Source: Schizochytrium sp. TIO01 (lineage: Eukaryota > Sar > Bigyra > Thraustochytrida > Thraustochytriidae). Taken from it: DNA of 64,000 nucleotides. The notes below the pieces were generated by a model. It saw only the letters and a program-made list of their open reading frames with translations. It ran no database searches and had not been told where the DNA came from. Both the position numbers and the translations under genes were made by a program. Below are positions 1-64,000 of this stretch, piece by piece (position 1 is the first letter of the stretch; each line of letters starts with the position of its first letter). The DNA lies in assembly GCA_004764695.1 (NCBI GenBank), contig SMSO01000031.1:2031048-2095047 (forward strand), in the 5' to 3' direction.

Positions 1-1
1 T

Positions 2-2923
2 CATCGTACCCGCTTAGGGAGGAGTACTGAGTGGCTTTCTCGTCGAGAAGAGCACCGGTATGCTCAGGCTCAGTCAAACTCAAAACACGCTTCCCAATCA
101 AGATCTCGTTCTTCAACACAGAAATCAACATCGTCTCGTAGCTATGAAAACAAACCTATTTTAGATGCTGCTCTTGAAGAGAGTGAACAGGACAACTCTA
201 GCAACGAAGAAAGCGACAGTTCCGAAAACTATTCATCTGATGAATGTGAAACCTTTACATGTGGCTATTATCGAAATTCGATAGATCACAGCCATAAAAA
301 CACTCGTGATAGAAAATATCGCTCAAAGAACAGCGAAGCGAGGAATGATCCACAACTTGGGGAATGGCTCCAAGCCGTTTTTCCTTTCCAGCGATATATT
401 GCAACGTCCAGGCGCATTGAGCCATTCAAAATGGGGGACTGGCTAATGCAACGGGCTAAGCAAGAATCTAGATCATTATTGCGCATCCCTCCCTTCCAAA
501 AAGCATACATCGAAGGTTTAGCAGAAAACGAGGCGAAAAGTCTTTTTTCCACTTTGACTTCACTAGTGTATCAACTAAGTTTGCGACAATCATGTCTTCC
601 CTCCAGCGACATCTTGAGAGTCATGTTCTTGAATACATGTCCGGCTGTACTTGATCTGTCTGGTTGTGAGTTACAAAGCGATCAGCTTCAGGCTTTGGGA
701 GGGGTTTTTAAGCACCTTCGTCGCCTTGATTTATCATGCAATAACTTAGAGCTTACGCATGCGGAGATATTAGCAGAATATATACAACTACATGGTCAAA
801 ATCTGACAGAGCTGGAGCTCTCCTCAAATAATATCCTATGTCAAGGAGCCCTGCTTATCCTGCATGCAATAGCTAACCTAGGGGACAAAGCAAAAATCCT
901 CCATTTAGGCCTCGCTGCTAACAACATAAGTATGGATCCTAATCACGTGCCAAATCAGCCAAAAGGATCAGAAATTATCGAGATTACTCAAAATACCTTA
1001 AATAGTTTGAGCAGTGAGAATATTGGCAACAATACTGTCACAGATAATAACAGCAATGGGGATCTTGACACAACTAAAAATATGGATGCAGACCTATCAC
1101 ACACATTCGTTCAATCGCTTTCCGCGCGCGAATGCCCAACACTACGCCATGTGGATCTTGCGGGCAACGAATTAGATTTTGCTGTAGCCACTCAACTTGT
1201 GGAATTGGTACACCCAGTGGGTCACTTGTATGGTTTACACATGAATTGCAACAAAGATTTTCATGTGAACCTATCTATATATGGTCATCTTCAATGCATA
1301 AGTGGGGCTGATCCATATCAATGTCTCCAGGGTCACCAACAAAGTCTACTCGACCGACCAGAACCTTTAATGTCACGAATAACAGATACATCGTCTCGCA
1401 CCATATGTTTGAGCTGTGGGGGCTGGCAGCGATGTTCTTTTCGATATGGTAATGTCCCAGCGCCTTTTGGCCTTCGTCAATCTGTGTTACTAAACTTTGT
1501 AGGATATCCTAATCCTATACGTATGGAAAATATCTCTTCTCAAGGGTGGATTGCGACCGTGTTCCTTCAGCCAGGAGAGCACAGATATTACTTTTCGACT
1601 CCGGATGCACCAAGCCAGATACTACTAAATCCAGGACTACCTTCCGTTCGTTACAATGGAATACTTCTTCATCAGATTATATTAGAGCCTCGTGAGCTAT
1701 CTTTTGATCCAGAAGAAGTTATCGATATTGAAGAAGAACATTTGCCCTTTGCAGCAATACGTGCCGATGATTTGAAGCGTGAAGAAGATAGACGCAATGA
1801 CATTCAAAAGGACTACGAACTATTATGTAGCTGTGATGCTATAAAAGGGCATTTTGCAGAAGTATTGCTTCACCCTCCTATCAGTGTATCTGAGCTGGAT
1901 CTAAAGCTAGAATGGGACTTTCCAGGCTCCTATGATACGGTGGCAAATCTAAAGAAATCATTTGAAGCTTTGCATGCACATCTTTGTTCAACTCGCATGC
2001 TTTTGCACGTAGATCTAGCGGAAGAATATGTTTCTGGCATAGAGTTTTTGCAGAAGTTATGCAATCGGGCAATTAAGCACTATAATAAATGTGTTGAACA
2101 ATATGAAGGGGCTGTAGATCCCAAGTCATTAAGCCTTGCACACTCCCTCAACGAAGTTTTTTTCAAAGAAATTGTTCCTGGAATGCGTTTTGATTACCTG
2201 AACCCTCTTCCTCTACGTGATTGCCTTTACAACAATGCGAGTTTCCGACACTGGCTTTGTATGTACAACGATGAGCTCAGAACCATTTTCCATCGTATTC
2301 AGGATTATGGGGGTTCACAACAACATCAGACTAAAGAAGTATGCTCATTTTCAAGATGGATGCACTTTCTGGGTTCCCAAAGAATCTACCCACTACTCGT
2401 CGGGCAAAGGCAAGCTCGGATTGTTTTTTTCCAATCGCTTCGAAGTAAACCTTTATACGATCGATCACAAGTCCAGAGCTGGTCTTTAGAATGGATAGAA
2501 TTTATTGAAGCTATCTGTCGCCTTGCTTCTGCAGCATGGATTCCTGGACCTGCTCTTCGATCCCTCTTAGGTATAAAAGATCCATATAGAGATGACAGCT
2601 ATATTGACGCTTTACGGTGCGCAATCCAAGTTGAGCACCTTCTAGATGATAAAGTGCAAATTTCTGATCTTTTTCGAGCAGAACCAGATCTTGATGTCAC
2701 CCCGGCAGCTCGAATTCGATTTATTGTGCAAGCATTAACAATGGACATTAAACAGAGCGTTTCTGTCGTTATAAAAACAACCTCTCCTTCTCAGAAGGAG
2801 TATCGCAACCAACGAGTTGACACCCTCATTCGAAATTCGTCGAGTACAGTAGGAGCTGCAGAAGCTTGTCTCTACGCAGTTCAGCTGATCCATTCTGAAG
2901 GATATCATAACACGAACCTCTGA
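2..2923 (+). CDS. Leucine-rich-repeat protein, 5' end outside window
   Basis: The frame is open from the left edge (base 2) through the first internal ATG at 431, so the real start lies outside the window; 973 codons are visible. The first ~140 residues are Ser/Glu/Arg-rich. Bases about 630-1250 encode ribonuclease-inhibitor-like leucine-rich repeats (for example LDLSCNNLEL, LELSSNNILC, HVDLAGNELD), interrupted by an Asn/Thr-rich insert near 960-1100. A CxxC motif (ICLSCGGWQRC, near 1405) follows, then a stretch with GWIATVFLQPGEHRYYF (near 1550) that resembles the W...PGEH+Y+F pattern of AMPK-type glycogen-binding (CBM48) modules. The last ~370 residues are alpha-helical and unrecognised. 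Function is unknown. The LRR call is firm; the CBM48-like call is a tentative inference. It converges on the APH-1 gene 285 bp downstream. Confidence 0.85.
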   Translation, partial: HRTRLGRSTEWLSRREEHRYAQAQSNSKHASQSRSRSSTQKSTSSRSYENKPILDAALEESEQDNSSNEESDSSENYSSDECETFTCGYYRNSIDHSHKNTRDRKYRSKNSEARNDPQLGEWLQAVFPFQRYIATSRRIEPFKMGDWLMQRAKQESRSLLRIPPFQKAYIEGLAENEAKSLFSTLTSLVYQLSLRQSCLPSSDILRVMFLNTCPAVLDLSGCELQSDQLQALGGVFKHLRRLDLSCNNLELTHAEILAEYIQLHGQNLTELELSSNNILCQGALLILHAIANLGDKAKILHLGLAANNISMDPNHVPNQPKGSEIIEITQNTLNSLSSENIGNNTVTDNNSNGDLDTTKNMDADLSHTFVQSLSARECPTLRHVDLAGNELDFAVATQLVELVHPVGHLYGLHMNCNKDFHVNLSIYGHLQCISGADPYQCLQGHQQSLLDRPEPLMSRITDTSSRTICLSCGGWQRCSFRYGNVPAPFGLRQSVLLNFVGYPNPIRMENISSQGWIATVFLQPGEHRYYFSTPDAPSQILLNPGLPSVRYNGILLHQIILEPRELSFDPEEVIDIEEEHLPFAAIRADDLKREEDRRNDIQKDYELLCSCDAIKGHFAEVLLHPPISVSELDLKLEWDFPGSYDTVANLKKSFEALHAHLCSTRMLLHVDLAEEYVSGIEFLQKLCNRAIKHYNKCVEQYEGAVDPKSLSLAHSLNEVFFKEIVPGMRFDYLNPLPLRDCLYNNASFRHWLCMYNDELRTIFHRIQDYGGSQQHQTKEVCSFSRWMHFLGSQRIYPLLVGQRQARIVFFQSLRSKPLYDRSQVQSWSLEWIEFIEAICRLASAAWIPGPALRSLLGIKDPYRDDSYIDALRCAIQVEHLLDDKVQISDLFRAEPDLDVTPAARIRFIVQALTMDIKQSVSVVIKTTSPSQKEYRNQRVDTLIRNSSSTVGAAEACLYAVQLIHSEGYHNTNL

Positions 2924-3208
2924 AAATCATTGTTTGAATTCAGAGCAGATGTGTCCAGATAAATATCTATTTCAAAAAGTTAAAGATTTCGTCTCTTAGT
3001 ATTCTGCCTTATAAGCTTGAGAAGCGCTAGGCTTCTAAGTCATACATAATCAAAGTCCAGTGGTTTAATGGTGTTTGTGTTTTCAAAACCAACTTTCAAG
3101 ATTACAGAGTTTTGCTGGTTTCCAATCGCTCACAAAAACAATAAAAAAAAATTAAGAGTGAGATAATATAATTAGCACAGTAACATGTAAACCATGCGGG
3201 GAAACAGT

Positions 3209-3970
3209 TTACTCAAATGCATACCTTTCATAGTCCATGTAACTTGGCAACCTGGCTGTGTAAATCGACAGTCCAACGCAAAGTATCACTGAGACTGCCT
3301 GTAGAGGCATTCCAACTTTACAGCCTGTATTTACATCGCCATTAAGAATACTAAGCAAAGAAATGAGAAAATGAAGAACACATGCTCCCAACAGCCGGGG
3401 CAATGCATGCAGAAGCGGGTGCGAAGAGTTCCAGCGGCGTAGACCATCAAGAAAAATGATCATGAGTGCGATATGCATAATCTGATACAAGAGAGCCAAG
3501 ATGGAAGATGCTACAAAGCCACTAATATTCGGGCATGCATCAGTAAAGTAATCACCGTTTTCTAAACTGGCTGTCAAAGTACCTCCATATAGTAAGATGG
3601 TGCTCATCACACCAAAGCCGGTACCCATAGCCACTGCAGAGGAGAAGTCATTCAAAAGTCTCTTTTGATCCGTGCGGTGGCCTACGAGCTGTAGAATATG
3701 CCGATCCGCACGAAGATAAATCAGCAAAAGACCCAGACGGGCAAGTTCCTGGAAAAATACACCTACAACAATCGTCGCACTCGGCTCATTCTGCATACCT
3801 TTGATGGCAAACCAGAAAATACCGGACACCACCATTGAGAGCAAACACATAAATGCTGAAGAGAGCGTGAGAAGCAAAAGCTGAGCTCTTCTGGCCAAAA
3901 CACCAAAGAATAACACGGCTATAGGGCCATAGGAAAACACCAAAACACCCAAAAATTGTGCAAACGCCAT
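3209..3970 (-). CDS. APH1: Gamma-secretase subunit APH-1
   Basis: This 253-aa polytopic protein matches the APH-1 family along its whole length (human APH-1A is about 265 aa). It is predicted to scaffold the intramembrane protease complex with presenilin, nicastrin and PEN-2 in ER/Golgi and endosomal membranes. There are about seven hydrophobic segments. The N-terminal FSYGPIAVLF, the QELARLG segment (QE..R), and the two family-invariant histidines are present: H166 in QIMHIALMIIFLDG and H200 in VLHFLISLLSILNG, equivalent to human H171 and H197. The TM4 glycine zipper keeps G116 and G120, but the third position is Thr124. The frame extends four codons upstream only to a TTG, so the ATG at 3970 is taken as the start. 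No other complex subunit is in the window. Its 3' end converges on the LRR gene. Confidence 0.88.
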   Translation of the reverse strand: MAFAQFLGVLVFSYGPIAVLFFGVLARRAQLLLLTLSSAFMCLLSMVVSGIFWFAIKGMQNEPSATIVVGVFFQELARLGLLLIYLRADRHILQLVGHRTDQKRLLNDFSSAVAMGTGFGVMSTILLYGGTLTASLENGDYFTDACPNISGFVASSILALLYQIMHIALMIIFLDGLRRWNSSHPLLHALPRLLGACVLHFLISLLSILNGDVNTGCKVGMPLQAVSVILCVGLSIYTARLPSYMDYERYAFE

Positions 3971-4125
3971 CTTAAACCGCAACAGAGCCTCTTCAACAGT
4001 CTCCTCCAGTGTTTCTTCTAATTATCTCGATCTCCTCCCTATTGAAAGTTTAAGCGCGTATATTCTGATCAGCCGCCAGCGTCACGGCAAAACACGAGCT
4101 AGAACTATTCAAGCGGGGAAAGTTA

Positions 4126-4161
4126 GACTTGGCAGTTCAATATACAAAGGATTGCCAAGTC
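4126..4161. repeat. Inverted repeat, 9-bp arms
   Basis: GACTTGGCA (4126-4134) is the exact reverse complement of TGCCAAGTC (4153-4161), with an 18-nt loop. It lies in the divergent promoter region upstream of APH-1. It could be a hairpin or a dyad factor site; function unknown. Confidence 0.6.
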
Positions 4162-4260
4162 GGCCACACGCCAAAATGGAGTGCCCCGATCGTCCGCCTT
4201 GCGCAGCAGAGCCTGAACCAGCAATAACTCCAATGGCTATGCAAAGCCCTGGCCGCCTGT

Positions 4261-4280
4261 GCAAAGCGTCTGCGCTTTGC
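4261..4280. repeat. Inverted repeat, 8-bp arms, TCTG loop
   Basis: GCAAAGCG (4261-4268) and CGCTTTGC (4273-4280) are perfect reverse complements around a 4-nt TCTG loop, about 100 bp from the 4126 hairpin. Confidence 0.6.
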
Positions 4281-4757
4281 AGACCTCTTTGCCGTCGAAC
4301 GTCTTGCAGTGAGCGAGCGAGTGTACGAATGCGTAAATGCATTGATTGTTGATTGTGCCCAGTTCGGCATCTCTGTGCACAACACTAAGTCACTATACTG
4401 AGGTCTTAGGAATTAAATTTACACATTTTTCTCACCGCTGTAGCATAGAATACAGCTGGTGATGTGAGTGTCACCTTGAGGCATGGAGGACTGCGAATGT
4501 CAACCCCAAGATCATGATGTTCTCAGGTTTTAACAGAGATTGGATGCTTTGGGAGCGCCTGATTGCGAAATTTTGACCCAACCATTCACTCTGTGCGTAC
4601 CCCCCAACGTAGGCCTTCATTAATTACAACGCAATGGTATGACAGGGGCAATTGGGGAGTGTCTGTGCTGTGAACGGCTAGCTTTGGGTTTTACACGACG
4701 CACTCACTGAATTGTAATCAATACATTGCAACAAAAGCCGATGAGGACTACAACATC

Positions 4758-7700
4758 ATGGAGGGAAAGACGCCTGCTGTAGGGCTGGATGATGTTGGTA
4801 AAGGCGGCTGGAACGGGCTCACTAGCTTAGGGGCATCTGTTGGCAAATCGATTGGGACTCAAGAGGATGTCAGGGAAGAGCGTGAAGCTTCTTCCCGTGA
4901 AACCCCCCTTGTGGAGGATGGAGAAAACTGCAACAAAGCCCATACAGGTCATGGTGAGGATGGAAGAAATACGAGGATTGACAATAATCGGGATGAGCTC
5001 GTCCAAGAGCACTATCTGGCACTGATTGAAGGACAAAACCCTTTGAGTGGCCTGCTTTCCAACAATGCCGTAGCCAAAGCTTGCGATGCCTTAAAAAGCC
5101 GCGATCAAGCGCTCATCGGGCAAATGACATCCTTCTTCAAAGAGGAACTACGTCAGCAAGTACGCGTACTCCAGCGCCAGCTAGCAACATGTAAAGAGAA
5201 TGCTAACTTGTTACAGAGCACGAACAAAGGACTTGTGGCAAGCCTAAAGCGACGCGACGCCAGCTTAGAAGAGGAGCGTCGCTTGTACTTGCAACAACTG
5301 CTTATAATAAAAGAAATGCATTTGAGCACACTTTCGACAAATAGAGATCCCATAGACCTACGGAATCTACGTGCAAAGGCTTTGCAACAAGTCTCTGCGA
5401 ACCTCTCGGAAACGGCGCTGGCTGTACTTTCAAAAATTGGCGTTGAGGCACCAGATATTCCTAAAGGTGCAGGCGCAGGTGCAAGTGCTGCTACAGATAT
5501 AGAGGATGATTCTATGGAACGCCGAAACTCACTCGCAAACACCGTCGAAGGGCGACAACTGCATCAAGGAATGACTCATGAACAGCAGATTCTTCTCCAG
5601 CAAAAACTTCAGCACATGATGGAGAAAAACGAAAAGTTAAATATTGAATTGCAAACGAGAAAAGATTTTCTGCGAAATGTGCAAAAGGAAAGAGACGAAC
5701 TCAAGGAGAGTCTTAAGACCACAAGCCGTGAACTTCACGAGGAAATTGCATCATTAAAATCGCAGATTGAGCCAACATCCGCGGGATCGGCTTCCCATGT
5801 GACACAGACGAACGCCCATGCAACAGAATTAGCAGAAGCACTCGCCGAAGCCCAGAATCACATTCTTACACAGAATGAAACACTAAGCAACGTAAGATCA
5901 GAACTTCGAGACACTCAGAGGTCGATGGCAAAACTCGAAAAGGAAAACACAAGCCTGAAAGAATTATGCGATAAGTTGAACGCTCAGCTTGTTGAAAGTC
6001 TTCACCAAGCGAGGTCAAATCTTGCCTCTGCAAAGCAAGCTCAATCAGAGAAGCAGGAAGATGCGCCTAATGAAGCACAGCCTCTAACAAACAAAAAATC
6101 ACCAACAAACCTGATGATGTCAAAAAAATCGTCATCACGTGCAAAGGTTACGTCGAAAAGTTCATTCATATCGTCAGAAAGTCAAAGCTTCCAAGCTTCG
6201 TTCGAGAAGGAAAAGTTTAATAGTATGAAACAGAGTTTGCCTATGGAAACTGCTAAAGATGGCCCAGTTCTAGTTTCTCTAGAAGACCAAGCAACTGATG
6301 CCGAAGCAGCTTCGGATGCGATCTCTATACAAGATTTTACAACTCGGGTGACTGAACAAATAGTTGCGAGGAAACAACAAAAGAAAGAATTGAAACGACA
6401 TGCTAGTCTACCCATGGTAAATGGAGTTCCCGAACAAGAGCAGAATGGTGTCGCAAAGGGGAATAAAATCTTGTCAGTACCTTCGATTGAAGACAGTGCA
6501 AAAGTTGAAAAAGAACCTTATGAATTATCGCTTGCATCCCCACCTCGAGCGTTTGATTCCGAATATAATCTAGCAGAAAATGAGGTCGAAGGTGTGTATC
6601 AGATGACTCCACGACGACCTGCAAAGCCCCGTATCTCGATGGGGAGGCGACGAAGAGCATCGTGCGCCTCACCTAAGCGAACATCAAGCATGTGCTCAGT
6701 CGAAAGCTCAGTTGATGCTGCAGAACTTCGTGTTCACCCGAAAGGAATGATGAAATCTATCGGAGTTGAAGCAAAGTTGGGGAAGTGGATGACTGATGAC
6801 GAGTTTAAGATCTGGAAGGAGCACCAGAAGACTATTGACGCAGACCTTGAGCGCACCTGTAATACAGTATGTAAGCTGGAGCAAGAGCTTGATCAAGCAG
6901 TCGAAGAATGCAATTCGGCTTGGGAAACTGCAGAACGCTTAGAAAGGGAAAAGATGGATGTGCTTCTTGCATTGCATAATCAAGAAAAAGAACTGACTTC
7001 TGTCTCTGACGAACTGTCAGTGACCAAAAAGGCACTTGCTCTAGCAGGACCACCTTCAACGACATCAAAGTCGGGACATGGGCGAAGTATGCAGAAATCT
7101 GCTAGTCACCAGTCCCAAGGCGGGCCTGCAAGGTTTCTGAGGTCCTCTAAATCAAGTAATAGTCTTTTAGAGATGGTTGAGTCAGACCAGGGGACTGACG
7201 TGATTGACGTTGAGAACCCACATAAAAGCGTAGATTCTGGGCATGCTAAAATTAAGTTACAGACAACGATACGACGGCTGAGTAGAACAGGCTCTTCTCA
7301 GCAGCTTCTTGGAAAGCAAAGCACGAATAAGGCCAGTTTACAGCAAGTCATTGGAGGTCTTCAAGATCTGTCATCAAATGGGAATAGGCAAAAGTCGCGG
7401 TGGAGTATTTTACTTCAGAAAAATGCAAAATCCAATATGATAGTGAGCAAAATGCGAGAATTTAAGCGCACTGCATTGGCAAACAGATCAACAAAGCTAC
7501 AGACAGACTTAAACCGAGCGACAAACCTCGAAAGAGTTGTCAGGCAGCTTCGGCACGAACTGGTAGCTGCACGCCTAAGCTTAGATAGTCTTTCTAACAA
7601 GCCTTCGGACGAAGCAAAAGTGCAAATCATACGGAGGCTCTTAGAAAATGAAGAGAATCTTGTTCAAGACAATGATGCAGAGGAAGCATATGCGACTTCG

Positions 7701-8360
7701 CAGTACCCGTCCATGCTAAGCCTTGGACTGGACCTTTTAACACGACAGTGCGCAACGGATACCAGTCTTAGTGCTGTAGCTGTAGAAAACTACAAGGTTA
7801 TGCTAAGTATGATGGAGTCTGGACTCCATGCAAGTATTCCAAGCACACGTACAAGCCTTGAGCTGTCCCCGGTACTCATGCAAGTATTACAAGCTCTCGA
7901 CAGACTTGCGGTCGCAGGTCACGCATGGCGAGAGCTACGCTTATTTCGTGCAAGAACTCGCTGGCAACTTTTTGTCGCTCAGCTGACTTTAGACCAATGT
8001 ATTCTGCGCCGTGATTACATCGTAAATCATTTAGCCTCTAAAAACCATGAGCATCGCCTCCTCAAGATATTACACTCCATGTGTTACCGTGAACAATCTA
8101 TGATGTCAAAGCTTGAGCGTCAGCTCGGAAAATTTGTGCAACAAGGGATTATTTTAAGGCGCCTCATGGTGCAGTTTTGTGTAGAGGTCTCCATCAAAGC
8201 AGGGGTTTGTACAGAAACTAGCAAAGGGCCCATGATGGATATGTTGACAAAGCATGCCGAGCCTCCAGATGCCGAGGTTCTTCGAAAAGCTCAGGAGAAT
8301 CTAGAGCGATCCTTTTTGGAGCGAGCACAGGCCTCTGAAACAAAGAAACGAGCTGCTTGA
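4758..8360 (+). CDS. Large coiled-coil protein, function unknown
   Basis: This is a single 1200-aa open frame starting at an ATG (4758) in a good purine context. Residues ~120-200 and ~275-430 are heptad-rich coiled coil (RQQVRVLQRQLATCKEN; MMEKNEKLNIELQTRKDF). The centre (~430-680) is Ser/Lys/Glu-rich and likely disordered, with a strongly basic patch (RRPAKPRISMGRRRRAS, near residue 625) that may be a nuclear or microtubule-binding signal. Another coiled coil spans ~690-790. A helical C-terminal domain (~960-1170) is rich in Leu, Arg and His (for example RLFRARTRWQLFVAQLTL) and has the feel of a conserved globular helical bundle. I do not recognise the family. The architecture is typical of centrosomal, ciliary or cytoskeletal scaffolds, which is an inference only. 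The long single frame and codon regularity make it a secure gene. Confidence 0.8.
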   Translation: MEGKTPAVGLDDVGKGGWNGLTSLGASVGKSIGTQEDVREEREASSRETPLVEDGENCNKAHTGHGEDGRNTRIDNNRDELVQEHYLALIEGQNPLSGLLSNNAVAKACDALKSRDQALIGQMTSFFKEELRQQVRVLQRQLATCKENANLLQSTNKGLVASLKRRDASLEEERRLYLQQLLIIKEMHLSTLSTNRDPIDLRNLRAKALQQVSANLSETALAVLSKIGVEAPDIPKGAGAGASAATDIEDDSMERRNSLANTVEGRQLHQGMTHEQQILLQQKLQHMMEKNEKLNIELQTRKDFLRNVQKERDELKESLKTTSRELHEEIASLKSQIEPTSAGSASHVTQTNAHATELAEALAEAQNHILTQNETLSNVRSELRDTQRSMAKLEKENTSLKELCDKLNAQLVESLHQARSNLASAKQAQSEKQEDAPNEAQPLTNKKSPTNLMMSKKSSSRAKVTSKSSFISSESQSFQASFEKEKFNSMKQSLPMETAKDGPVLVSLEDQATDAEAASDAISIQDFTTRVTEQIVARKQQKKELKRHASLPMVNGVPEQEQNGVAKGNKILSVPSIEDSAKVEKEPYELSLASPPRAFDSEYNLAENEVEGVYQMTPRRPAKPRISMGRRRRASCASPKRTSSMCSVESSVDAAELRVHPKGMMKSIGVEAKLGKWMTDDEFKIWKEHQKTIDADLERTCNTVCKLEQELDQAVEECNSAWETAERLEREKMDVLLALHNQEKELTSVSDELSVTKKALALAGPPSTTSKSGHGRSMQKSASHQSQGGPARFLRSSKSSNSLLEMVESDQGTDVIDVENPHKSVDSGHAKIKLQTTIRRLSRTGSSQQLLGKQSTNKASLQQVIGGLQDLSSNGNRQKSRWSILLQKNAKSNMIVSKMREFKRTALANRSTKLQTDLNRATNLERVVRQLRHELVAARLSLDSLSNKPSDEAKVQIIRRLLENEENLVQDNDAEEAYATSQYPSMLSLGLDLLTRQCATDTSLSAVAVENYKVMLSMMESGLHASIPSTRTSLELSPVLMQVLQALDRLAVAGHAWRELRLFRARTRWQLFVAQLTLDQCILRRDYIVNHLASKNHEHRLLKILHSMCYREQSMMSKLERQLGKFVQQGIILRRLMVQFCVEVSIKAGVCTETSKGPMMDMLTKHAEPPDAEVLRKAQENLERSFLERAQASETKKRAA

Positions 8361-9251
8361 CCAGAATGTTAAAGTCAAAGACAAAGTGACGCAATTGAAA
8401 GAAAAACAGAAAATCAGATGGTAACTGTTAATGGTGCACGGCATAGATGAGATCTAAGTAGGGTCTGTTGCGGTTGGCCAAATAATCGAAATCAAAGACT
8501 CTTTATACTGTTTTCTTGTTGAAGAACCCTTTCTTTGGGTTTGGCAAGTGAGAGCGGCAATACTCGTGACATCGATTAATAACTTACTCATGATACGGAA
8601 AGTAAAAAAGACAGTTAAGAAACAGAGACAGAAGAGGTGAATAGCCCCTATTTGTACTTCAAGGCAAAACTATACATGATCTCGATATGTGAAAGCAATG
8701 AACAATATATATAAAGCTGGGTTTAGGAATGTAATGCTTCTCAAATTTCCGTTGTCGGTATGTAGGTAGGTAGGGTACTTTCGAGTGTCATCGTAAGCAC
8801 TTTCTGTGGGGATAAGGGATCTTGTTAGCTTGCTGTTGGCCTAATATATGCATGATGCCATAAGATGGACCCTACGCCGCCGTTGCTCCGATGTACTTCA
8901 GATCAGCTCATTTAGTCTTAAAACAGGTTCGCTCTCCAAGGAAAACCAAAGGAAGAAGAAATGGAAGAACGAGAGGCACCAACAATGCGATGCGAGCAGA
9001 GGCTGTAGGTCAAATGTGAACGAATATCTTTCTGGCGAAATCATGCAAATGCTTACATGAGACAGGGACACCTTTTAGTGTGCGGAAGGTTGGAAGATGC
9101 ATGAGTCTCTATTGTTGAGTAGAAGTATATATCTTGGCTACCATGGGGATAGACATGGCTGAACATCTAGGCTGTTGTAGAAGAAGAAGAAGAAGAAGTA
9201 GTAGTAGTAGTAGTGGGCTATATTGGGTTGTGTGTGTTGTTAACATGACAT
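8361..9251. other. Intergenic between convergent genes
   Basis: This 891-bp gap separates the coiled-coil gene (+) from FBPase (-). It contains a TATA-like run near 8703-8714 and a 70-codon ATG frame at 8848-9060 with no recognisable features. It also holds a TAGG run near 8764 and a GAA/GTA microsatellite at 9178-9214. I see no supported gene. Confidence 0.5.
9178..9214. repeat. (GAA)n/(GTA)n microsatellite
   Basis: About six AGA/GAA triplets run directly into five GTA triplets, just downstream of the FBPase stop codon and therefore probably in its 3' UTR. Confidence 0.85.
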
Positions 9252-10235
9252 TTATGCGGACTCGGCCTTCTCCATCTCTTCCTGAACAATGGCAAGGTCA
9301 CGCTGACCACCAACGAAGATAGGCACACGCTGGTGCACGGAGGTGGGAACAATGTCGAGGATGCGTTGTCCCTTGCCGGCAATAGAGATACCTCCAGCGT
9401 TCTCAATGATCATGGACATTGGGTTGGCTTCGTAGAGAAGACGGAGCTTGGGGCCAGGTGCGGCGGGGTACATAAAGATACCGTTGTAGAGAAGGGTGCG
9501 GTGAAGGTCAGAAACCATGGATCCTACATAACGTGCGGAGTAGGAGCTGTCCTTGAACCTTGCGACGAGCGCCTTGACTGCGGAATCGAAGTGTTTTCCG
9601 TTACCCTCGTTAATGGAGAAGATCTTCTTGCCGGGGCTCGGGATCTTCATGTCGCGGGCGGTGAGCACGAACTCACCAACAGACGGGTCGAGCGTGAAGA
9701 GGTGGACACCCTTGCCAAAGGTAAGCACAATTTGGGTGGAGGATCCGTACATGCAGTACAGAGCCGCCTCGAGGTCCTTACCGGGTCTCAGGGCGTCCTC
9801 CACAGTGGGCTCAGCATCGGGGTCCTCACGGCGGTAGATACTGACGATGGAGCCGGTGGACACGTTACAGTCGATGTTGCTGGAGCCATCAAGAGGATCA
9901 AAGCATACGCAGTACTTGCCCTTGCCGAGGATGATAGGCTCCTCGACCTCCTCACTGACGAGGATGGCGGCCTTTGTGCAGCTGCGGAGGGCGCTCACGA
10001 AGCTGTCGTGGGCAATGATATCGAGCTTCTTCACCTCCTCACCCTGGACGTTCACGCTGCCTTCCATGCCGTAGAGGTTCATGATGCCAGCCTTGCGCAC
10101 GGCGCTTGAGACGGCCTTGCATGCGAGCGCAATGGCGTTCACAAGGATTGAAAAGTCTCCAGTGGCCTCCTCATGGCTCTGCTGGAGGCTCAGAATGAAC
10201 CCAGTGAGGGTCTCGAGCTCATGGTTCATATCCAT
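9252..10235 (-). CDS. FBP1: Fructose-1,6-bisphosphatase, class I
   Basis: It hydrolyses fructose 1,6-bisphosphate to fructose 6-phosphate, the committed step of gluconeogenesis. The 327-aa length fits the class I family. The metal-binding core CFDPLDGSSNIDC is intact, as are GSMVSDLHRTLLYNG and the ENAGG motif near the C-terminus. The AMP-site residues equivalent to mammalian K112/Y113 (GKYCVCFD) and R140 (SIYRRE) are kept, and the N-terminal loop reads ATGDFS where mammals have GTGELT, so AMP inhibition is plausible. The redox-regulated cysteine insertion of chloroplast enzymes is absent and there is no obvious targeting peptide, so a cytosolic enzyme is inferred. The ATG at 10235 is the first in its frame; an in-frame (GCA)8 tract lies just upstream without any ATG. 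Confidence 0.95.
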   Translation of the reverse strand: MDMNHELETLTGFILSLQQSHEEATGDFSILVNAIALACKAVSSAVRKAGIMNLYGMEGSVNVQGEEVKKLDIIAHDSFVSALRSCTKAAILVSEEVEEPIILGKGKYCVCFDPLDGSSNIDCNVSTGSIVSIYRREDPDAEPTVEDALRPGKDLEAALYCMYGSSTQIVLTFGKGVHLFTLDPSVGEFVLTARDMKIPSPGKKIFSINEGNGKHFDSAVKALVARFKDSSYSARYVGSMVSDLHRTLLYNGIFMYPAAPGPKLRLLYEANPMSMIIENAGGISIAGKGQRILDIVPTSVHQRVPIFVGGQRDLAIVQEEMEKAESA

Positions 10236-10240
10236 CTTGA

Positions 10241-10266
10241 CTGCTGCTGCTGCTGCTGCTGCTGCG
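10241..10266 (-). repeat. (GCA)8 tract abutting the FBPase start
   Basis: Read on the minus strand, eight GCA triplets lie two codons upstream of the FBPase ATG and in its frame. The frame hits a TAG at 10293-10295 with no intervening ATG, so the tract is 5' UTR unless a non-AUG start is used, which would add a poly-Ala stretch. Confidence 0.75.
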
Positions 10267-10409
10267 GCTGAGGCTGAGGCTGCTCTTCCTTGCTATACGT
10301 GATCTGTGCGATGAGGGTGTCTCGGTCAAGATTCGCGAGCGTCGTGTTAGGTATTTGCTGGTCCCAGCACCGGGCTTCGATCGACTCACTGTCTCAATCG
10401 TTGATCGAT

Positions 10410-10484
10410 AAATAATCAAACAAACAAACAAACAAATAAATAAATAAACAAACAAACAAACAAAATCTATCTATCTATATCTAA
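10410..10484. repeat. (CAAA)n/(TAAA)n/(CTAT)n compound microsatellite
   Basis: Alternating CAAA and TAAA tetranucleotides are followed by CTAT repeats, upstream of FBPase. Confidence 0.85.
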
Positions 10485-10782
10485 CTATCAAACAACTAAA
10501 CAGATATATTTTTTCTCTCTCGCTGGCAAAGATCGTCCACTATCAGTCATTACTAATCAATCGCTATCAACCATTACTGGTCAACACTTATACAGCATCG
10601 ATAAAATGATCAATATAGCACTACAGTGCTTTCTTTCAAAGCATCATTATTATCCCTCATCGGTTCCAAAAGAAGCTTCAAAACTCGTAAAGAAAGGAAC
10701 GCAGCGAATAGGAACAACACTGCTTTTATCGTCGCTGTTCTTCTCGCTCACTCTTGAAGTGCCTCTTTCCAGTGAAACACCA

Positions 10783-10949
<167 letters not shown>

Positions 10950-11310
10950 TCCGTATACTACTATATAGCAAGAAACTACCTCCAACTTAATATAATCCTA
11001 ACACCACTACTACTGCACTATATCAAAGGTACATTCAATTTATAAATTACAAAATAAAATAAAAACACTAGTACACTGTATATATAATGTACCTATAATC
11101 GCACAATTAATTGTTAGTAGAATATCCAAAAGTAGCAGAAATGCGGAGTCAATCGTCTTCGCGCCTTCTCTCCTGAGCTCAATATAGCTGCGCAGAGGTT
11201 CCTCTCTAAGCGCGGAAGCGCCTCGAACCTTCTCACTCTGTAGTCATTACGCCGGCTTTCCCTCCTGTCATGCGCCTACGAATCAAAGCCGCGTGTTTTC
11301 AGAACAGCTT

Positions 11311-11446
<136 letters not shown>

Positions 11447-11697
11447 TGTAGAAAATGTCTGTTTAAAAAAAAATGTTTAAAAAGTTATTAAAATGTAAAA
11501 GATGTAATTAAAATGATCATGACATTGTTGCAGTCTATGATCGACGATGGGTTGACAGTGAGTAAATTGCTGCTGACGGCGAGGCTGACGGCAGCGATGA
11601 CGCTGCTTAATGATGACCAGCAGAAACGCGCGTCGCCGAGTGCTCTCTCTCGATCTTTCTTTGGGCTGCTTTCAAAGCCTCGCAGGGATCATCCACC

Positions 11698-11698
11698 C

Positions 11699-11729
<31 letters not shown>
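11698..11729. repeat. (CAAT)n microsatellite
   Basis: Seven to eight CAAT units, the reverse-strand version of the GATT array 750 bp upstream. Confidence 0.9.
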
Positions 11730-11730
<1 letters not shown>

Positions 11731-13258
11731 ATCTCCAAGATCTTCAATCTTTCCGCATCTCTTCCTCATGGTTTCGAGGCGCTTCTTCTTCCTCTGTCCT
11801 GCCTCTTTCTTTCTTTTTTTTATTTTACCTCCTACCGTGTTACCTAACCACGCACTAGCATCGCGGGGTTTTCACTTGCAGAAATATTTTATTTTATATA
11901 TATTTTAAAATAAGTACATTCACTACTAGTACTACTTATAGCCGCCGCTAGAAGACCCCCACGCTCTGTCCTCACTCCGCTTTTCCTTTTGCCTTTAAAA
12001 CCTTTAAAACCTTCAAAGGCTGTGGAACATTCGGAACAAAGCGTGGGCCCCTAGTATCTCCTAATTGGGGGTGAATTAGTGGAACATGTGGGCCTTACTA
12101 AACTGCGGGTAAGTTATAGATCATGCAAAAGGCAGAGAACGGGAGAACGGCGCTTCCGCTGAGGCTCGGCTGAGCTTGATTGCAAATAAGAGCCTGAGGT
12201 CTCCGCGACGCGACGATGGATGGCAAATTTAGTACAACCCCCAATGCTCTCGAGGCCATTTATTCACGTCCACCCACCCATCCACATGCGTTTGCATTGA
12301 CTGTTTTTCTGGAGACACTCGCATTCTGCATTCGCATTTTCAAGACCAAGTTGAAGTTCATTCCGTGTGCCGGGTAATAGATCCATAGAGAACATTGCGG
12401 AAACTTGAGAACTTGGAATATCATGGCATAATTGGCCAAATGAGTGAGCGGAAACCTTGGCGCTTCGAGGTCGGCACCGTCAACGGCCATCATCAGAGCC
12501 GAAGTCATCGTAGTCAACAGCGTTCCACCTCCTTTGAAGAGCATGGCCACGACTCGTCTGAAAAGCAAATGGAAATGGACGAATAAATGCAATACCATTC
12601 ACAGGACATCTACAATTTGCACATAGCTTTATATAGCTCATTCATCATATGATTGTAAAGCAACTTTTTATTCGGCTGACATCATTCTTCAATTAAGAAT
12701 TAACATATATCCATTAATTCTCGAAAGCTTATTTATTCTATTTAAAAAGAAAAACATGATGGGATGACCCCTCCTTCCTTATCGCTTCTGTTACCGCTTA
12801 TCATATGCTTACTCCTATTTAAAAAACTTTAAAAACTAGAAAAAACAGAAACTTGATTAGCCAAATAATTGGAGGAGTAATAACACACTAACAAACCTCA
12901 ATACATATTTTAAAACAAAAACAACAAAGATAAAAGAAAACATTCATCCCTTTAACTTGTGCACACTCCCAGCTTGTCCCTTACCATGTACCTCATACCC
13001 TAATTCCTAACACCTCTCACCCTTGACATCTGTCCCCGCCTGGGCCTCATCCTGCTTCTCTGCGCCTCTTTCTGCTCGGGAATCGCAGTCCCATCCATCG
13101 TGGTTAAAGGCCAAACCAACATACAAACAAACAAGTCCGTCGATCTCTCCCGCGACCTCCTGAGATGAGGCCCACCGGCCCTCCTTAGCAGCTGCTTAAG
13201 CGCTCTTCGGCTTTGTTTGCGGCTCCCAACGGACAGTCTTCTGCCTTTGAGTGGGCGT

Positions 13259-13326
13259 CGTTCATTCATTCAATTCAATCAATTCATTCATTTCATTCAT
13301 TTCATTCATTTCATTCATTTCATTCT
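13259..13326. repeat. CATT array grading into a 9-bp CATTCATTT tandem repeat
   Basis: Short CATT/CAAT units pass into four tandem copies of the 9-mer CATTCATTT. Confidence 0.85.
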
Positions 13327-13623
13327 ATTGTTGCACGAAATTCACCTTTTTCGTCATTTCTCCTTCCTTTTAGACCACAGATTCGCACATCCTCCTTAAC
13401 ACAGCCCATACCCCTTCGTCTTAGCCACAGCCACAGCGGCACTTTAAGGTGCCACCGTGCGGCCTTTATTTCACCTTCGCCTTCCTTCCTGCAAGCCCTT
13501 CTTCAAGCTCTATACAAAAAGTTCCTTTGTAAACCCCTACTATCGGCTGGTGAAGATAAGATGGTCCATGTAAAGGGGGCACAAGGGAATTTTTTGAGCA
13601 ATTGAAAAGCGCTGCTTAGTTCC

Positions 13624-13632
13624 TATAAAAGG
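13624..13632 (+). promoter_or_regulatory. Candidate TATA box
   Basis: TATAAAAGG stands at the edge of a GC-rich island (13.65-13.80 kb). Downstream at 13792 an ATG follows a CACG context and, after 11 coding bases, meets GTAGGT, a good 5' splice-site match. A pyrimidine/TTG tract ending TTTTCTGCGTAG (near 13935) resembles an acceptor. Joining them gives only a ~10-codon peptide, so this may be a promoter of a non-coding or mostly intronic gene. Confidence 0.3.
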
Positions 13633-13893
13633 CAACTGGAGAAGACACGAAGAGGCGCGAATGGCTGACTTTGGGTGGAGGACGGGGAGTAGCTAGCTCC
13701 TTGGAGGCCGAGGAGGCCCTCCCCCGGGCCTGCCCTGGACCCCGCGTAGGGCTAGCTAGCTAGCTATCCTGCCAGCTGCCCAAGCATCACGATGGACTCG
13801 CGGTAGGTTCCAAGGTTCTCTCGCTCTGTTTGTTGATCTTTATTTTCATTTTATCTACTGTAAAGAAGAGTTGAGTTTCGTTTAGACGTTCTT

Positions 13894-13920
13894 ATTGTTG
13901 TTGTTGTTGCTGTTGTTGTT
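13894..13920. repeat. (TTG)n microsatellite
   Basis: TTG triplets with one TGC interruption. Confidence 0.8.
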
Positions 13921-16900
13921 CTTTTCTGCGTAGTAGCAGTTGGTTAGTCAATGTGTAACTAGCCTATGGAAGGTAGTAATTGGCATGTGGAACAGAACAC
14001 TGTTGTTGATTGAATGTAAAAAGAAATGGGAGTGCTCCAGAACCGCGTTTGGGAGATGTGCAACGCGACGAAGGGGTGAAGAACTGATAGAGCTGGGATA
14101 CGTATGACAGTGTGTAGCGATGGGAGCGGACATGCAGTAAAGGATTAGCTAAAATATTGAGTGAGCAAGCATCGATGGGGAAGTGCGATGCCTTCGGGCA
14201 GTAGTAATAACGAGGTTTGTGCTGTTTGCTCATTACAAAAGAAAGCCTAGTTCCTTAAGGCTTCAAATTGCTCAGACGTGTAGGTCCCTCTAACAAGACC
14301 TTTGGCACCGCGGGAAGCCCGAATTTTATTTTGTTGGATTTATAGAACGTATCCGTGATGGAGCTCAATCTCAATCTTTATTTATAAATTCGCAGCATCT
14401 TCTGTAAGACATAGTTGGTTCACAGTTTGAACCTGGTGATTTACTTAGCTTGGATGGACCCGCGCCAAAATATGGAGCTGGGATTCACTCACACAACTTT
14501 CTGTGGATTTGCACACATGACTCGACAGTTGAAGATCTATAAGCGATATATTTGACGATATCGTTGATCATGTATGTCAATCTATGTTTTTCATGAACAT
14601 AGCAATGCCACATATGCTCTCCAATCTCGCTTCTCAATCCGAGAAGTTTGATCAATCTGAGAGAGGGTCACGAAGGGATGAGGACAAGCACCTTGCATTA
14701 GAAATGGAGATACGACATAAAATGTAAATTTATGGTTTGAGAATAAATAGAAATATCTTAAGATAATCTTGTCTAATTTTGTAAGGATGCCCAAATAGAA
14801 AATAACTCGAAACATACACTGCTCAACCTTGTTACCACATTTACATTAGTATACTTTGTAAGATGAATCAGTGTGGCATTTGAAGTAATGCTCTACATAT
14901 CATAGGTGGCTCCTGAAGATGAAGAAAGAATTCCATAACGCATTGGAATTTTCTATGTACTTGAGACACGATGGAACTGAAAAGATATCGCACACTACGT
15001 CATCTTCTAAGTCATTTCTGGAAACACTTCGAGGTTCGCGCTAACTTACGATCGTTGGAAATGTAGCATCAACTTACTTCGAAGAAGTAAGCACATGCAG
15101 ATTTAGTTTTTCTAAAATGTTTCAAGATTTGATGCAAGCTAAGAGTTTGGCAATTCAGAAGCAAACGAAAACATCATTACAACAACCTGAATGTAAATTG
15201 GCGGCAGAAGCCATATGAGTATTTAATATTTTCACACAAAGGATAATCAACTGTTCTATGAATAATTAATTGATCATTAATAAGCAGAACGATATTCGTC
15301 TGCAAATCACCCATATAATCCAATGTGTGGCAGAAGCCAAGTGCTCCAATTGTTCAAAAGAAATATTCTTGCTTTCTATGCCTCAAATAGTAGCAATGCT
15401 CCATATGTCTTGTCCCGCATCTTTATTATCAGTCAAATCGGAGTAATCTTTGGAAAATAAAAGTCAAAGCAAAACAGGAAAAAACATCCAGGCACCTGGG
15501 GAGGTTTTTATCTCTCAACTTCTTAAACATCATTACGATGGTAGGCTGCCAACCTGTGATGCTCTTCTATCTGATTTACACTTCTTTTTTCTTTTTTCTC
15601 TTAAAAATAAAAATAAAATAAATTTATGTCTATGGTATAGTTGCATAGAATTATAGTTATGCTTCAAATCTTTTTCTTTTTCTTTTTCTTTAGTCATAAT
15701 TTTAACTTTAATCACAAAATCATTGTTTTCTGAGCAGTGACGAGGCAGGCAAGTTCCAAGACGTACCTACGTATGCCACCAGGAACTAAAAGACGATCAA
15801 ACTGCGAACGAAGATAAAGGCGAATAGCGAGGATAGACCCGCTCTTAGACTGATGTAATACCAATACAAAAAGAAGGCTTCGAGCGTCTCTTCACTGACG
15901 TATTTGTGCTTAGATTGATGCCCTCTAGAAAATAATAGGCAAGTGTACCGAAGCGAAAACAGCAGCAAAGCAAAGCAAAACAAAACAAATTAATTTGCAA
16001 ACCATGGTATTACAATCTAAAGGCTCTCGATATAACCGCGGATGACATCGAAATAAACCGTGGGACTGTCGGCCTGATCCTCACCTCGAGTTCCTCTGAA
16101 GATCCTAAAGAAAGTCAGCTTCTCTGAATTTTGGTATGCAGATTTGGTCTGGGTCTTGGTCTTAAAGGTAAGAAAACATGGGAACGCGTCACCCTCGAGG
16201 AAGACAACGCGATGCTTCAGGTGGGTAAACCAGACACGTGCGTGACTTTGAAGTGCATGAGTAGGCCTCATGCAAAAAGAGCATTGAGTCTCTCAGCCAG
16301 CGAAATCGCGAACTTGCGTGGGTAGAACTGCTCTAAGGCAAATTGTGCATCAATATACTTGCTTGCAGAACCGATGTAGAAAAGGCCCCGGACATTGCTC
16401 TCCACAACTAGCATGTTCTGAGGAACTCGCAGAAGCTCTAACTTTGCAGTTCCAAAAGACAGCATTCTTGCGATATATTGGACCTGGCTTCGAGCAGATA
16501 GTTTACAACTTTTCGCGAAAACTCGAGCCCATGCCTTCATCGTACTATGCACTCTATAGAGGGACTGACACCAGCAAGATAATCAACTCATGCGATCTCG
16601 CCGGGTGAGGGGCTACTTTGTCAGAGTGATTATGTTGTTGTCGTGTGAACCAGCGCAGTGAATCATTGCAATCCCAGAACCGAGAGAGAAGAAGAATATA
16701 CTCAAAGGAATATAACTTTAAGTGTGCTCTCGAACGGAAGCTCTCTGTCTTGGCTTGCTTGCCTCGTCGCCTTAAAAAATGGCTGGCTGTTCTCTCATTC
16801 AGAATCAATTTGGTGTCGCCCTTGAATACATGCACTCATGCTCAGAGAGTTTTTTTTGCACTTTCTCCCCGTGCTCTTCTTGATGACGAGTTCATAAGAG

Positions 16901-17418
16901 CGTTATCGAGAACCGTTTGGGAAATCATTAGGCTCTCGAACACCAGCTATCTCCATGAGTGAGGATTTAAAGGTACTGCAATTTGTAATACCCCACAACT
17001 ACCTATATATATTAACTTGGGAGCCCGACTCAGGTGAGTGTGCCTTTAAGACACTGATGCGAGTCACTTCTTAAGATGTTCTCTTATTTAGATTTGTGAT
17101 TTTTTAACTCAGGAGGAGAGGTTGATACATTAAAATTACAACTATGTTTGTTCATGGGAAGGGATTGCAAGGATGGGCTAGTTCATGGATCTGTAAGCAC
17201 GGGTCAACAGTAGCAAAACCAAGTGAGCAATGTACATTAAACATTTAATCACGTTCAGAATAATGCTCGCAAGTCTGAGAATGTCAATATCAAGTGTGTA
17301 CTTACCCAAGTGAAGACGATTCTTACCCCGAGCAGAAATTGAGAAGATCCTTTGGGACTTGATGATTAAATTATAAGTTTTCATTTTAAATATATCCAGG
17401 AAAAGGTTTAAAACAAAC

Positions 17419-19473
17419 TCAGAGTCTGCCTTCCAGCATTGTACTCCCTGAAGTAGCAGTGGCAGTGAAAAGATTACCAGCAGCCAGAATATTCTGAGGG
17501 TCCATGATCTTCTTGATCGCATGCAAAAGCTCACGCTGAGCAGACGAGGTCACCTGTTGGTAAAACGGCAAACGAACCTTACCTACGCCATGATGATGTG
17601 ATAGACTTCCACCTGCACGCAAAACCTCCTCGCGGGCACTATCCTCAATACGAGAAAACACCTCAATAGGAGTGCTCAATGATGCGATATCGTTCACGTT
17701 TATTCCAAAGTAGAAATACATCGCACAGCATGTATCGTACGTTTGTGTAATACGGCCGCCCACCAGAGGCGCTGCCACTAACCCAGCAGCCCCTGCCTCC
17801 ACTCGAATTCGCTCACATACTCGGTCATAAAGCTGAGAGACTTGTGACCATGGAACTGTAGTTTCAAAGGACTCAGAGATGAATCCAAAGTCTAAGCCAA
17901 AGTCGCGAAGATAAGCAATCATCCAAGTCAAGTTATAACCACGGTGTGCACTCTCCGCACCGGCACGGATTCCACCATAGCGCTTACAAATGCTATCAAC
18001 TTGCCGCATAGACTCACGCACTTGAGCAGCATCGTACCCTTCGAACAAAAGAGTCATTGCGCACATGTGGTCAGGGTCTAGCTTGTGGTACTCTAATACA
18101 TAGAATTTCTTGGCTTTATCAATCAAAGAGCTTATTTTCCCTGGTGGAGTAGGGCCCTTCAAAGCTTGGCCCATTTTAAATTGTGCGTTATCCATTAGAC
18201 GCACACTCGATGGTGCGGCTCGCAAAAGAGCAATCTCCCGCATAGCGCCCTGACCATCACGAAAACTTCCAAATACATAAGAATCAAAAAGTTTCTGGCT
18301 TGGCCTGAGACGCAAGCGTACCACTATTTCTGTCACTACTCCAAGAACACCCTCTGACCCAATAGCAAGCTTGACGGGGTCAGGGCCAATAGAATCACGC
18401 TCGAAGACTGACTCACGAGTCAAGGTTCCCATCCCTGGAGTCACCAGCTTAATATTAAGGACGATGTCCTCAATGTTTCCGTAGGTATTTTTTTTCATGC
18501 CTGATGATTTCGTTGCGACCCAACCACCTAAGGTGCTGAATTCCAGGCTATCAGGTTCATGGCCCAGAGTAAGACCTAGCCGCCCAAGCTTCTCTTCAAT
18601 ATCTCTGCCATAGGCTCCAGCCTCGATACATGCAGACATGTTGTTTCGGTCCACCCACAATATATTGTTCATTTTTCGCATGTCAAGGCTCACAATGCAA
18701 CGGCGATTAAGATTGTTCAGTGATCCATTGGCTTGTGGCACACGCAGTGCTTGCGTAACGCTGCTGCAACCACCAACAGGAACTAACACACAATCATGGT
18801 TTACAGCGGCCTTAACAACGGCCTCAACTGCTTCGTGCGACTTGGGAAACACAACCAGATCGGGAATTTGCCACGGGACGACTGGATCAAACCGTAAAGA
18901 ATAGATCTCTTGCACAGATTGACCATGGCTGCGGCGAACGCGCGTCATAAGATCCTCACTCACATCAACATCATTTCTGTCAATGAACTCATCAAGAAAA
19001 CCCTGGTTTTTCACAGACGCTGGGTATTTTTGTGGATCCGGACCAGATAAAGGTTCCGCTGGGTTTTCCAGGTCCAGGCCTAGCACAGACTCAGCCCAAT
19101 CTGCAAATTCTGGAAAATCTCGTTGACCTCGTGGGAAAATATCCAAGTATCGCTCACCCAAGAGCTTCACTGTCCCATCTTCGTCTACCCGCAAATTACA
19201 GTCCCTATAACCCCATCCATTCCAGCGAGTTTCTTCCTCACCATCATCCACAATATTTGGCTGTCGAGAATTTTTCCGGGGAGACAATTTCGATCCATTC
19301 ATTTCTGATCTGTTATGCAAAGGTTGTTGTTTATTTGACTCAGCATATTGCTCCATCAGGGCCTCCTCGAGCCATTTCCATTCATCTTCCTCGGCCGTAC
19401 TGCGCATCTTTACCTCCTTTAAGCCTTCAGCAGCTGTACTTGCATCTTCGTCATCCCCAACCCGAGACGCCAT
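17419..19473 (-). CDS. AGPS: Alkyldihydroxyacetonephosphate synthase
   Basis: This FAD enzyme exchanges the acyl chain of acyl-DHAP for a fatty alcohol, the ether-bond-forming step of ether lipid and plasmalogen synthesis, normally in peroxisomes. The 684-aa protein has the FAD-binding type 4 domain (PVGGCSSVTQAL near residue 230; EPDSLEFSTLGGWVATKSSG; MKKNTYGNIEDIV) and the substrate domain with MDNAQFKMGQALKG and the diagnostic histidine run SLSHHHGVGK near the C-terminus. The frame extends 11 codons upstream only to a TTG, so the ATG at 19473 is used. The human enzyme carries an N-terminal PTS2; none is evident here. The C-terminus ends GRL, a weak PTS1-like tripeptide. Residues ~1-100 are acidic and variable. 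It is divergently paired with the DyP-like gene. Confidence 0.93.
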   Translation of the reverse strand: MASRVGDDEDASTAAEGLKEVKMRSTAEEDEWKWLEEALMEQYAESNKQQPLHNRSEMNGSKLSPRKNSRQPNIVDDGEEETRWNGWGYRDCNLRVDEDGTVKLLGERYLDIFPRGQRDFPEFADWAESVLGLDLENPAEPLSGPDPQKYPASVKNQGFLDEFIDRNDVDVSEDLMTRVRRSHGQSVQEIYSLRFDPVVPWQIPDLVVFPKSHEAVEAVVKAAVNHDCVLVPVGGCSSVTQALRVPQANGSLNNLNRRCIVSLDMRKMNNILWVDRNNMSACIEAGAYGRDIEEKLGRLGLTLGHEPDSLEFSTLGGWVATKSSGMKKNTYGNIEDIVLNIKLVTPGMGTLTRESVFERDSIGPDPVKLAIGSEGVLGVVTEIVVRLRLRPSQKLFDSYVFGSFRDGQGAMREIALLRAAPSSVRLMDNAQFKMGQALKGPTPPGKISSLIDKAKKFYVLEYHKLDPDHMCAMTLLFEGYDAAQVRESMRQVDSICKRYGGIRAGAESAHRGYNLTWMIAYLRDFGLDFGFISESFETTVPWSQVSQLYDRVCERIRVEAGAAGLVAAPLVGGRITQTYDTCCAMYFYFGINVNDIASLSTPIEVFSRIEDSAREEVLRAGGSLSHHHGVGKVRLPFYQQVTSSAQRELLHAIKKIMDPQNILAAGNLFTATATSGSTMLEGRL

Positions 19474-20034
19474 ACCTGTGGCTCTTACCAGGCGCAAAAC
19501 GCCCAAAGCGATAAGAATCTATCTTCAAGAGTCCTGAGGTTTGTTTTAGCCCGATACTTGATCTCCAGCAGCCTCCTATGCGTCTTTGATCGCGTTTTCG
19601 TCACTTCTACGAACGAGGCCAGCGTGGTCCCCCGCGGCGGCGCATCTACTTTTGCTGCACTTTCTGCAGCAAAATAAAGGTCCCTGTCCTACAAAAAGGG
19701 ACTGAGTGCCTCCCCCTATTACGCCCTAATTGGTTCGTCGATGAGGGGCCGATTCTAGTATCTGCTAAGGAGGCCTTAACGATGGGAAAGGCCTGTTCGT
19801 TTCGTATGTCTCTTGAATTGTGTGTTGATCCTTTCCTGATTGGGCTATCAAACTCCGATTGATCACGAGCTTGATCTTGGACTGCACGACGCCAGAGCCG
19901 CGGCGGTTCCTGGTTGTAAGAGATTTTCCCTGTACTCTTGTGAATTCCGCGGGCTGGAAAGGCTCCGGGAAACTGGGCTTTGGGTCTACTAAGAAGCTTG
20001 AGAAAGCGCTGTGGATCCAAGGAAGAAGGCCCAG
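19474..20034. promoter_or_regulatory. Bidirectional promoter region, AGPS and DyP-like genes
   Basis: This 561-bp gap separates two diverging starts (AGPS ATG at 19473, DyP-like ATG at 20035). It holds a perfect inverted repeat at 19650-19674 followed by ATAAAGG. No gene is seen in it. Confidence 0.6.
19650..19674. promoter_or_regulatory. Perfect 10-bp inverted repeat, candidate operator
   Basis: TTTTGCTGCA (19650-19659) and TGCAGCAAAA (19665-19674) are exact reverse complements separated by CTTTC. Centre-to-centre spacing of 15 bp suits a dimeric factor. Its mid-promoter location suggests co-regulation of the two flanking genes; this is an inference. Confidence 0.5.
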
Positions 20035-21516
20035 ATGGCGTTTCTAACCGGCCGTGGACGGGATCTTTTACCGCTCAAAACTCACATGCCGTATACGTTG
20101 AGTGTGCGTGCTGGCGGTCAATTTGCTGCGAGATCCTCTGGGAAGTCTTCAAGGTTTTACGCCTCTTCATCTCGATATGCCCCGGCCTCAAGGACGTCCA
20201 GATGGGGCCCTCGAGCACTTGGATTTTTTGGAGGCCTCGGGCTCTTTTATGCTGCCGGGAGAGCTGCATATGAGAACCCTGACCTTGCTGCAGAGCTCCC
20301 GATGGACTTTGGATCTTACCTGATCGCAGGATATGCTGCACTGCCCACACAGGCTCAGGTTGCAAGCTGGCCTTCGGTTTTGTCTTCCGCGTCAACAGCA
20401 ATTCTCAATAACCAGGTTTCGCCCACTCCAACTGCGGAATCAACAGCGCGAAGTGGTTTTGAGGAAGTTTATCAAAGTATTCCTGAGTATGTACGCCCAC
20501 AGCGTGCTGTTGTTTCTCCAATTCTGCCCAGCGGTGCATACCTCACCATTCATCTCGACGATAAGGCGGATCTTGTAGAGTGCGCGATCCTTGCAGCTCG
20601 ATCCCTTGAGCAGATTGATGACAAAGCATATGTTGCTCTTGGTTTTAGTGAACGTGTGTGGTCTGCTGTTCAGCAACGCCTCCCCGCAGGGGTGCCTTTG
20701 CACCCATATACCTTCTCTACACTCGAGGGCTCAGGCGGATCAATGCCGGCCACGGGCGGAGACATTTACCTGCACTTTAAAGCAGATGACAAGGGTTCCT
20801 GTATGGATGCTGCCCGTGTCGTTCTTGAGGCCTTTCCAGAAGGTTCAATTTTTGATGCAGAAGATCTCTACGGCTTTAAGTACCGTGACAACCGCGATCT
20901 CACCGGTTTCCGCATCGATCACGATTCTGCGTCAGATGCAAGCCCTGAAATGATCCAAATGCGGCGTGACATTGCTTGCGAACCCACTACTGGCGGATCA
21001 TACATGCTTGCCCAGGTTTGGCGTCATAAACTTTTTGAGTTTATGGATCTTTCCACAGAGGAGCAAGAGGGCGTTTATGGTCGCACCAAAGAAAGTTTTC
21101 GCTATGTTGGATCTGTTGATCTAGGAAAGCACCCCGACAAGCTCGCACATGCGATTGACTCAGGTCTTCCTGAAGAGTCTCACATTGCCCGAGTCATTGG
21201 AGTTGACCAAGGAGGAAACCGCCTGCGCATTTTCCCCCAATCCCTCCCCACAGGCACCTGGGCCCCTGGACCTGTTCATAAGGAGAACACTCATGAACCA
21301 GGTCTCTGCTTCCTGGCCTATACCCAAGATCCCGTTGTCTTTTCCTACATGTGCCGCCGCATGGTTGGTGCCCCAGTGCGCGCAGACCAGGAATCTACTG
21401 CGGACTCAAAAGAGCGACCCAGCGATGCTTTGCTCAAGTACTCTCGCTGCATCCGCTCCCAGTTGTACTATGCACCGAGCGCCCAACAACTCAAAGCCTT
21501 GGCCGCCTTGTCATAA
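20035..21516 (+). CDS. DyP-type haem peroxidase-like protein, divergent
   Basis: The family is dye-decolourising peroxidase (chlorite dismutase superfamily fold). Residues ~300-480 match it: GGSYMLAQVWRH, EEQEGVYGRTKES, SHIARV with the presumed proximal haem ligand His383, LRIFPQSLPTG with the distal Arg398, and GLCFLAYTQDPVVFSYMCRRMVG. The family signature GxxDG is broken: at residues 291-296 the sequence reads GFRIDH after DLT, so the catalytic Asp position is Ile294 and the Asp is displaced by one. The N-terminus (~1-60) is Arg/Ser-rich without acidic residues, followed by a hydrophobic stretch (ALGFFGGLGLFYAAG), which suggests a mitochondrial presequence with a membrane anchor. The start is the first ATG; upstream the frame has only GTG. 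Confidence 0.8.
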   Translation: MAFLTGRGRDLLPLKTHMPYTLSVRAGGQFAARSSGKSSRFYASSSRYAPASRTSRWGPRALGFFGGLGLFYAAGRAAYENPDLAAELPMDFGSYLIAGYAALPTQAQVASWPSVLSSASTAILNNQVSPTPTAESTARSGFEEVYQSIPEYVRPQRAVVSPILPSGAYLTIHLDDKADLVECAILAARSLEQIDDKAYVALGFSERVWSAVQQRLPAGVPLHPYTFSTLEGSGGSMPATGGDIYLHFKADDKGSCMDAARVVLEAFPEGSIFDAEDLYGFKYRDNRDLTGFRIDHDSASDASPEMIQMRRDIACEPTTGGSYMLAQVWRHKLFEFMDLSTEEQEGVYGRTKESFRYVGSVDLGKHPDKLAHAIDSGLPEESHIARVIGVDQGGNRLRIFPQSLPTGTWAPGPVHKENTHEPGLCFLAYTQDPVVFSYMCRRMVGAPVRADQESTADSKERPSDALLKYSRCIRSQLYYAPSAQQLKALAALS

Positions 21517-21906
21517 ACAAAACATCAATAACCCTCAACACCTTCCTATACCATGATACATTCCTATTCTTCCTCGCAAAGCTAGTAATGCAGAAGAGGT
21601 ACTTTGAAGTTCCGGCTTGCTCACTTACCATAACATAATAAGCTCATGTTCATGTTCGTCATTTGATTAAATCTCCCAGCGTCCTTTCATCAGCTAAGAA
21701 AGGAGTTCCCCCTTAGCTTCTCGACCCTTCTCCATACCGGTATCAATAAATAACAACAGTGACTTCAAACTAAAGCATTTTGAAATACAAATAAGTATTT
21801 GATCCGAAACACTCGCCGGATGTGTGTAGATTTTTTTCACAAGAGCAAACATAAATTGATTTACTTCTTTTTCTTAAAGGATCTGAAATGGCTAATGTTG
21901 TGCTGC
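21517..21906. other. Intergenic between convergent genes
   Basis: A 390-bp AT-rich 3'-3' gap with no gene seen. It probably contains both 3' UTRs. Confidence 0.6.
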
Positions 21907-24900
21907 TTAGATGAGGGCCATAAGCATTGCGCAGATGTACAGAATGGGATGCTGATAAATGTGTGCCGCATCTGAGATCACTGGAGCAGTGGGCTCCGAG
22001 GTGGGTTGAGCAGTGGGCGCTGCAGTAGGCGAAGTTGGGGCCTTAGTTGGGGAACTTGGTGATGTAACAGGTGCCGAGGTAGGACTTGGAGTAGGCGCAG
22101 ATGTTCCAACCTCGCATTGTGAACCCGTCCAGGAGCCCGTGCATTCACATGTACTCGTTCCTGCATCGGTGTCTTCAACACACTCACCATGCCCAGAGCA
22201 AGTTCTACCCTCACAGAGATCCTCTTCAATTGCAGAAACACTAAGCTCTGTAGAAGATTCGACAGCGCTTTGAATGACGGATGCATCTAAGCTCATCTGA
22301 ACGCTTGACACATCCAATGCTTCGCCAGATTCGGCTTCCTCAATAGACTGGAGGGCTGATTCTTTCGGAACAGCTTTGATAACAAGACTGCTAGTTTGAA
22401 CCGGCGTTGCAACAGAGTTCACGCTAGCTGTGAAGACCACATTCTCTGCAGATGCTTCCGCTTCAATAAGCGTCGCCAGCGAGCTAACCTCGATCACTTC
22501 GTCATCAGTATTGCCATTCTCAACTTCATCCTCTTCAATGCTTTTTTCAATCGAGTATCCCACGCTTGCAGTTGAGAGAGAGCGGCGACGTCTCTCACGC
22601 CGGTTGGTCTCAATCCAAGTTGTAACATTGCATGTTGCGAATCCTGTACACTTCTGCGCCGCGATCGCATTCTTTATATATCGCAACCCATTAGTGTCCA
22701 TTGCTTGACTCGTGTCTAGGCTCATGGAACCCGTAGTTGTCTGCTTGATAGTGATCTTGATATCGACCTTATCCCTAACAGATTCTGGCAAGGATCCTGA
22801 GACACTACTCTTCAAGTTGCTCAAAGCTGTTGATACCGCTGCAGTGTTATTCTTAGCCTTCAGGATATTCTGGGACATAGAAACCTTGAACGTAACAAGA
22901 GGCTCTGGTGCAGGCTTAGTTGGTGCCGGAGTCGGTGCGCGAGTGGGGACTTGAGTAGGAGAATCCGTCGAGGAGGTACCGGAATCTGCTGTTGGGGAGG
23001 ATGTAGTTGGGGAGCTTACAGCAAAAGAAAAACTGTTAGAATTTTCAACCTCTGTAAGGCTCGAACCATATCCCAATTCACCGCCCGCAGTAAGATTGGT
23101 ATCTGGTGAAGTACATGCATCGCCAATCCAGCCAACATGACATGTGCAGACTGCATCACCAGTCTCAATCGAGCAATCGCCATGCCCTCCACAAGAGATG
23201 CCATCACTATCCATAGGGCAGTTCATTCGACCACAAGCACTACCTGTGTAGAGCGCTGCAGTGTTACCCTGATTACATGTACAAACATGGGTGCTGTCGT
23301 CACAGACACCATTGTCATTGCAATAGAAAGAGCACCCCGCGTCACAAGCAGCACCGCTGAAGCCACACCGGCATATACATTGAACCGTATCATCGCTGCC
23401 AAGCACACAGGTGCCAGATGAGCTACTGCAGGACGAGCACGTCTTTGTGCTTGTGGTGAGTGAATCTGCGACGCGGAAGATTGGGTAATAAACCCCTCCT
23501 TCGGCGATTTCAATACAAATCTGGGATGCAGTCCGCTCAACATAGATTGAAGTATCATTCTCAAATAAAACGGGACGCACAATACCCTCTGCATCCATTT
23601 TTCCAACCGCGTACGTGTCAAAGACATCCTCGCGCAAAGTAATGTCCTCTCGAGCTGGCAAGCAAAGCAACACAGACTCAACTGCGCCAGTTATGTTGAG
23701 GCCACGACCATTTCCAATGAGCTGGCCAACCACAAGCCCACCAGTGTTAATCACCGCAAATGCATCAAACGAGGAGGCGTCTTCATCTTGGCATGGTTCA
23801 TGTTTGCTGTAGATACCTGCTGAATATTCTGTCACAGACACCGAAGTAAAGCTGGCATTAGTTTCTACCAAGCGTCGTCGAGCTTCCTCTGTTATTATGC
23901 TACTGGTAACAACTGTGACACCAGAACCTGCCGAAAGTGTTTGGCCAAGAGGTAGCTCTTGCTCGGTACTCAGTGCACCTCCTTTTTGAGTTTCAAAACA
24001 CTCAGATTCTGAGGATGACGTTCCGGAACAATCACACGAAATCGTTTCAAGAACCTTATTGTAAAGGTTATACCTTACAAGAAGCTCCTGCATCTTATAT
24101 TGCGCAAACGCCCGCATCACAGGATTCTTAAGCTGCTCCTGGACTAGATAATAAGCTTGGCGAGGGATCCACTTATTTACAGATTCCATCTCCCGACCGT
24201 TCGGCTTGAAGCTAAATTGGCGCACAAAGGGCTTCATAAGATTACCACCTTGCCAGTGTCCCATATTCACCACCTCTCCACCGCAATATATGCAGTCCTC
24301 CTCACTGTATTGGCGTACATCCCAGCGGTTCAATTTGCAACCAGGGATAGAGCAAGACTCTGCGTTACGAATAGGTTCATACCATGTGGCATTGACAGCA
24401 ATACAATCTTCCTCGGTGTATATTCCCTCTTGCTTGCAGCCCAAGGAATGCCACAAATACCATTTTTCATAGCCGCAGCCTTCTGATATACTACGCTCCC
24501 CAAGACAAACACCTTGAATAACGTCACGCTGAGACCAAGAACACGAGACATAGGAAGAATATGAATACCCATTTTCTTCGACAACTTCCTCACCCCAGAA
24601 GCGATCGCCGTACTCCCAAGAAGGATCTGTGCAATGCTCGGTCGTGAAATCCATCACGCCTCCATACATATTCATGCAATCGCCTCGAAGAGAGCATTTC
24701 TCCGTAGAGCAGCGCTGGAAATTTGCCCAGCAGCTAAGCTGGTTATTAACAGCTTCCGGGTACTCTGGATTGGGAGCTTGGCAAACCGTGGACACTTCAT
24801 ACCAGTCATTGAGGTAAATGTCAGGTTCGGGACAACTATACCATTCATACCCCTCGGTCTCTTCGCACACTTCTTGAAGAGTGTTGTAAAGAATCTCATA

Positions 24901-27900
24901 GGTTTCATTATGAAAGCAAGCACCATTAGAGTCACTGTACATGCACGAAGGGCACCACTTATCGCATTGCTTACTTGAGAGCCGCAAGCACTGTTCCTCA
25001 GACCAAGGCTGCTCACCAGAGTAAAATCCAGTCTCTGGGTGACGACGCCAGCTGTTGATAGTACCTTCGCACTGACCTGCATCACACTGCTCCTCGGTAG
25101 CATATCGGGATGGTTCAAAGTAAAACGCAACATCGTTGAGCTCTCCACCAGCATTCAAGCAGGCCTCTTCCTGGTCAGCGGCAAGGCCCTCATTCACAAG
25201 GTTTTTCAAATCCCAGCTGTGAATCATGCACCAGCCCTGATCCTCATTCCAAGGACCACCAAACCACATCACCCGATCTTCGTCTGGAAAGTCAAGTACA
25301 ATTGTGCACCCACTGTAACCCCATTCATAATGCTCCTTGGACTGTACAGAGGAGGATGTGCTATTTATGTAACAGCCTGGTTGGCATTCGAATCCACCCC
25401 ATTCTCCGTTTGCTGGGGCTTCCCAGCCCGGAAATCGCTTTTCCCAGGACTCTCGCTCGCAAAGATCAAATTGAAAGCAATCCTGGCTGGAAGCATTTGC
25501 AGCCAATTCACGGCCGCAATAAGTCCAACCATTATTATCAATCCAAGTGAAACCAAGGTTTTCACAGTTTTCTTGCGAATAGCCTCCTTCTGTGTACCAC
25601 AATTGAACCTCACAACGTGCCGCTTGTGAAGATGGCCAGCCACCATCCCACGCGCAAAAGGGCTCATCGCCAACGCATTCCTCCTCGTTGTAGATGCTTC
25701 GGTCGTTGCAGCTTGTATATGAAAGGCATGCTGTTTCGTTCTGAGATACGTACTCTTCTCCGCAGCATTTCTCTGACTCAGAATAGCATTCATGGCACTC
25801 AAACATCAAGGGTTCGCAGTTCTCCTGGTAGCATTCATAACATTGCGTCCATGTATCGACATAATCTTGGCAGTAGGAGTACACCTCTCCGTCCCATTCA
25901 TATTCCGCCCAGGCACCTAAACAGCACTCGCCACCATACATGTTCATACGCCAAGAGCCGTCATATGCACTGCAACAAACTTCATCTCGTAATTCCCATG
26001 AACTTGGAGAACCAGGAGGGTAGTATTTACAGTCTTTGTAGTCAGAATATTCGTTTGTGTGTACAAACGCGTCGGGAGGGCAGCACGTGCCACCATTGAT
26101 CCAGGTTCCACCTGTGGCATTACACGCCATTTCACTCTCGCATGACCCCATGCATTCCTCTCTGCATGTTGAAAAGCCATCGCAAGGAGTATCAGGAAAC
26201 CGCTCTTGAACCTCTGGGATGAGACATTCATAGTCGTAACAGATGTCGTTGTAAGAATAGGCACAAACACGTTCTCCACCAAGGCTCTCGCATGCTTCGG
26301 TGTCACTGTTAAGCTGCCATTCGGCAATGTACTCTCCAGTTTCTTCATAACGCTCTGAAAGATAGATACGAAGACCGGCTTGATAATCACATGCCATTTC
26401 TTCCAGACATGTATCGTTGCAACGCCATTGAAACCCTGCATAACCAATGTCAGAATGCCAGCTTTGCTCGCCTTCGCAGCCATATTCCGTCATATGCTCC
26501 AACCACGCATTTGCAAAGCGATCATTTTCGTCTTCCACGTCTGTAGAGATTGGCTCCGAAATGCTCCATTGCTCCTTCAAGTAGTAAACAATGTAAGGGT
26601 TCTTTTCTGAGTAAATCTCACGGAAGCATTCTGCATAGCATTTGGGCATGTCCTTCATGGATGTTTCACAGCGGCCGTCTTGTGCCTTGGAGTACTTACA
26701 ATAGCAGTCAGCGTCAGAGTTGATATTTTCTGACTTATATATTAGCTCTGCGCATTCTTCAATGAATTCCCAGACATTTTCAAACTCTCCTGGGTCAACT
26801 TTACGAGAAAGTTCGTTTGCTAGCTTTGTTGCATCTTCCATCGTCGTGAAAAGATTGGTGAATGTTTGCTTCATGAGATCTGGATGCTGACAAATATCAA
26901 GCTTGTCCTCCTCAAAACCAGTTACAGTGCGTACAACTCCAGTCGGTACATCTTGAATTGGACAGCACATGATGTCTTGAAGCTCCCAGTTGCAGCATGG
27001 ATCAGAAACCCAGTCCGGGTTTCGTTCGTACGTCCAGGTCGTCTCATTCCATATTCCCCACGAATAGGGACAGTACCAACGAACATCCTTCTTAAATTTG
27101 GTGATTGTACCATGAATTGTCACAGAATTGAAGATATCAAGCGCCCCTGCAATAGGGGTACTCGCAGCCAGCGCAGAAACACTTACCAAGCTTTTCTTGA
27201 CATCTTGCCATGAGCTTGCTGCAGCAACATCACGGATTGCCTCCAATAGAACTTCACTCTTGGTTGCAAACAATTCAGGATTGGTCTGTGGTCTACCTTT
27301 TGTGATCGGCACCATCTCACAGTGCGCAATCTGCTCAGAGCAATCAGTGTTCAAGCATCCCTGCTGATACAGACGTTGGCCAAACGATACTTTCATATAA
27401 CCATTTTTAAATAAGCTTTCCCATGTATCGCAGACTGTTTCTGCGTTTTGTGGCCACTGCCCGTCATTCTCTCTCATGTATCGGTCACAGTTGACTTCAT
27501 GTCGTTCAACCTCCTGCTCAGTACCACCGACCCACTCCATTCGCGTTGTAGAAACCTGAACAGCAAACTGAATTGTGTTTGGTTTTGGGTTGCATGTAAA
27601 CTTGGAAAGGTCAGCTGTTGAAATATCTGCAAAGTCGAGAAACTCCCACTGTTCGCGGAGTGCTCCTTTCCACTTCATCTCTTTGAGGCCTTGCCGGGCC
27701 ACAGTTGCCATAGAATCATCACATGGAGGAAGTAAATTCAAGTCATACTCACCGTCCGGCCAATCGCATGACTCTGGGAGGTAGTCTCGAGTATTGTTGA
27801 CAGTCAAGCGAGCCACTCTTGAACGAAAAGGGTTCGACCACTCTGCAATCGGTTCATTATATCCATTGTTGCTTTTGTAAATCATAGCGTCATCATAAGG

Positions 27901-30900
27901 AGTGGTTTCATGATCAGTGAGTGTAGTCATCGGAACTAAGACGTCTTCTTCTGTAAGAGCTTTTACTTCCAAAAGTTTCTTGGTCATAGGGTCCAAATTA
28001 GACACATCATCAGAGGAAAGCGCATACAATGGTGCCCAGTACGGTACCATAGGTGTTACATCTCTACCCTCGCCAGTAGGATCGGTTACAGGGCATTCTA
28101 CAATCACGAATTTCACGCTTTTGAGATAGTCACCTTCGATGTTAACGCTGCGCGTGGAGTAAGTGCAAGAAGTGATTTGAGGGATCGCAAAAAAAGTCGA
28201 CTTGTTTTCGTATGCTTTGCAACCAGGATCATGGCTACCTTGCTGGTCCAGGGCTGCGCAATATTCAGCAACAACCTCATCACAAGCTACAGCGGAGGGG
28301 TAATCGCTGACAGCTTTACATTCCTCAGTCAAACAAGGATTTGTTCTGTCTGGAAGACGCCGATTCATGCAAAAGGGGCAACCTGATTCGCCTTCTGACC
28401 TACCACTGACTCCTTTTCTTGCTGGGCGGTAGGACTGCATATTAGGGTCCTTTACACAGTATTCACACGCCATGCCAGGCTCAGGGCAGTACCAATCCGT
28501 AGCTACCCATTGGCATGACTGGCATCCATCAGTGAAATCAAAGTTGTTTCCATCATCACAAACCTCGCCCCAACTAAGCACACCATCGCCACATGATGAC
28601 AGCTCTCTGCAAGCGCTACTCCAGAAACCTCGATCAGAATTACAATATTGCACTGTAGAGTTGACACAATCTACAATTTGATCAAGCATCGGGCAAGCTA
28701 CTTGATCTGCAAAGCTAAGCAAATCTTCTGTAAGCTGGAAATCACCTGTGGGAGGAGAAAGTGTTATGCCAGATGAAGCTTCCAAATAAGCACGAACCCA
28801 TGGCGAGTCGGGATATAAGAAACCTTGCCTTAGATATGACAGCACCACTCGATCATGCAGGGCTGTACATTGCTGCGTTTCTGCAAAAGAACCATTGTAG
28901 TATGCTTGGCACGCATCCTCCTCACATGGGCAATCAAGCTTTCGCGTATCGCATTGTGAATACGGGCACTCACGCTTGCAGTTTGCCTCATCTGGATGTG
29001 TTGTACAATGATCGTAAACAGCTGCCATGCACTCGTCGTTGTATGGATTGGTGTCAGAGTACTTCTGTTCAGCTCCAGGCCGCCCATAAGGTCCTGTGCC
29101 CGAAGCGTAGCAAGACCCACACTCCAAACGAAGACATTGCAAAATATTATCTGTGCTATCACCTGCTAGAGCCATTTGGCCACACTTGAACCCTGCCAAT
29201 GAAGAGTCTGTAGGGAATGCACTAACGTTCCCATAAACGACAAATCGGTCGAAGAGATCACAGCAGCCTTCATGACACTGATCCAGCACTCCTTGGTTTT
29301 CTACAATGCATTCAGCACTATAATCCCAGGTCGAGTCATAGTTCTCTTCCGTTGTACCTCCCATAGGATATCCATAGTATTCACAGTTCATGAATGCACG
29401 AAAAAGGAACGTAGCGTAATCAATAACATCTTGGGCAGGCTTCTGTTCTGATGTTGGCCAGATGGAATCGAAATCATCGGAAAAGGCAACTCGAGCTGCA
29501 CATGAGAATAGTCCATTGCTTTCGTCAAGGTTCTCAGGACTGTTGACAGAAAATAGTTCAAGAACATATCCGAGGCAGCCTTCCATGCGTGAACACGTTG
29601 TTGAGTTAAATTCGCCGATACACTCACGAATTCCATTGGCCTCAAAATTCTGAAGGTACTGAATAAGGTCTGAAGACTCACAATTAAAGTTGGAGTAGTA
29701 CTTCACTAATTCATCATATATCGCATCGTATTCTTTTCCTGTGTCAGTATCGTAATTGTCACTGCTATCGTCCCATTCCGATAAACATTCTCCAATTTGG
29801 GATGATATCTCCGTAAGGGTTGCCATGGTAGCAGTGCTAGGGAATGCAACACTAGTTGGCCATGTGGCATTAAGCCATTCCATCCCATACTGCATTAAAA
29901 TAATAGGACAATTAGCTCCATATACTGCACCATAATTCTCATCTACAATCTCTTCCCCGTTGTTGAGAGCAATGATAACTTGCTCCAGACATACTAAAGT
30001 ATCACCACAGTATTTTTGCGTTGGAAGACAGCTGTCCATTCCAGTCTTTTCAACTGCATCAACATATTGAACCAGCATATCACTTGTACAAATCATATCG
30101 CTTTGGTTGCTACCAGATCCATGATCTGACTCATAATGTGTATCATAAGAATCGTCGAAATCATTAAATTCATCATCGCTGCATTGAAGAATTGCACGAA
30201 AGAACTTTGACACAAATTGTATTGCCTCAAGAGATGGCATTTCATAGCCCTCGGGCCAAACATCCCTCAAAAAGGTTGAGTTCTCCAAGTAGGATATAGC
30301 ATCAAGGCAAACGAATGAATCCTCTCCATACTCCAGCAAAATATCAAAGCCACTCAAAGTACCATTATTAATACCTTGTAGAGTAGCGACTTTATCTACT
30401 GCGTCGAAGGTGCAGTTGACTAGGGCTGGTGAACATGCATAATGACTGTTCATCGGACTGCAGTTCTCCTGATCTAACTCTGAAAAGGCCTGAAAAAGAA
30501 GGGGAAGTATGTCAGGTTTGCAATTTGTGAATCCCCATTTACTATCATCATCAAAAGAGTTGTAGAAGTCCCCTTCGAACTCACAGCTCATGATTTCATT
30601 AACGAACGCTGAAACAAAAGTAATGGATTCATTCTCTGGCATTTCGATATCTGCAGGCCATATTTCTACAAGGTCAGAGTATGTGCAGTTGGCCATGGCC
30701 TCTAAGCAGTACAGTTCATATTGAACAAAATCATAGCCAGCAATCTCGAACATTGTCATTCCTGCTGTACTGAACCCATTATAAGCTGCAATGTTCTTAA
30801 GTAGATCATGTGTACAGTTCATTACGGTTTCACAGGAATGATTCCCGAAAGGCGTACACTCCATCTGGTCGATTTGCGAAAAGGAATCAAATATGTTTGA

Positions 30901-32010
30901 CAGTGTATGATTCGTGCATTGGCTAAGTAGATTCTCTTCATGAGAAAGGCTACGTCCGCCTGGTTTGACCAGACGAGAACCTTGGAAGATCTTAGCAAAC
31001 ACTTCTACAGATTCACCATTGAGCTGACGATCATGGACTGAGCTTTTTGCAAAGGATAGAATACGATCAAGTCGATTCTGTCGATCGCCGCTCAAATCTG
31101 GATTGAAAGTGGAATGACCCTTCAGATGCTGGAAAAGAGGATCGCCCTTCTTCATTAAACGTCTATTTGAAGAAGGCGCGCGTGCTGAAATACGAGCAAA
31201 CACATCCAGAATCTCGGCAGATACCGGCGAATAACGCCATAGTACATTCTCAAAACACTCAGAGTCCCATGCGCAGCTTCCATAAACATATGATTCAAAC
31301 ATATCCCACAGATTTCCTGTGCAAACAGTGTCACAAATTGTGGTGTTTGAAAAGAAGCACTCGGATACGTCACTGTTATAGTCAGTATTGTAGGAATTGT
31401 CATCATTCATGAAGCGACTGCAAGTTTCAGCACTACAAGAGGCTTGTGTACGCAAATACTGCATATCCGATGATGGATGGCAATCCTCGAGCTCTGGGTC
31501 ACAGCAAAAGTCATACACAAGTTCAAGACAGCCTTCACTGGATTTGCGGTTCTGACATTGCTCATTATAGCACGGATGCAGCCACGTAACGTTGCCAAAA
31601 GGTTCGTCTTCAAGCTCATCAATTCGCCAGCACTCATCGAGATTGATGTAACTGTTGACCGCATCTTCTAGATGGCGCTCATCTTTTGTTGCCAGAGCTT
31701 TCTGGCGCAATTCTTCAGAGGAAAGTCTGCGCGAATGCTTTGGTTTATTATTACGTTCAATCTGGTTCAGCGCTTCAACGAGCTTCGTTTGATGAAGACG
31801 CCGGTGATTTAGTGCATTCGTCAGTGCCCGATGGCCGTCATGTGCAGGCTTGTTGAATGGCGAACTCCGAGTTCCTTGTCCACTTAGAATTTCTATGCCG
31901 TTTCCAAGGAAGCGACGCTTTGTTTCGCTTGAGCCAGGATCAACCTTTAAGCCACAACACAGGGCAAGGATGGTTGCGAGGTAGAGGCAAAGAAAGTCCG
32001 TAGATTTCAT
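21907..32010 (-). CDS. Giant secreted cysteine-rich repeat protein with EGF modules
   Basis: This is a 3367-aa single frame. Residues 1-20 form a signal peptide (hydrophobic core FLCLYLATILALCCG). Residues ~363-910 hold four tandem units of 132-144 aa whose conserved Cys are at 365, 497, 641 and 777; each unit contains a WP....P motif (IWPADIEMP, VWPEGYEMP, TWPTSVAFP, IWPTSEQKP). Near 1140-1175 is a DUF4215/Myxococcus-type repeat (CGDGVLSWGEVCDDGNN). Residues ~1650-2600 are extremely Cys/Trp/Tyr/Glu-rich. EGF-like modules lie near 2855-2975 and 3265-3300 (CSGHGEC...CECTGSWTG). Pro/Thr/Ser linkers flank a domain at ~3035-3260, and the last ~15 residues are hydrophobic, like a GPI or tail anchor. 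Many N-glycosylation sequons occur. A cell-surface, wall or scale structural or adhesion role is inferred; the specific family is unknown. Confidence 0.85.
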   Translation of the reverse strand: MKSTDFLCLYLATILALCCGLKVDPGSSETKRRFLGNGIEILSGQGTRSSPFNKPAHDGHRALTNALNHRRLHQTKLVEALNQIERNNKPKHSRRLSSEELRQKALATKDERHLEDAVNSYINLDECWRIDELEDEPFGNVTWLHPCYNEQCQNRKSSEGCLELVYDFCCDPELEDCHPSSDMQYLRTQASCSAETCSRFMNDDNSYNTDYNSDVSECFFSNTTICDTVCTGNLWDMFESYVYGSCAWDSECFENVLWRYSPVSAEILDVFARISARAPSSNRRLMKKGDPLFQHLKGHSTFNPDLSGDRQNRLDRILSFAKSSVHDRQLNGESVEVFAKIFQGSRLVKPGGRSLSHEENLLSQCTNHTLSNIFDSFSQIDQMECTPFGNHSCETVMNCTHDLLKNIAAYNGFSTAGMTMFEIAGYDFVQYELYCLEAMANCTYSDLVEIWPADIEMPENESITFVSAFVNEIMSCEFEGDFYNSFDDDSKWGFTNCKPDILPLLFQAFSELDQENCSPMNSHYACSPALVNCTFDAVDKVATLQGINNGTLSGFDILLEYGEDSFVCLDAISYLENSTFLRDVWPEGYEMPSLEAIQFVSKFFRAILQCSDDEFNDFDDSYDTHYESDHGSGSNQSDMICTSDMLVQYVDAVEKTGMDSCLPTQKYCGDTLVCLEQVIIALNNGEEIVDENYGAVYGANCPIILMQYGMEWLNATWPTSVAFPSTATMATLTEISSQIGECLSEWDDSSDNYDTDTGKEYDAIYDELVKYYSNFNCESSDLIQYLQNFEANGIRECIGEFNSTTCSRMEGCLGYVLELFSVNSPENLDESNGLFSCAARVAFSDDFDSIWPTSEQKPAQDVIDYATFLFRAFMNCEYYGYPMGGTTEENYDSTWDYSAECIVENQGVLDQCHEGCCDLFDRFVVYGNVSAFPTDSSLAGFKCGQMALAGDSTDNILQCLRLECGSCYASGTGPYGRPGAEQKYSDTNPYNDECMAAVYDHCTTHPDEANCKRECPYSQCDTRKLDCPCEEDACQAYYNGSFAETQQCTALHDRVVLSYLRQGFLYPDSPWVRAYLEASSGITLSPPTGDFQLTEDLLSFADQVACPMLDQIVDCVNSTVQYCNSDRGFWSSACRELSSCGDGVLSWGEVCDDGNNFDFTDGCQSCQWVATDWYCPEPGMACEYCVKDPNMQSYRPARKGVSGRSEGESGCPFCMNRRLPDRTNPCLTEECKAVSDYPSAVACDEVVAEYCAALDQQGSHDPGCKAYENKSTFFAIPQITSCTYSTRSVNIEGDYLKSVKFVIVECPVTDPTGEGRDVTPMVPYWAPLYALSSDDVSNLDPMTKKLLEVKALTEEDVLVPMTTLTDHETTPYDDAMIYKSNNGYNEPIAEWSNPFRSRVARLTVNNTRDYLPESCDWPDGEYDLNLLPPCDDSMATVARQGLKEMKWKGALREQWEFLDFADISTADLSKFTCNPKPNTIQFAVQVSTTRMEWVGGTEQEVERHEVNCDRYMRENDGQWPQNAETVCDTWESLFKNGYMKVSFGQRLYQQGCLNTDCSEQIAHCEMVPITKGRPQTNPELFATKSEVLLEAIRDVAAASSWQDVKKSLVSVSALAASTPIAGALDIFNSVTIHGTITKFKKDVRWYCPYSWGIWNETTWTYERNPDWVSDPCCNWELQDIMCCPIQDVPTGVVRTVTGFEEDKLDICQHPDLMKQTFTNLFTTMEDATKLANELSRKVDPGEFENVWEFIEECAELIYKSENINSDADCYCKYSKAQDGRCETSMKDMPKCYAECFREIYSEKNPYIVYYLKEQWSISEPISTDVEDENDRFANAWLEHMTEYGCEGEQSWHSDIGYAGFQWRCNDTCLEEMACDYQAGLRIYLSERYEETGEYIAEWQLNSDTEACESLGGERVCAYSYNDICYDYECLIPEVQERFPDTPCDGFSTCREECMGSCESEMACNATGGTWINGGTCCPPDAFVHTNEYSDYKDCKYYPPGSPSSWELRDEVCCSAYDGSWRMNMYGGECCLGAWAEYEWDGEVYSYCQDYVDTWTQCYECYQENCEPLMFECHECYSESEKCCGEEYVSQNETACLSYTSCNDRSIYNEEECVGDEPFCAWDGGWPSSQAARCEVQLWYTEGGYSQENCENLGFTWIDNNGWTYCGRELAANASSQDCFQFDLCERESWEKRFPGWEAPANGEWGGFECQPGCYINSTSSSVQSKEHYEWGYSGCTIVLDFPDEDRVMWFGGPWNEDQGWCMIHSWDLKNLVNEGLAADQEEACLNAGGELNDVAFYFEPSRYATEEQCDAGQCEGTINSWRRHPETGFYSGEQPWSEEQCLRLSSKQCDKWCPSCMYSDSNGACFHNETYEILYNTLQEVCEETEGYEWYSCPEPDIYLNDWYEVSTVCQAPNPEYPEAVNNQLSCWANFQRCSTEKCSLRGDCMNMYGGVMDFTTEHCTDPSWEYGDRFWGEEVVEENGYSYSSYVSCSWSQRDVIQGVCLGERSISEGCGYEKWYLWHSLGCKQEGIYTEEDCIAVNATWYEPIRNAESCSIPGCKLNRWDVRQYSEEDCIYCGGEVVNMGHWQGGNLMKPFVRQFSFKPNGREMESVNKWIPRQAYYLVQEQLKNPVMRAFAQYKMQELLVRYNLYNKVLETISCDCSGTSSSESECFETQKGGALSTEQELPLGQTLSAGSGVTVVTSSIITEEARRRLVETNASFTSVSVTEYSAGIYSKHEPCQDEDASSFDAFAVINTGGLVVGQLIGNGRGLNITGAVESVLLCLPAREDITLREDVFDTYAVGKMDAEGIVRPVLFENDTSIYVERTASQICIEIAEGGVYYPIFRVADSLTTSTKTCSSCSSSSGTCVLGSDDTVQCICRCGFSGAACDAGCSFYCNDNGVCDDSTHVCTCNQGNTAALYTGSACGRMNCPMDSDGISCGGHGDCSIETGDAVCTCHVGWIGDACTSPDTNLTAGGELGYGSSLTEVENSNSFSFAVSSPTTSSPTADSGTSSTDSPTQVPTRAPTPAPTKPAPEPLVTFKVSMSQNILKAKNNTAAVSTALSNLKSSVSGSLPESVRDKVDIKITIKQTTTGSMSLDTSQAMDTNGLRYIKNAIAAQKCTGFATCNVTTWIETNRRERRRRSLSTASVGYSIEKSIEEDEVENGNTDDEVIEVSSLATLIEAEASAENVVFTASVNSVATPVQTSSLVIKAVPKESALQSIEEAESGEALDVSSVQMSLDASVIQSAVESSTELSVSAIEEDLCEGRTCSGHGECVEDTDAGTSTCECTGSWTGSQCEVGTSAPTPSPTSAPVTSPSSPTKAPTSPTAAPTAQPTSEPTAPVISDAAHIYQHPILYICAMLMALI

Positions 32011-34193
32011 ATTGCTATTTGTGAGGTTTATATGTATAGGTATAAACCTTCAGCACAACTAGTTTGCCGAATGGCTGGGAAGTATATTGCGCCTTCCCAG
32101 GTCACTTTTGTACAATTCAAGACCAATCTTAGAAGCACGAGTAGATAGACCTCCAACAATGAGGTTCGGGTTTTGAAACTAGAGGTCCTAGGTTGATCTG
32201 AAAAATGTACATCCTATTTTTTTCGAGCAGCTGATACTTAAGTTTTTTTGAAGTGTTCAATGGCAGTTTCTTTGTTCATATAAGCTTATCCGTGCATAAG
32301 CAGTGTGTTACACCACCCACTCAAAATAATACTATTTTGGGTTACCCGAGGTACTGTATGGTCCAAAATATGGGTTTCTGTATATGACTATTTGGAACCA
32401 TTTTCATTTATACCTGCTACCTTTTCTGTCAAATATTGCTGCAGATGATATAATTCCAAAGCTGGTATACGATTTTTTGTTTTGTTTTGTTTTGTTTTCA
32501 TAAAGACAAAGTATGGCATGCGCAGGTATTATTTTAATTGAAAGACTCTCTTTGCCTTGGAAACAGATACATGGAATGAAAACTTCGGGTTTCCTTTGTT
32601 GGCAAATTTATGCTCCAAGTTAGCGATACCAACCCACCATCACAGTTCATTTTACCCAGGCTGATAGCTTCCAAAAACAGGCTGCTCGGATAGATTCAAG
32701 CCGTCTGGGCCGAAAACACTGCCAGCCTCAAGTCTTTACTACACAGCTCCATTTTCTTTGTTGTTACTTTTTTTTTTCTTTTCCCTATTAAGACAGGCAA
32801 CACAAACTAGTTCTCCGCATCACTTCCTGAGAATATTCATAATCACTCTAGAAAGTAAAGATTATGAGTTAAGTGGAGGGACAGACTCGATTTCGCGCGA
32901 CAATCGCGACAGTTTCATCAACACCCGGCTCATGCACTAGGAGTATTGACAGTGGAGGGACAAAAACATTCTCTGAACAAATGCACATCTACTTGAATTC
33001 ATAGCTGAATAGATACCGTTTCAATACAACAATAATGTTCTACTTTGCTCATCATTCTTTAAATAAGAGCTTCTGATAGTAGGAGGACTACTTGCATCCC
33101 TCCACTACTGTGCACAAGGCCTGCGTCAAAAAGGCGAAGTGTAAAGGTTAACAACGGTTACAAATACCAAAGTCCTCGTAAATCTTAACGGTCCCATCTT
33201 CAAGCTAGAATAGATCAGCTATAAAGGCGTATAAGAAAGCTGACCCAAACTTATACATTTGATATTAGGGGACGGTTTTCTCCAACACAAATCTTCACAT
33301 TTTAAAAGTAATTCACCTTGCTGAGTATGGATTTACCAATACCTAATGACAAAGTGTGCTTTCCTAAAATCCCAACCTCTGATTCAACCTTTTTCCCTTG
33401 CATTGTGGCTACACAGGAGGGGTCATACTATGCTCTCTCTTGTTCATGCTGTTGCAACTTTGAACCAAAGGGCAACCTGCCACTTTATTTTGTTAGTCTG
33501 TCTTTGGTCGCTTCGTAACCTTTTTTAACTATTTTACAGAGTCATCAACTTGATGTAGGTAATATTCTTCCATAGAGCGGGTGTCCCTTTCTTGAACTGA
33601 CTGAATAGATCGACTTTGTGGGCCTGCTCATTGCGAAACTAAATATTGATAAACCAATGTTGTCTAAGACCTCCAGGAGGGCTGAATCATATGCATGATC
33701 AAATCTTTCTATGTGCCGGTGAACAGTGGAGCGGGGCAATCTTTGGAATCATGAAAAATAAAAGGTCCACCCCGTCACCGGAACTGCGCAACGAATCTAC
33801 AGGGAATAATGGGAACATATAGGTAAATAAACTCATTTAATATATATAAAATTGGTGAATAGTTTCCTTTTAAAAAGACACATTGGTGGAGTCCTTTAAC
33901 GGCTAGTTTTATAGAACATGAGGTCAAATAAGGCTTCAATCTGACAGTAGTAGAAAAATTCTGAGCAACATGCGAAGCGGGCTTGCGAAAAGGTACTGAT
34001 ATTCACAGCACGGCTCGAGTCAGGTAGCGGAACTGCCGCAGAGCGAAGGTTAAGTAAACTGGCACTCGCCTGGCCGTGATCACGTGCTAAGCAAGCGGTC
34101 CACGAAGTGCAGTTCAGCCGCGCTTCGCTTCTCGTCAAGTATTGGCAAGGAGAAGTTACTTGTTGACATAGTTGGCGAAAAGGTTAAGACAAG
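32011..34193. other. Divergent intergenic region, 2.2 kb
   Basis: No gene is supported between the giant protein (-) and the next coiled-coil gene (+). It contains a (TTTTG)n run at 32475-32498 and a TTTCGCGCGA element at 32891. The longest frames are 60-80 codons without features. Confidence 0.5.
32475..32498. repeat. (TTTTG)n microsatellite
   Basis: About five TTTTG pentanucleotides. Confidence 0.8.
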
Positions 34194-36605
34194 ATGGGCT
34201 ATGCAAGCCTCCATGTTGCCAAAAAGCATGTGACAGAGGTCTCCGACATCAACAGCAGAAGCTTCCCTAGCAGCAGGCAAGACACTTCGCATACAAGCTC
34301 TGGGCACCTGGCTTTTGATCAACATATCAGCAACAATCAATTGCCTGAAGAATATAATCATCAGACTGCCTCCGTTCAAGTACATAGTTTGGACAATCGT
34401 GATTTCCCAGCAACCTCTGTTGCACCTATCAATGGACCTATCGGTCAAGACAACTCTGAGCAAGATGAGGTTAAGCTCATTAAAAAACGAATGGAGCACG
34501 AACGTAAGATACGTCTTGAAACCGCGAGACGCCACAAAAAACTATTGAGGAAGAAAAAAGAGCGCCAGTTGATGGAGGAAAATGAGCGTCGTCGAGCTCT
34601 TCAAGAACGGCACGTCCGAAGACGTCAAGCAAGTGAGCACATAAGTTTATGCACACAAACACAGTCACAATCTCAAGCATCACAAAGTTTAAACGACACT
34701 AGTTCTAAACGAAGTTCTCCACCCCAACAAGCTAAAGGAAGGCCAAGAGGCCCATCCTCTATCTCAGATCGCTTCAGTCATGCTGATTTAAGGGTAGATG
34801 AAACGCAGTCTCATGCTATTGCTCGACCTCTTCCCTCTGTAAGTGGACGAACCATATATTCAGAGCAAGCATTCGAAACCATGTCATTTGCCGACAGTGC
34901 GGCTCAGTTTAGAGAGGAAGCTATGCGGCTCCGAGATTGGTATTCTGTGCTAGATCAGAAAGAGCTTCATGAATTCGCCATGTTCTCCCCTTCCTCGCGA
35001 CAAATATCAAACACTTTACACGAAACACAGGGAGAAGATGATGATAGTATTGCAGAGACTTTTTCATGCCTTTCTACTCAGACACGGGAAATAACACCTA
35101 GTGAACAATATGTCAATCAAGGGAAGGTGCATCGACAAACTATTGCCCCTGCACATCGTCAAATAGACAGTGCATGTAGTAGAACAAGTAACCTTATGGA
35201 CTCTTGTGTTTCATCAAAAGCAGCGCAAAAGATACGGCAGGGTGTACAACCACTTAAAGATCCAAAAATTCAGATTCAAACACAAGATCCACAAGCTTCA
35301 GCTATTGATGGCCTTGTAGCACCAAGACCAGAAGAAAATATGATGTATTATGGTATCCAGACTGAGCCAGTTCAAGGGTGCATGTCAGAAGATTGGAAAA
35401 TGCAAGATGACCCTTCAAATTTGGAAGATTCTCTTGAATTTGGACTTGATACTGGTAGCAATGCCCAACAAAATAAACCTTCTACATCGTGCTCGCGTGG
35501 TAGTCCACGATCTGTCCTTTCTTCTCAGACAAAGTCATCGGTCCGAAACGATACTATTCCAAACGAGGAACCCAATAATACTTTTGGTAAGAGAGAATCT
35601 CTTCATGAAAATTTACCCCCGTCTGGCCGTCATCGACAAAAGCAACATGATTCAAAACCCAAGAAACGTTGGGGTGGAGGGCGAGAGTCTCGGGAGGATC
35701 GACGGAGACGCGAAGCATACGAACGAAGGATGCGATATGCGAAAGAGTGCATCCCAAAGGTGCACGCTTTACCAACGGCAGACGAAGGTTTCGGACATGG
35801 TGAAGTCTCTAATGTGAAGGCTAGAAATATTGATGAAGCAAACTGTGTTTCCACAAATCAATCTTCAAAGAGACTTTCAAGCTACGAGCCCAAACAACCC
35901 ATGTATGTACCGCACCACAGCTGTGTGGCTAGTTCGGAGAATTCTAGAGAACAAGATGTTCAGAATCCCGAAAACAGCCTTGACTTGACTATGAAAGAAG
36001 AGCAGCTAAAAGCATCCTTGCAAAAACTTGATCAGGAGCTACATCGTCGCCGTCGCCGCTGGAACAATCCTTCAGAAGACTGGATACGGCGCGATAGGCA
36101 TAATCAGTATGACGAGGGAGGGGTAGAAAATGCTACATCTAATGTAAACCAACTTTCGTCGAAAATTCACAGGGACCAGCACCACATTCAGAAGGCCTCC
36201 AAGGAGACATCGACTAAAGCCGCACAAAGTATTAATACTCAAACTATTGGAGGCATACAACAAAATCACTTTCAAGAACGTCCTCAACTTGTTTCTTCAC
36301 AGCAGCACCAGCATTCTTTGGAATGGCAATTGCCAATTAAACCCGTGATTCCAATGCGGCACCCCAGGCATGATGAAATGGCTGACCCTCGGCATGCAAC
36401 TCCTCCCCAACAAACTCCAACTCTAGATGTGGAAAAGAAAAACTCTCTGCAAGGTATAACATTACACGGGTGTGGTTCAGAAGCTAAAAGACCTTTGACG
36501 CCAACACCAAGTCGTGGAACTGTACCAGGAGGTCGATATTTGCCAGGAAGGCCTCGTCCGGATGGCGTGATTAAAGTGCACAACAACTTTAGCCTTCTTG
36601 ATTAG
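34194..36605 (+). CDS. Charged coiled-coil protein, function unknown
   Basis: This 803-aa protein starts at the ATG at 34194. Residues ~95-150 form a highly basic helix (KKRMEHERKIRLETARRHKK, then KKKERQLMEENERRRALQER). Ser/Gln/Thr-rich disordered segments follow. A second charged helix at ~490-525 includes WGGGRESREDRRRREAYERR, and a third lies at ~595-620 (EEQLKASLQKLDQELHRRRR). The extreme C-terminus is Gly/Pro/Arg-rich (GTVPGGRYLPGRPRPDG). No enzymatic domain is visible. The pattern of short basic coiled coils separated by low-complexity linkers is common in centrosomal and ciliary proteins such as CCDC66, but I cannot assign a family. It ends only 86 bp from the convergent LRRC40-like gene. 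Confidence 0.75.
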   Translation: MGYASLHVAKKHVTEVSDINSRSFPSSRQDTSHTSSGHLAFDQHISNNQLPEEYNHQTASVQVHSLDNRDFPATSVAPINGPIGQDNSEQDEVKLIKKRMEHERKIRLETARRHKKLLRKKKERQLMEENERRRALQERHVRRRQASEHISLCTQTQSQSQASQSLNDTSSKRSSPPQQAKGRPRGPSSISDRFSHADLRVDETQSHAIARPLPSVSGRTIYSEQAFETMSFADSAAQFREEAMRLRDWYSVLDQKELHEFAMFSPSSRQISNTLHETQGEDDDSIAETFSCLSTQTREITPSEQYVNQGKVHRQTIAPAHRQIDSACSRTSNLMDSCVSSKAAQKIRQGVQPLKDPKIQIQTQDPQASAIDGLVAPRPEENMMYYGIQTEPVQGCMSEDWKMQDDPSNLEDSLEFGLDTGSNAQQNKPSTSCSRGSPRSVLSSQTKSSVRNDTIPNEEPNNTFGKRESLHENLPPSGRHRQKQHDSKPKKRWGGGRESREDRRRREAYERRMRYAKECIPKVHALPTADEGFGHGEVSNVKARNIDEANCVSTNQSSKRLSSYEPKQPMYVPHHSCVASSENSREQDVQNPENSLDLTMKEEQLKASLQKLDQELHRRRRRWNNPSEDWIRRDRHNQYDEGGVENATSNVNQLSSKIHRDQHHIQKASKETSTKAAQSINTQTIGGIQQNHFQERPQLVSSQQHQHSLEWQLPIKPVIPMRHPRHDEMADPRHATPPQQTPTLDVEKKNSLQGITLHGCGSEAKRPLTPTPSRGTVPGGRYLPGRPRPDGVIKVHNNFSLLD

Positions 36606-36691
36606 TTGCGAAGTTTATTATGTGATTCTCCATCGGGAAAGAGAAACACAAAAACAATCAATAAGTTCAGTGAAGCAATAACCGTTTAAAT

Positions 36692-39022
36692 TTATTTGTT
36701 AGCAGCTGAAGCACGTGTGGCTCTCAAAAGAGTGGCTCTATCACGTGCAAGTTGCCTCTTGAAGCCATGACGTGCAGCAGCACTCATGCTTATATCGTTT
36801 TCAATCCTATCCTCCAATTCTCTGATCTTAGCTTCCAGATTTGCAAGGTCAAGAGACGGAGCTTGTGCAGATGATGCAGAAGCAGGCGGGGTGCTGCGAG
36901 AAGCAACGCGCGAGGATGGAACTGTGACTGTTGTTGTTGTTGTTGTTGTTGTTGGCGAGGTTGTACGAATCATATTGTTGTTGCTGCTAGTGTTATTGAA
37001 GTTGTCATGGGTTTCAAGTGGGTGTGCCTTTTCAACCTTGCTTTCTACTTGTTGAGTAGGACAACGACTTCGCAAGTATTGGATAAGCGAGTTGCTTCCC
37101 TCTGCTATGACATGGGGTCGGATCGCACGCTGCGGGTTTCCAGCAATTAGCAAGGTTTGAAGTCGAGACAGCAAAGCGAGCTGCGCTGGGATGTTGTAAA
37201 GGTTCCCGTTTTCTAAGTTCAGATATTCAAGTGCTGAGAGATCAAAAAGCCCATCGGGGAGTTCTTCCAAGCCATTGTTCGATAGGTCAAGCTTGATCAA
37301 TTTCCGAAGAGGCGATAGAGATGTGCGGACAATGGGGATTTGGTTGAAACCAAGTAGTAGTTCCTCCAGTTTGTTTTCGGCCCCTGAACCCTGTATTATA
37401 CATGTTGGCAAGGCTGTCAGCTTATTTTGCCGAAGATCGAGGATTCGAAGATGAGGAAGACTGCAACCAAAATCAATTTTCTCAATTTGGTTTCGACGAA
37501 GCCGGAGTTCCTCGAGATGATGGCATGCAGAGAACGAGTGCGGACCAATTGTTTGCAAGTGGTTTTCTTCGAGATTCAAACTGACTAAAGAACGCCAAGC
37601 GCGAGGTTGAATATCCTGGGGAGGTACAATTGTAAGGAAATTGCAGGATAGGCTCAACTCTACCAGGGGTCTTGCTGACTCATCTGCATCATTAGGGCCT
37701 TGGGGTTGTCCAAGGGCATGTTTCTCCAAAAGTACATTAAGGCTTTCCGTAAAGGATCCGCCGTCTTGTAGAAGGCCTTGCAAATTGAGGATTCCAGATC
37801 CACAGGCTCTTGCATGGGCATCGCGAAGGCGGTCGTCGTTCCACAAAAGCTTCTGAAGTGGGTCCATATTACTTGCGGACTCAATGTTGGGCTCGATTGC
37901 GCTCGCTAGCTCAAGCACTTGAGGTTTGGTTCCTTTTGTACGTAAGTAGGCTTTGAGTTTCTCAGTGCCAGCTTGCAGCATAGAGACCCGAATGCCTCTG
38001 AATGGATTTCCGATTGCATTTAATCCCTGGATACTTGACATATAACCGAGGCCGGGTGGAAGTGTTGATAAATTATTATTTGTCACATCAAGCATCTTGA
38101 GCTTGATACAGCCACAGAGACTTTCCTCATCAAGATCTGCAAGCTTATTCTCGCTGAGATCGAGGACAGAAAGGTTTGGTGCATGGTGTAGGTCGAGTCC
38201 GCGAATAGAGACCAGTTTGTTGAAACCTATGAGGAGCTGATCAAGATGTACATTGTGAGCAAGAGGGCCCATTCTCTCTAATGCGTTCTGACGAGCATCG
38301 ATAATCTTTACCTTTTGGAGATGTTGCACCGCAAGATAGGTTAGGCAGTTGTTAGCAACCATGAGCTCTTGAAGGTTAGGGACCTTGCTCAGCAAATCAT
38401 CTCCCAGATTACTTAGCTGATTGTCGCTAAGAAGAAGCTGTTCAAGTCCACGAGGTAGTGCCTCAATCATTTGGAGTCGGTTATGACGAATGTCCAGGAC
38501 TCGCAAAGCATCCATGTGAGCGAATGCCTGCGGTAGAACTTGAATCTCATTGTGAGGGCAACAAAAAACCACCAAGTCTTGCCAGGGAACGCAATTATCT
38601 AATGAATAGATCCGGTTGTGCGACGCGGAAAGTTTCTTGAGAACTTCAAGTGCCTGTAGCGCAACCGGAATGTCTTCAAGGTCGTTATTGTCAAGTTGAA
38701 CAGAGGCGACGGTGTCGCGGATTTCTTCAAAGGCTTCAGGGTCCACATGATTGAGCTGGTTACCTCCCAGTCGGATCTCTGTGCAGGCAATCGACGACCA
38801 CCAAGACTCATCGCTGGCACAGCCAGTTCCAAATTTAAGCATGAGATCTCGAGTGAGCTCTTGCAATCCCGCATTTGTGAGATTGAGAACACCCGAGCCT
38901 CGTGCTGCGCGGAACCTTTCATCAAGTGCTCTTCCTGAGCCACCTACTACGCCAGATGCTTCGTTTTCTTTACCCTTGCCGAAAAAGTTGTTGTTGCGAG
39001 GTCCTAGCCTCGAGGAAGCCAT
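36692..39022 (-). CDS. Leucine-rich repeat protein, LRRC40-like
   Basis: This 776-aa protein carries about twenty typical 22-24-residue LRRs in two blocks (~80-355 and ~440-650), with units such as LRVLDIRHNRLQMIEALP, LSVLDLSENKLADLD and LIKLDLSNNGLEELPDGL. The N-terminal segment ALDERFRAARGSGVLNLTNAGL followed by a WW pair matches the start of LRRC40, and the same sequence type recurs between the blocks (HARACGSGILNLQGL), showing an internal duplication. After the LRRs come a Thr-rich low-complexity stretch (from GTT repeats near 36930-36955) and a C-terminal coiled coil (LDLANLEAKIRELEDRI). LRRC40 has no settled biochemical role, so none is assigned. The first ATG at 39022 is used. Confidence 0.82.
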   Translation of the reverse strand: MASSRLGPRNNNFFGKGKENEASGVVGGSGRALDERFRAARGSGVLNLTNAGLQELTRDLMLKFGTGCASDESWWSSIACTEIRLGGNQLNHVDPEAFEEIRDTVASVQLDNNDLEDIPVALQALEVLKKLSASHNRIYSLDNCVPWQDLVVFCCPHNEIQVLPQAFAHMDALRVLDIRHNRLQMIEALPRGLEQLLLSDNQLSNLGDDLLSKVPNLQELMVANNCLTYLAVQHLQKVKIIDARQNALERMGPLAHNVHLDQLLIGFNKLVSIRGLDLHHAPNLSVLDLSENKLADLDEESLCGCIKLKMLDVTNNNLSTLPPGLGYMSSIQGLNAIGNPFRGIRVSMLQAGTEKLKAYLRTKGTKPQVLELASAIEPNIESASNMDPLQKLLWNDDRLRDAHARACGSGILNLQGLLQDGGSFTESLNVLLEKHALGQPQGPNDADESARPLVELSLSCNFLTIVPPQDIQPRAWRSLVSLNLEENHLQTIGPHSFSACHHLEELRLRRNQIEKIDFGCSLPHLRILDLRQNKLTALPTCIIQGSGAENKLEELLLGFNQIPIVRTSLSPLRKLIKLDLSNNGLEELPDGLFDLSALEYLNLENGNLYNIPAQLALLSRLQTLLIAGNPQRAIRPHVIAEGSNSLIQYLRSRCPTQQVESKVEKAHPLETHDNFNNTSSNNNMIRTTSPTTTTTTTTVTVPSSRVASRSTPPASASSAQAPSLDLANLEAKIRELEDRIENDISMSAAARHGFKRQLARDRATLLRATRASAANK

Positions 39023-39712
39023 TGTGCAGAAGCACCTTTGTCCACAAAGGGGATGATCCTTCTATGCTAATGCCTGATCGGCGATCACGGTGGGTCGCTT
39101 TGACTTGAAAAGATGAACGTGTCCTGTCGTGGGCAATCTATTGCCTCGATTACTTAGAAGAAGATTGTGAACCTAGAGTTGGCAATGCTGCAGTGGTTGA
39201 AGAGCTTCTTGATCGAGATCTGATTGTATTTTCGTGGTGGTTTCTCACAATCGGAATCGTTGCGCAAGTTGCCTCTCCTTTGTACTATTGAGAAAGCGTC
39301 CGTTATGACGTATGCTATGTTTGTAGTAATTAGATAAATGCAAGGTTTATTTGAGATATTTACCTTCCTAGTGAAACTTAGACTAGCTACCACCATCTGC
39401 CTACCTATGCATCAAGAGATAGGCAGGTATGATGGGTGGTATGGTGCGTTTCCACTTGCAAAGAACGATTGTTCCGACTTGAGGATTTAACCACGTCAAA
39501 ATATTGATGGGAGTAACCTCAGACAACTGAGAGTGCCCTAAATAATAAGTTAAATCTTAGTGATTAACAGTTATCAAGCAACAAACAATGCAACATTTTC
39601 TCTTCAACTTTCCAAAAGAAATAAAAACAACATCTTTTGGGGGGCAAAGCCAAAAGCGAAAGTGAGGGTGAGGCAACAGAAGAAGTGTCATATTTATTAT
39701 CATTATGCAAAA
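39023..39712. other. Intergenic, tandem genes
   Basis: A 690-bp gap between the UGPase stop and the LRRC40-like start, both on the minus strand. It is AT-rich with no gene seen. It must hold the LRRC40-like promoter and the UGPase 3' UTR. Confidence 0.5.
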
Positions 39713-41395
39713 TCAGTGATCCATAATACGCAAATTGCCAGTGATGACTTTATCACGGATCACCGATCCACTGCAAATATCAATGTGGGAGCCTTCCTCG
39801 GCGACAATGATGACAGTTCCTTTGAGTTGAATATGATTGCGGAAGTGTACGTCGCCTGAGACTGTAAGATGTTCTAAATCAATGAGGTCAGGGACGCCGA
39901 AAGGGAGACGTTTTGAATACTCCTCCACAGTCCGAAAGCAAGGCCCAAGCTTGACTGTCGGCACCGGCGGAGAAATCGTTCGCTTCTCTGAAAGAGCTAA
40001 AGCACCGTGCTTTATAATAAAGAGATCGCTTTGCACTGCGAATAGATCACTCGTTGTTTTCACAGGAAGAAAGCGACTTCGCGGTACAACAATGACGTTG
40101 ACATTGTCGAAGAGGTTAATTGCAGCACCAGCTGCTGTCTCAAACATGAGGCATGAAACCTCCTCACCAGAGGAGTCGATTGCTAGCCTATCGCGAGCAA
40201 TGACCTGAAGATCAAGGCTCCTCTTGACGGACATGAGACGCTGAAGTTCGCGGAGGTTAACCCATAGATTGTTGGTGTTAAATTTATCAAAGCGTTTGTC
40301 ACGTCTCAGTGTGTCGCTTAAGACCTTTGGCAAGGCAGAGTTTTCCATCAAAAGTGGCTTCCCCTTGTGCTCAACCAGAGTACCTCCTGACACGTCTTGA
40401 CGCTCACGCTTTGTGACTTCCATGCAAAATCCGTACTCATTGAGCATAAGGTGGTATAGAATATTGAGGTCTACAGTAGCACCGAGGTTATCAATGTTAC
40501 TGATAAAGAGGTACTCCTTTCCCATTGCAATGAGTTCTTCGAGGAGACCACAACGAGAGATTGAGGTATACACATCGCCATGACCTGGCGGGTACCACAT
40601 GCTTTGGGACTGCTTGGAAAACTTCCCACTAGCTAATGGCGTCACTGTGCTACGATCCAGCAAAGGGAAACACGTTTGACTAAAAGTCTTAATGGAGACG
40701 TGCCGATCATCGTAGCGTGACAATAGGCGTTTTGTTTCCTTGTCCGTGTTAAAGGAATTCATGAGAATTAGAGGGACATCAACGCCGTGTTTTGTGTTCA
40801 GGAATTCGACCTGGCGAACTGCCATATCTAGAAAGCTGAGAGAGTTGCGAACCTCAATGACAGACTTTGGGCCTTGACAGCCCATGGAAGTGCCGAGGCC
40901 ACCGTTGAGCCTGAGAATCGCAAGCTTATTGAGTAGTTCATGAGTCAGGTTCATGCTGTCAGGACATGAGGGAATGGATTTATAACCGCAGCATTTGACC
41001 CGCTGTTTGCTACTTTTGTCAGAACCAGGGCCACCCATGATATCTGGTGCTGATTTTGCCTGTGGCGGAGGGGGTGGAACAGAGACCCCGCCATCTCTGC
41101 GTCGAGCAGCTTCTTCATCAGCACGCTGGAGACTTTCGATGAATGGTTGGTCCATACTGGGTGGTACACTGTTGGTTTCCTGGGAGTCCTGCTGGTATAC
41201 ACAGTAGTCTGCATCCTCCTCCACAGCCCCGATTTCATCAATCGTTAGCTCCCTCATGTACTTTGAGTGTGCAGAATAGCGGCTAAGGTAACGCAAAAAT
41301 TCGTCCACGCAGTCCCTGGGCATAATAGTCTCATATTGAGGAGCCATTCCTTCTACCATGCGCTCAAAGTTCTCCACAGACTTGGCAGTGTACAT
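39713..41395 (-). CDS. UGP2: UTP-glucose-1-phosphate uridylyltransferase
   Basis: It makes UDP-glucose and pyrophosphate from UTP and glucose 1-phosphate, supplying nucleotide sugar for beta-glucan, glycogen and glycoprotein synthesis. The 560-aa protein has the nucleotide-binding loop LRLNGGLGTSMGCQGPKS near residue 163, WYPPGHGDVYTS near 265, NIDNLGATVD near 300, and the full C-terminal beta-helix (HLTVSGDVHF; QLKGTVIIVAEEGSHIDI; GNLRIMDH). It is about 50 residues longer than animal UGP2 on the N-terminal side, with a Pro-rich linker (SVPPPPPQAKSAP) before the catalytic domain. It is a stand-alone enzyme, not fused to phosphoglucomutase. The ATG at 41395 is the first in the frame. Confidence 0.95.
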   Translation of the reverse strand: MYTAKSVENFERMVEGMAPQYETIMPRDCVDEFLRYLSRYSAHSKYMRELTIDEIGAVEEDADYCVYQQDSQETNSVPPSMDQPFIESLQRADEEAARRRDGGVSVPPPPPQAKSAPDIMGGPGSDKSSKQRVKCCGYKSIPSCPDSMNLTHELLNKLAILRLNGGLGTSMGCQGPKSVIEVRNSLSFLDMAVRQVEFLNTKHGVDVPLILMNSFNTDKETKRLLSRYDDRHVSIKTFSQTCFPLLDRSTVTPLASGKFSKQSQSMWYPPGHGDVYTSISRCGLLEELIAMGKEYLFISNIDNLGATVDLNILYHLMLNEYGFCMEVTKRERQDVSGGTLVEHKGKPLLMENSALPKVLSDTLRRDKRFDKFNTNNLWVNLRELQRLMSVKRSLDLQVIARDRLAIDSSGEEVSCLMFETAAGAAINLFDNVNVIVVPRSRFLPVKTTSDLFAVQSDLFIIKHGALALSEKRTISPPVPTVKLGPCFRTVEEYSKRLPFGVPDLIDLEHLTVSGDVHFRNHIQLKGTVIIVAEEGSHIDICSGSVIRDKVITGNLRIMDH

Positions 41396-42441
41396 GTTGT
41401 TCGTTCAAAGATTCGTGAATCCTCTGCCAGAAGTATGTACACACCAAAACGAAAAGTATTACCTAAAATGAAAATCTAAAGCAGAGTCGTCTCGATCTCA
41501 AGTTCGCAGAAGACCTCGAGTTCGTCGTTCTCGTTACCACTTCCAAAATCTACTTATCCCTGTTTCTCTATCGATGTCTATATCGACCTTGAACACGTTG
41601 TATCTGCTCTCTACTGCCTCTGCAGCTGCCACGTCCTGACAGTAACCTCTACTTATTGATAAGTCTAGTAGTCACCTTCTTTCCGAGGACAACTTAGAAC
41701 CGTGAAAAGCTTGACCAACGAACTCGGGGTCGAAGGAACCTCGGGCCGTCAATTTGAACTTGGATTCGTGTCTAGCGTTATCCGATCGCCCCGAGTTATG
41801 TTCCAATCCCCACTCAGGCGGGTCTTGTTGCACAGAAACTTCAGGCGTCCCACGTCTCCTTTCCTGGCGATTTGTCTGAGCGCCTTTTCAGTGACGAGAG
41901 ATGCTAACTTTGACGACGATTCTGAGTTTCCCCAAACTGGGATCTCGTCTCAATATAAACCAAGGAGGTCCTCGGCCGCCTCCAGGGCGGTCGTAAGGAC
42001 TTCCGCGACTTCCAGGTCCTTTCCAATCGCAGTGTCCTCGTCCTCACAGCGGTTTGCTGCCTCGATTTTGATCTTGTTCTTTTTAATTAATAATTTCAGA
42101 ACATGTAGTTTTAGTACATAGTAATACTTAATAAGTTCTACTAGAAGGACCTAAAAAACCAATGACCTATTGGGAAAAGGTCAAGAGGTAATTTCTGGTG
42201 AAATCATCCCGTCGAGTTTCTCATGAAGAGCCCTTGCAACACTTTGCTAATCGAGGTTATTTCCTCTCTTTACTCTTGAAGTAGCAAAGCCCTGTGTGAC
42301 ATTGCTTTACGCTAACACGGCAATTTCCTCTGCTCTTGACAATGACAATTTAATTCGATTCATCTCATTATTTTTCCCACGTTCAAATTAAGAAATCTTA
42401 TTTTCTTCCATTTACCAGCATCACAAGCGTATCCTCCCACT

Positions 42442-42500
42442 AGTGAGTTATACGGCTGTTACAAGTGAGTTATAGAGGCAGTTAAAAGTGAGCTATTTTG
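42442..42500 (+). promoter_or_regulatory. Three tandem AGTGAGTTAT elements, 22-23 bp period
   Basis: AGTGAGTTAT occurs at 42442 and 42464, and AGTGAGCTAT at 42487. The spacings of 22 and 23 bp correspond to about two helical turns, putting the elements on one DNA face ~380-420 bp before the derlin ATG. Confidence 0.4.
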
Positions 42501-42560
42501 AATACTGTATTGTAGAAAAGTCTATATTGTACTTACGATGGCCCCGAAAGCCGTGCCCTC

Positions 42561-42570
42561 TTCGCGCGAA
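42561..42570. promoter_or_regulatory. TTCGCGCGAA palindrome, E2F-like
   Basis: A perfect 10-bp palindrome with an E2F/DP-like core, 295 bp upstream of the derlin ATG. Functional assignment is speculative. Confidence 0.3.
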
Positions 42571-42864
42571 ATCGAAGCGGAAAGCATTAGTATTATCCAC
42601 GCTGGCATAGGCTCCGGGGTCGATCTGCCTCATTTCTCGGCCTCCGGGTCAACTTTTGCTGGTGCCGGGCTCTCAAGGGCATCTTGCGGGCTCTCTTAAG
42701 GATTTCTGCCCGACACCCGCGCCCTCGCGAACCTTTGCTACGCTTTCATTCGGTTCATGACCATCTAAGTTGTTCTCTGCGGATTTAGGAGCGCCAGTGA
42801 CGGCTTTTCAAGCTGGTGCGAACCCTGAGCTCACCAATTCTTCGTAAATTCTTCGTAGGCTAAG

Positions 42865-44055
42865 ATGAATGTTGGCGACCCTTTGGGGTGGTACTGGGAA
42901 ATTCCTGTGGTTTCCCGTGCCTACTTCACTCTATCATTTCTCACGACTGCGGCCTGCGCGTTAGAGCTGGTGAGTCCTCTTTCGCTGTATTTTAACTACT
43001 CACTCATAGCGAAAGGTCAATTATGGCGCCTTGTGACCTCTTTCCTCTTCTTTGGTCTTTTTAGCCTTGATTTTGTCTTTCATATGTACTTTCTCATCCG
43101 CTATTGCCGTCTGCTTGAAGAGAATTCATTTCGAGGGCCGGGTCGGAGGGGAGACTTTGTAGTTTTTATTCTTTTTTGTGCTGTACTTATGTCACTCATT
43201 GCTCCTTTTGTCAATGTGCCCTTCATGTCAAGTTCTCTCACCTTTGCTATGGTTCACCTTTGGGGCCGTCGTAATCCGCACATTCGTATGAACTTCTTGG
43301 GTCTCTTTACCTTTACAGCAAGTTATCTTAGCACAGTCTTATTCTCCTTCAGCCTTATTCTTGGCCACAGTGCCACCGTTGATCTCATCGGTATTGTCGT
43401 GGGTCACATTTATTACTTCTGGGACGATGTATATGTGGAGTTGGCTCGGATCCGTGGCTGGCCTGCCAGACATTATCTTCGTCTCAGCAACTACTTGCCG
43501 GCAGAGCCAGAGATTCAGGTTCAGACTGATCAAGATAGCAATGCTACCATGGACACTGGAGTCGGAAATCGTGGTGCTCAAGATGAGGGACAAACCCCTG
43601 CTCACCAGCAACCTGAAGAAGCCGAACCTCAAGATACTTCTCCTCAACAGGATAATGAAAACGTTGTATCGCCTGCAGCAGGTTCATCTGACTCCCAAAT
43701 TGAGACAGATGCACCAAGTGAACCGCCAATCAGTCCTGGGTTGACATCTGGCGTACCTGCTACTCCTCCTGAAATTCCTTCTCGAAACTCAATCGAAGAC
43801 ATGCGTGCACAACGCCTTGCAGCTTTAGAAAGAAGATTTCAGACACTGAATGTTCCACAGAATGAGAACGAACAAGAAATAGTTTCTGTGTCGAACTCCT
43901 TGGATGCGACTGGAAATATTAAGAACCAGTCGAAGGATGGGGTAGAAAAGAGTTCTATGGATGAGACTTCCCAGGATGACCATGAAGTTGCTGTAGAAGC
44001 GCATAACAAAGATGGACTTCGTCAGAGAAAACAGAGCGCAATAGATGAAGAGTAA
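42865..44055 (+). CDS. Derlin (Der1-like) ER membrane protein
   Basis: Derlins are rhomboid-fold pseudoproteases of the ER-associated degradation retrotranslocation channel. Residues 1-200 align with the family: GWYWEIPVVSRAY, KGQLWRLVTSFLFFG, MYFLIRYCRLLEENSFRG, then NFLGLFTFTASYLSTVLF and the highly conserved VDLIGIVVGHIYYFWDDV. There are about five to six hydrophobic segments. No Ser-His rhomboid dyad is seen, as expected. The remaining ~190 residues form an acidic, Gln/Pro/Ser-rich cytosolic tail, much longer than the tails of animal derlins, ending in a basic stretch. I see no clear p97-binding SHP box. The first ATG at 42865 gives the canonical N-terminus. Confidence 0.92.
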   Translation: MNVGDPLGWYWEIPVVSRAYFTLSFLTTAACALELVSPLSLYFNYSLIAKGQLWRLVTSFLFFGLFSLDFVFHMYFLIRYCRLLEENSFRGPGRRGDFVVFILFCAVLMSLIAPFVNVPFMSSSLTFAMVHLWGRRNPHIRMNFLGLFTFTASYLSTVLFSFSLILGHSATVDLIGIVVGHIYYFWDDVYVELARIRGWPARHYLRLSNYLPAEPEIQVQTDQDSNATMDTGVGNRGAQDEGQTPAHQQPEEAEPQDTSPQQDNENVVSPAAGSSDSQIETDAPSEPPISPGLTSGVPATPPEIPSRNSIEDMRAQRLAALERRFQTLNVPQNENEQEIVSVSNSLDATGNIKNQSKDGVEKSSMDETSQDDHEVAVEAHNKDGLRQRKQSAIDEE

Positions 44056-44433
44056 TGGATATGTACATGCAGAAGTAAATAGGAAAACCGGGTATTGGCT
44101 TTCCAGAGCATCTGTTGCACCCCCCTCGACTTCACGCTCGCTATATTGAGAGTGTGGTAGTTTGTATTGACTAGATAGAAGAAAAAATGATTTTAGTTCA
44201 ACTAAACATTACATTTTGAGCTGAAGGTGAAATACACTCATGAGCAGAACCTTGCATCTGTGATTTATTTTCAGCAAGGGTTGGAATGGGCTATCTAGAG
44301 AGAATAATTATTGAAAAAACAAGGAAAAGAAAAAGAAGTGAAATATGGTCTAGTAGGAAAGATAGTCAATATTGTCTTCGAGCAGGTCAATGGACATAGA
44401 GCTCACACATTGAATTAGAACGTCAGAAAGTGC
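44056..44433. other. Intergenic between convergent genes
   Basis: A 378-bp 3'-3' gap between derlin and the LIM gene. No gene seen. Confidence 0.6.
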
Positions 44434-47016
44434 TTAGATTTCTGCTTTCACGCGATCAGCAAAATCGTCCACGAGAATAAGAGAAAAGTCTGGAGTATCA
44501 GCGTCTGCCTGACGCTTGGTCTTAGACTTCTTTTTCTTGAGCTTGCTGTGAAGCTCCGCTTCAGCTCCAGTGTACCCATTCTCGTCCAGCAATTCGAAGG
44601 TGAGTTCGACGTCAATTACTTCAATCGTCGCTTTATCTGTTCGCTCATCGTACACGTAGCGTAAGGCTGCATTTAGACCGTGCACAACTCCTCCTTCGAT
44701 TTTGTAGCTCTGAGATAAAACTACATTGTCATCTGCATCAAAAGTGCAGTAAGCCTTCTTTCCTGTGAGTGGGTGCTCCGTGAGATTGAAGGTATGTTTA
44801 CGGTCAGAGACATCAAAAAAGTCATTAGATACGCGCACGGTCTTGCTAGTTGTAGAATGTGCATCCTCATCAATCACATAGCGTAGTCTGGCAGGTGCAA
44901 GTCGGTGTTGCATCAGCGCATTCTCCTTGGCGTCTTCAGACTCAATTTTTAAAAGAAAGGAAATACTGAATTTGCCATCTTCAAAACCTGAAAACACAAT
45001 GGGCATGCGGTCAGGGGCAGCTTGAACATAATGACGAGGCGTGTGCTTGATATTGCTTTGCTCAGGGCACTTGAGGTGAAAGCGCTCCATGCCAATCACG
45101 GTAAAGTTCTTGTCCGAGAGCAAAATTTCACCTCCACAACGTGTGCAAAGCGGTTTGCGACCAAGGGAAGCTCCAAGAGAACGACTCACAGCCTTGCGAG
45201 CACGTTCGGGGTCGTTTTCATACTTGCCACCATAGTTGATGTTTGTTGAATCAGGCCGCCAGCCCTTGACCAGCTCTCCCTGGCCATTCATGCGTAAGTT
45301 ATAATGCGTAGCACAAAGGACCATACGACCGCCTGTGCGACCCGGTTCATCCATTACATGAACAACCTCGCCAGACAGATTCTTTGGGCAATCTTCGCAT
45401 TTCAGGCAGTAATAGTGAAAAGCTCTATCACGGGAGTCGCTTAGCTTCTCCATGCGATACACAAGCTTGTCACAGACTGGACATGTTGGAGACGCATTCA
45501 TTGAACGAATTCGGTCCAGTTTCTCACGCCAGCCAGCCTTGCGCTCCTCTGCAGCCTCTCCTTCTGCTTCTGGATCAAGGTTCTCTGCGTAAGGCCCATC
45601 TTCTTCGCTATCAGCATCAATATTTTCTGAGCTTGCTCGCTCCTGGTATTCCGCTTCCTCCTCCTCTCTGCCCATATTCTGCTTGATGTCCTCTTCCTCC
45701 GTTTCTTCCAATTCCTCACCGCTGCGGACTCGACGACGCGGGCCCAGCGAGAACTTGAACTCATCTTGTACAGTTGCCTTAGAAGACATCTTACCGGGGT
45801 CCTGACGGCGGCGCAAGGTTCCATTCTTGCGTAGCATAGTAAGACTGTGTCGTTTCTCAGGCTCCTTCTTGGTATTCACGGCACCAGAGACGAAGAGACT
45901 GACCATTTTTTGAACCTGGCTTTGGCGTCGAGACAGTTTGGGCTGGTCCTGTTCTTCCGAAACCTCTTCCTCTTCAGGAAATTTGGAGTCATCGTCAATA
46001 TCATCAAAACGGTCCTCTTCGTCTTCATGATGCTCAAGATCCTCATGGAAGTGATGCTGACGGTCGGGATCAGCAATTGCATCGACACTCACTTGCGAGT
46101 GCATGTCATCATCAGACTCATGAGCAGAGCTGTGACGCCTGCTGTTCCGCCTTGACTCCTCATGAACAGCAAGCGTGTCATCTTCTCTATTGTCGTTATC
46201 GATATCACCAGCAAATTCATTTTCTTCTTCTGCTGCTGCAGCTTCTTTTCCATGATCCGTAGAGGTAGAAGCTCTGTGGCTACGGGATAGACGCTGGGAA
46301 AGACGCTGTAACACGGAGCTTGATTTTCTCTTTTCATTTCCAGTAGCAGCCTCATTTTCATCTTCATCTTCATGACGATGGTCCGACTCTGCTAGCCTTT
46401 CAAGTTCTTCATCATCTCCATGGTCATCTTCATGGATATCTTCTTCAACATCGCTCAAATGGGCAGACGTCTTAAAATTTTCTTCGTCTTCCTCTACGTC
46501 AGCGCGACTTTTTCTGGAAATCCGACGTGAGAGACGCTGTACAATGCTTGGTGTGGCAGCAGAGGCAACCTCCTCGTGATCTTCTTCAGTCTCTTTTTGA
46601 GCATCAGACTTACGCGAGCTTCTGCGTGAAAGATGTTTGGATAGGCGCTGAGAGAGCCTTTGCTTAAGGCCACTGTCATCCTGATCAGCACTAGTGGCTT
46701 GGAATGGTGAAGTATACGAGCCAGACATCCACCGCTGGGACATACGTTGAACCAGGCCTGCCGGTACCACATCTTCGTCGGTGGCTTCTCCAAGTAGCTC
46801 ATCGATATCGTTGGGTGGCTTTCTACTCGACCGGCGTTTCCCTTTAGATTTACCTGTAGATTCAAGTTCTGTATCACTTTGGTCCTCCTCGTCATCAATA
46901 CGAACATCTGTAGGATCGTCCAGCAAGCTCTGGCGTTTGTCATTCCCTGAAGGGGATTTGCTCAGAAACGCTTCAAGTTTGGCACGGCCCGGCGGCAAGC
47001 TTTCATGATCCGTCAT
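44434..47016 (-). CDS. LIM-domain protein with Ser/Arg repeats and novel C-terminal domain
   Basis: This 860-aa protein starts at the ATG at 47016; six upstream codons contain only a TTG. Residues ~60-500 are highly charged and probably disordered. They carry at least four copies of a short basic repeat around QR(L/M)S(Q/R)R (VQRMSQRW, LKQRLSQRLSKHLSRRSSRKS split across two units, VQRLSRRISRKSR, LQRLSQRLSRSHR), separated by Asp/Glu-rich spacers; they look like phosphorylatable RxxS sites. A LIM domain lies at ~508-570 with zinc ligands CPVC, H..C, C..C and C..H. A half-LIM follows near 622 (CTRCGG...FHLKC). The C-terminal ~180 residues are beta-rich (KFSISFLLKIESED; HTFNLTEHPLTGKKAYC), unrecognised, and end in a Lys-rich helix. 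A scaffold role at cytoskeleton or membrane is inferred. Confidence 0.82.
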   Translation of the reverse strand: MTDHESLPPGRAKLEAFLSKSPSGNDKRQSLLDDPTDVRIDDEEDQSDTELESTGKSKGKRRSSRKPPNDIDELLGEATDEDVVPAGLVQRMSQRWMSGSYTSPFQATSADQDDSGLKQRLSQRLSKHLSRRSSRKSDAQKETEEDHEEVASAATPSIVQRLSRRISRKSRADVEEDEENFKTSAHLSDVEEDIHEDDHGDDEELERLAESDHRHEDEDENEAATGNEKRKSSSVLQRLSQRLSRSHRASTSTDHGKEAAAAEEENEFAGDIDNDNREDDTLAVHEESRRNSRRHSSAHESDDDMHSQVSVDAIADPDRQHHFHEDLEHHEDEEDRFDDIDDDSKFPEEEEVSEEQDQPKLSRRQSQVQKMVSLFVSGAVNTKKEPEKRHSLTMLRKNGTLRRRQDPGKMSSKATVQDEFKFSLGPRRRVRSGEELEETEEEDIKQNMGREEEEAEYQERASSENIDADSEEDGPYAENLDPEAEGEAAEERKAGWREKLDRIRSMNASPTCPVCDKLVYRMEKLSDSRDRAFHYYCLKCEDCPKNLSGEVVHVMDEPGRTGGRMVLCATHYNLRMNGQGELVKGWRPDSTNINYGGKYENDPERARKAVSRSLGASLGRKPLCTRCGGEILLSDKNFTVIGMERFHLKCPEQSNIKHTPRHYVQAAPDRMPIVFSGFEDGKFSISFLLKIESEDAKENALMQHRLAPARLRYVIDEDAHSTTSKTVRVSNDFFDVSDRKHTFNLTEHPLTGKKAYCTFDADDNVVLSQSYKIEGGVVHGLNAALRYVYDERTDKATIEVIDVELTFELLDENGYTGAEAELHSKLKKKKSKTKRQADADTPDFSLILVDDFADRVKAEI

Positions 47017-48103
47017 GGTATTCTTTGCTTTCAAGAATGCCGACCTTGAGAGTTCGCCCTCGTTTACTGATTTGGCTGCTCCCTTAAAACGATCTCACAG
47101 AACTGCTCCTTCAAGGGAAAGAGTCTTTGGGAGCGCTTTAACTGCGAGCAAACTCCGCACTGTCCCTTTGCCTTGGGCGGCGGTTCTTGTTGCAGCCAGA
47201 CCTCCTCCGAGGGTCTACAGTGTCCCTTGCTATCGGGGAGGATAGAACCAAGGCCTCCAATTCTTGCTTTGCCAAGCTCAAACTTCAACTTGCGTGGTGC
47301 GTGTGTTTTTGCAAATGTAGTTTGCTTTCATCAAAGTCCCTTCTTTCCTTCCCCAGCCAAAGTGTTTTTTCTTTTTCCTGTTCCTCTGCCACGAATCAGC
47401 GCACACCTAGCTTCATTGGTATCTTTCCATAACTTTAAACTCTATAATAAATAACTAATTAATAGTGATATTGTTATTAAAATATAACAAATACAGGCCC
47501 TGTGTTTCTTTTAACGCACGTGTCGCGTGCTGTGTTGGTGTGCACAAGAAGCGCCAACTCCAGCTCGACTTGTACGTCGTGCTCTCGTGCTCAGCTCCTT
47601 AGGCGCAGCCAAATAAGCTTTCAGCATGGCCCTGGCAGCCTGATTGTTCTTTTGCAATTCGTCGTCCCGCTTGCTGGCCTACTCGATCTCCCAGACTCGC
47701 AAGCCCCTGCGGCTGGGCCAAAATAGCTTTGCGCGGGTGCACGTGCCGGCCCCGACTGTATTTAAGGTGATGGTTGTTTAAACTTGCTTAGTGCATTTGG
47801 GGCGTTGGAAGGCTTCTTCGAAGAGGATATGATGGATTATTAAGGTGGCTGAGCGAGTGGATCGTTTCTTGTAAATCCCAAACAAGCCATGAAAGTGGCC
47901 TTTTTGCTCACTTCCTTGCATACCCACTGCATCACACTCACGGCCTTCACTCGCTCGCTAGAGTTGTTGCCGTATCCCCCTTGCTCTTACTTGGTTTCCC
48001 TCCCTGGCCGAATCCAGCGTAGTAGGGAACTTAATACATCTAACTTAGATCTCAAATTCGTAGCTATAAATCTTGCGAGCTAACCACAGAATGCAATTTC
48101 TGC

Positions 48104-48132
48104 AACTACTGCTACTACTACTACTACTACTA
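48104..48132. repeat. (ACT)n microsatellite
   Basis: About nine CTA/ACT triplets with one interruption. Confidence 0.85.
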
Positions 48133-48313
48133 GATCTTGTACTACCAACATACCTACTCCTTGCCTTCAAAACTAGTTCGTCTTTATCAGCTCCAAGACT
48201 CTAGAGAGTGAAATCGACATCTTCATAATATTTTCCATTGTGATATTGCTTGCTTTCAGCCTCGAAATTTCATTACCTACTCAAAGCAAATCTCACTCGT
48301 GACATTCTTCAAT

Positions 48314-48469
48314 ATGTTCCGAGCTGCCACCTGCTTTCGGAGACCACCTCCTACAGTTCAAGGTGTTCTGCCTGCTCGCCGTTTTCCTGCTTCCACAAGT
48401 TATTTCGCGCACGTCGTGCTTTCTAGTGACAGCTATTATGCTGAAACCACATTAAAAAAGGCAAACTAG
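48314..48469 (+). CDS. Possible small protein with mitochondrial-type N-terminus
   Basis: A 51-aa ATG-to-TAG frame begins MFRAATCFRRPPPTVQGVLP and ends ETTLKKAN. The N-terminal half has no acidic residue, four or five arginines and amphipathic spacing, like a mitochondrial presequence. The C-terminal half contains the acidic and polar residues. No family is recognised and chance is a real alternative in a 2.6-kb gap. Confidence 0.22.
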   Translation: MFRAATCFRRPPPTVQGVLPARRFPASTSYFAHVVLSSDSYYAETTLKKAN

Positions 48470-49627
48470 GCTGCCACCACATATCTAGGTATCGCATATT
48501 CGCTGCTCGCAAAGGGAGAGATGAGGATCGCCTGCCTCTGCGGTCTTAGGCTCAAGTGTTTAGCCTTGTCTGCACATGCCTAATGAAGCACAGGCTTCAA
48601 CGACGTACCAATACTACTTTAATAAGCACCAGCATGAGTTATGAGTTGTTACACACCTTTACAATCTAACTTAACAGTATTAGGTGCCAATTATTTACAT
48701 ACCGGAGCGAGTGAAGAAAGAAATGAGTAGTTGAACGAACGAACAGACGACGAAGGATAGCCAACGAACAGAGCATAGGATGATCTCGGGAATGATTTCC
48801 CAAGTCGGGTAGTGAACAGCAGTTGATATGAAGCCACAACGAGCAGAAAATTTATATGAGGGAAAGTGTGGGTTTACAGTTCAAGTCCACTCATAACAGA
48901 GCAGCGTCAAGAGAGGAGATCTAGCACGACTCCTGCTGGTGCGAACTTATGGACAAAATTGCGAGCGGCCCTGAGAGGCCAAAAAGCTCGACTAGAAAAT
49001 CGCTGGGACACTCGAGCATCTTGGAAAATATTCGGTTGCACCGAATTATTTAAATTGTTGAATTCTGCTTGAAACCAGCGCATGGAGAACCACTCGCAGG
49101 CTGTGTGGAGGAAAGTTTGCACGGTTCCAAAGGCTCCAAAAGCCGTACTTACATTTGAGGAGGAAAAAAAAGTAAAAGTATATACATTCGCGAAAACATT
49201 GTTGTATGCTCCAAATTTCAACTTCTGTGTTTACAGGATAGCGTTGCATTTGATTCTACATATTGTTTTTGTTCAACTTAAAAAATGCAAAGTTTTTGCC
49301 TGTAAAGAGTTCTTAGTTTTTGGTTTGCGATTGTAGAAAGCGAGACTCAAATTTATACGCTCGATATCTATTTGCTGTCAAGAAAGTACTCCCGCTACTA
49401 TTTACATCATTAGACATTGCCTGCCAAAGCAAAGTTAAGCTCGCCTACTAGATATTAGACAACCTTGTAGTAGGCAGCCGCCACACGCAAAACAGACACC
49501 CTGAAGGATCTGAAGAAAATGTTGAGACAAAAGCAGTGGAACAGCAATTAACTAAGATGATGTTGATACAATTAATTGTGTATTGTATAAGGAAGCAGGG
49601 TGGGTCGATGGTAAGAACACATGGTAT

Positions 49628-50770
49628 TTATGACAATTCTCGCTGTTCAAAGACAGCGTATTGGGTTTTGAGTGCGTCAAAGCAATGTTGTGCAATAAAC
49701 TTGACTTCCGGAGCCGCATTCTTGTCAATTTTGTCAGGATGGACTACAAGCATGGATAAGCGGAATGCCTTCTTAACCTCCAACGGTTGTACAAGAACAG
49801 TCACAGGCTTCCAACGAGCGCCATCCCAGAGGACAGAGTGTAAAGTGCTTAGCAAGGCCCGCACATTTTTCTCATTGCCCTTGGCTCCCGCCCACGAGTT
49901 GAGCTTATCTTGTAGCGCACCCTTGACTCGTGCAAAGTCTTCTGCGGATTTTGCTGTTGCCTCATCGCGAGCCCGGAGCTCCGCAACCTTTTTTTGCTGG
50001 GCCTCAACTTCAGCCCGCTTACGCAATTCCACACGCTTAGCAGCTCGAGCATCTCCCGTAAGACCTCGAAGCTCAGGGTGATTTTCATCCTCTTTAGGGA
50101 GTACGCCAGAAAATGTTTTTGGGCGGCTTGTTTGTGTTTGCTGCTGTGATAAGGATGGCGATGATGCTCCAGAGCTTCCACCGTGGAAGAGATCCTCTTC
50201 AACATCTGCACGAGGTTGGGGGCGACTTTGCGAAGATCCTGGCCTTGAGGTAGCGCGCGATCCGCCCAATAAATCATAAAGATCTTCCTTGGAATTCCGC
50301 CTTGATGTGCTAGATGAAGATCTCTGCGGTTTGGAGTTTGTAGCATTATTCGAATTGCTCAAGCTGCTCTTGCTGCGTTGATGTTGTCTTTGCGTCGTTG
50401 ACCCATTTGACAAGGGTGTTTCCATGCGAGCTTGAGATCTTGACACACCTGCCCTTGTATTTGCCTTAGGGGTATATCTCGCATGGTCGCACCTGAGCGT
50501 GGACAATCGCAACAATTTTGCAAACACATTGCCTCCCTGAGTTGGCACCACGTCACTGTCTCGAGTGACGTCTACCCACACGAAGCTTCCCTTTTTCGCG
50601 CCTGCAGAGGTTCGAAATCTCCAGTGAAACTCGTCAGCATGACCTTGGATCGGGAATTGCGCTTTGACATCTGCTAACGTAGGTTTGACGCTATCTCCTT
50701 GGAGCAAAAACATATTCGGGTGCGCCATATCCTCGCCCCTCTCGCCCTGCACGAAGTAGAACACGCTCAT
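49628..50770 (-). CDS. DIX-domain/auxilin-type J-domain protein
   Basis: A 380-aa protein with two recognisable ends. Residues ~1-90 resemble a DIX domain, the head-to-tail polymerising module of Dishevelled and Axin: FYFVQGE, an LADVKAQFP helix, FHWRFRT, then FVWVDVTRDSDVVP and VFAKLLRL, in the order and spacing of the family. The middle (~110-270) is Ser/Arg/Gln-rich and disordered, with acidic DLYDLLGG and DLFHGG segments. Residues ~290-380 form an auxilin/GAK-type J domain with the HPDK loop at 344-347 (VVHPDKIDKNAAPEVKFIAQ) that recruits Hsc70 to uncoat clathrin vesicles. The ATG at 50770 places the domain at the very N-terminus; upstream only a TTG is present. Auxilin J is secure; DIX is a strong motif-level inference. 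Confidence 0.85.
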   Translation of the reverse strand: MSVFYFVQGERGEDMAHPNMFLLQGDSVKPTLADVKAQFPIQGHADEFHWRFRTSAGAKKGSFVWVDVTRDSDVVPTQGGNVFAKLLRLSTLRCDHARYTPKANTRAGVSRSQARMETPLSNGSTTQRQHQRSKSSLSNSNNATNSKPQRSSSSTSRRNSKEDLYDLLGGSRATSRPGSSQSRPQPRADVEEDLFHGGSSGASSPSLSQQQTQTSRPKTFSGVLPKEDENHPELRGLTGDARAAKRVELRKRAEVEAQQKKVAELRARDEATAKSAEDFARVKGALQDKLNSWAGAKGNEKNVRALLSTLHSVLWDGARWKPVTVLVQPLEVKKAFRLSMLVVHPDKIDKNAAPEVKFIAQHCFDALKTQYAVFEQRELS

Positions 50771-52701
50771 GATGCCCAAATAAATCGCCAAGGCTATTTA
50801 AACAGCACCGGGAAAGCTATCCGGTGTTGAGTCTAGACAGATAACGCTCCAGGGCGCTTCAAGGTTCACGGGCAGCGCTGTCTATATGCGGCTTTGGACA
50901 TTGTCGATGCTGCAATGAGCGCCTCATCGTCTTTCCCGCCTTCTTCTGTGCAAGCACAGTTTGATCGATATTTTCCAACGCTTTAATTGTTGGAATTTAT
51001 CCAACATTTTGTTTTGCCAGGTTTTCATTTGATTAAATCCAACAAACCCCTCTATTTTCTCTTCGCGTTGTCACGGCCACCCAACGCCTCGACCATTGTA
51101 AACCTCTATTGTAGCGTGTTTTTTGCCTTCTGAAATTAATGTCTCTCCCAAATGACAAGATTTTGAGAGCAGCGCTGTCCGTGATTTGCTTCTTTCATCC
51201 ACAAGAACGAACTCTGTCTCTTTCATGTTGTTTCATGATTTCCATGAATCATCTGTGTCATCCCTATCTTTCCCAGGCATCTCATCATCCTGGGAATTAA
51301 AAACATCTAAAAATTAAAATTCTATTCTAACTAATAGGTATATTTATGTATATTAATGATATTTAGGGTCAAGGCCTCCATACATTTATATGTATAACTG
51401 TTTTTATTTATTTGTAATTAAAAAATTAAAAACGTTTTTCTTATCATTTTTAATTTTTTTTAAGCTAAACAGTTAATTTAAAAAAGAAAAAAAAAAGTTA
51501 AAAATAAGAAAGCTGGCTTGCATGAAAATGATGCTTGCAAGGTCATGGGACTCGTAACTTCTCTCTTTTGTTGTCCTGCAATTCATTTCTCAAGTTTGTC
51601 TGATCGATAGCACCTATCCAACTCCCAACCATGGTAAAAAGGAAGGTAATATCCAGTAAGTATTTATTGGCAAGGTAATCTTTAATTATTATTTTATTTG
51701 TTAAATCAATGAGTGCCTGACGAAACCAAGAATAGGAAGAAGCACAACACCTATACATGAGGCAACAAAGACTTCAAGAACAGGACTGGAAGCTACTTCA
51801 TCTTTGCGGTCATCGCTGTTCCCCTTAGCTCTTCTCACAACACGTGCGTTCATCCATTTTCTAAGAAAGAACATCTTTTTAGTAATAGGGCTAGTTGTTT
51901 CCTCTGCTCATGGATTGCGCATCTCTGCATGTACCCATGTGGCACTTTCGGAACAGGTTTGCGCGAGCTTCGTTCTACGAAAATCGATCCATAATGTGAT
52001 CCTCACGTGTATGGTCCCTAAGATTCCTCAAAGTCTCGACCCTTCAACGGTGTCCGCTCGTCTGCTTCTAGAGTCAGATTGCTTCATCCAGCCTGAAGTT
52101 ATCCTTGGGTGTTAACTTTCGTGCAGTACTAGTCATCATCGTTTATGTACAGTATAGTTCAAGATCTATGGCCACAACCCAAGAACTCCAAGTTCTTCTG
52201 GATCCCCAAGATCGCCAGCAGCCCAGCCGCCCCTGCGCCACAACTAGGCAGGCGGTGAAAATACGAAGCACCTACATCGTCAGCCTTTCGGGTTTCATCC
52301 TCAAAGCTGGAATCCCCAAAGCTGATAGATACCCTTATGGACGTAGGATCCCAGGTACCTCACGCTCACGCCTGCCTCCGGTGTGCGTGGAAGTGCTCCT
52401 CAAGCACCGCCGACCTCATCGCATTTCTCCAAGCCTGCCATGCTCGTCAGCCTCTTCGCTCCAAGCTGCCGGCCTGCTGTGCTCCAGCGCCTCCACGCAG
52501 TTTTCTCCAAGTTTGCCATCCATCATCTATCTCCTGCTCCAAGTTTCTTCGTTCTCAGCAACAGCTAAAGCCCAGCCGCCTGCTGACTAACTGGCTTGAG
52601 CAGCCGCCACGGAAGCAGACCTACCCTGTCACAGGAGCCGCAACGCGAACAACGACAGGAATCCGAAGTTCTTGCTTTCCGGGTTCCCGCCTCCTCATCA
52701 A

Positions 52702-52804
52702 TTGAATGCATGAATGATTGATTGATTGAATGAATGAATGAATGAATGAATGAATGAACGAACGAATGAATGAATGAATGAACGAATGAAAGAATGAGTG
52801 AGTG
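52702..52804. repeat. (GAAT)n microsatellite, imperfect
   Basis: About 100 bp of GAAT with GATT, GAAC and GAGT variants; an imperfect, older array. Confidence 0.9.
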
Positions 52805-53144
52805 CATCTCTCGTTGGCGCTGCTATGTGCTCCTAGCGTTTACGTTACGAGGGCGCCCATCCCCTTCAGCGAGGTCACTGCGGCATTGCAATTAAGCCTG
52901 CCACCGCTCCGCTCATCGCTCCGTCACTGGCGAGATTAAAATCCGCTCTGTCCAGAGCGAGAGCGAATAAACCTCTTAAGACCCCTGAAGATCCCCAATC
53001 GACCATGGCAATCGCGATTTCCATCTTCGCTGATGACGCCGTCGAATTCTATACACTCCATCATCAGCGATCTCTAAATCCGGGTTCCAGATGTTCCCCA
53101 TCAACTGCTAGGCGCTATTACCTATCTGCGGTAGCAGTAGCAGT

Positions 53145-53178
53145 AGCACTAATAGTACTACTAAGCACTATTAGTGCT
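53145..53178. repeat. Perfect 12-bp inverted repeat, 10-nt loop
   Basis: AGCACTAATAGT (53145-53156) and ACTATTAGTGCT (53167-53178) are exact reverse complements. The stem would extend by two more pairs past one T-G wobble in RNA. It is preceded by GTAGCA triplets. It may be a transcribed hairpin or a small mobile-element remnant. Confidence 0.6.
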
Positions 53179-53544
53179 GCTAGTAGGTGCCTAAGCACAG
53201 CACAGACTGAAAGAGAGAATTACTTTTCCTTCTCGAGGTTGCTCGAGGTTGCTCTTGGCTCCGGCCGTCGTTCCTTAGGTGCGTCCCTCGCGAGCACGTG
53301 TGCGTCCTCTGCCTCAGCCTGGGCGCCGCCTGCGCCTTTCTCTGCGCTGGCCACGCCATTTTCTCGTTTCTCTCTGCCTGTTTGCAAGTAAGGTCTTTCT
53401 CTCTTTCTCTCTCTTTCTTTCGATATGATCCATGTTCTTTCTTTATTAGTCACAGTATTGAGTCATTTGCGCTATTTTGTTCATGATGAATTTGATTTGG
53501 ATTTTAATTTTAATTTTAATTTAATATTTAATATTAAAAACGTT

Positions 53545-53572
53545 TAAATAAATAAATAAATAAATAAATAAG
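53545..53572. repeat. (AAAT)n microsatellite
   Basis: Seven AAAT units, next to a run of TTTTAA hexamers at 53504-53527. Confidence 0.85.
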
Positions 53573-53848
53573 AATAGATAAATAGATATTTTCTACTCTC
53601 CACGAAACAGTGGAAAGGTATCCTCGCAATTCCTTCTTCTTTTCCCTCTTCTCTTTCCTTCGCTATTGATTGGAAGGAGCAGAGTTTAGATGCGGAAACA
53701 TGGCGATAAATGCAATGATGGAGTAGTAAATGCAATTCAATGAGATAAAAGGAATGTTGAAAAGGCTTTCGCTAGTTGCTGGGGAATCGTGATAATGGTT
53801 TCTTTCGATTTCATTCGTTCATCGTTCATCGTCGATGAAAATGAACGC

Positions 53849-53937
<89 letters not shown>
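53849..53937. repeat. (GATT)n microsatellite, 22 copies
   Basis: A perfect GATT array, the same unit as at 10784-10949, followed by AATGT(A) hexamer-like repeats. Confidence 0.95.
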
Positions 53938-53940
<3 letters not shown>

Positions 53941-54501
53941 AATGTAATAAATGTAATAAATGTAATGTCTGAATGGCTGAATGACTCACCGAAATATCAT
54001 CCAATCAATCGATTGATTGATCGATTTCAGGATATATCGATCGAAGCGCGAGAGTCAGGATGAGGCAATGCTTTGTTTCGAGACGAGAAACGATCAGGAT
54101 CTCGGGGTCCTCGTTCTTATCTTCGCTCGCGTTCGCCAGCTCATCCACCTCCATGACGCTCTGCACGATAGATAGCGTGATAGACCTTTCGTGATAGTGA
54201 TAACTTAACTTACTTAACTTCTCTTTATCTTCCTACTATTGCTGGTTAGGCGAGCCTATTGTTTTTCTTGCCTGGATTTATCATTATTCTTATTGATTTG
54301 TTTTTGATTAACATCACGAAAAGAAAATTAAATAAGCAAATGAGTGAATGAACTCTTTAAAGTGAATGAACCTGAGTGAATGAACGAATTGAAGCATTGG
54401 TGTAGAGATTCGTTGATACTGGGATGTTATGAAGAGCAGCGAAGACTCAGAAATATGTAGAAAGCGAGCACAGACAGAGAAAGAGACAGAGTTTGCTTCA
54501 C

Positions 54502-54534
54502 CAAGAAAGAAGAAGAAGAAGATGATGATGATGA
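54502..54534. repeat. (GAA)n/(GAT)n compound microsatellite
   Basis: GAA triplets pass directly into GAT triplets. Confidence 0.85.
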
Positions 54535-54719
54535 ATGAAAGCCAAAGTTTAGTCGTTAGGAAGGTTTATTAAATTAGATACCTACTTGCCTAGTAATTTG
54601 TTATAAGTAAAACAATTAGAAGAAGATATATGTTAATTATTTATTTTAAATCAAATCCTAATTTAAAAAATGGAAAGTGAAAAATGGGAAAAATAATAAA
54701 TTGAAGAATGTTAATTAGT

Positions 54720-54757
54720 TAGGTAGGTAGGTAGGTAGGTAGGTAGGTACCTACCTA
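54720..54757. repeat. (GGTA)n array ending in an 18-bp palindrome
   Basis: Seven TAGG/GGTA units end in a perfect 18-bp palindrome (54740-54757) centred on GGTACC, about 60 bp before the start of the fusion gene. Confidence 0.85.
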
Positions 54758-54814
54758 GTGTATGCTTAGGTACCTACTTAATAGTTGGGTAATAGAAGCA
54801 ATGAGGGAGACGCA

Positions 54815-56452
54815 ATGAATGAATCAAAATCCAGAGATTGTTATAGAAACAGCGTTAGGAGAAGAAGCAGCAAAAACAAAGCCTTCAAAGCACTTCCCAG
54901 TTGGCCGCTTGCTCGACTCTGGGCAGAGCCGACAGGCAAGATGCTTCTCACGGAGATGGAATGCGAGAACTTTGCCAACTATGAGACAGTTGTGCATGAC
55001 AAGTCGCTGACGCGCAAGCTCTTTGAGCCTTTTTGGGATCGTGTGGTTTACCTGCTGCCTGAGGAGGTCGCACCCAACCTCATCTCGCTGGCAGCTCTTC
55101 TCTGCCTCATCCAGGCATGGTACCTTTGCTACACGCAGGGCGAGGAGTACCCTGAGGAGACTACCACCATCGCCATGGTGCTCATTTTCATCTTCTGGAC
55201 TCTGGACGCCGTCGATTCCAAGCAAGCCTCGCGGATTGGTAACGACTCGTCTCTCACAGAATTCTTTGACCACATGTGCTCTGCCATCGGCACCATTTTC
55301 CTTGTACTCACGCTCTGTCAGACCTACCACGTGCCTATTGACTGCACCTGGTACTACGTTCAGATTGGGCAGCTCCTCATCCTTAACAAACACCTCTCAG
55401 CTCTCAAGAAGGAGTTCATTTCCTATCGCATTTTCAACGGTCCCGGCGAAGGTATTTCTGCATTTCTTCTACTTCTTGGAGCTCGCGCTGCTCTTGGACT
55501 TTCTTTCATCGATGACGTAGCGAACCAAGTTCTCGACATCATGCAGCGTACTGTGCCCCCTCGTTTGTACGAGCACAAACCCGATCTCTTTGACAACCCT
55601 TCGCTGCAGCTTTCACGGACCCTCTTCTTCTGGGCCTTCGTATGGAGCACCATCATGACCCTTCGTATGAGTTCTGAGCACCGTGTTACTCAGGTCAGTT
55701 TGCTGCTGTGTCTTTTGTATCTTCTCATGGCCTCTGGCACCATCATTTTTCACTTTGACTTCACGCTGGCTAGCGTCGTGGCCCAGGGCTTGTGCACCGC
55801 CATGACCTCTAGTGATCTCGTCGTGGCTCGCATGGCAAACCGCCCTCTTGCCCCCGTAGTTGTTATCATCAACATGGCTGCTCTCGGTAGCAATCTTGTC
55901 AGTTTCGTCCTCGTGCCGATGTACTATGGAACTATCCTCTTTCAGGTCTGCCGCGCGACCAAGTTGCCGCTGCTCACCCGCGTGACCAATGTGTACCTTG
56001 ACGGCATCTTTGATATGGCCCACCTTGGTCATTTTGTAGCCTTCAAAAACGCTGCCAAGTTTGGCACGCGCCTCTTTGTGGGAGTTGTTAGTGACGAAGA
56101 TGCCGCGCCTTATAAACGACTTCCCATCATGAACGAGCGTGAGCGTGCCGATGTTGTGGGGGCTGCAAAATACGTCTACAAGGTCATCGAGCATGTGCCG
56201 TGTGTGAAGGGCGGGCTCGACGAGGAGTTCCTCAGAAAACACCGTATTCACATCGTTGCTCACGGTGAGGAGTACGATAAACCAGACGACGAGTGGTACG
56301 CTATTCCTCGTCGTCTTGGAATGACCCGCGTTCTTCCCCGCTTCGATGGTATGTCCACCTCGGAGCTTATCCGCCGTATCAATAGCCGAAACTCTGAGGA
56401 GCTCAACCGCAAAAGTCCTGCAGAGACTGTTAAGGGTAAGCAAACAATCTGA
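54815..56452 (+). CDS. CDP-alcohol phosphotransferase/cytidylyltransferase fusion
   Basis: A 545-aa fusion of two consecutive Kennedy-pathway activities. Residues ~45-380 form a polytopic CDP-alcohol phosphotransferase domain of the choline/ethanolamine type. The signature D1xxD2Gx2ARx8Gx3D3x3D4 aligns without gaps to residues 131-156 but is degenerate: D131, D134, A138 and D152 are kept, while G is S135, R is S139, G is T148 and the last Asp is S156. Residues ~390-530 form a CTP:phosphoethanolamine/phosphocholine cytidylyltransferase domain with intact GIFDMAHLGH (HxGH at 403-406), YKRLPIMNERERADVV, IHIVAHGEEYD and RFDGMSTSELIRRI. Prediction: CDP-ethanolamine or CDP-choline synthesis anchored at the ER by an inactive or altered transferase domain. 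The start is the first ATG; the frame upstream has only a TTG. Confidence 0.9.
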   Translation: MNESKSRDCYRNSVRRRSSKNKAFKALPSWPLARLWAEPTGKMLLTEMECENFANYETVVHDKSLTRKLFEPFWDRVVYLLPEEVAPNLISLAALLCLIQAWYLCYTQGEEYPEETTTIAMVLIFIFWTLDAVDSKQASRIGNDSSLTEFFDHMCSAIGTIFLVLTLCQTYHVPIDCTWYYVQIGQLLILNKHLSALKKEFISYRIFNGPGEGISAFLLLLGARAALGLSFIDDVANQVLDIMQRTVPPRLYEHKPDLFDNPSLQLSRTLFFWAFVWSTIMTLRMSSEHRVTQVSLLLCLLYLLMASGTIIFHFDFTLASVVAQGLCTAMTSSDLVVARMANRPLAPVVVIINMAALGSNLVSFVLVPMYYGTILFQVCRATKLPLLTRVTNVYLDGIFDMAHLGHFVAFKNAAKFGTRLFVGVVSDEDAAPYKRLPIMNERERADVVGAAKYVYKVIEHVPCVKGGLDEEFLRKHRIHIVAHGEEYDKPDDEWYAIPRRLGMTRVLPRFDGMSTSELIRRINSRNSEELNRKSPAETVKGKQTI

Positions 56453-56953
56453 ACAAATCTTCACTTCGTGCTTGCTTAATTCTGGCCGTTTTCCTTTTCC
56501 GTTTCTTCACAAGCATGATTTATCTAGTGCCCTTTAGCTACTCTACCCTCTTCCATCTTAACTTTTCTCTCGGCTGTTGGCCCAACCCAACTTTGCTTTT
56601 GGCCCAGTTGTCGTAGCTGAAGCTTCTCCTTCTCCAGCACTTCTATTTCTTCGTCTGTAGTCATAGTGTTTCACTTTCATTTCATTCTCTTACTCATTCC
56701 ATCTCCAATTCTTTTGTTTTTGTCGATAAATAAAGGGCTATCTAGGTTTTCTCTTCTTTAGTTCTTAAACTCCACCTCCTCAGACCCTGCTTTATTCATA
56801 ATCTTTAATTTTCTAGGAGTACCATTGTTTCGGTTCTGCTCGTTCAGTGCCTCACTTAACACCATTGACCTTGAAAACAAACAAACAACTTCAATTGACT
56901 AGTTTTACAGCTACACAAATCTTTCTACATTAAGCATACAAAATCATCCTCCT
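56453..56953. other. Intergenic between convergent genes
   Basis: A 501-bp pyrimidine-rich 3'-3' gap. No gene seen. AATAAA (near 56728) could be a poly(A) signal for the fusion gene. Confidence 0.5.
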
Positions 56954-58558
56954 CTACACGGGTACAGATCCACCTGCCGCAGCGCAAATTTGTCGAGTCT
57001 CACAAAGAATAGAAATTACATCCATATCCTCCGTTGCAAGGCGCAAGTCAAATATTTGAGCTCGCATACCTGCTCTCATGGTCTTCATCAGGTTCGCAGG
57101 CGGGTTTACTTCAGCGAGGTGCAGTTGGGCTTCTAGCATGTTAGACGCCTGTACCATACGAAGAAGGTCTTCTGCACGATCCACTCGTGCTTGCCGAGCG
57201 GCATGCAATCGACTCGCCCAGCCGTCTCCCATCATGGTATCTAACTGTTTTCTCGAACTGTTATTTTTTAACCCCATTCCGAAGCCCGTATGATTGCGAT
57301 TGCCTTGGCGCCTTTTGCTATTTTCACGCTTATATAAACCCTTGCCTTGTCTCCGGAGCGCTATCAATGAGACTGGTGGCTCACGCTCACCCTCCAAGGC
57401 ACGACCCTGCATTGATGGATAGCAGCTTGGCAGTGGGCGAGGGTCAATAGGCAACGTGTAAGTATCCGTATAGTCGAGGGGTCGATTGCAGCGGACACAC
57501 GTCCGGCTTTGTAAATCCCATACGGTGCGACATCCAGGACAGCATAACTCGTTCTCTAAAGCATGTTCTATGAGGGCAGCACGTGCTCCTAAGTACTGGT
57601 TTGAGATACCCACTTTAGATGACGGTTTGATAATACTACCTTGCGTGAGTGCATCAAGCCCTTGGACTCCACCTCTTGCGGCAAGTCTTGCTGCTTTCTT
57701 CGATTCTACTTCACGCTGAAGGCGAGTTTCATACTCATATTGGCGTGCTTCACTCTCTTCTGCAAGGCGTAGGAGATCATGATCCTGGATTAGGTCCGTC
57801 AAAAGCTTTTCCCGTTGTTTATCGTACTGATCTTTGAGCTCTTGCTGGGCAGCAAACGTGCGACCGCGAGCATAAAAGGAATGTGCGTCGCGATCTTGTA
57901 AAAGGCTAGGTTCAATGTTGGCCTCCACACAAGCTTGGCGACTGCGTGGTGTCAAATGAACCATAGTGAGCTTCAAGGGGGAAGCATCTGCCCCATGCCG
58001 AGCACCTTTGCCAGCGCGAAGATCTTTCAGAGAGTAAGAATGAGGTTCGCTCTTACAGCGATGTAGGTGCTTGTTCTTATCATTTCTATGGGTTGAAGAA
58101 TACGCTCGAGATCTTTGCGGGAAAGCTTGTTGCAGTGGAGGCAATTTACCTGGAAAACAAACTCTGCGTGCCTCATTCCACAAAATGTCTGGGTCAACAG
58201 ACTCATCTTTAAGCTGGAATTGTTTGTCGTTCTCAGTTCCCGGATTACTTGTTAGCTCGGCACGTTCTTGTTCTAATGCATAAGCATACTTTCCAGCCAA
58301 AGTAGCCGTCCATATGTGATCTTTTCCTAGAAGCAACTCGGAAAATAGTCGACCGCACCGGAACGCCTGCGATGCACTTCCCCATTTCCTATGCCATGCT
58401 GCTCGCTCTCCACGTTTGACTAGCTCCCCAAGCCCAAAAATGTCCAAGGCCAGACCAGCTTCAATCTCTGCTGCATGCCGTCGTGCTGCAGAGCAAGTCA
58501 AACGCCTCTTCTTTCTCTTGTTTAGAACCATGTCCTGACTTGTGCTATGATTGGACAT
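56954..58558 (-). CDS. Zinc-ribbon protein with helical N-terminus, function unknown
   Basis: A 534-aa protein starting at the ATG at 58558. The N-terminus has a basic, nuclear-signal-like NKRKKRRL. Residues ~30-105 are helical and TPR-like (HRKWGSASQAFRCGRLFSEL; TATLAGKYAYALEQERAEL). A middle coiled coil follows (~225-290). Near residues 339-361 is a four-cysteine zinc ribbon, CPGC...CVRC, in CCPGCRTVWDLQSRTCVRC. After a basic linker, a C-terminal helical region (~450-534) begins at ASRLHAARQARVDRAEDLL. The family is not recognised. The ribbon plus TPR-like helices suggests a scaffold or nucleic-acid-associated role, which remains inference. Confidence 0.78.
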   Translation of the reverse strand: MSNHSTSQDMVLNKRKKRRLTCSAARRHAAEIEAGLALDIFGLGELVKRGERAAWHRKWGSASQAFRCGRLFSELLLGKDHIWTATLAGKYAYALEQERAELTSNPGTENDKQFQLKDESVDPDILWNEARRVCFPGKLPPLQQAFPQRSRAYSSTHRNDKNKHLHRCKSEPHSYSLKDLRAGKGARHGADASPLKLTMVHLTPRSRQACVEANIEPSLLQDRDAHSFYARGRTFAAQQELKDQYDKQREKLLTDLIQDHDLLRLAEESEARQYEYETRLQREVESKKAARLAARGGVQGLDALTQGSIIKPSSKVGISNQYLGARAALIEHALENELCCPGCRTVWDLQSRTCVRCNRPLDYTDTYTLPIDPRPLPSCYPSMQGRALEGEREPPVSLIALRRQGKGLYKRENSKRRQGNRNHTGFGMGLKNNSSRKQLDTMMGDGWASRLHAARQARVDRAEDLLRMVQASNMLEAQLHLAEVNPPANLMKTMRAGMRAQIFDLRLATEDMDVISILCETRQICAAAGGSVPV

Positions 58559-58644
58559 CGTTTAAATGAGATACGTCGCACAAGCTTTACGTTCCAAACT
58601 TGTTTACTTTTGTTTCTCGTGCATCCTTGCTAAACTCTTGCAGA

Positions 58645-58861
58645 ATGGACTGGATGTCCACAATGAAGGAGCAGGTCAAATATGACCGAGACATGGTGTG
58701 TACTTGGGTTTAATAACAATCTCAGAATGTAAAAGTGCATCAAAGCAAAGGTGCGCCTTTACCCTCGATCTGAAAGATTGAAGTGTTTGAAATGATTTCA
58801 TAGCATATTTCAGGCCATAAATCGATTATTTGTCTACACGCAAGCTCGAGCGCGCATATAA
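58645..58861 (+). CDS. Possible two-exon small gene
   Basis: Exon 1 (58645-58695) encodes 17 residues beginning MDWMSTMKEQVKYDRDM and meets GTGTGT. A pyrimidine-poor TTTCAG acceptor at 58808-58813 would join 15 codons ending at TAA (58859-58861), in phase 0. It would be divergent from the zinc-ribbon gene (86 bp between starts). The product would be only 32 aa; other exons are possible. Speculative. Confidence 0.15.
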
Positions 58862-58874
58862 ATAGCTATAAAAG
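58857..58874 (+). promoter_or_regulatory. Tandem TATA-like elements
   Basis: TATAAAT (58857) and TATAAAAG (58867) lie ~160 bp upstream of an ATG at 59031. That frame (59031-59144, 37 aa) begins MHRFFGCNKKIRVGTPYAQR and contains GTGAGT, a consensus splice donor, just before its stop. An alternative reading is a third exon preceded by an ACAG acceptor at 59024. Confidence 0.25.
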
Positions 58875-59178
58875 TGCAAGCTTTGGTGGAGGCAACGGGG
58901 AAGTAGATGCCTCCATTTCAAGGAGGGAAATCATCTACTAAGTTAGAAATCCACAGCTGCCCTAAAAGCCCAAGTCAATAGCCTACTAGAAAAGTGAAGA
59001 CCTTCGATAGAGATAAAGATACAGGACATAATGCATCGTTTCTTCGGCTGCAACAAGAAAATTCGCGTCGGTACACCTTATGCACAAAGGGGGGAACACC
59101 AAGCAAAACTTTTGCTGGAGCTATACCCACTGGTGAGTGAGTAAGTCCAAATGCGATTTCTTTGTGGTGAGATCCACG

Positions 59179-59745
59179 TCAATCTTCCTCGTCAAGTTTA
59201 AGGAGATCAGTAATTTCATTGAGCATGTCTTGCAGGTCCCTGAGAGGCACATTCTTAGATGGGAATACTAGTTTGAGCTTTCCTTGTGAAGGTGGCATGA
59301 TGAGGGCTAGAAAACATCTCACACGGCACCAGTGAATAGCTTCGTGTATGACGACGCCATTGATCTGACCTAGCGGTACGATTTCTCGTTGCACAAGTTT
59401 TTCTCCCGCCCAGGTTTCCATCTGGACACCAATATTTGGAATGATGATCAATTTTTCAACGTCACTATGCGGCGCACTGATAAATTTTAAAGCAATAACT
59501 ACGGCTACTGCAATTGCCACGCATACTGCTCCCGAAAGGCTGTCGCCCCTGCTTCCAAGGATTTCTAAGCTTGCCGAAGGAGTATCTCCAGCAACGATGG
59601 CTAACGCGAGGGCTGCGATGCCAGTTGCCAAGACCCCAGATAATATGCTCAACGTTGGGGATCCTCCAGATAGCACAGACACAGCATATCCGCGCGCCCT
59701 GGAGTGCGGTACTGGCGTAAAGCACTCAACTTTAGCGCGAGCCAT
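59179..59745 (-). CDS. PIGH: GPI N-acetylglucosaminyltransferase subunit PIG-H
   Basis: PIG-H is a small ER subunit of the complex that transfers GlcNAc to phosphatidylinositol, the first step of GPI-anchor synthesis. The C-terminal half matches the family: EKLIIIPNIGVQMETWAG, VPLGQINGVVIHEAIHWCRV and LVFPSKNVPLRDLQDMLNEI. Two hydrophobic segments precede it (SILSGVLATGIAALALAIV and VCVAIAVAVVIALKFI), as in the hairpin-anchored homologues. The frame stays open upstream to 59904, but that part begins with TTG and translates a poly(A)/poly(T) tract. The ATG at 59745 gives 188 aa, the same length as the human protein, so it is preferred; an ATG at 59865 is the alternative. It is divergent from the FHA gene. 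Confidence 0.85.
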   Translation of the reverse strand: MARAKVECFTPVPHSRARGYAVSVLSGGSPTLSILSGVLATGIAALALAIVAGDTPSASLEILGSRGDSLSGAVCVAIAVAVVIALKFISAPHSDVEKLIIIPNIGVQMETWAGEKLVQREIVPLGQINGVVIHEAIHWCRVRCFLALIMPPSQGKLKLVFPSKNVPLRDLQDMLNEITDLLKLDEED

Positions 59746-60348
59746 CTCGATGACGCTTTGTTTGTGACAGTCATCCTTGCCATTGAACCGATTTCCTTCA
59801 TTAATCTTTTTCTTTCCGAAAGAAAAAAAAAAAACGTTTTTACCAAATAGATCATCGATCATCATGTGCTCGGAAGTAATCTGATGGTTACTCCAATTTA
59901 GCAACCTAATTTAGGATATTCTAAAAGATAGTGGCAATCGTGATGCATGCGCACTCATGCGATTCAGGTATTGAGCAACTGAGATTTTCGAAGGCCTCTT
60001 CTATCATGACCGAGTCCATTAAAAGTAATTTAAGTACGTGGGGTAGGTATATTTATTTATTGAAATCGATACAAAACCAAACCTCGTTGTAATTGATGCC
60101 TCGTTTTACAGCCTCATCTTCTCCACATCATTTCTCCAATCAAGCCAACGGCGTTTCCAAAGTTACGGCATTACACCAAGCTTTTAAAAACGTGTATTAA
60201 TACACATGCTTCCAAGGATGAAAAATGCGCTTTACTTTGACTGATGAATTAATATGGTGTAGTTATCCAATTTGCTGATCAAAAACAAACTACAACGCCG
60301 GCAGCGACGACACCGACGACAGCGCGTATATCGCACCACCCCACTACG
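59746..60348. promoter_or_regulatory. Divergent promoter region, PIG-H and FHA genes
   Basis: A 603-bp gap with a poly(A) tract at 59821-59833 close to the PIG-H start, otherwise AT-rich. No gene seen. Confidence 0.45.
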
Positions 60349-61596
60349 ATGGGATCGGATGACGAGGGAAGTGACACCAAGGCCCTCGAGCCGAACGCCG
60401 CGAGCGATTCCGTGGCAGCTAGCGGAGAGGTCAGCGATGGCGTCACTAAGTCTACAGAGACAAGCACGAAGGGTGGCAAAGGCGATAAAAAGGACACCAA
60501 AAAAGGCACCTCCGGGGATGCTGTAGCGTCTTCAGAGACAAAGACCAAGGTGAAGCCTGATTCCCCAAAGAACGACGATGTCAACAAACCCTCTGGAAAC
60601 AGCAGTGCCAAAAATGGCAAAACTGGCAAAAATGTCAAGAATGGCAAAAATGCTAAAACTTCGCCCAAGGATGCAAATGGTGAGGACTCACAAAATGTAG
60701 AAGAAAGCAAAACCTCTGGAGAAGGCAAATCGAATGCGGAAAATGGTACAAAGAAGAACTCGAGGGCGAATAAGAGAGGTTCAGATTCGCAGAACCCACC
60801 TCGAAAGAGGCCTAAAACAACCGTGGTCAAGAAAAGCGTGCCACCATCAGGAGCATACGCGAAGCTCGAGGGCAAAAATACCAAAACAAAAGAGGCCATC
60901 GTCGAGTTCATTACGCAGCTGCCTGCCACATTGGGTAAAAGTCCTGAATCGAGTGATACATCAAGAGAAGACTTTATTGGTCTGGGACAAGGTGCTGGAC
61001 TTGAGGAGGAACATGCTGTGATTGATTATGACCCCAAGAAAAGGGAATTTACGCTCAAAGTTTGTGGCGAGTCAGGCGTATTGGTAAACGGCAATCGCTA
61101 TGAGGGATCTAAAAAGGAGGTTGTAGTCTTACAGAACAAAGATCCTGTGAGAATTGCTGATGCCTGTTTTTACTTCTTGCTACCCACCTCTACCAAACCT
61201 ATCAAACCCACATTAACATATGCCGAGCTCGCTGAAGAGGCATTTCGCCGCGTTGGCCCTGGTGTGCCAATGAGTACACGTGAGATTGCAGAGGTTCTGC
61301 GCACTACCTACGCATATTATCAGGACGCACCCGGTCTTACAGGCAGTTTGCAGCAGGCTGTCCGTCGTTCCAAGGCCTTTGCAAAGGTAGGCATGATGAA
61401 ATCAGAGAAAAACAGCAATCAGCGCCAGGCTTTTCTGCTTGCCAGTGACGAATCAGACCTTGCCAAGGAGCTCAAAGAGCCTATGGAGGATGGTTCTGAT
61501 AGACCAATAAGCTGTGAGCCGGCCGAAAAACGAATTGCCGAACTGCAGGGAACACCACCTACAAAGTCGGCTACAGCTCAGGCCCCAGCTTCATAG
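60349..61596 (+). CDS. FHA-domain protein with forkhead-like winged helix
   Basis: A 415-aa protein. Residues 1-155 are Lys/Ser/Gly/Asn-rich and disordered, ending in a basic nuclear signal (RKRPKTTVVKK). Residues 169-280 form an FHA domain of the Fhl1/FOXK/plant FHA2 type: it opens with AYAKLEG, has EFTLKVCGESGVLVNG and ends FYFLLP. The phosphothreonine-binding residues are altered: LGR is LGK and the SxxH serine is Glu219 (EEEH, His222 kept). Residues ~287-364 (KPTLTYAELAEEAF, EIAEVLRTTYAYYQ, AFAKVG, RQAFLLAS) resemble a forkhead winged helix in position and pattern, but the recognition helix lacks the W.NSIRHNLS signature. A HARE-HTH domain is the alternative. A transcription or chromatin role is inferred. 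Confidence 0.82.
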   Translation: MGSDDEGSDTKALEPNAASDSVAASGEVSDGVTKSTETSTKGGKGDKKDTKKGTSGDAVASSETKTKVKPDSPKNDDVNKPSGNSSAKNGKTGKNVKNGKNAKTSPKDANGEDSQNVEESKTSGEGKSNAENGTKKNSRANKRGSDSQNPPRKRPKTTVVKKSVPPSGAYAKLEGKNTKTKEAIVEFITQLPATLGKSPESSDTSREDFIGLGQGAGLEEEHAVIDYDPKKREFTLKVCGESGVLVNGNRYEGSKKEVVVLQNKDPVRIADACFYFLLPTSTKPIKPTLTYAELAEEAFRRVGPGVPMSTREIAEVLRTTYAYYQDAPGLTGSLQQAVRRSKAFAKVGMMKSEKNSNQRQAFLLASDESDLAKELKEPMEDGSDRPISCEPAEKRIAELQGTPPTKSATAQAPAS

Positions 61597-62414
61597 ATGC
61601 CAGCATAAAGAGGAAAGGGAACACACATATCGTTTGATTCAACCCACCTTGTTGTGTGTATACTGCTTGTAAAGCGAAACAAGTATCAATTATATTTCAA
61701 CTACATGGATGTCTGAAATTATGCAAAGACCAACCAATCAAATACTAAAACGGACGAATTTTAAAACAACGCAGTTGAGGGTCATTTTCAAAACGATTTT
61801 TTTGTCTAGCCTTATTCTACGAGCATATGTGCTCAAATTATTGATGACCCTCGAACCATAGATAGTTAAGTCCAGGTCTTTCCCTCCAACCACTTATAAG
61901 TTGGCTTTGGGAGTTTGGTGTTTACTGTTTGCACTTAAAGCGCCACTATTTCATAAGTTTCTACTATCTTTCCTTACTTAGATTGGCATACATATGCTGT
62001 TGCTACGAAGTGCACCGCCATGGGATGCAGGGGGGGAGACTGCTTTCGTTGAACCTTCTAACGATCATATATTTCGTTTTGTATTTGGACTTTTGTTTGC
62101 TTAACGTAAGACTTGCCTGCGGCACGCAATCAGTGAATGCCATAGCTAGGAAACGCTGTCATAGCTTTCGAAACCAAAATATATACTTGAAATACGTCAA
62201 AAAGGAGATTTCATTCTACAGGAGCAGAATTAAAAAATCAATACAATTCATTTAAATTCATCTGATCAGAACTATTGTACATTTATTTTCAGAGAGACAA
62301 ACGTTCAAGTAATGTTCCACTAAAACCTTAGTGATTTAAACGAACTTCGTTTGGGCTGTCCCTTTTAGATGTCTCACACGGAAGATATATTTAACACCCG
62401 TCCTTCCACAGCGA
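61597..62414. other. Intergenic between convergent genes
   Basis: An 818-bp AT-rich 3'-3' gap. A 108-codon frame (61929-62255) shows no features. No gene seen. Confidence 0.5.
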
Positions 62415-63593
62415 TCATGCTGGCTCCACACTTCCAATTGGTGACCTTGGGCCATGCCCAGCAAAGCCCAAATGTTCAGGCCAATGAGATGTAACCCGTT
62501 GCATATCCTTGATTGCAGATCGCTTCTTGGATATTTCTTTCCTACGACGACTCCTTGACAGCTGATCACGACGGATCTGGATGTAGCGAATGAATTTAAT
62601 GCTATATCCAAAAGCTTGAGAGGCAATCCAAACAACAACAAACGTCATATTTACACTCAAAGTGTTCGTGAGTAGAACAGAATAGTATCTGCTAAAAAGC
62701 TGTTGGAATTGATTCGGTGCACCAGTTAAGTATCCAGTCTGAGCCGAGGATCCACAGCCTTGGATACTCTGCTCTGGTGGCCCGAGAAGCGTAACGGTAT
62801 ACTCTGGTACGTCCTGAGTAAAAGTTATTCCGGTACAGTACGTACTGGTCATACCAATACTGAGCATCTCAAAGTACTCTTCATCAATGATGCAAACACA
62901 GCTACCCTCAAGGGTGTAATATGGGCAATCTCTAGTTAAGTTAGTGACACTGGAGCATCTCGCGAGACTGCGAAAAGCCCAACCCCTATTTACACAGCAG
63001 TTCTGAAACATGGCTGCTGTTAGGTCATTGACCTTTTGTGCATCTTCGTCAGTGAGCTGTTTGCTCGCTGAGCGGCCAACTGAACGAACTGTGCGACCAG
63101 TGTTGAGCAGAACTTGAGTGGATGAAATAAATACTGCGTAGACCATGACTGTAAGAATCAGCAGCACCACGTTGATGAGCTTCCTGACAACATCCCTTCT
63201 TGGGGATTTGGACAAGCTTAGTGTGAGAACCACAAGGTAGAGACCGAGAGCTACTGTAGGCGCGAAAATTGGCCATGTAACAAGATGCAAGTACAAGGTA
63301 CTGAGCACTTCCATTCTAAAGAAAACCACGGCTGTATAAATTTGCAAAACAAAGAGACACACAGCAAATGCAAATGCCTGTATTCTCAGTGTTGAAAGGT
63401 ACCTATCAATCCACCTTTGGCAGCATGTTCTCGTGCACCTGCAGCGTTTTCCCTGGTCGCGTGAAGATCGTCGCCGTCCTTGGAGCTCTTTGCGAGTCCC
63501 TCTACTCGGTGACTCGCCTCCGGCAAGTGCCTCAAACTCTTCTTGGCTGAAGCTGCTCGGCTGCGAGAAGAGCCTCGATGGTGCCGAGGACAT
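62415..63593 (-). CDS. Tetraspanin-like four-pass membrane protein
   Basis: A 392-aa protein starting at the ATG at 63593 (upstream frame has only a TTG). Residues 1-65 are a basic, Ser-rich cytosolic tail ending in a Cys cluster (CRCTRTCC) suited to palmitoylation. Three hydrophobic segments follow (QAFAFAVCLFVLQIYTAVVF; FAPTVALGLYLVVLTLSL; LINVVLLILTVMVYAVFI). A ~150-residue extracellular loop contains the tetraspanin-style CC motif (FQNCCVNRGW) and eight or more further cysteines. A fourth segment (NMTFVVVWIASQAFGYSI) and a basic C-terminal tail complete it. Topology and the CC motif support a tetraspanin relative, but CCG and PXSC are not exact, so membership is tentative. A plasma-membrane organiser role is inferred. 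Confidence 0.7.
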   Translation of the reverse strand: MSSAPSRLFSQPSSFSQEEFEALAGGESPSRGTRKELQGRRRSSRDQGKRCRCTRTCCQRWIDRYLSTLRIQAFAFAVCLFVLQIYTAVVFFRMEVLSTLYLHLVTWPIFAPTVALGLYLVVLTLSLSKSPRRDVVRKLINVVLLILTVMVYAVFISSTQVLLNTGRTVRSVGRSASKQLTDEDAQKVNDLTAAMFQNCCVNRGWAFRSLARCSSVTNLTRDCPYYTLEGSCVCIIDEEYFEMLSIGMTSTYCTGITFTQDVPEYTVTLLGPPEQSIQGCGSSAQTGYLTGAPNQFQQLFSRYYSVLLTNTLSVNMTFVVVWIASQAFGYSIKFIRYIQIRRDQLSRSRRRKEISKKRSAIKDMQRVTSHWPEHLGFAGHGPRSPIGSVEPA

Positions 63594-64000
63594 CCTCGCC
63601 GCTCGCAATATGAGATCGCGTGAGTGTTAGATGCCGCTCACGACGGTCTCGCGGCACGGCAACATATCAATCTACATTGAACATTGAGCATTGAACATCA
63701 AGTGAGCTCTTTATTTTATAAAAAGTTGTTAGTCTATCCTACTCGTAGGACCTATTAGGCACTATTACTTACAACGAGATAGATAGTAATAATGATTCTA
63801 GGTAGGTACTAGTACGTACTACTTTCAATTTAATGCATCACATTAATGTCTTACTTGACAAATTCGATACGGTGAACTTGAACGAAGCCAACTCCAGGAT
63901 CCTCTTCAAGACTCCTTGCGCCAAGACAACGTTGCCCACAAATTCATCACCATAGCTTTGACTAGTGCAGCAACACGCAGGTCTCGCTCCCGGCGCTTGA
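63594..64000. other. Right-edge intergenic
   Basis: This is the upstream region of the tetraspanin-like gene. It has a CATTGAACATTGAGCATTGAACAT direct repeat near 63674 (unit ATTGA(A/G)C) and TAGGTA elements near 63800. A 53-codon minus-strand frame open to the window edge (63838-64000) could be the 3' end of a neighbouring gene, with no recognisable content. Confidence 0.35.

Follow-up and report, generated by a model that had tools for sequence, protein, structure and literature searches.

A thraustochytrid cytidylyltransferase fused to a degenerate CDP-alcohol phosphotransferase-like membrane domain

The nearest known architecture to the gene described here is that of archaeal AF2299 (PDB 4o6m) and the bifunctional IPCT/DIPPS enzymes, in which a cytidylyltransferase (CT)-like domain is N-terminal (PMC4634129); in the present fusion the CT domain is C-terminal, and the membrane half has ten helices rather than the six of the archaeal protein. 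The membrane fold is like that of the eukaryotic phosphotransferases CHPT1 and CEPT1 (PDB 8gyw, 8ero, 8ul9, 9uet). Unlike these, the fusion has the fourth signature aspartate (D4), both glycines and the arginine replaced, and carries an attached CT domain. That CT domain resembles CCT (PDB 3hl4, 4mvd, 4zcp) in HxGH, a Lys, RxxGxSTS and two of the three aromatic-box positions (Tyr, Tyr), but differs in having Cys at the box Trp position, in its attachment to an integral membrane domain, in its separate clade in our tree and in having no M domain, which makes metazoan CCT membrane-switched (PMC10720463). Tandem ECT (PDB 3elb) has a pair of CT domains and lacks a CDP-alcohol phosphotransferase (CDP-AP) domain, and the genome carries its own ECT-type gene elsewhere. 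A description of a eukaryotic CDP-AP/CT fusion, or of its decay, was not found in the literature searched, which lay mostly outside subscription journals. Here we analyze such a fusion from Schizochytrium sp. TIO01 and consider it fairly probable that an active CT is permanently tethered to the membrane by a crippled phosphotransferase, which may still bind CDP-alcohol and would substitute for the membrane-sensing amphipathic helix of metazoan CCT.

Layout of the fusion gene and its surroundings

The window, meaning the whole stretch of 64,000 nucleotides that was analyzed, contains a real and uninterrupted plus-strand frame at 54815-56452, within which Pfam places a CDP-AP domain at the N-terminus and a CT domain at the C-terminus (Table 1). 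A preliminary description had read this as a fusion in one 545-aa frame. The Pfam matches and the open frame bear out the fusion but not the length: the coding start is probably Met43 (window 54941), giving a protein of 503 aa, because homologues P0002-P0008 all begin there, the homologue from Hondaea fermentalgiana (Thraustochytriidae; the nearest listed protein, 84% identical) is also 503 aa long, and codon-position GC shifts at this point. An AGGT tetranucleotide repeat (54721-54748) precedes the probable start by about 190 bases.

Table 1. Positions of the features of the fusion gene within the window.
Feature	Position	Strand	Basis or residues
Fusion coding sequence, probable (503 aa + stop)	54941..56452	+	start common to seven homologues P0002-P0008; open frame
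In-frame 42 codons, probably 5' untranslated	54815..54940	+	absent from seven close homologues; codon-position GC differs
CDP-AP-like membrane domain, residues 1-340, CPT/CEPT1 fold	54941..55960	+	
Degenerate CDP-AP signature, residues 89-114	55205..55282	+	D1, D2, Ser (G1), A, Ser (R), Thr (G2), E, D3, H, Ser (D4)
Cytidylyltransferase domain, residues 348-485	55982..56395	+	
HxGH catalytic motif (HLGH)	56021..56032	+	35/35 family CT domains covering the motif
RFDGMSTS motif, counterpart of CCT RTEGISTS	56339..56362	+	Arg, Ser and Thr in 34/34 covering
Short low-confidence C-terminal tail	56405..56449	+	residues 489-503 pLDDT <50; M domain would not fit

Several other genes were noted in the window. 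The frame at 17419-19506 (-) encodes a FAD-binding oxidase (FAD_binding_4 and FAD-oxidase_C), which by its layout may be an alkylglycerone-phosphate synthase involved in making ether lipids. A Derlin of the DER1 family with a long C-terminal tail is encoded at 42865-44055 (+; 171 bits), an Aph-1 (gamma-secretase subunit) homologue at 3209-3982 (-; 99.5 bits) and a protist protein with an N-terminal DIX domain at 49628-50791 (-; 31.5 bits against a cut-off of 22.2). Judged by eye, the 3367-aa frame at 21907-32010 (-) encodes a large, Cys-rich protein that appears to be secreted and has EGF-like stretches close to its C-terminus.

The CDP-AP signature in the fusion and its relatives

The CDP-AP half is a ten-helix domain of the choline/ethanolamine-phosphotransferase type, and its predicted structure has the membrane fold of CPT/CEPT1 intact. 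The full D1xxD2GxxAR...GxxxD3xxxD4 signature is missing. The residues given in the preliminary description (numbered on the 545-aa frame) were exact on the alignment: Asp131, Asp134 and Asp152 are retained, and Ser135, Ser139, Thr148 and Ser156 replace Gly, Arg, Gly and Asp. The His and Glu that align with the proposed catalytic pair of CHPT1/CEPT1 are retained.

Relatives were collected in three protein-collection searches, with scoring confined in two to the 7998 candidates that shared the most words and 400 candidates in the third, and the resulting list is a sample of at least 36 related proteins counting the fusion. Of the 36 listed, 25 span the complete signature as well as the CT. Nine fall short of full signature coverage (P0009, P0011, P0015, P0018, P0019, P0021, P0026, P0028 and P0035), but two of these, P0009 and P0028, extend over D4, which gives its denominator of 29. 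P0016 lacks the CT and P0038 has only its first part, hence the CT denominators of 34 or 35, and P0014 was excluded as a different protein. A profile search contributed only two further fragments, P0015 and P0016, among the matches listed.

Among the listed matches covering D4, the residue is Ser in 20/29, Asp in 4/29, Gly in 3/29 and Asn in 2/29, and it is Ser in all nine proteins of the window clade that cover the position. The complete signature occurs in four of 27 listed matches (P0029, P0031, P0036 and P0037), of which P0031 carries the name Percolomonas cosmopolitus (Heterolobosea). Other residues are retained to varying degrees among the matches listed (D1 24/27, D2 20/27, D3 18/29, Arg 13/28, His 19/29). 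Relatives are present as complete ORFs in transcriptome sets with MMETSP/EukProt labels. Restriction of the fusion to stramenopiles was rejected, given the member named P. cosmopolitus and P0022, whose MMETSP taxid now resolves to Chloropicon mariensis, with transcriptome contamination possible.

The signature changes were placed on a tree of 24 rows that was built without the signature columns and also left out P0016, P0032, P0038 and two separate CPT/EPT-type proteins. The fewest changes were one each for D4 and D1, two each for D2, D3 and His, three each for Gly1 and Gly2, and five each for Arg and Glu. A second tree, rooted on two single CPT/EPT-type proteins and with long branches and a weak order, again gave one change for D4. 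These counts are compatible with a single D4-loss event; the branch uniting the four intact proteins is weakly supported (68/46), and more than one loss may have occurred. Fewest-change counts cannot separate gain from loss, and the direction was read as loss because the intact signature is also found in the separate phosphotransferases. The four relatives with the full signature indicate that eukaryotes have had a fusion that was apparently bifunctional. The fusion was probably born with both active sites, its transferase half then decaying step by step.

The cytidylyltransferase half and the other Kennedy-pathway genes

Alignment and predicted fold place the CT fold and the HxGH and RxxGxSTS motifs of CCT in the fusion. 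The earlier statement that the CT motifs are intact extends to all covering relatives, with HxGH and the Lys in 35/35 and the Arg, Ser and Thr of RxxGxSTS in 34/34 of the matches listed. From alignment with CCT, we take its aromatic choline box to be Trp, Tyr and Tyr; the corresponding positions of the fusion are Cys, Tyr and Tyr. The Trp position is Cys in 25/34 of the matches listed and never Trp, while both box Tyr are present in 34/34. A W692 and a composite aromatic box are named in one report (PMC6060094). In a CT tree of 34 family rows, with a single CCT included, the fusion CT forms its own clade outside CCT and ECT (support 100/100) on a long stem of 1.65. Because of this separate clade and the absent box Trp, choline is not secure as the substrate, and another phospho-alcohol is possible. 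P0018, named Cladocopium goreaui, has two tandem CT domains of the fusion-CT clade and no CDP-AP half.

A C-terminal amphipathic M domain was not found in the fusion, which has 29 residues after MSTS, the last 15 of low confidence. Tails after MSTS are at most 37 residues long in 31/34 of the matches listed. The three longer ones have 54, 72 (P0026) and 99 residues, and a crude moment scan of these found no strongly amphipathic stretch.

The genome assembly (64 Mb in 37 contigs) was searched in six frames. PF01066 had at least six exon-level matches, the fusion among them. The separate intact EPT/CPT that the preliminary description had proposed looking for is present as two CPT/EPT-type genes, both complete at all eight signature residues and one with Gln for the extra Glu. 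The other matches, labelled by eye, are a PIS-like gene and a cardiolipin/PG-synthase-like gene in two pieces. PF01467 had at least nine matches, again including the fusion; two belong to the tandem ECT-type gene, a label supported by the CT tree, and the remainder, labelled by eye, are two small CTs, a two-CT frame (two matches), a PPAT-like and a nucleotide-adenylyltransferase-like match. Locus L012 (859-2724, +; G000:C30, about 8730444-8731310) holds a 622-aa frame with two CT-like domains, the C-terminal half of which has no Pfam match.

A rat CCT query matched the ECT-type domains (111 and 86.8 bits), the fusion (77 bits) and, weakly, a small CT. No other CCT-like gene was found in six frames among the matches listed (nine for Pfam, seven for the fusion query, four for rat CCT), in searches that an intron-split CCT could escape. 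The fusion is the best remaining candidate for the genome's choline-phosphate step. The stronger claim that it is proven as the genome's CCT was not upheld, as rat CCT matches the ECT-type gene better. The choline-kinase family has two strong matches among at least four, and the PEMT family at least five, two of them within one 861-aa frame, which offer another route to PC. In contrast, a report on an Aurantiochytrium strain states that a PEMT gene was not identified there (PMC10523756).

Possible roles of the membrane half

The preliminary description had argued from D4 as the proposed general base. That is the proposal for prokaryotic enzymes (PMC4634129), and the argument suits those; for CHPT1/CEPT1 the proposed base is a His rather than D4 (PMC10182977, PMC10156783), and the fusion retains the aligned His. 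Both Mg ions of Xenopus CHPT1 are bridged by the first and third Asp; Mg1 is also bound by the second Asp and, together with an Arg and a Tyr, holds the CDP diphosphate (PMC10182977). The equivalent Arg is lost in the fusion, and, judged by the CHPT1 structure, the lost D4 would probably have coordinated one of the two Mg ions. By analogy with published mutants, the expectation that transfer activity is lost or changed is well supported: Ala at any one of the four Asp leaves xlCHPT1 with <20% activity (PMC10182977), human CEPT1 D158A, the fourth Asp by position, has about 15% left (PMC10156783), and D4 changed to Asn in a bacterial PIP synthase nearly removes activity with substrate binding uncompromised (PMC4634129). 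Because D1, D2 and D3 are retained and the bacterial mutant keeps binding, a site that binds CDP-alcohol without transferring it is plausible in the fusion.

In the reading that we favor, the C-terminal CT would lie on the cytosolic side and convert CTP into a CDP-alcohol, which is most likely CDP-choline. The N-terminal half would derive from an active phosphotransferase by loss of D4, the diphosphate-binding Arg and both motif glycines, leaving phosphotransfer absent or very weak. It would have been retained to keep the CT membrane-bound close to the separate true phosphotransferases, taking the place of metazoan CCT's reversible amphipathic helix, and may still bind CDP-alcohol via D1, D2 and D3. 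The plain reading is that the integral pseudo-transferase took over membrane attachment; a role as an anchor is likely, and one as a sensor is possible.

Across eight proteins of the window clade, seven of ten active-site positions (the eight signature residues, Glu and His) are invariant, as against 103 of 340 domain columns (hypergeometric P 0.010, among close relatives that are not independent), and two of the seven are fixed as a new residue. This invariance above the domain background argues that the site is not simply drifting in the clade. D1, D2, D3 and His are all invariant there, which speaks against a narrower form of our reading in which the membrane half is an inert anchor that tethers the CT and binds no CDP-alcohol. 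This form is possible though doubtful. In its favor, D2, D3 and His losses also occur in P0012, P0013, P0025, P0027, P0030 and P0033 with the domain retained, which argues against a family-wide ligand-binding role.

It is unlikely that the protein is a residually active bifunctional enzyme, with slow or specificity-altered phosphocholine/phosphoethanolamine transfer fed directly by the CT half. Some activity could remain, because Glu, His and three of the four Asp survive and mutating D4 of CEPT1 leaves partial activity, and four relatives have the full motif. However, the fusion departs from the signature at four of its eight residues simultaneously, the bacterial D4 mutant is nearly inactive, and full-signature enzymes are encoded separately in the same genome. 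Those enzymes are also candidate partners for a mixed dimer, in which the pseudo-transferase half would pass CDP-alcohol on to an active CPT or EPT. CEPT1 is dimeric (PMC10156783), but the membrane half has diverged from both candidates (33% identity over 122 aa and 30% over 157 aa), and we regard this arrangement as quite improbable. A sequencing or assembly error, or a chance open frame, can be dismissed, as the same kind of substitutions is conserved in other genomes and transcriptomes. Full-motif homologues, which the preliminary description had linked to a local error, were found in four distant cases, but near relatives share the degenerate site, which points to evolutionary change.

Beyond the tethered CT that we favor for this fusion, we tentatively suggest that the eukaryotic CDP-AP/CT family may have begun as a two-step Kennedy enzyme, and that elsewhere, including in thraustochytrids, the second site may have become a non-catalytic CDP-alcohol receptor controlling the CT. 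The two-step form is apparently still intact in Percolomonas and three further sequences. If the receptor reading is true, these proteins would combine tethering with feedback control of the CT, a solution different from the amphipathic-helix switch used by metazoan CCT. The fusion is a candidate enzyme in which a helix-free CT is joined to a decayed next-step enzyme, with apparently intact relatives for direct comparison, so that substrate channelling, pseudoenzyme regulation and membrane control may be testable by domain swaps.
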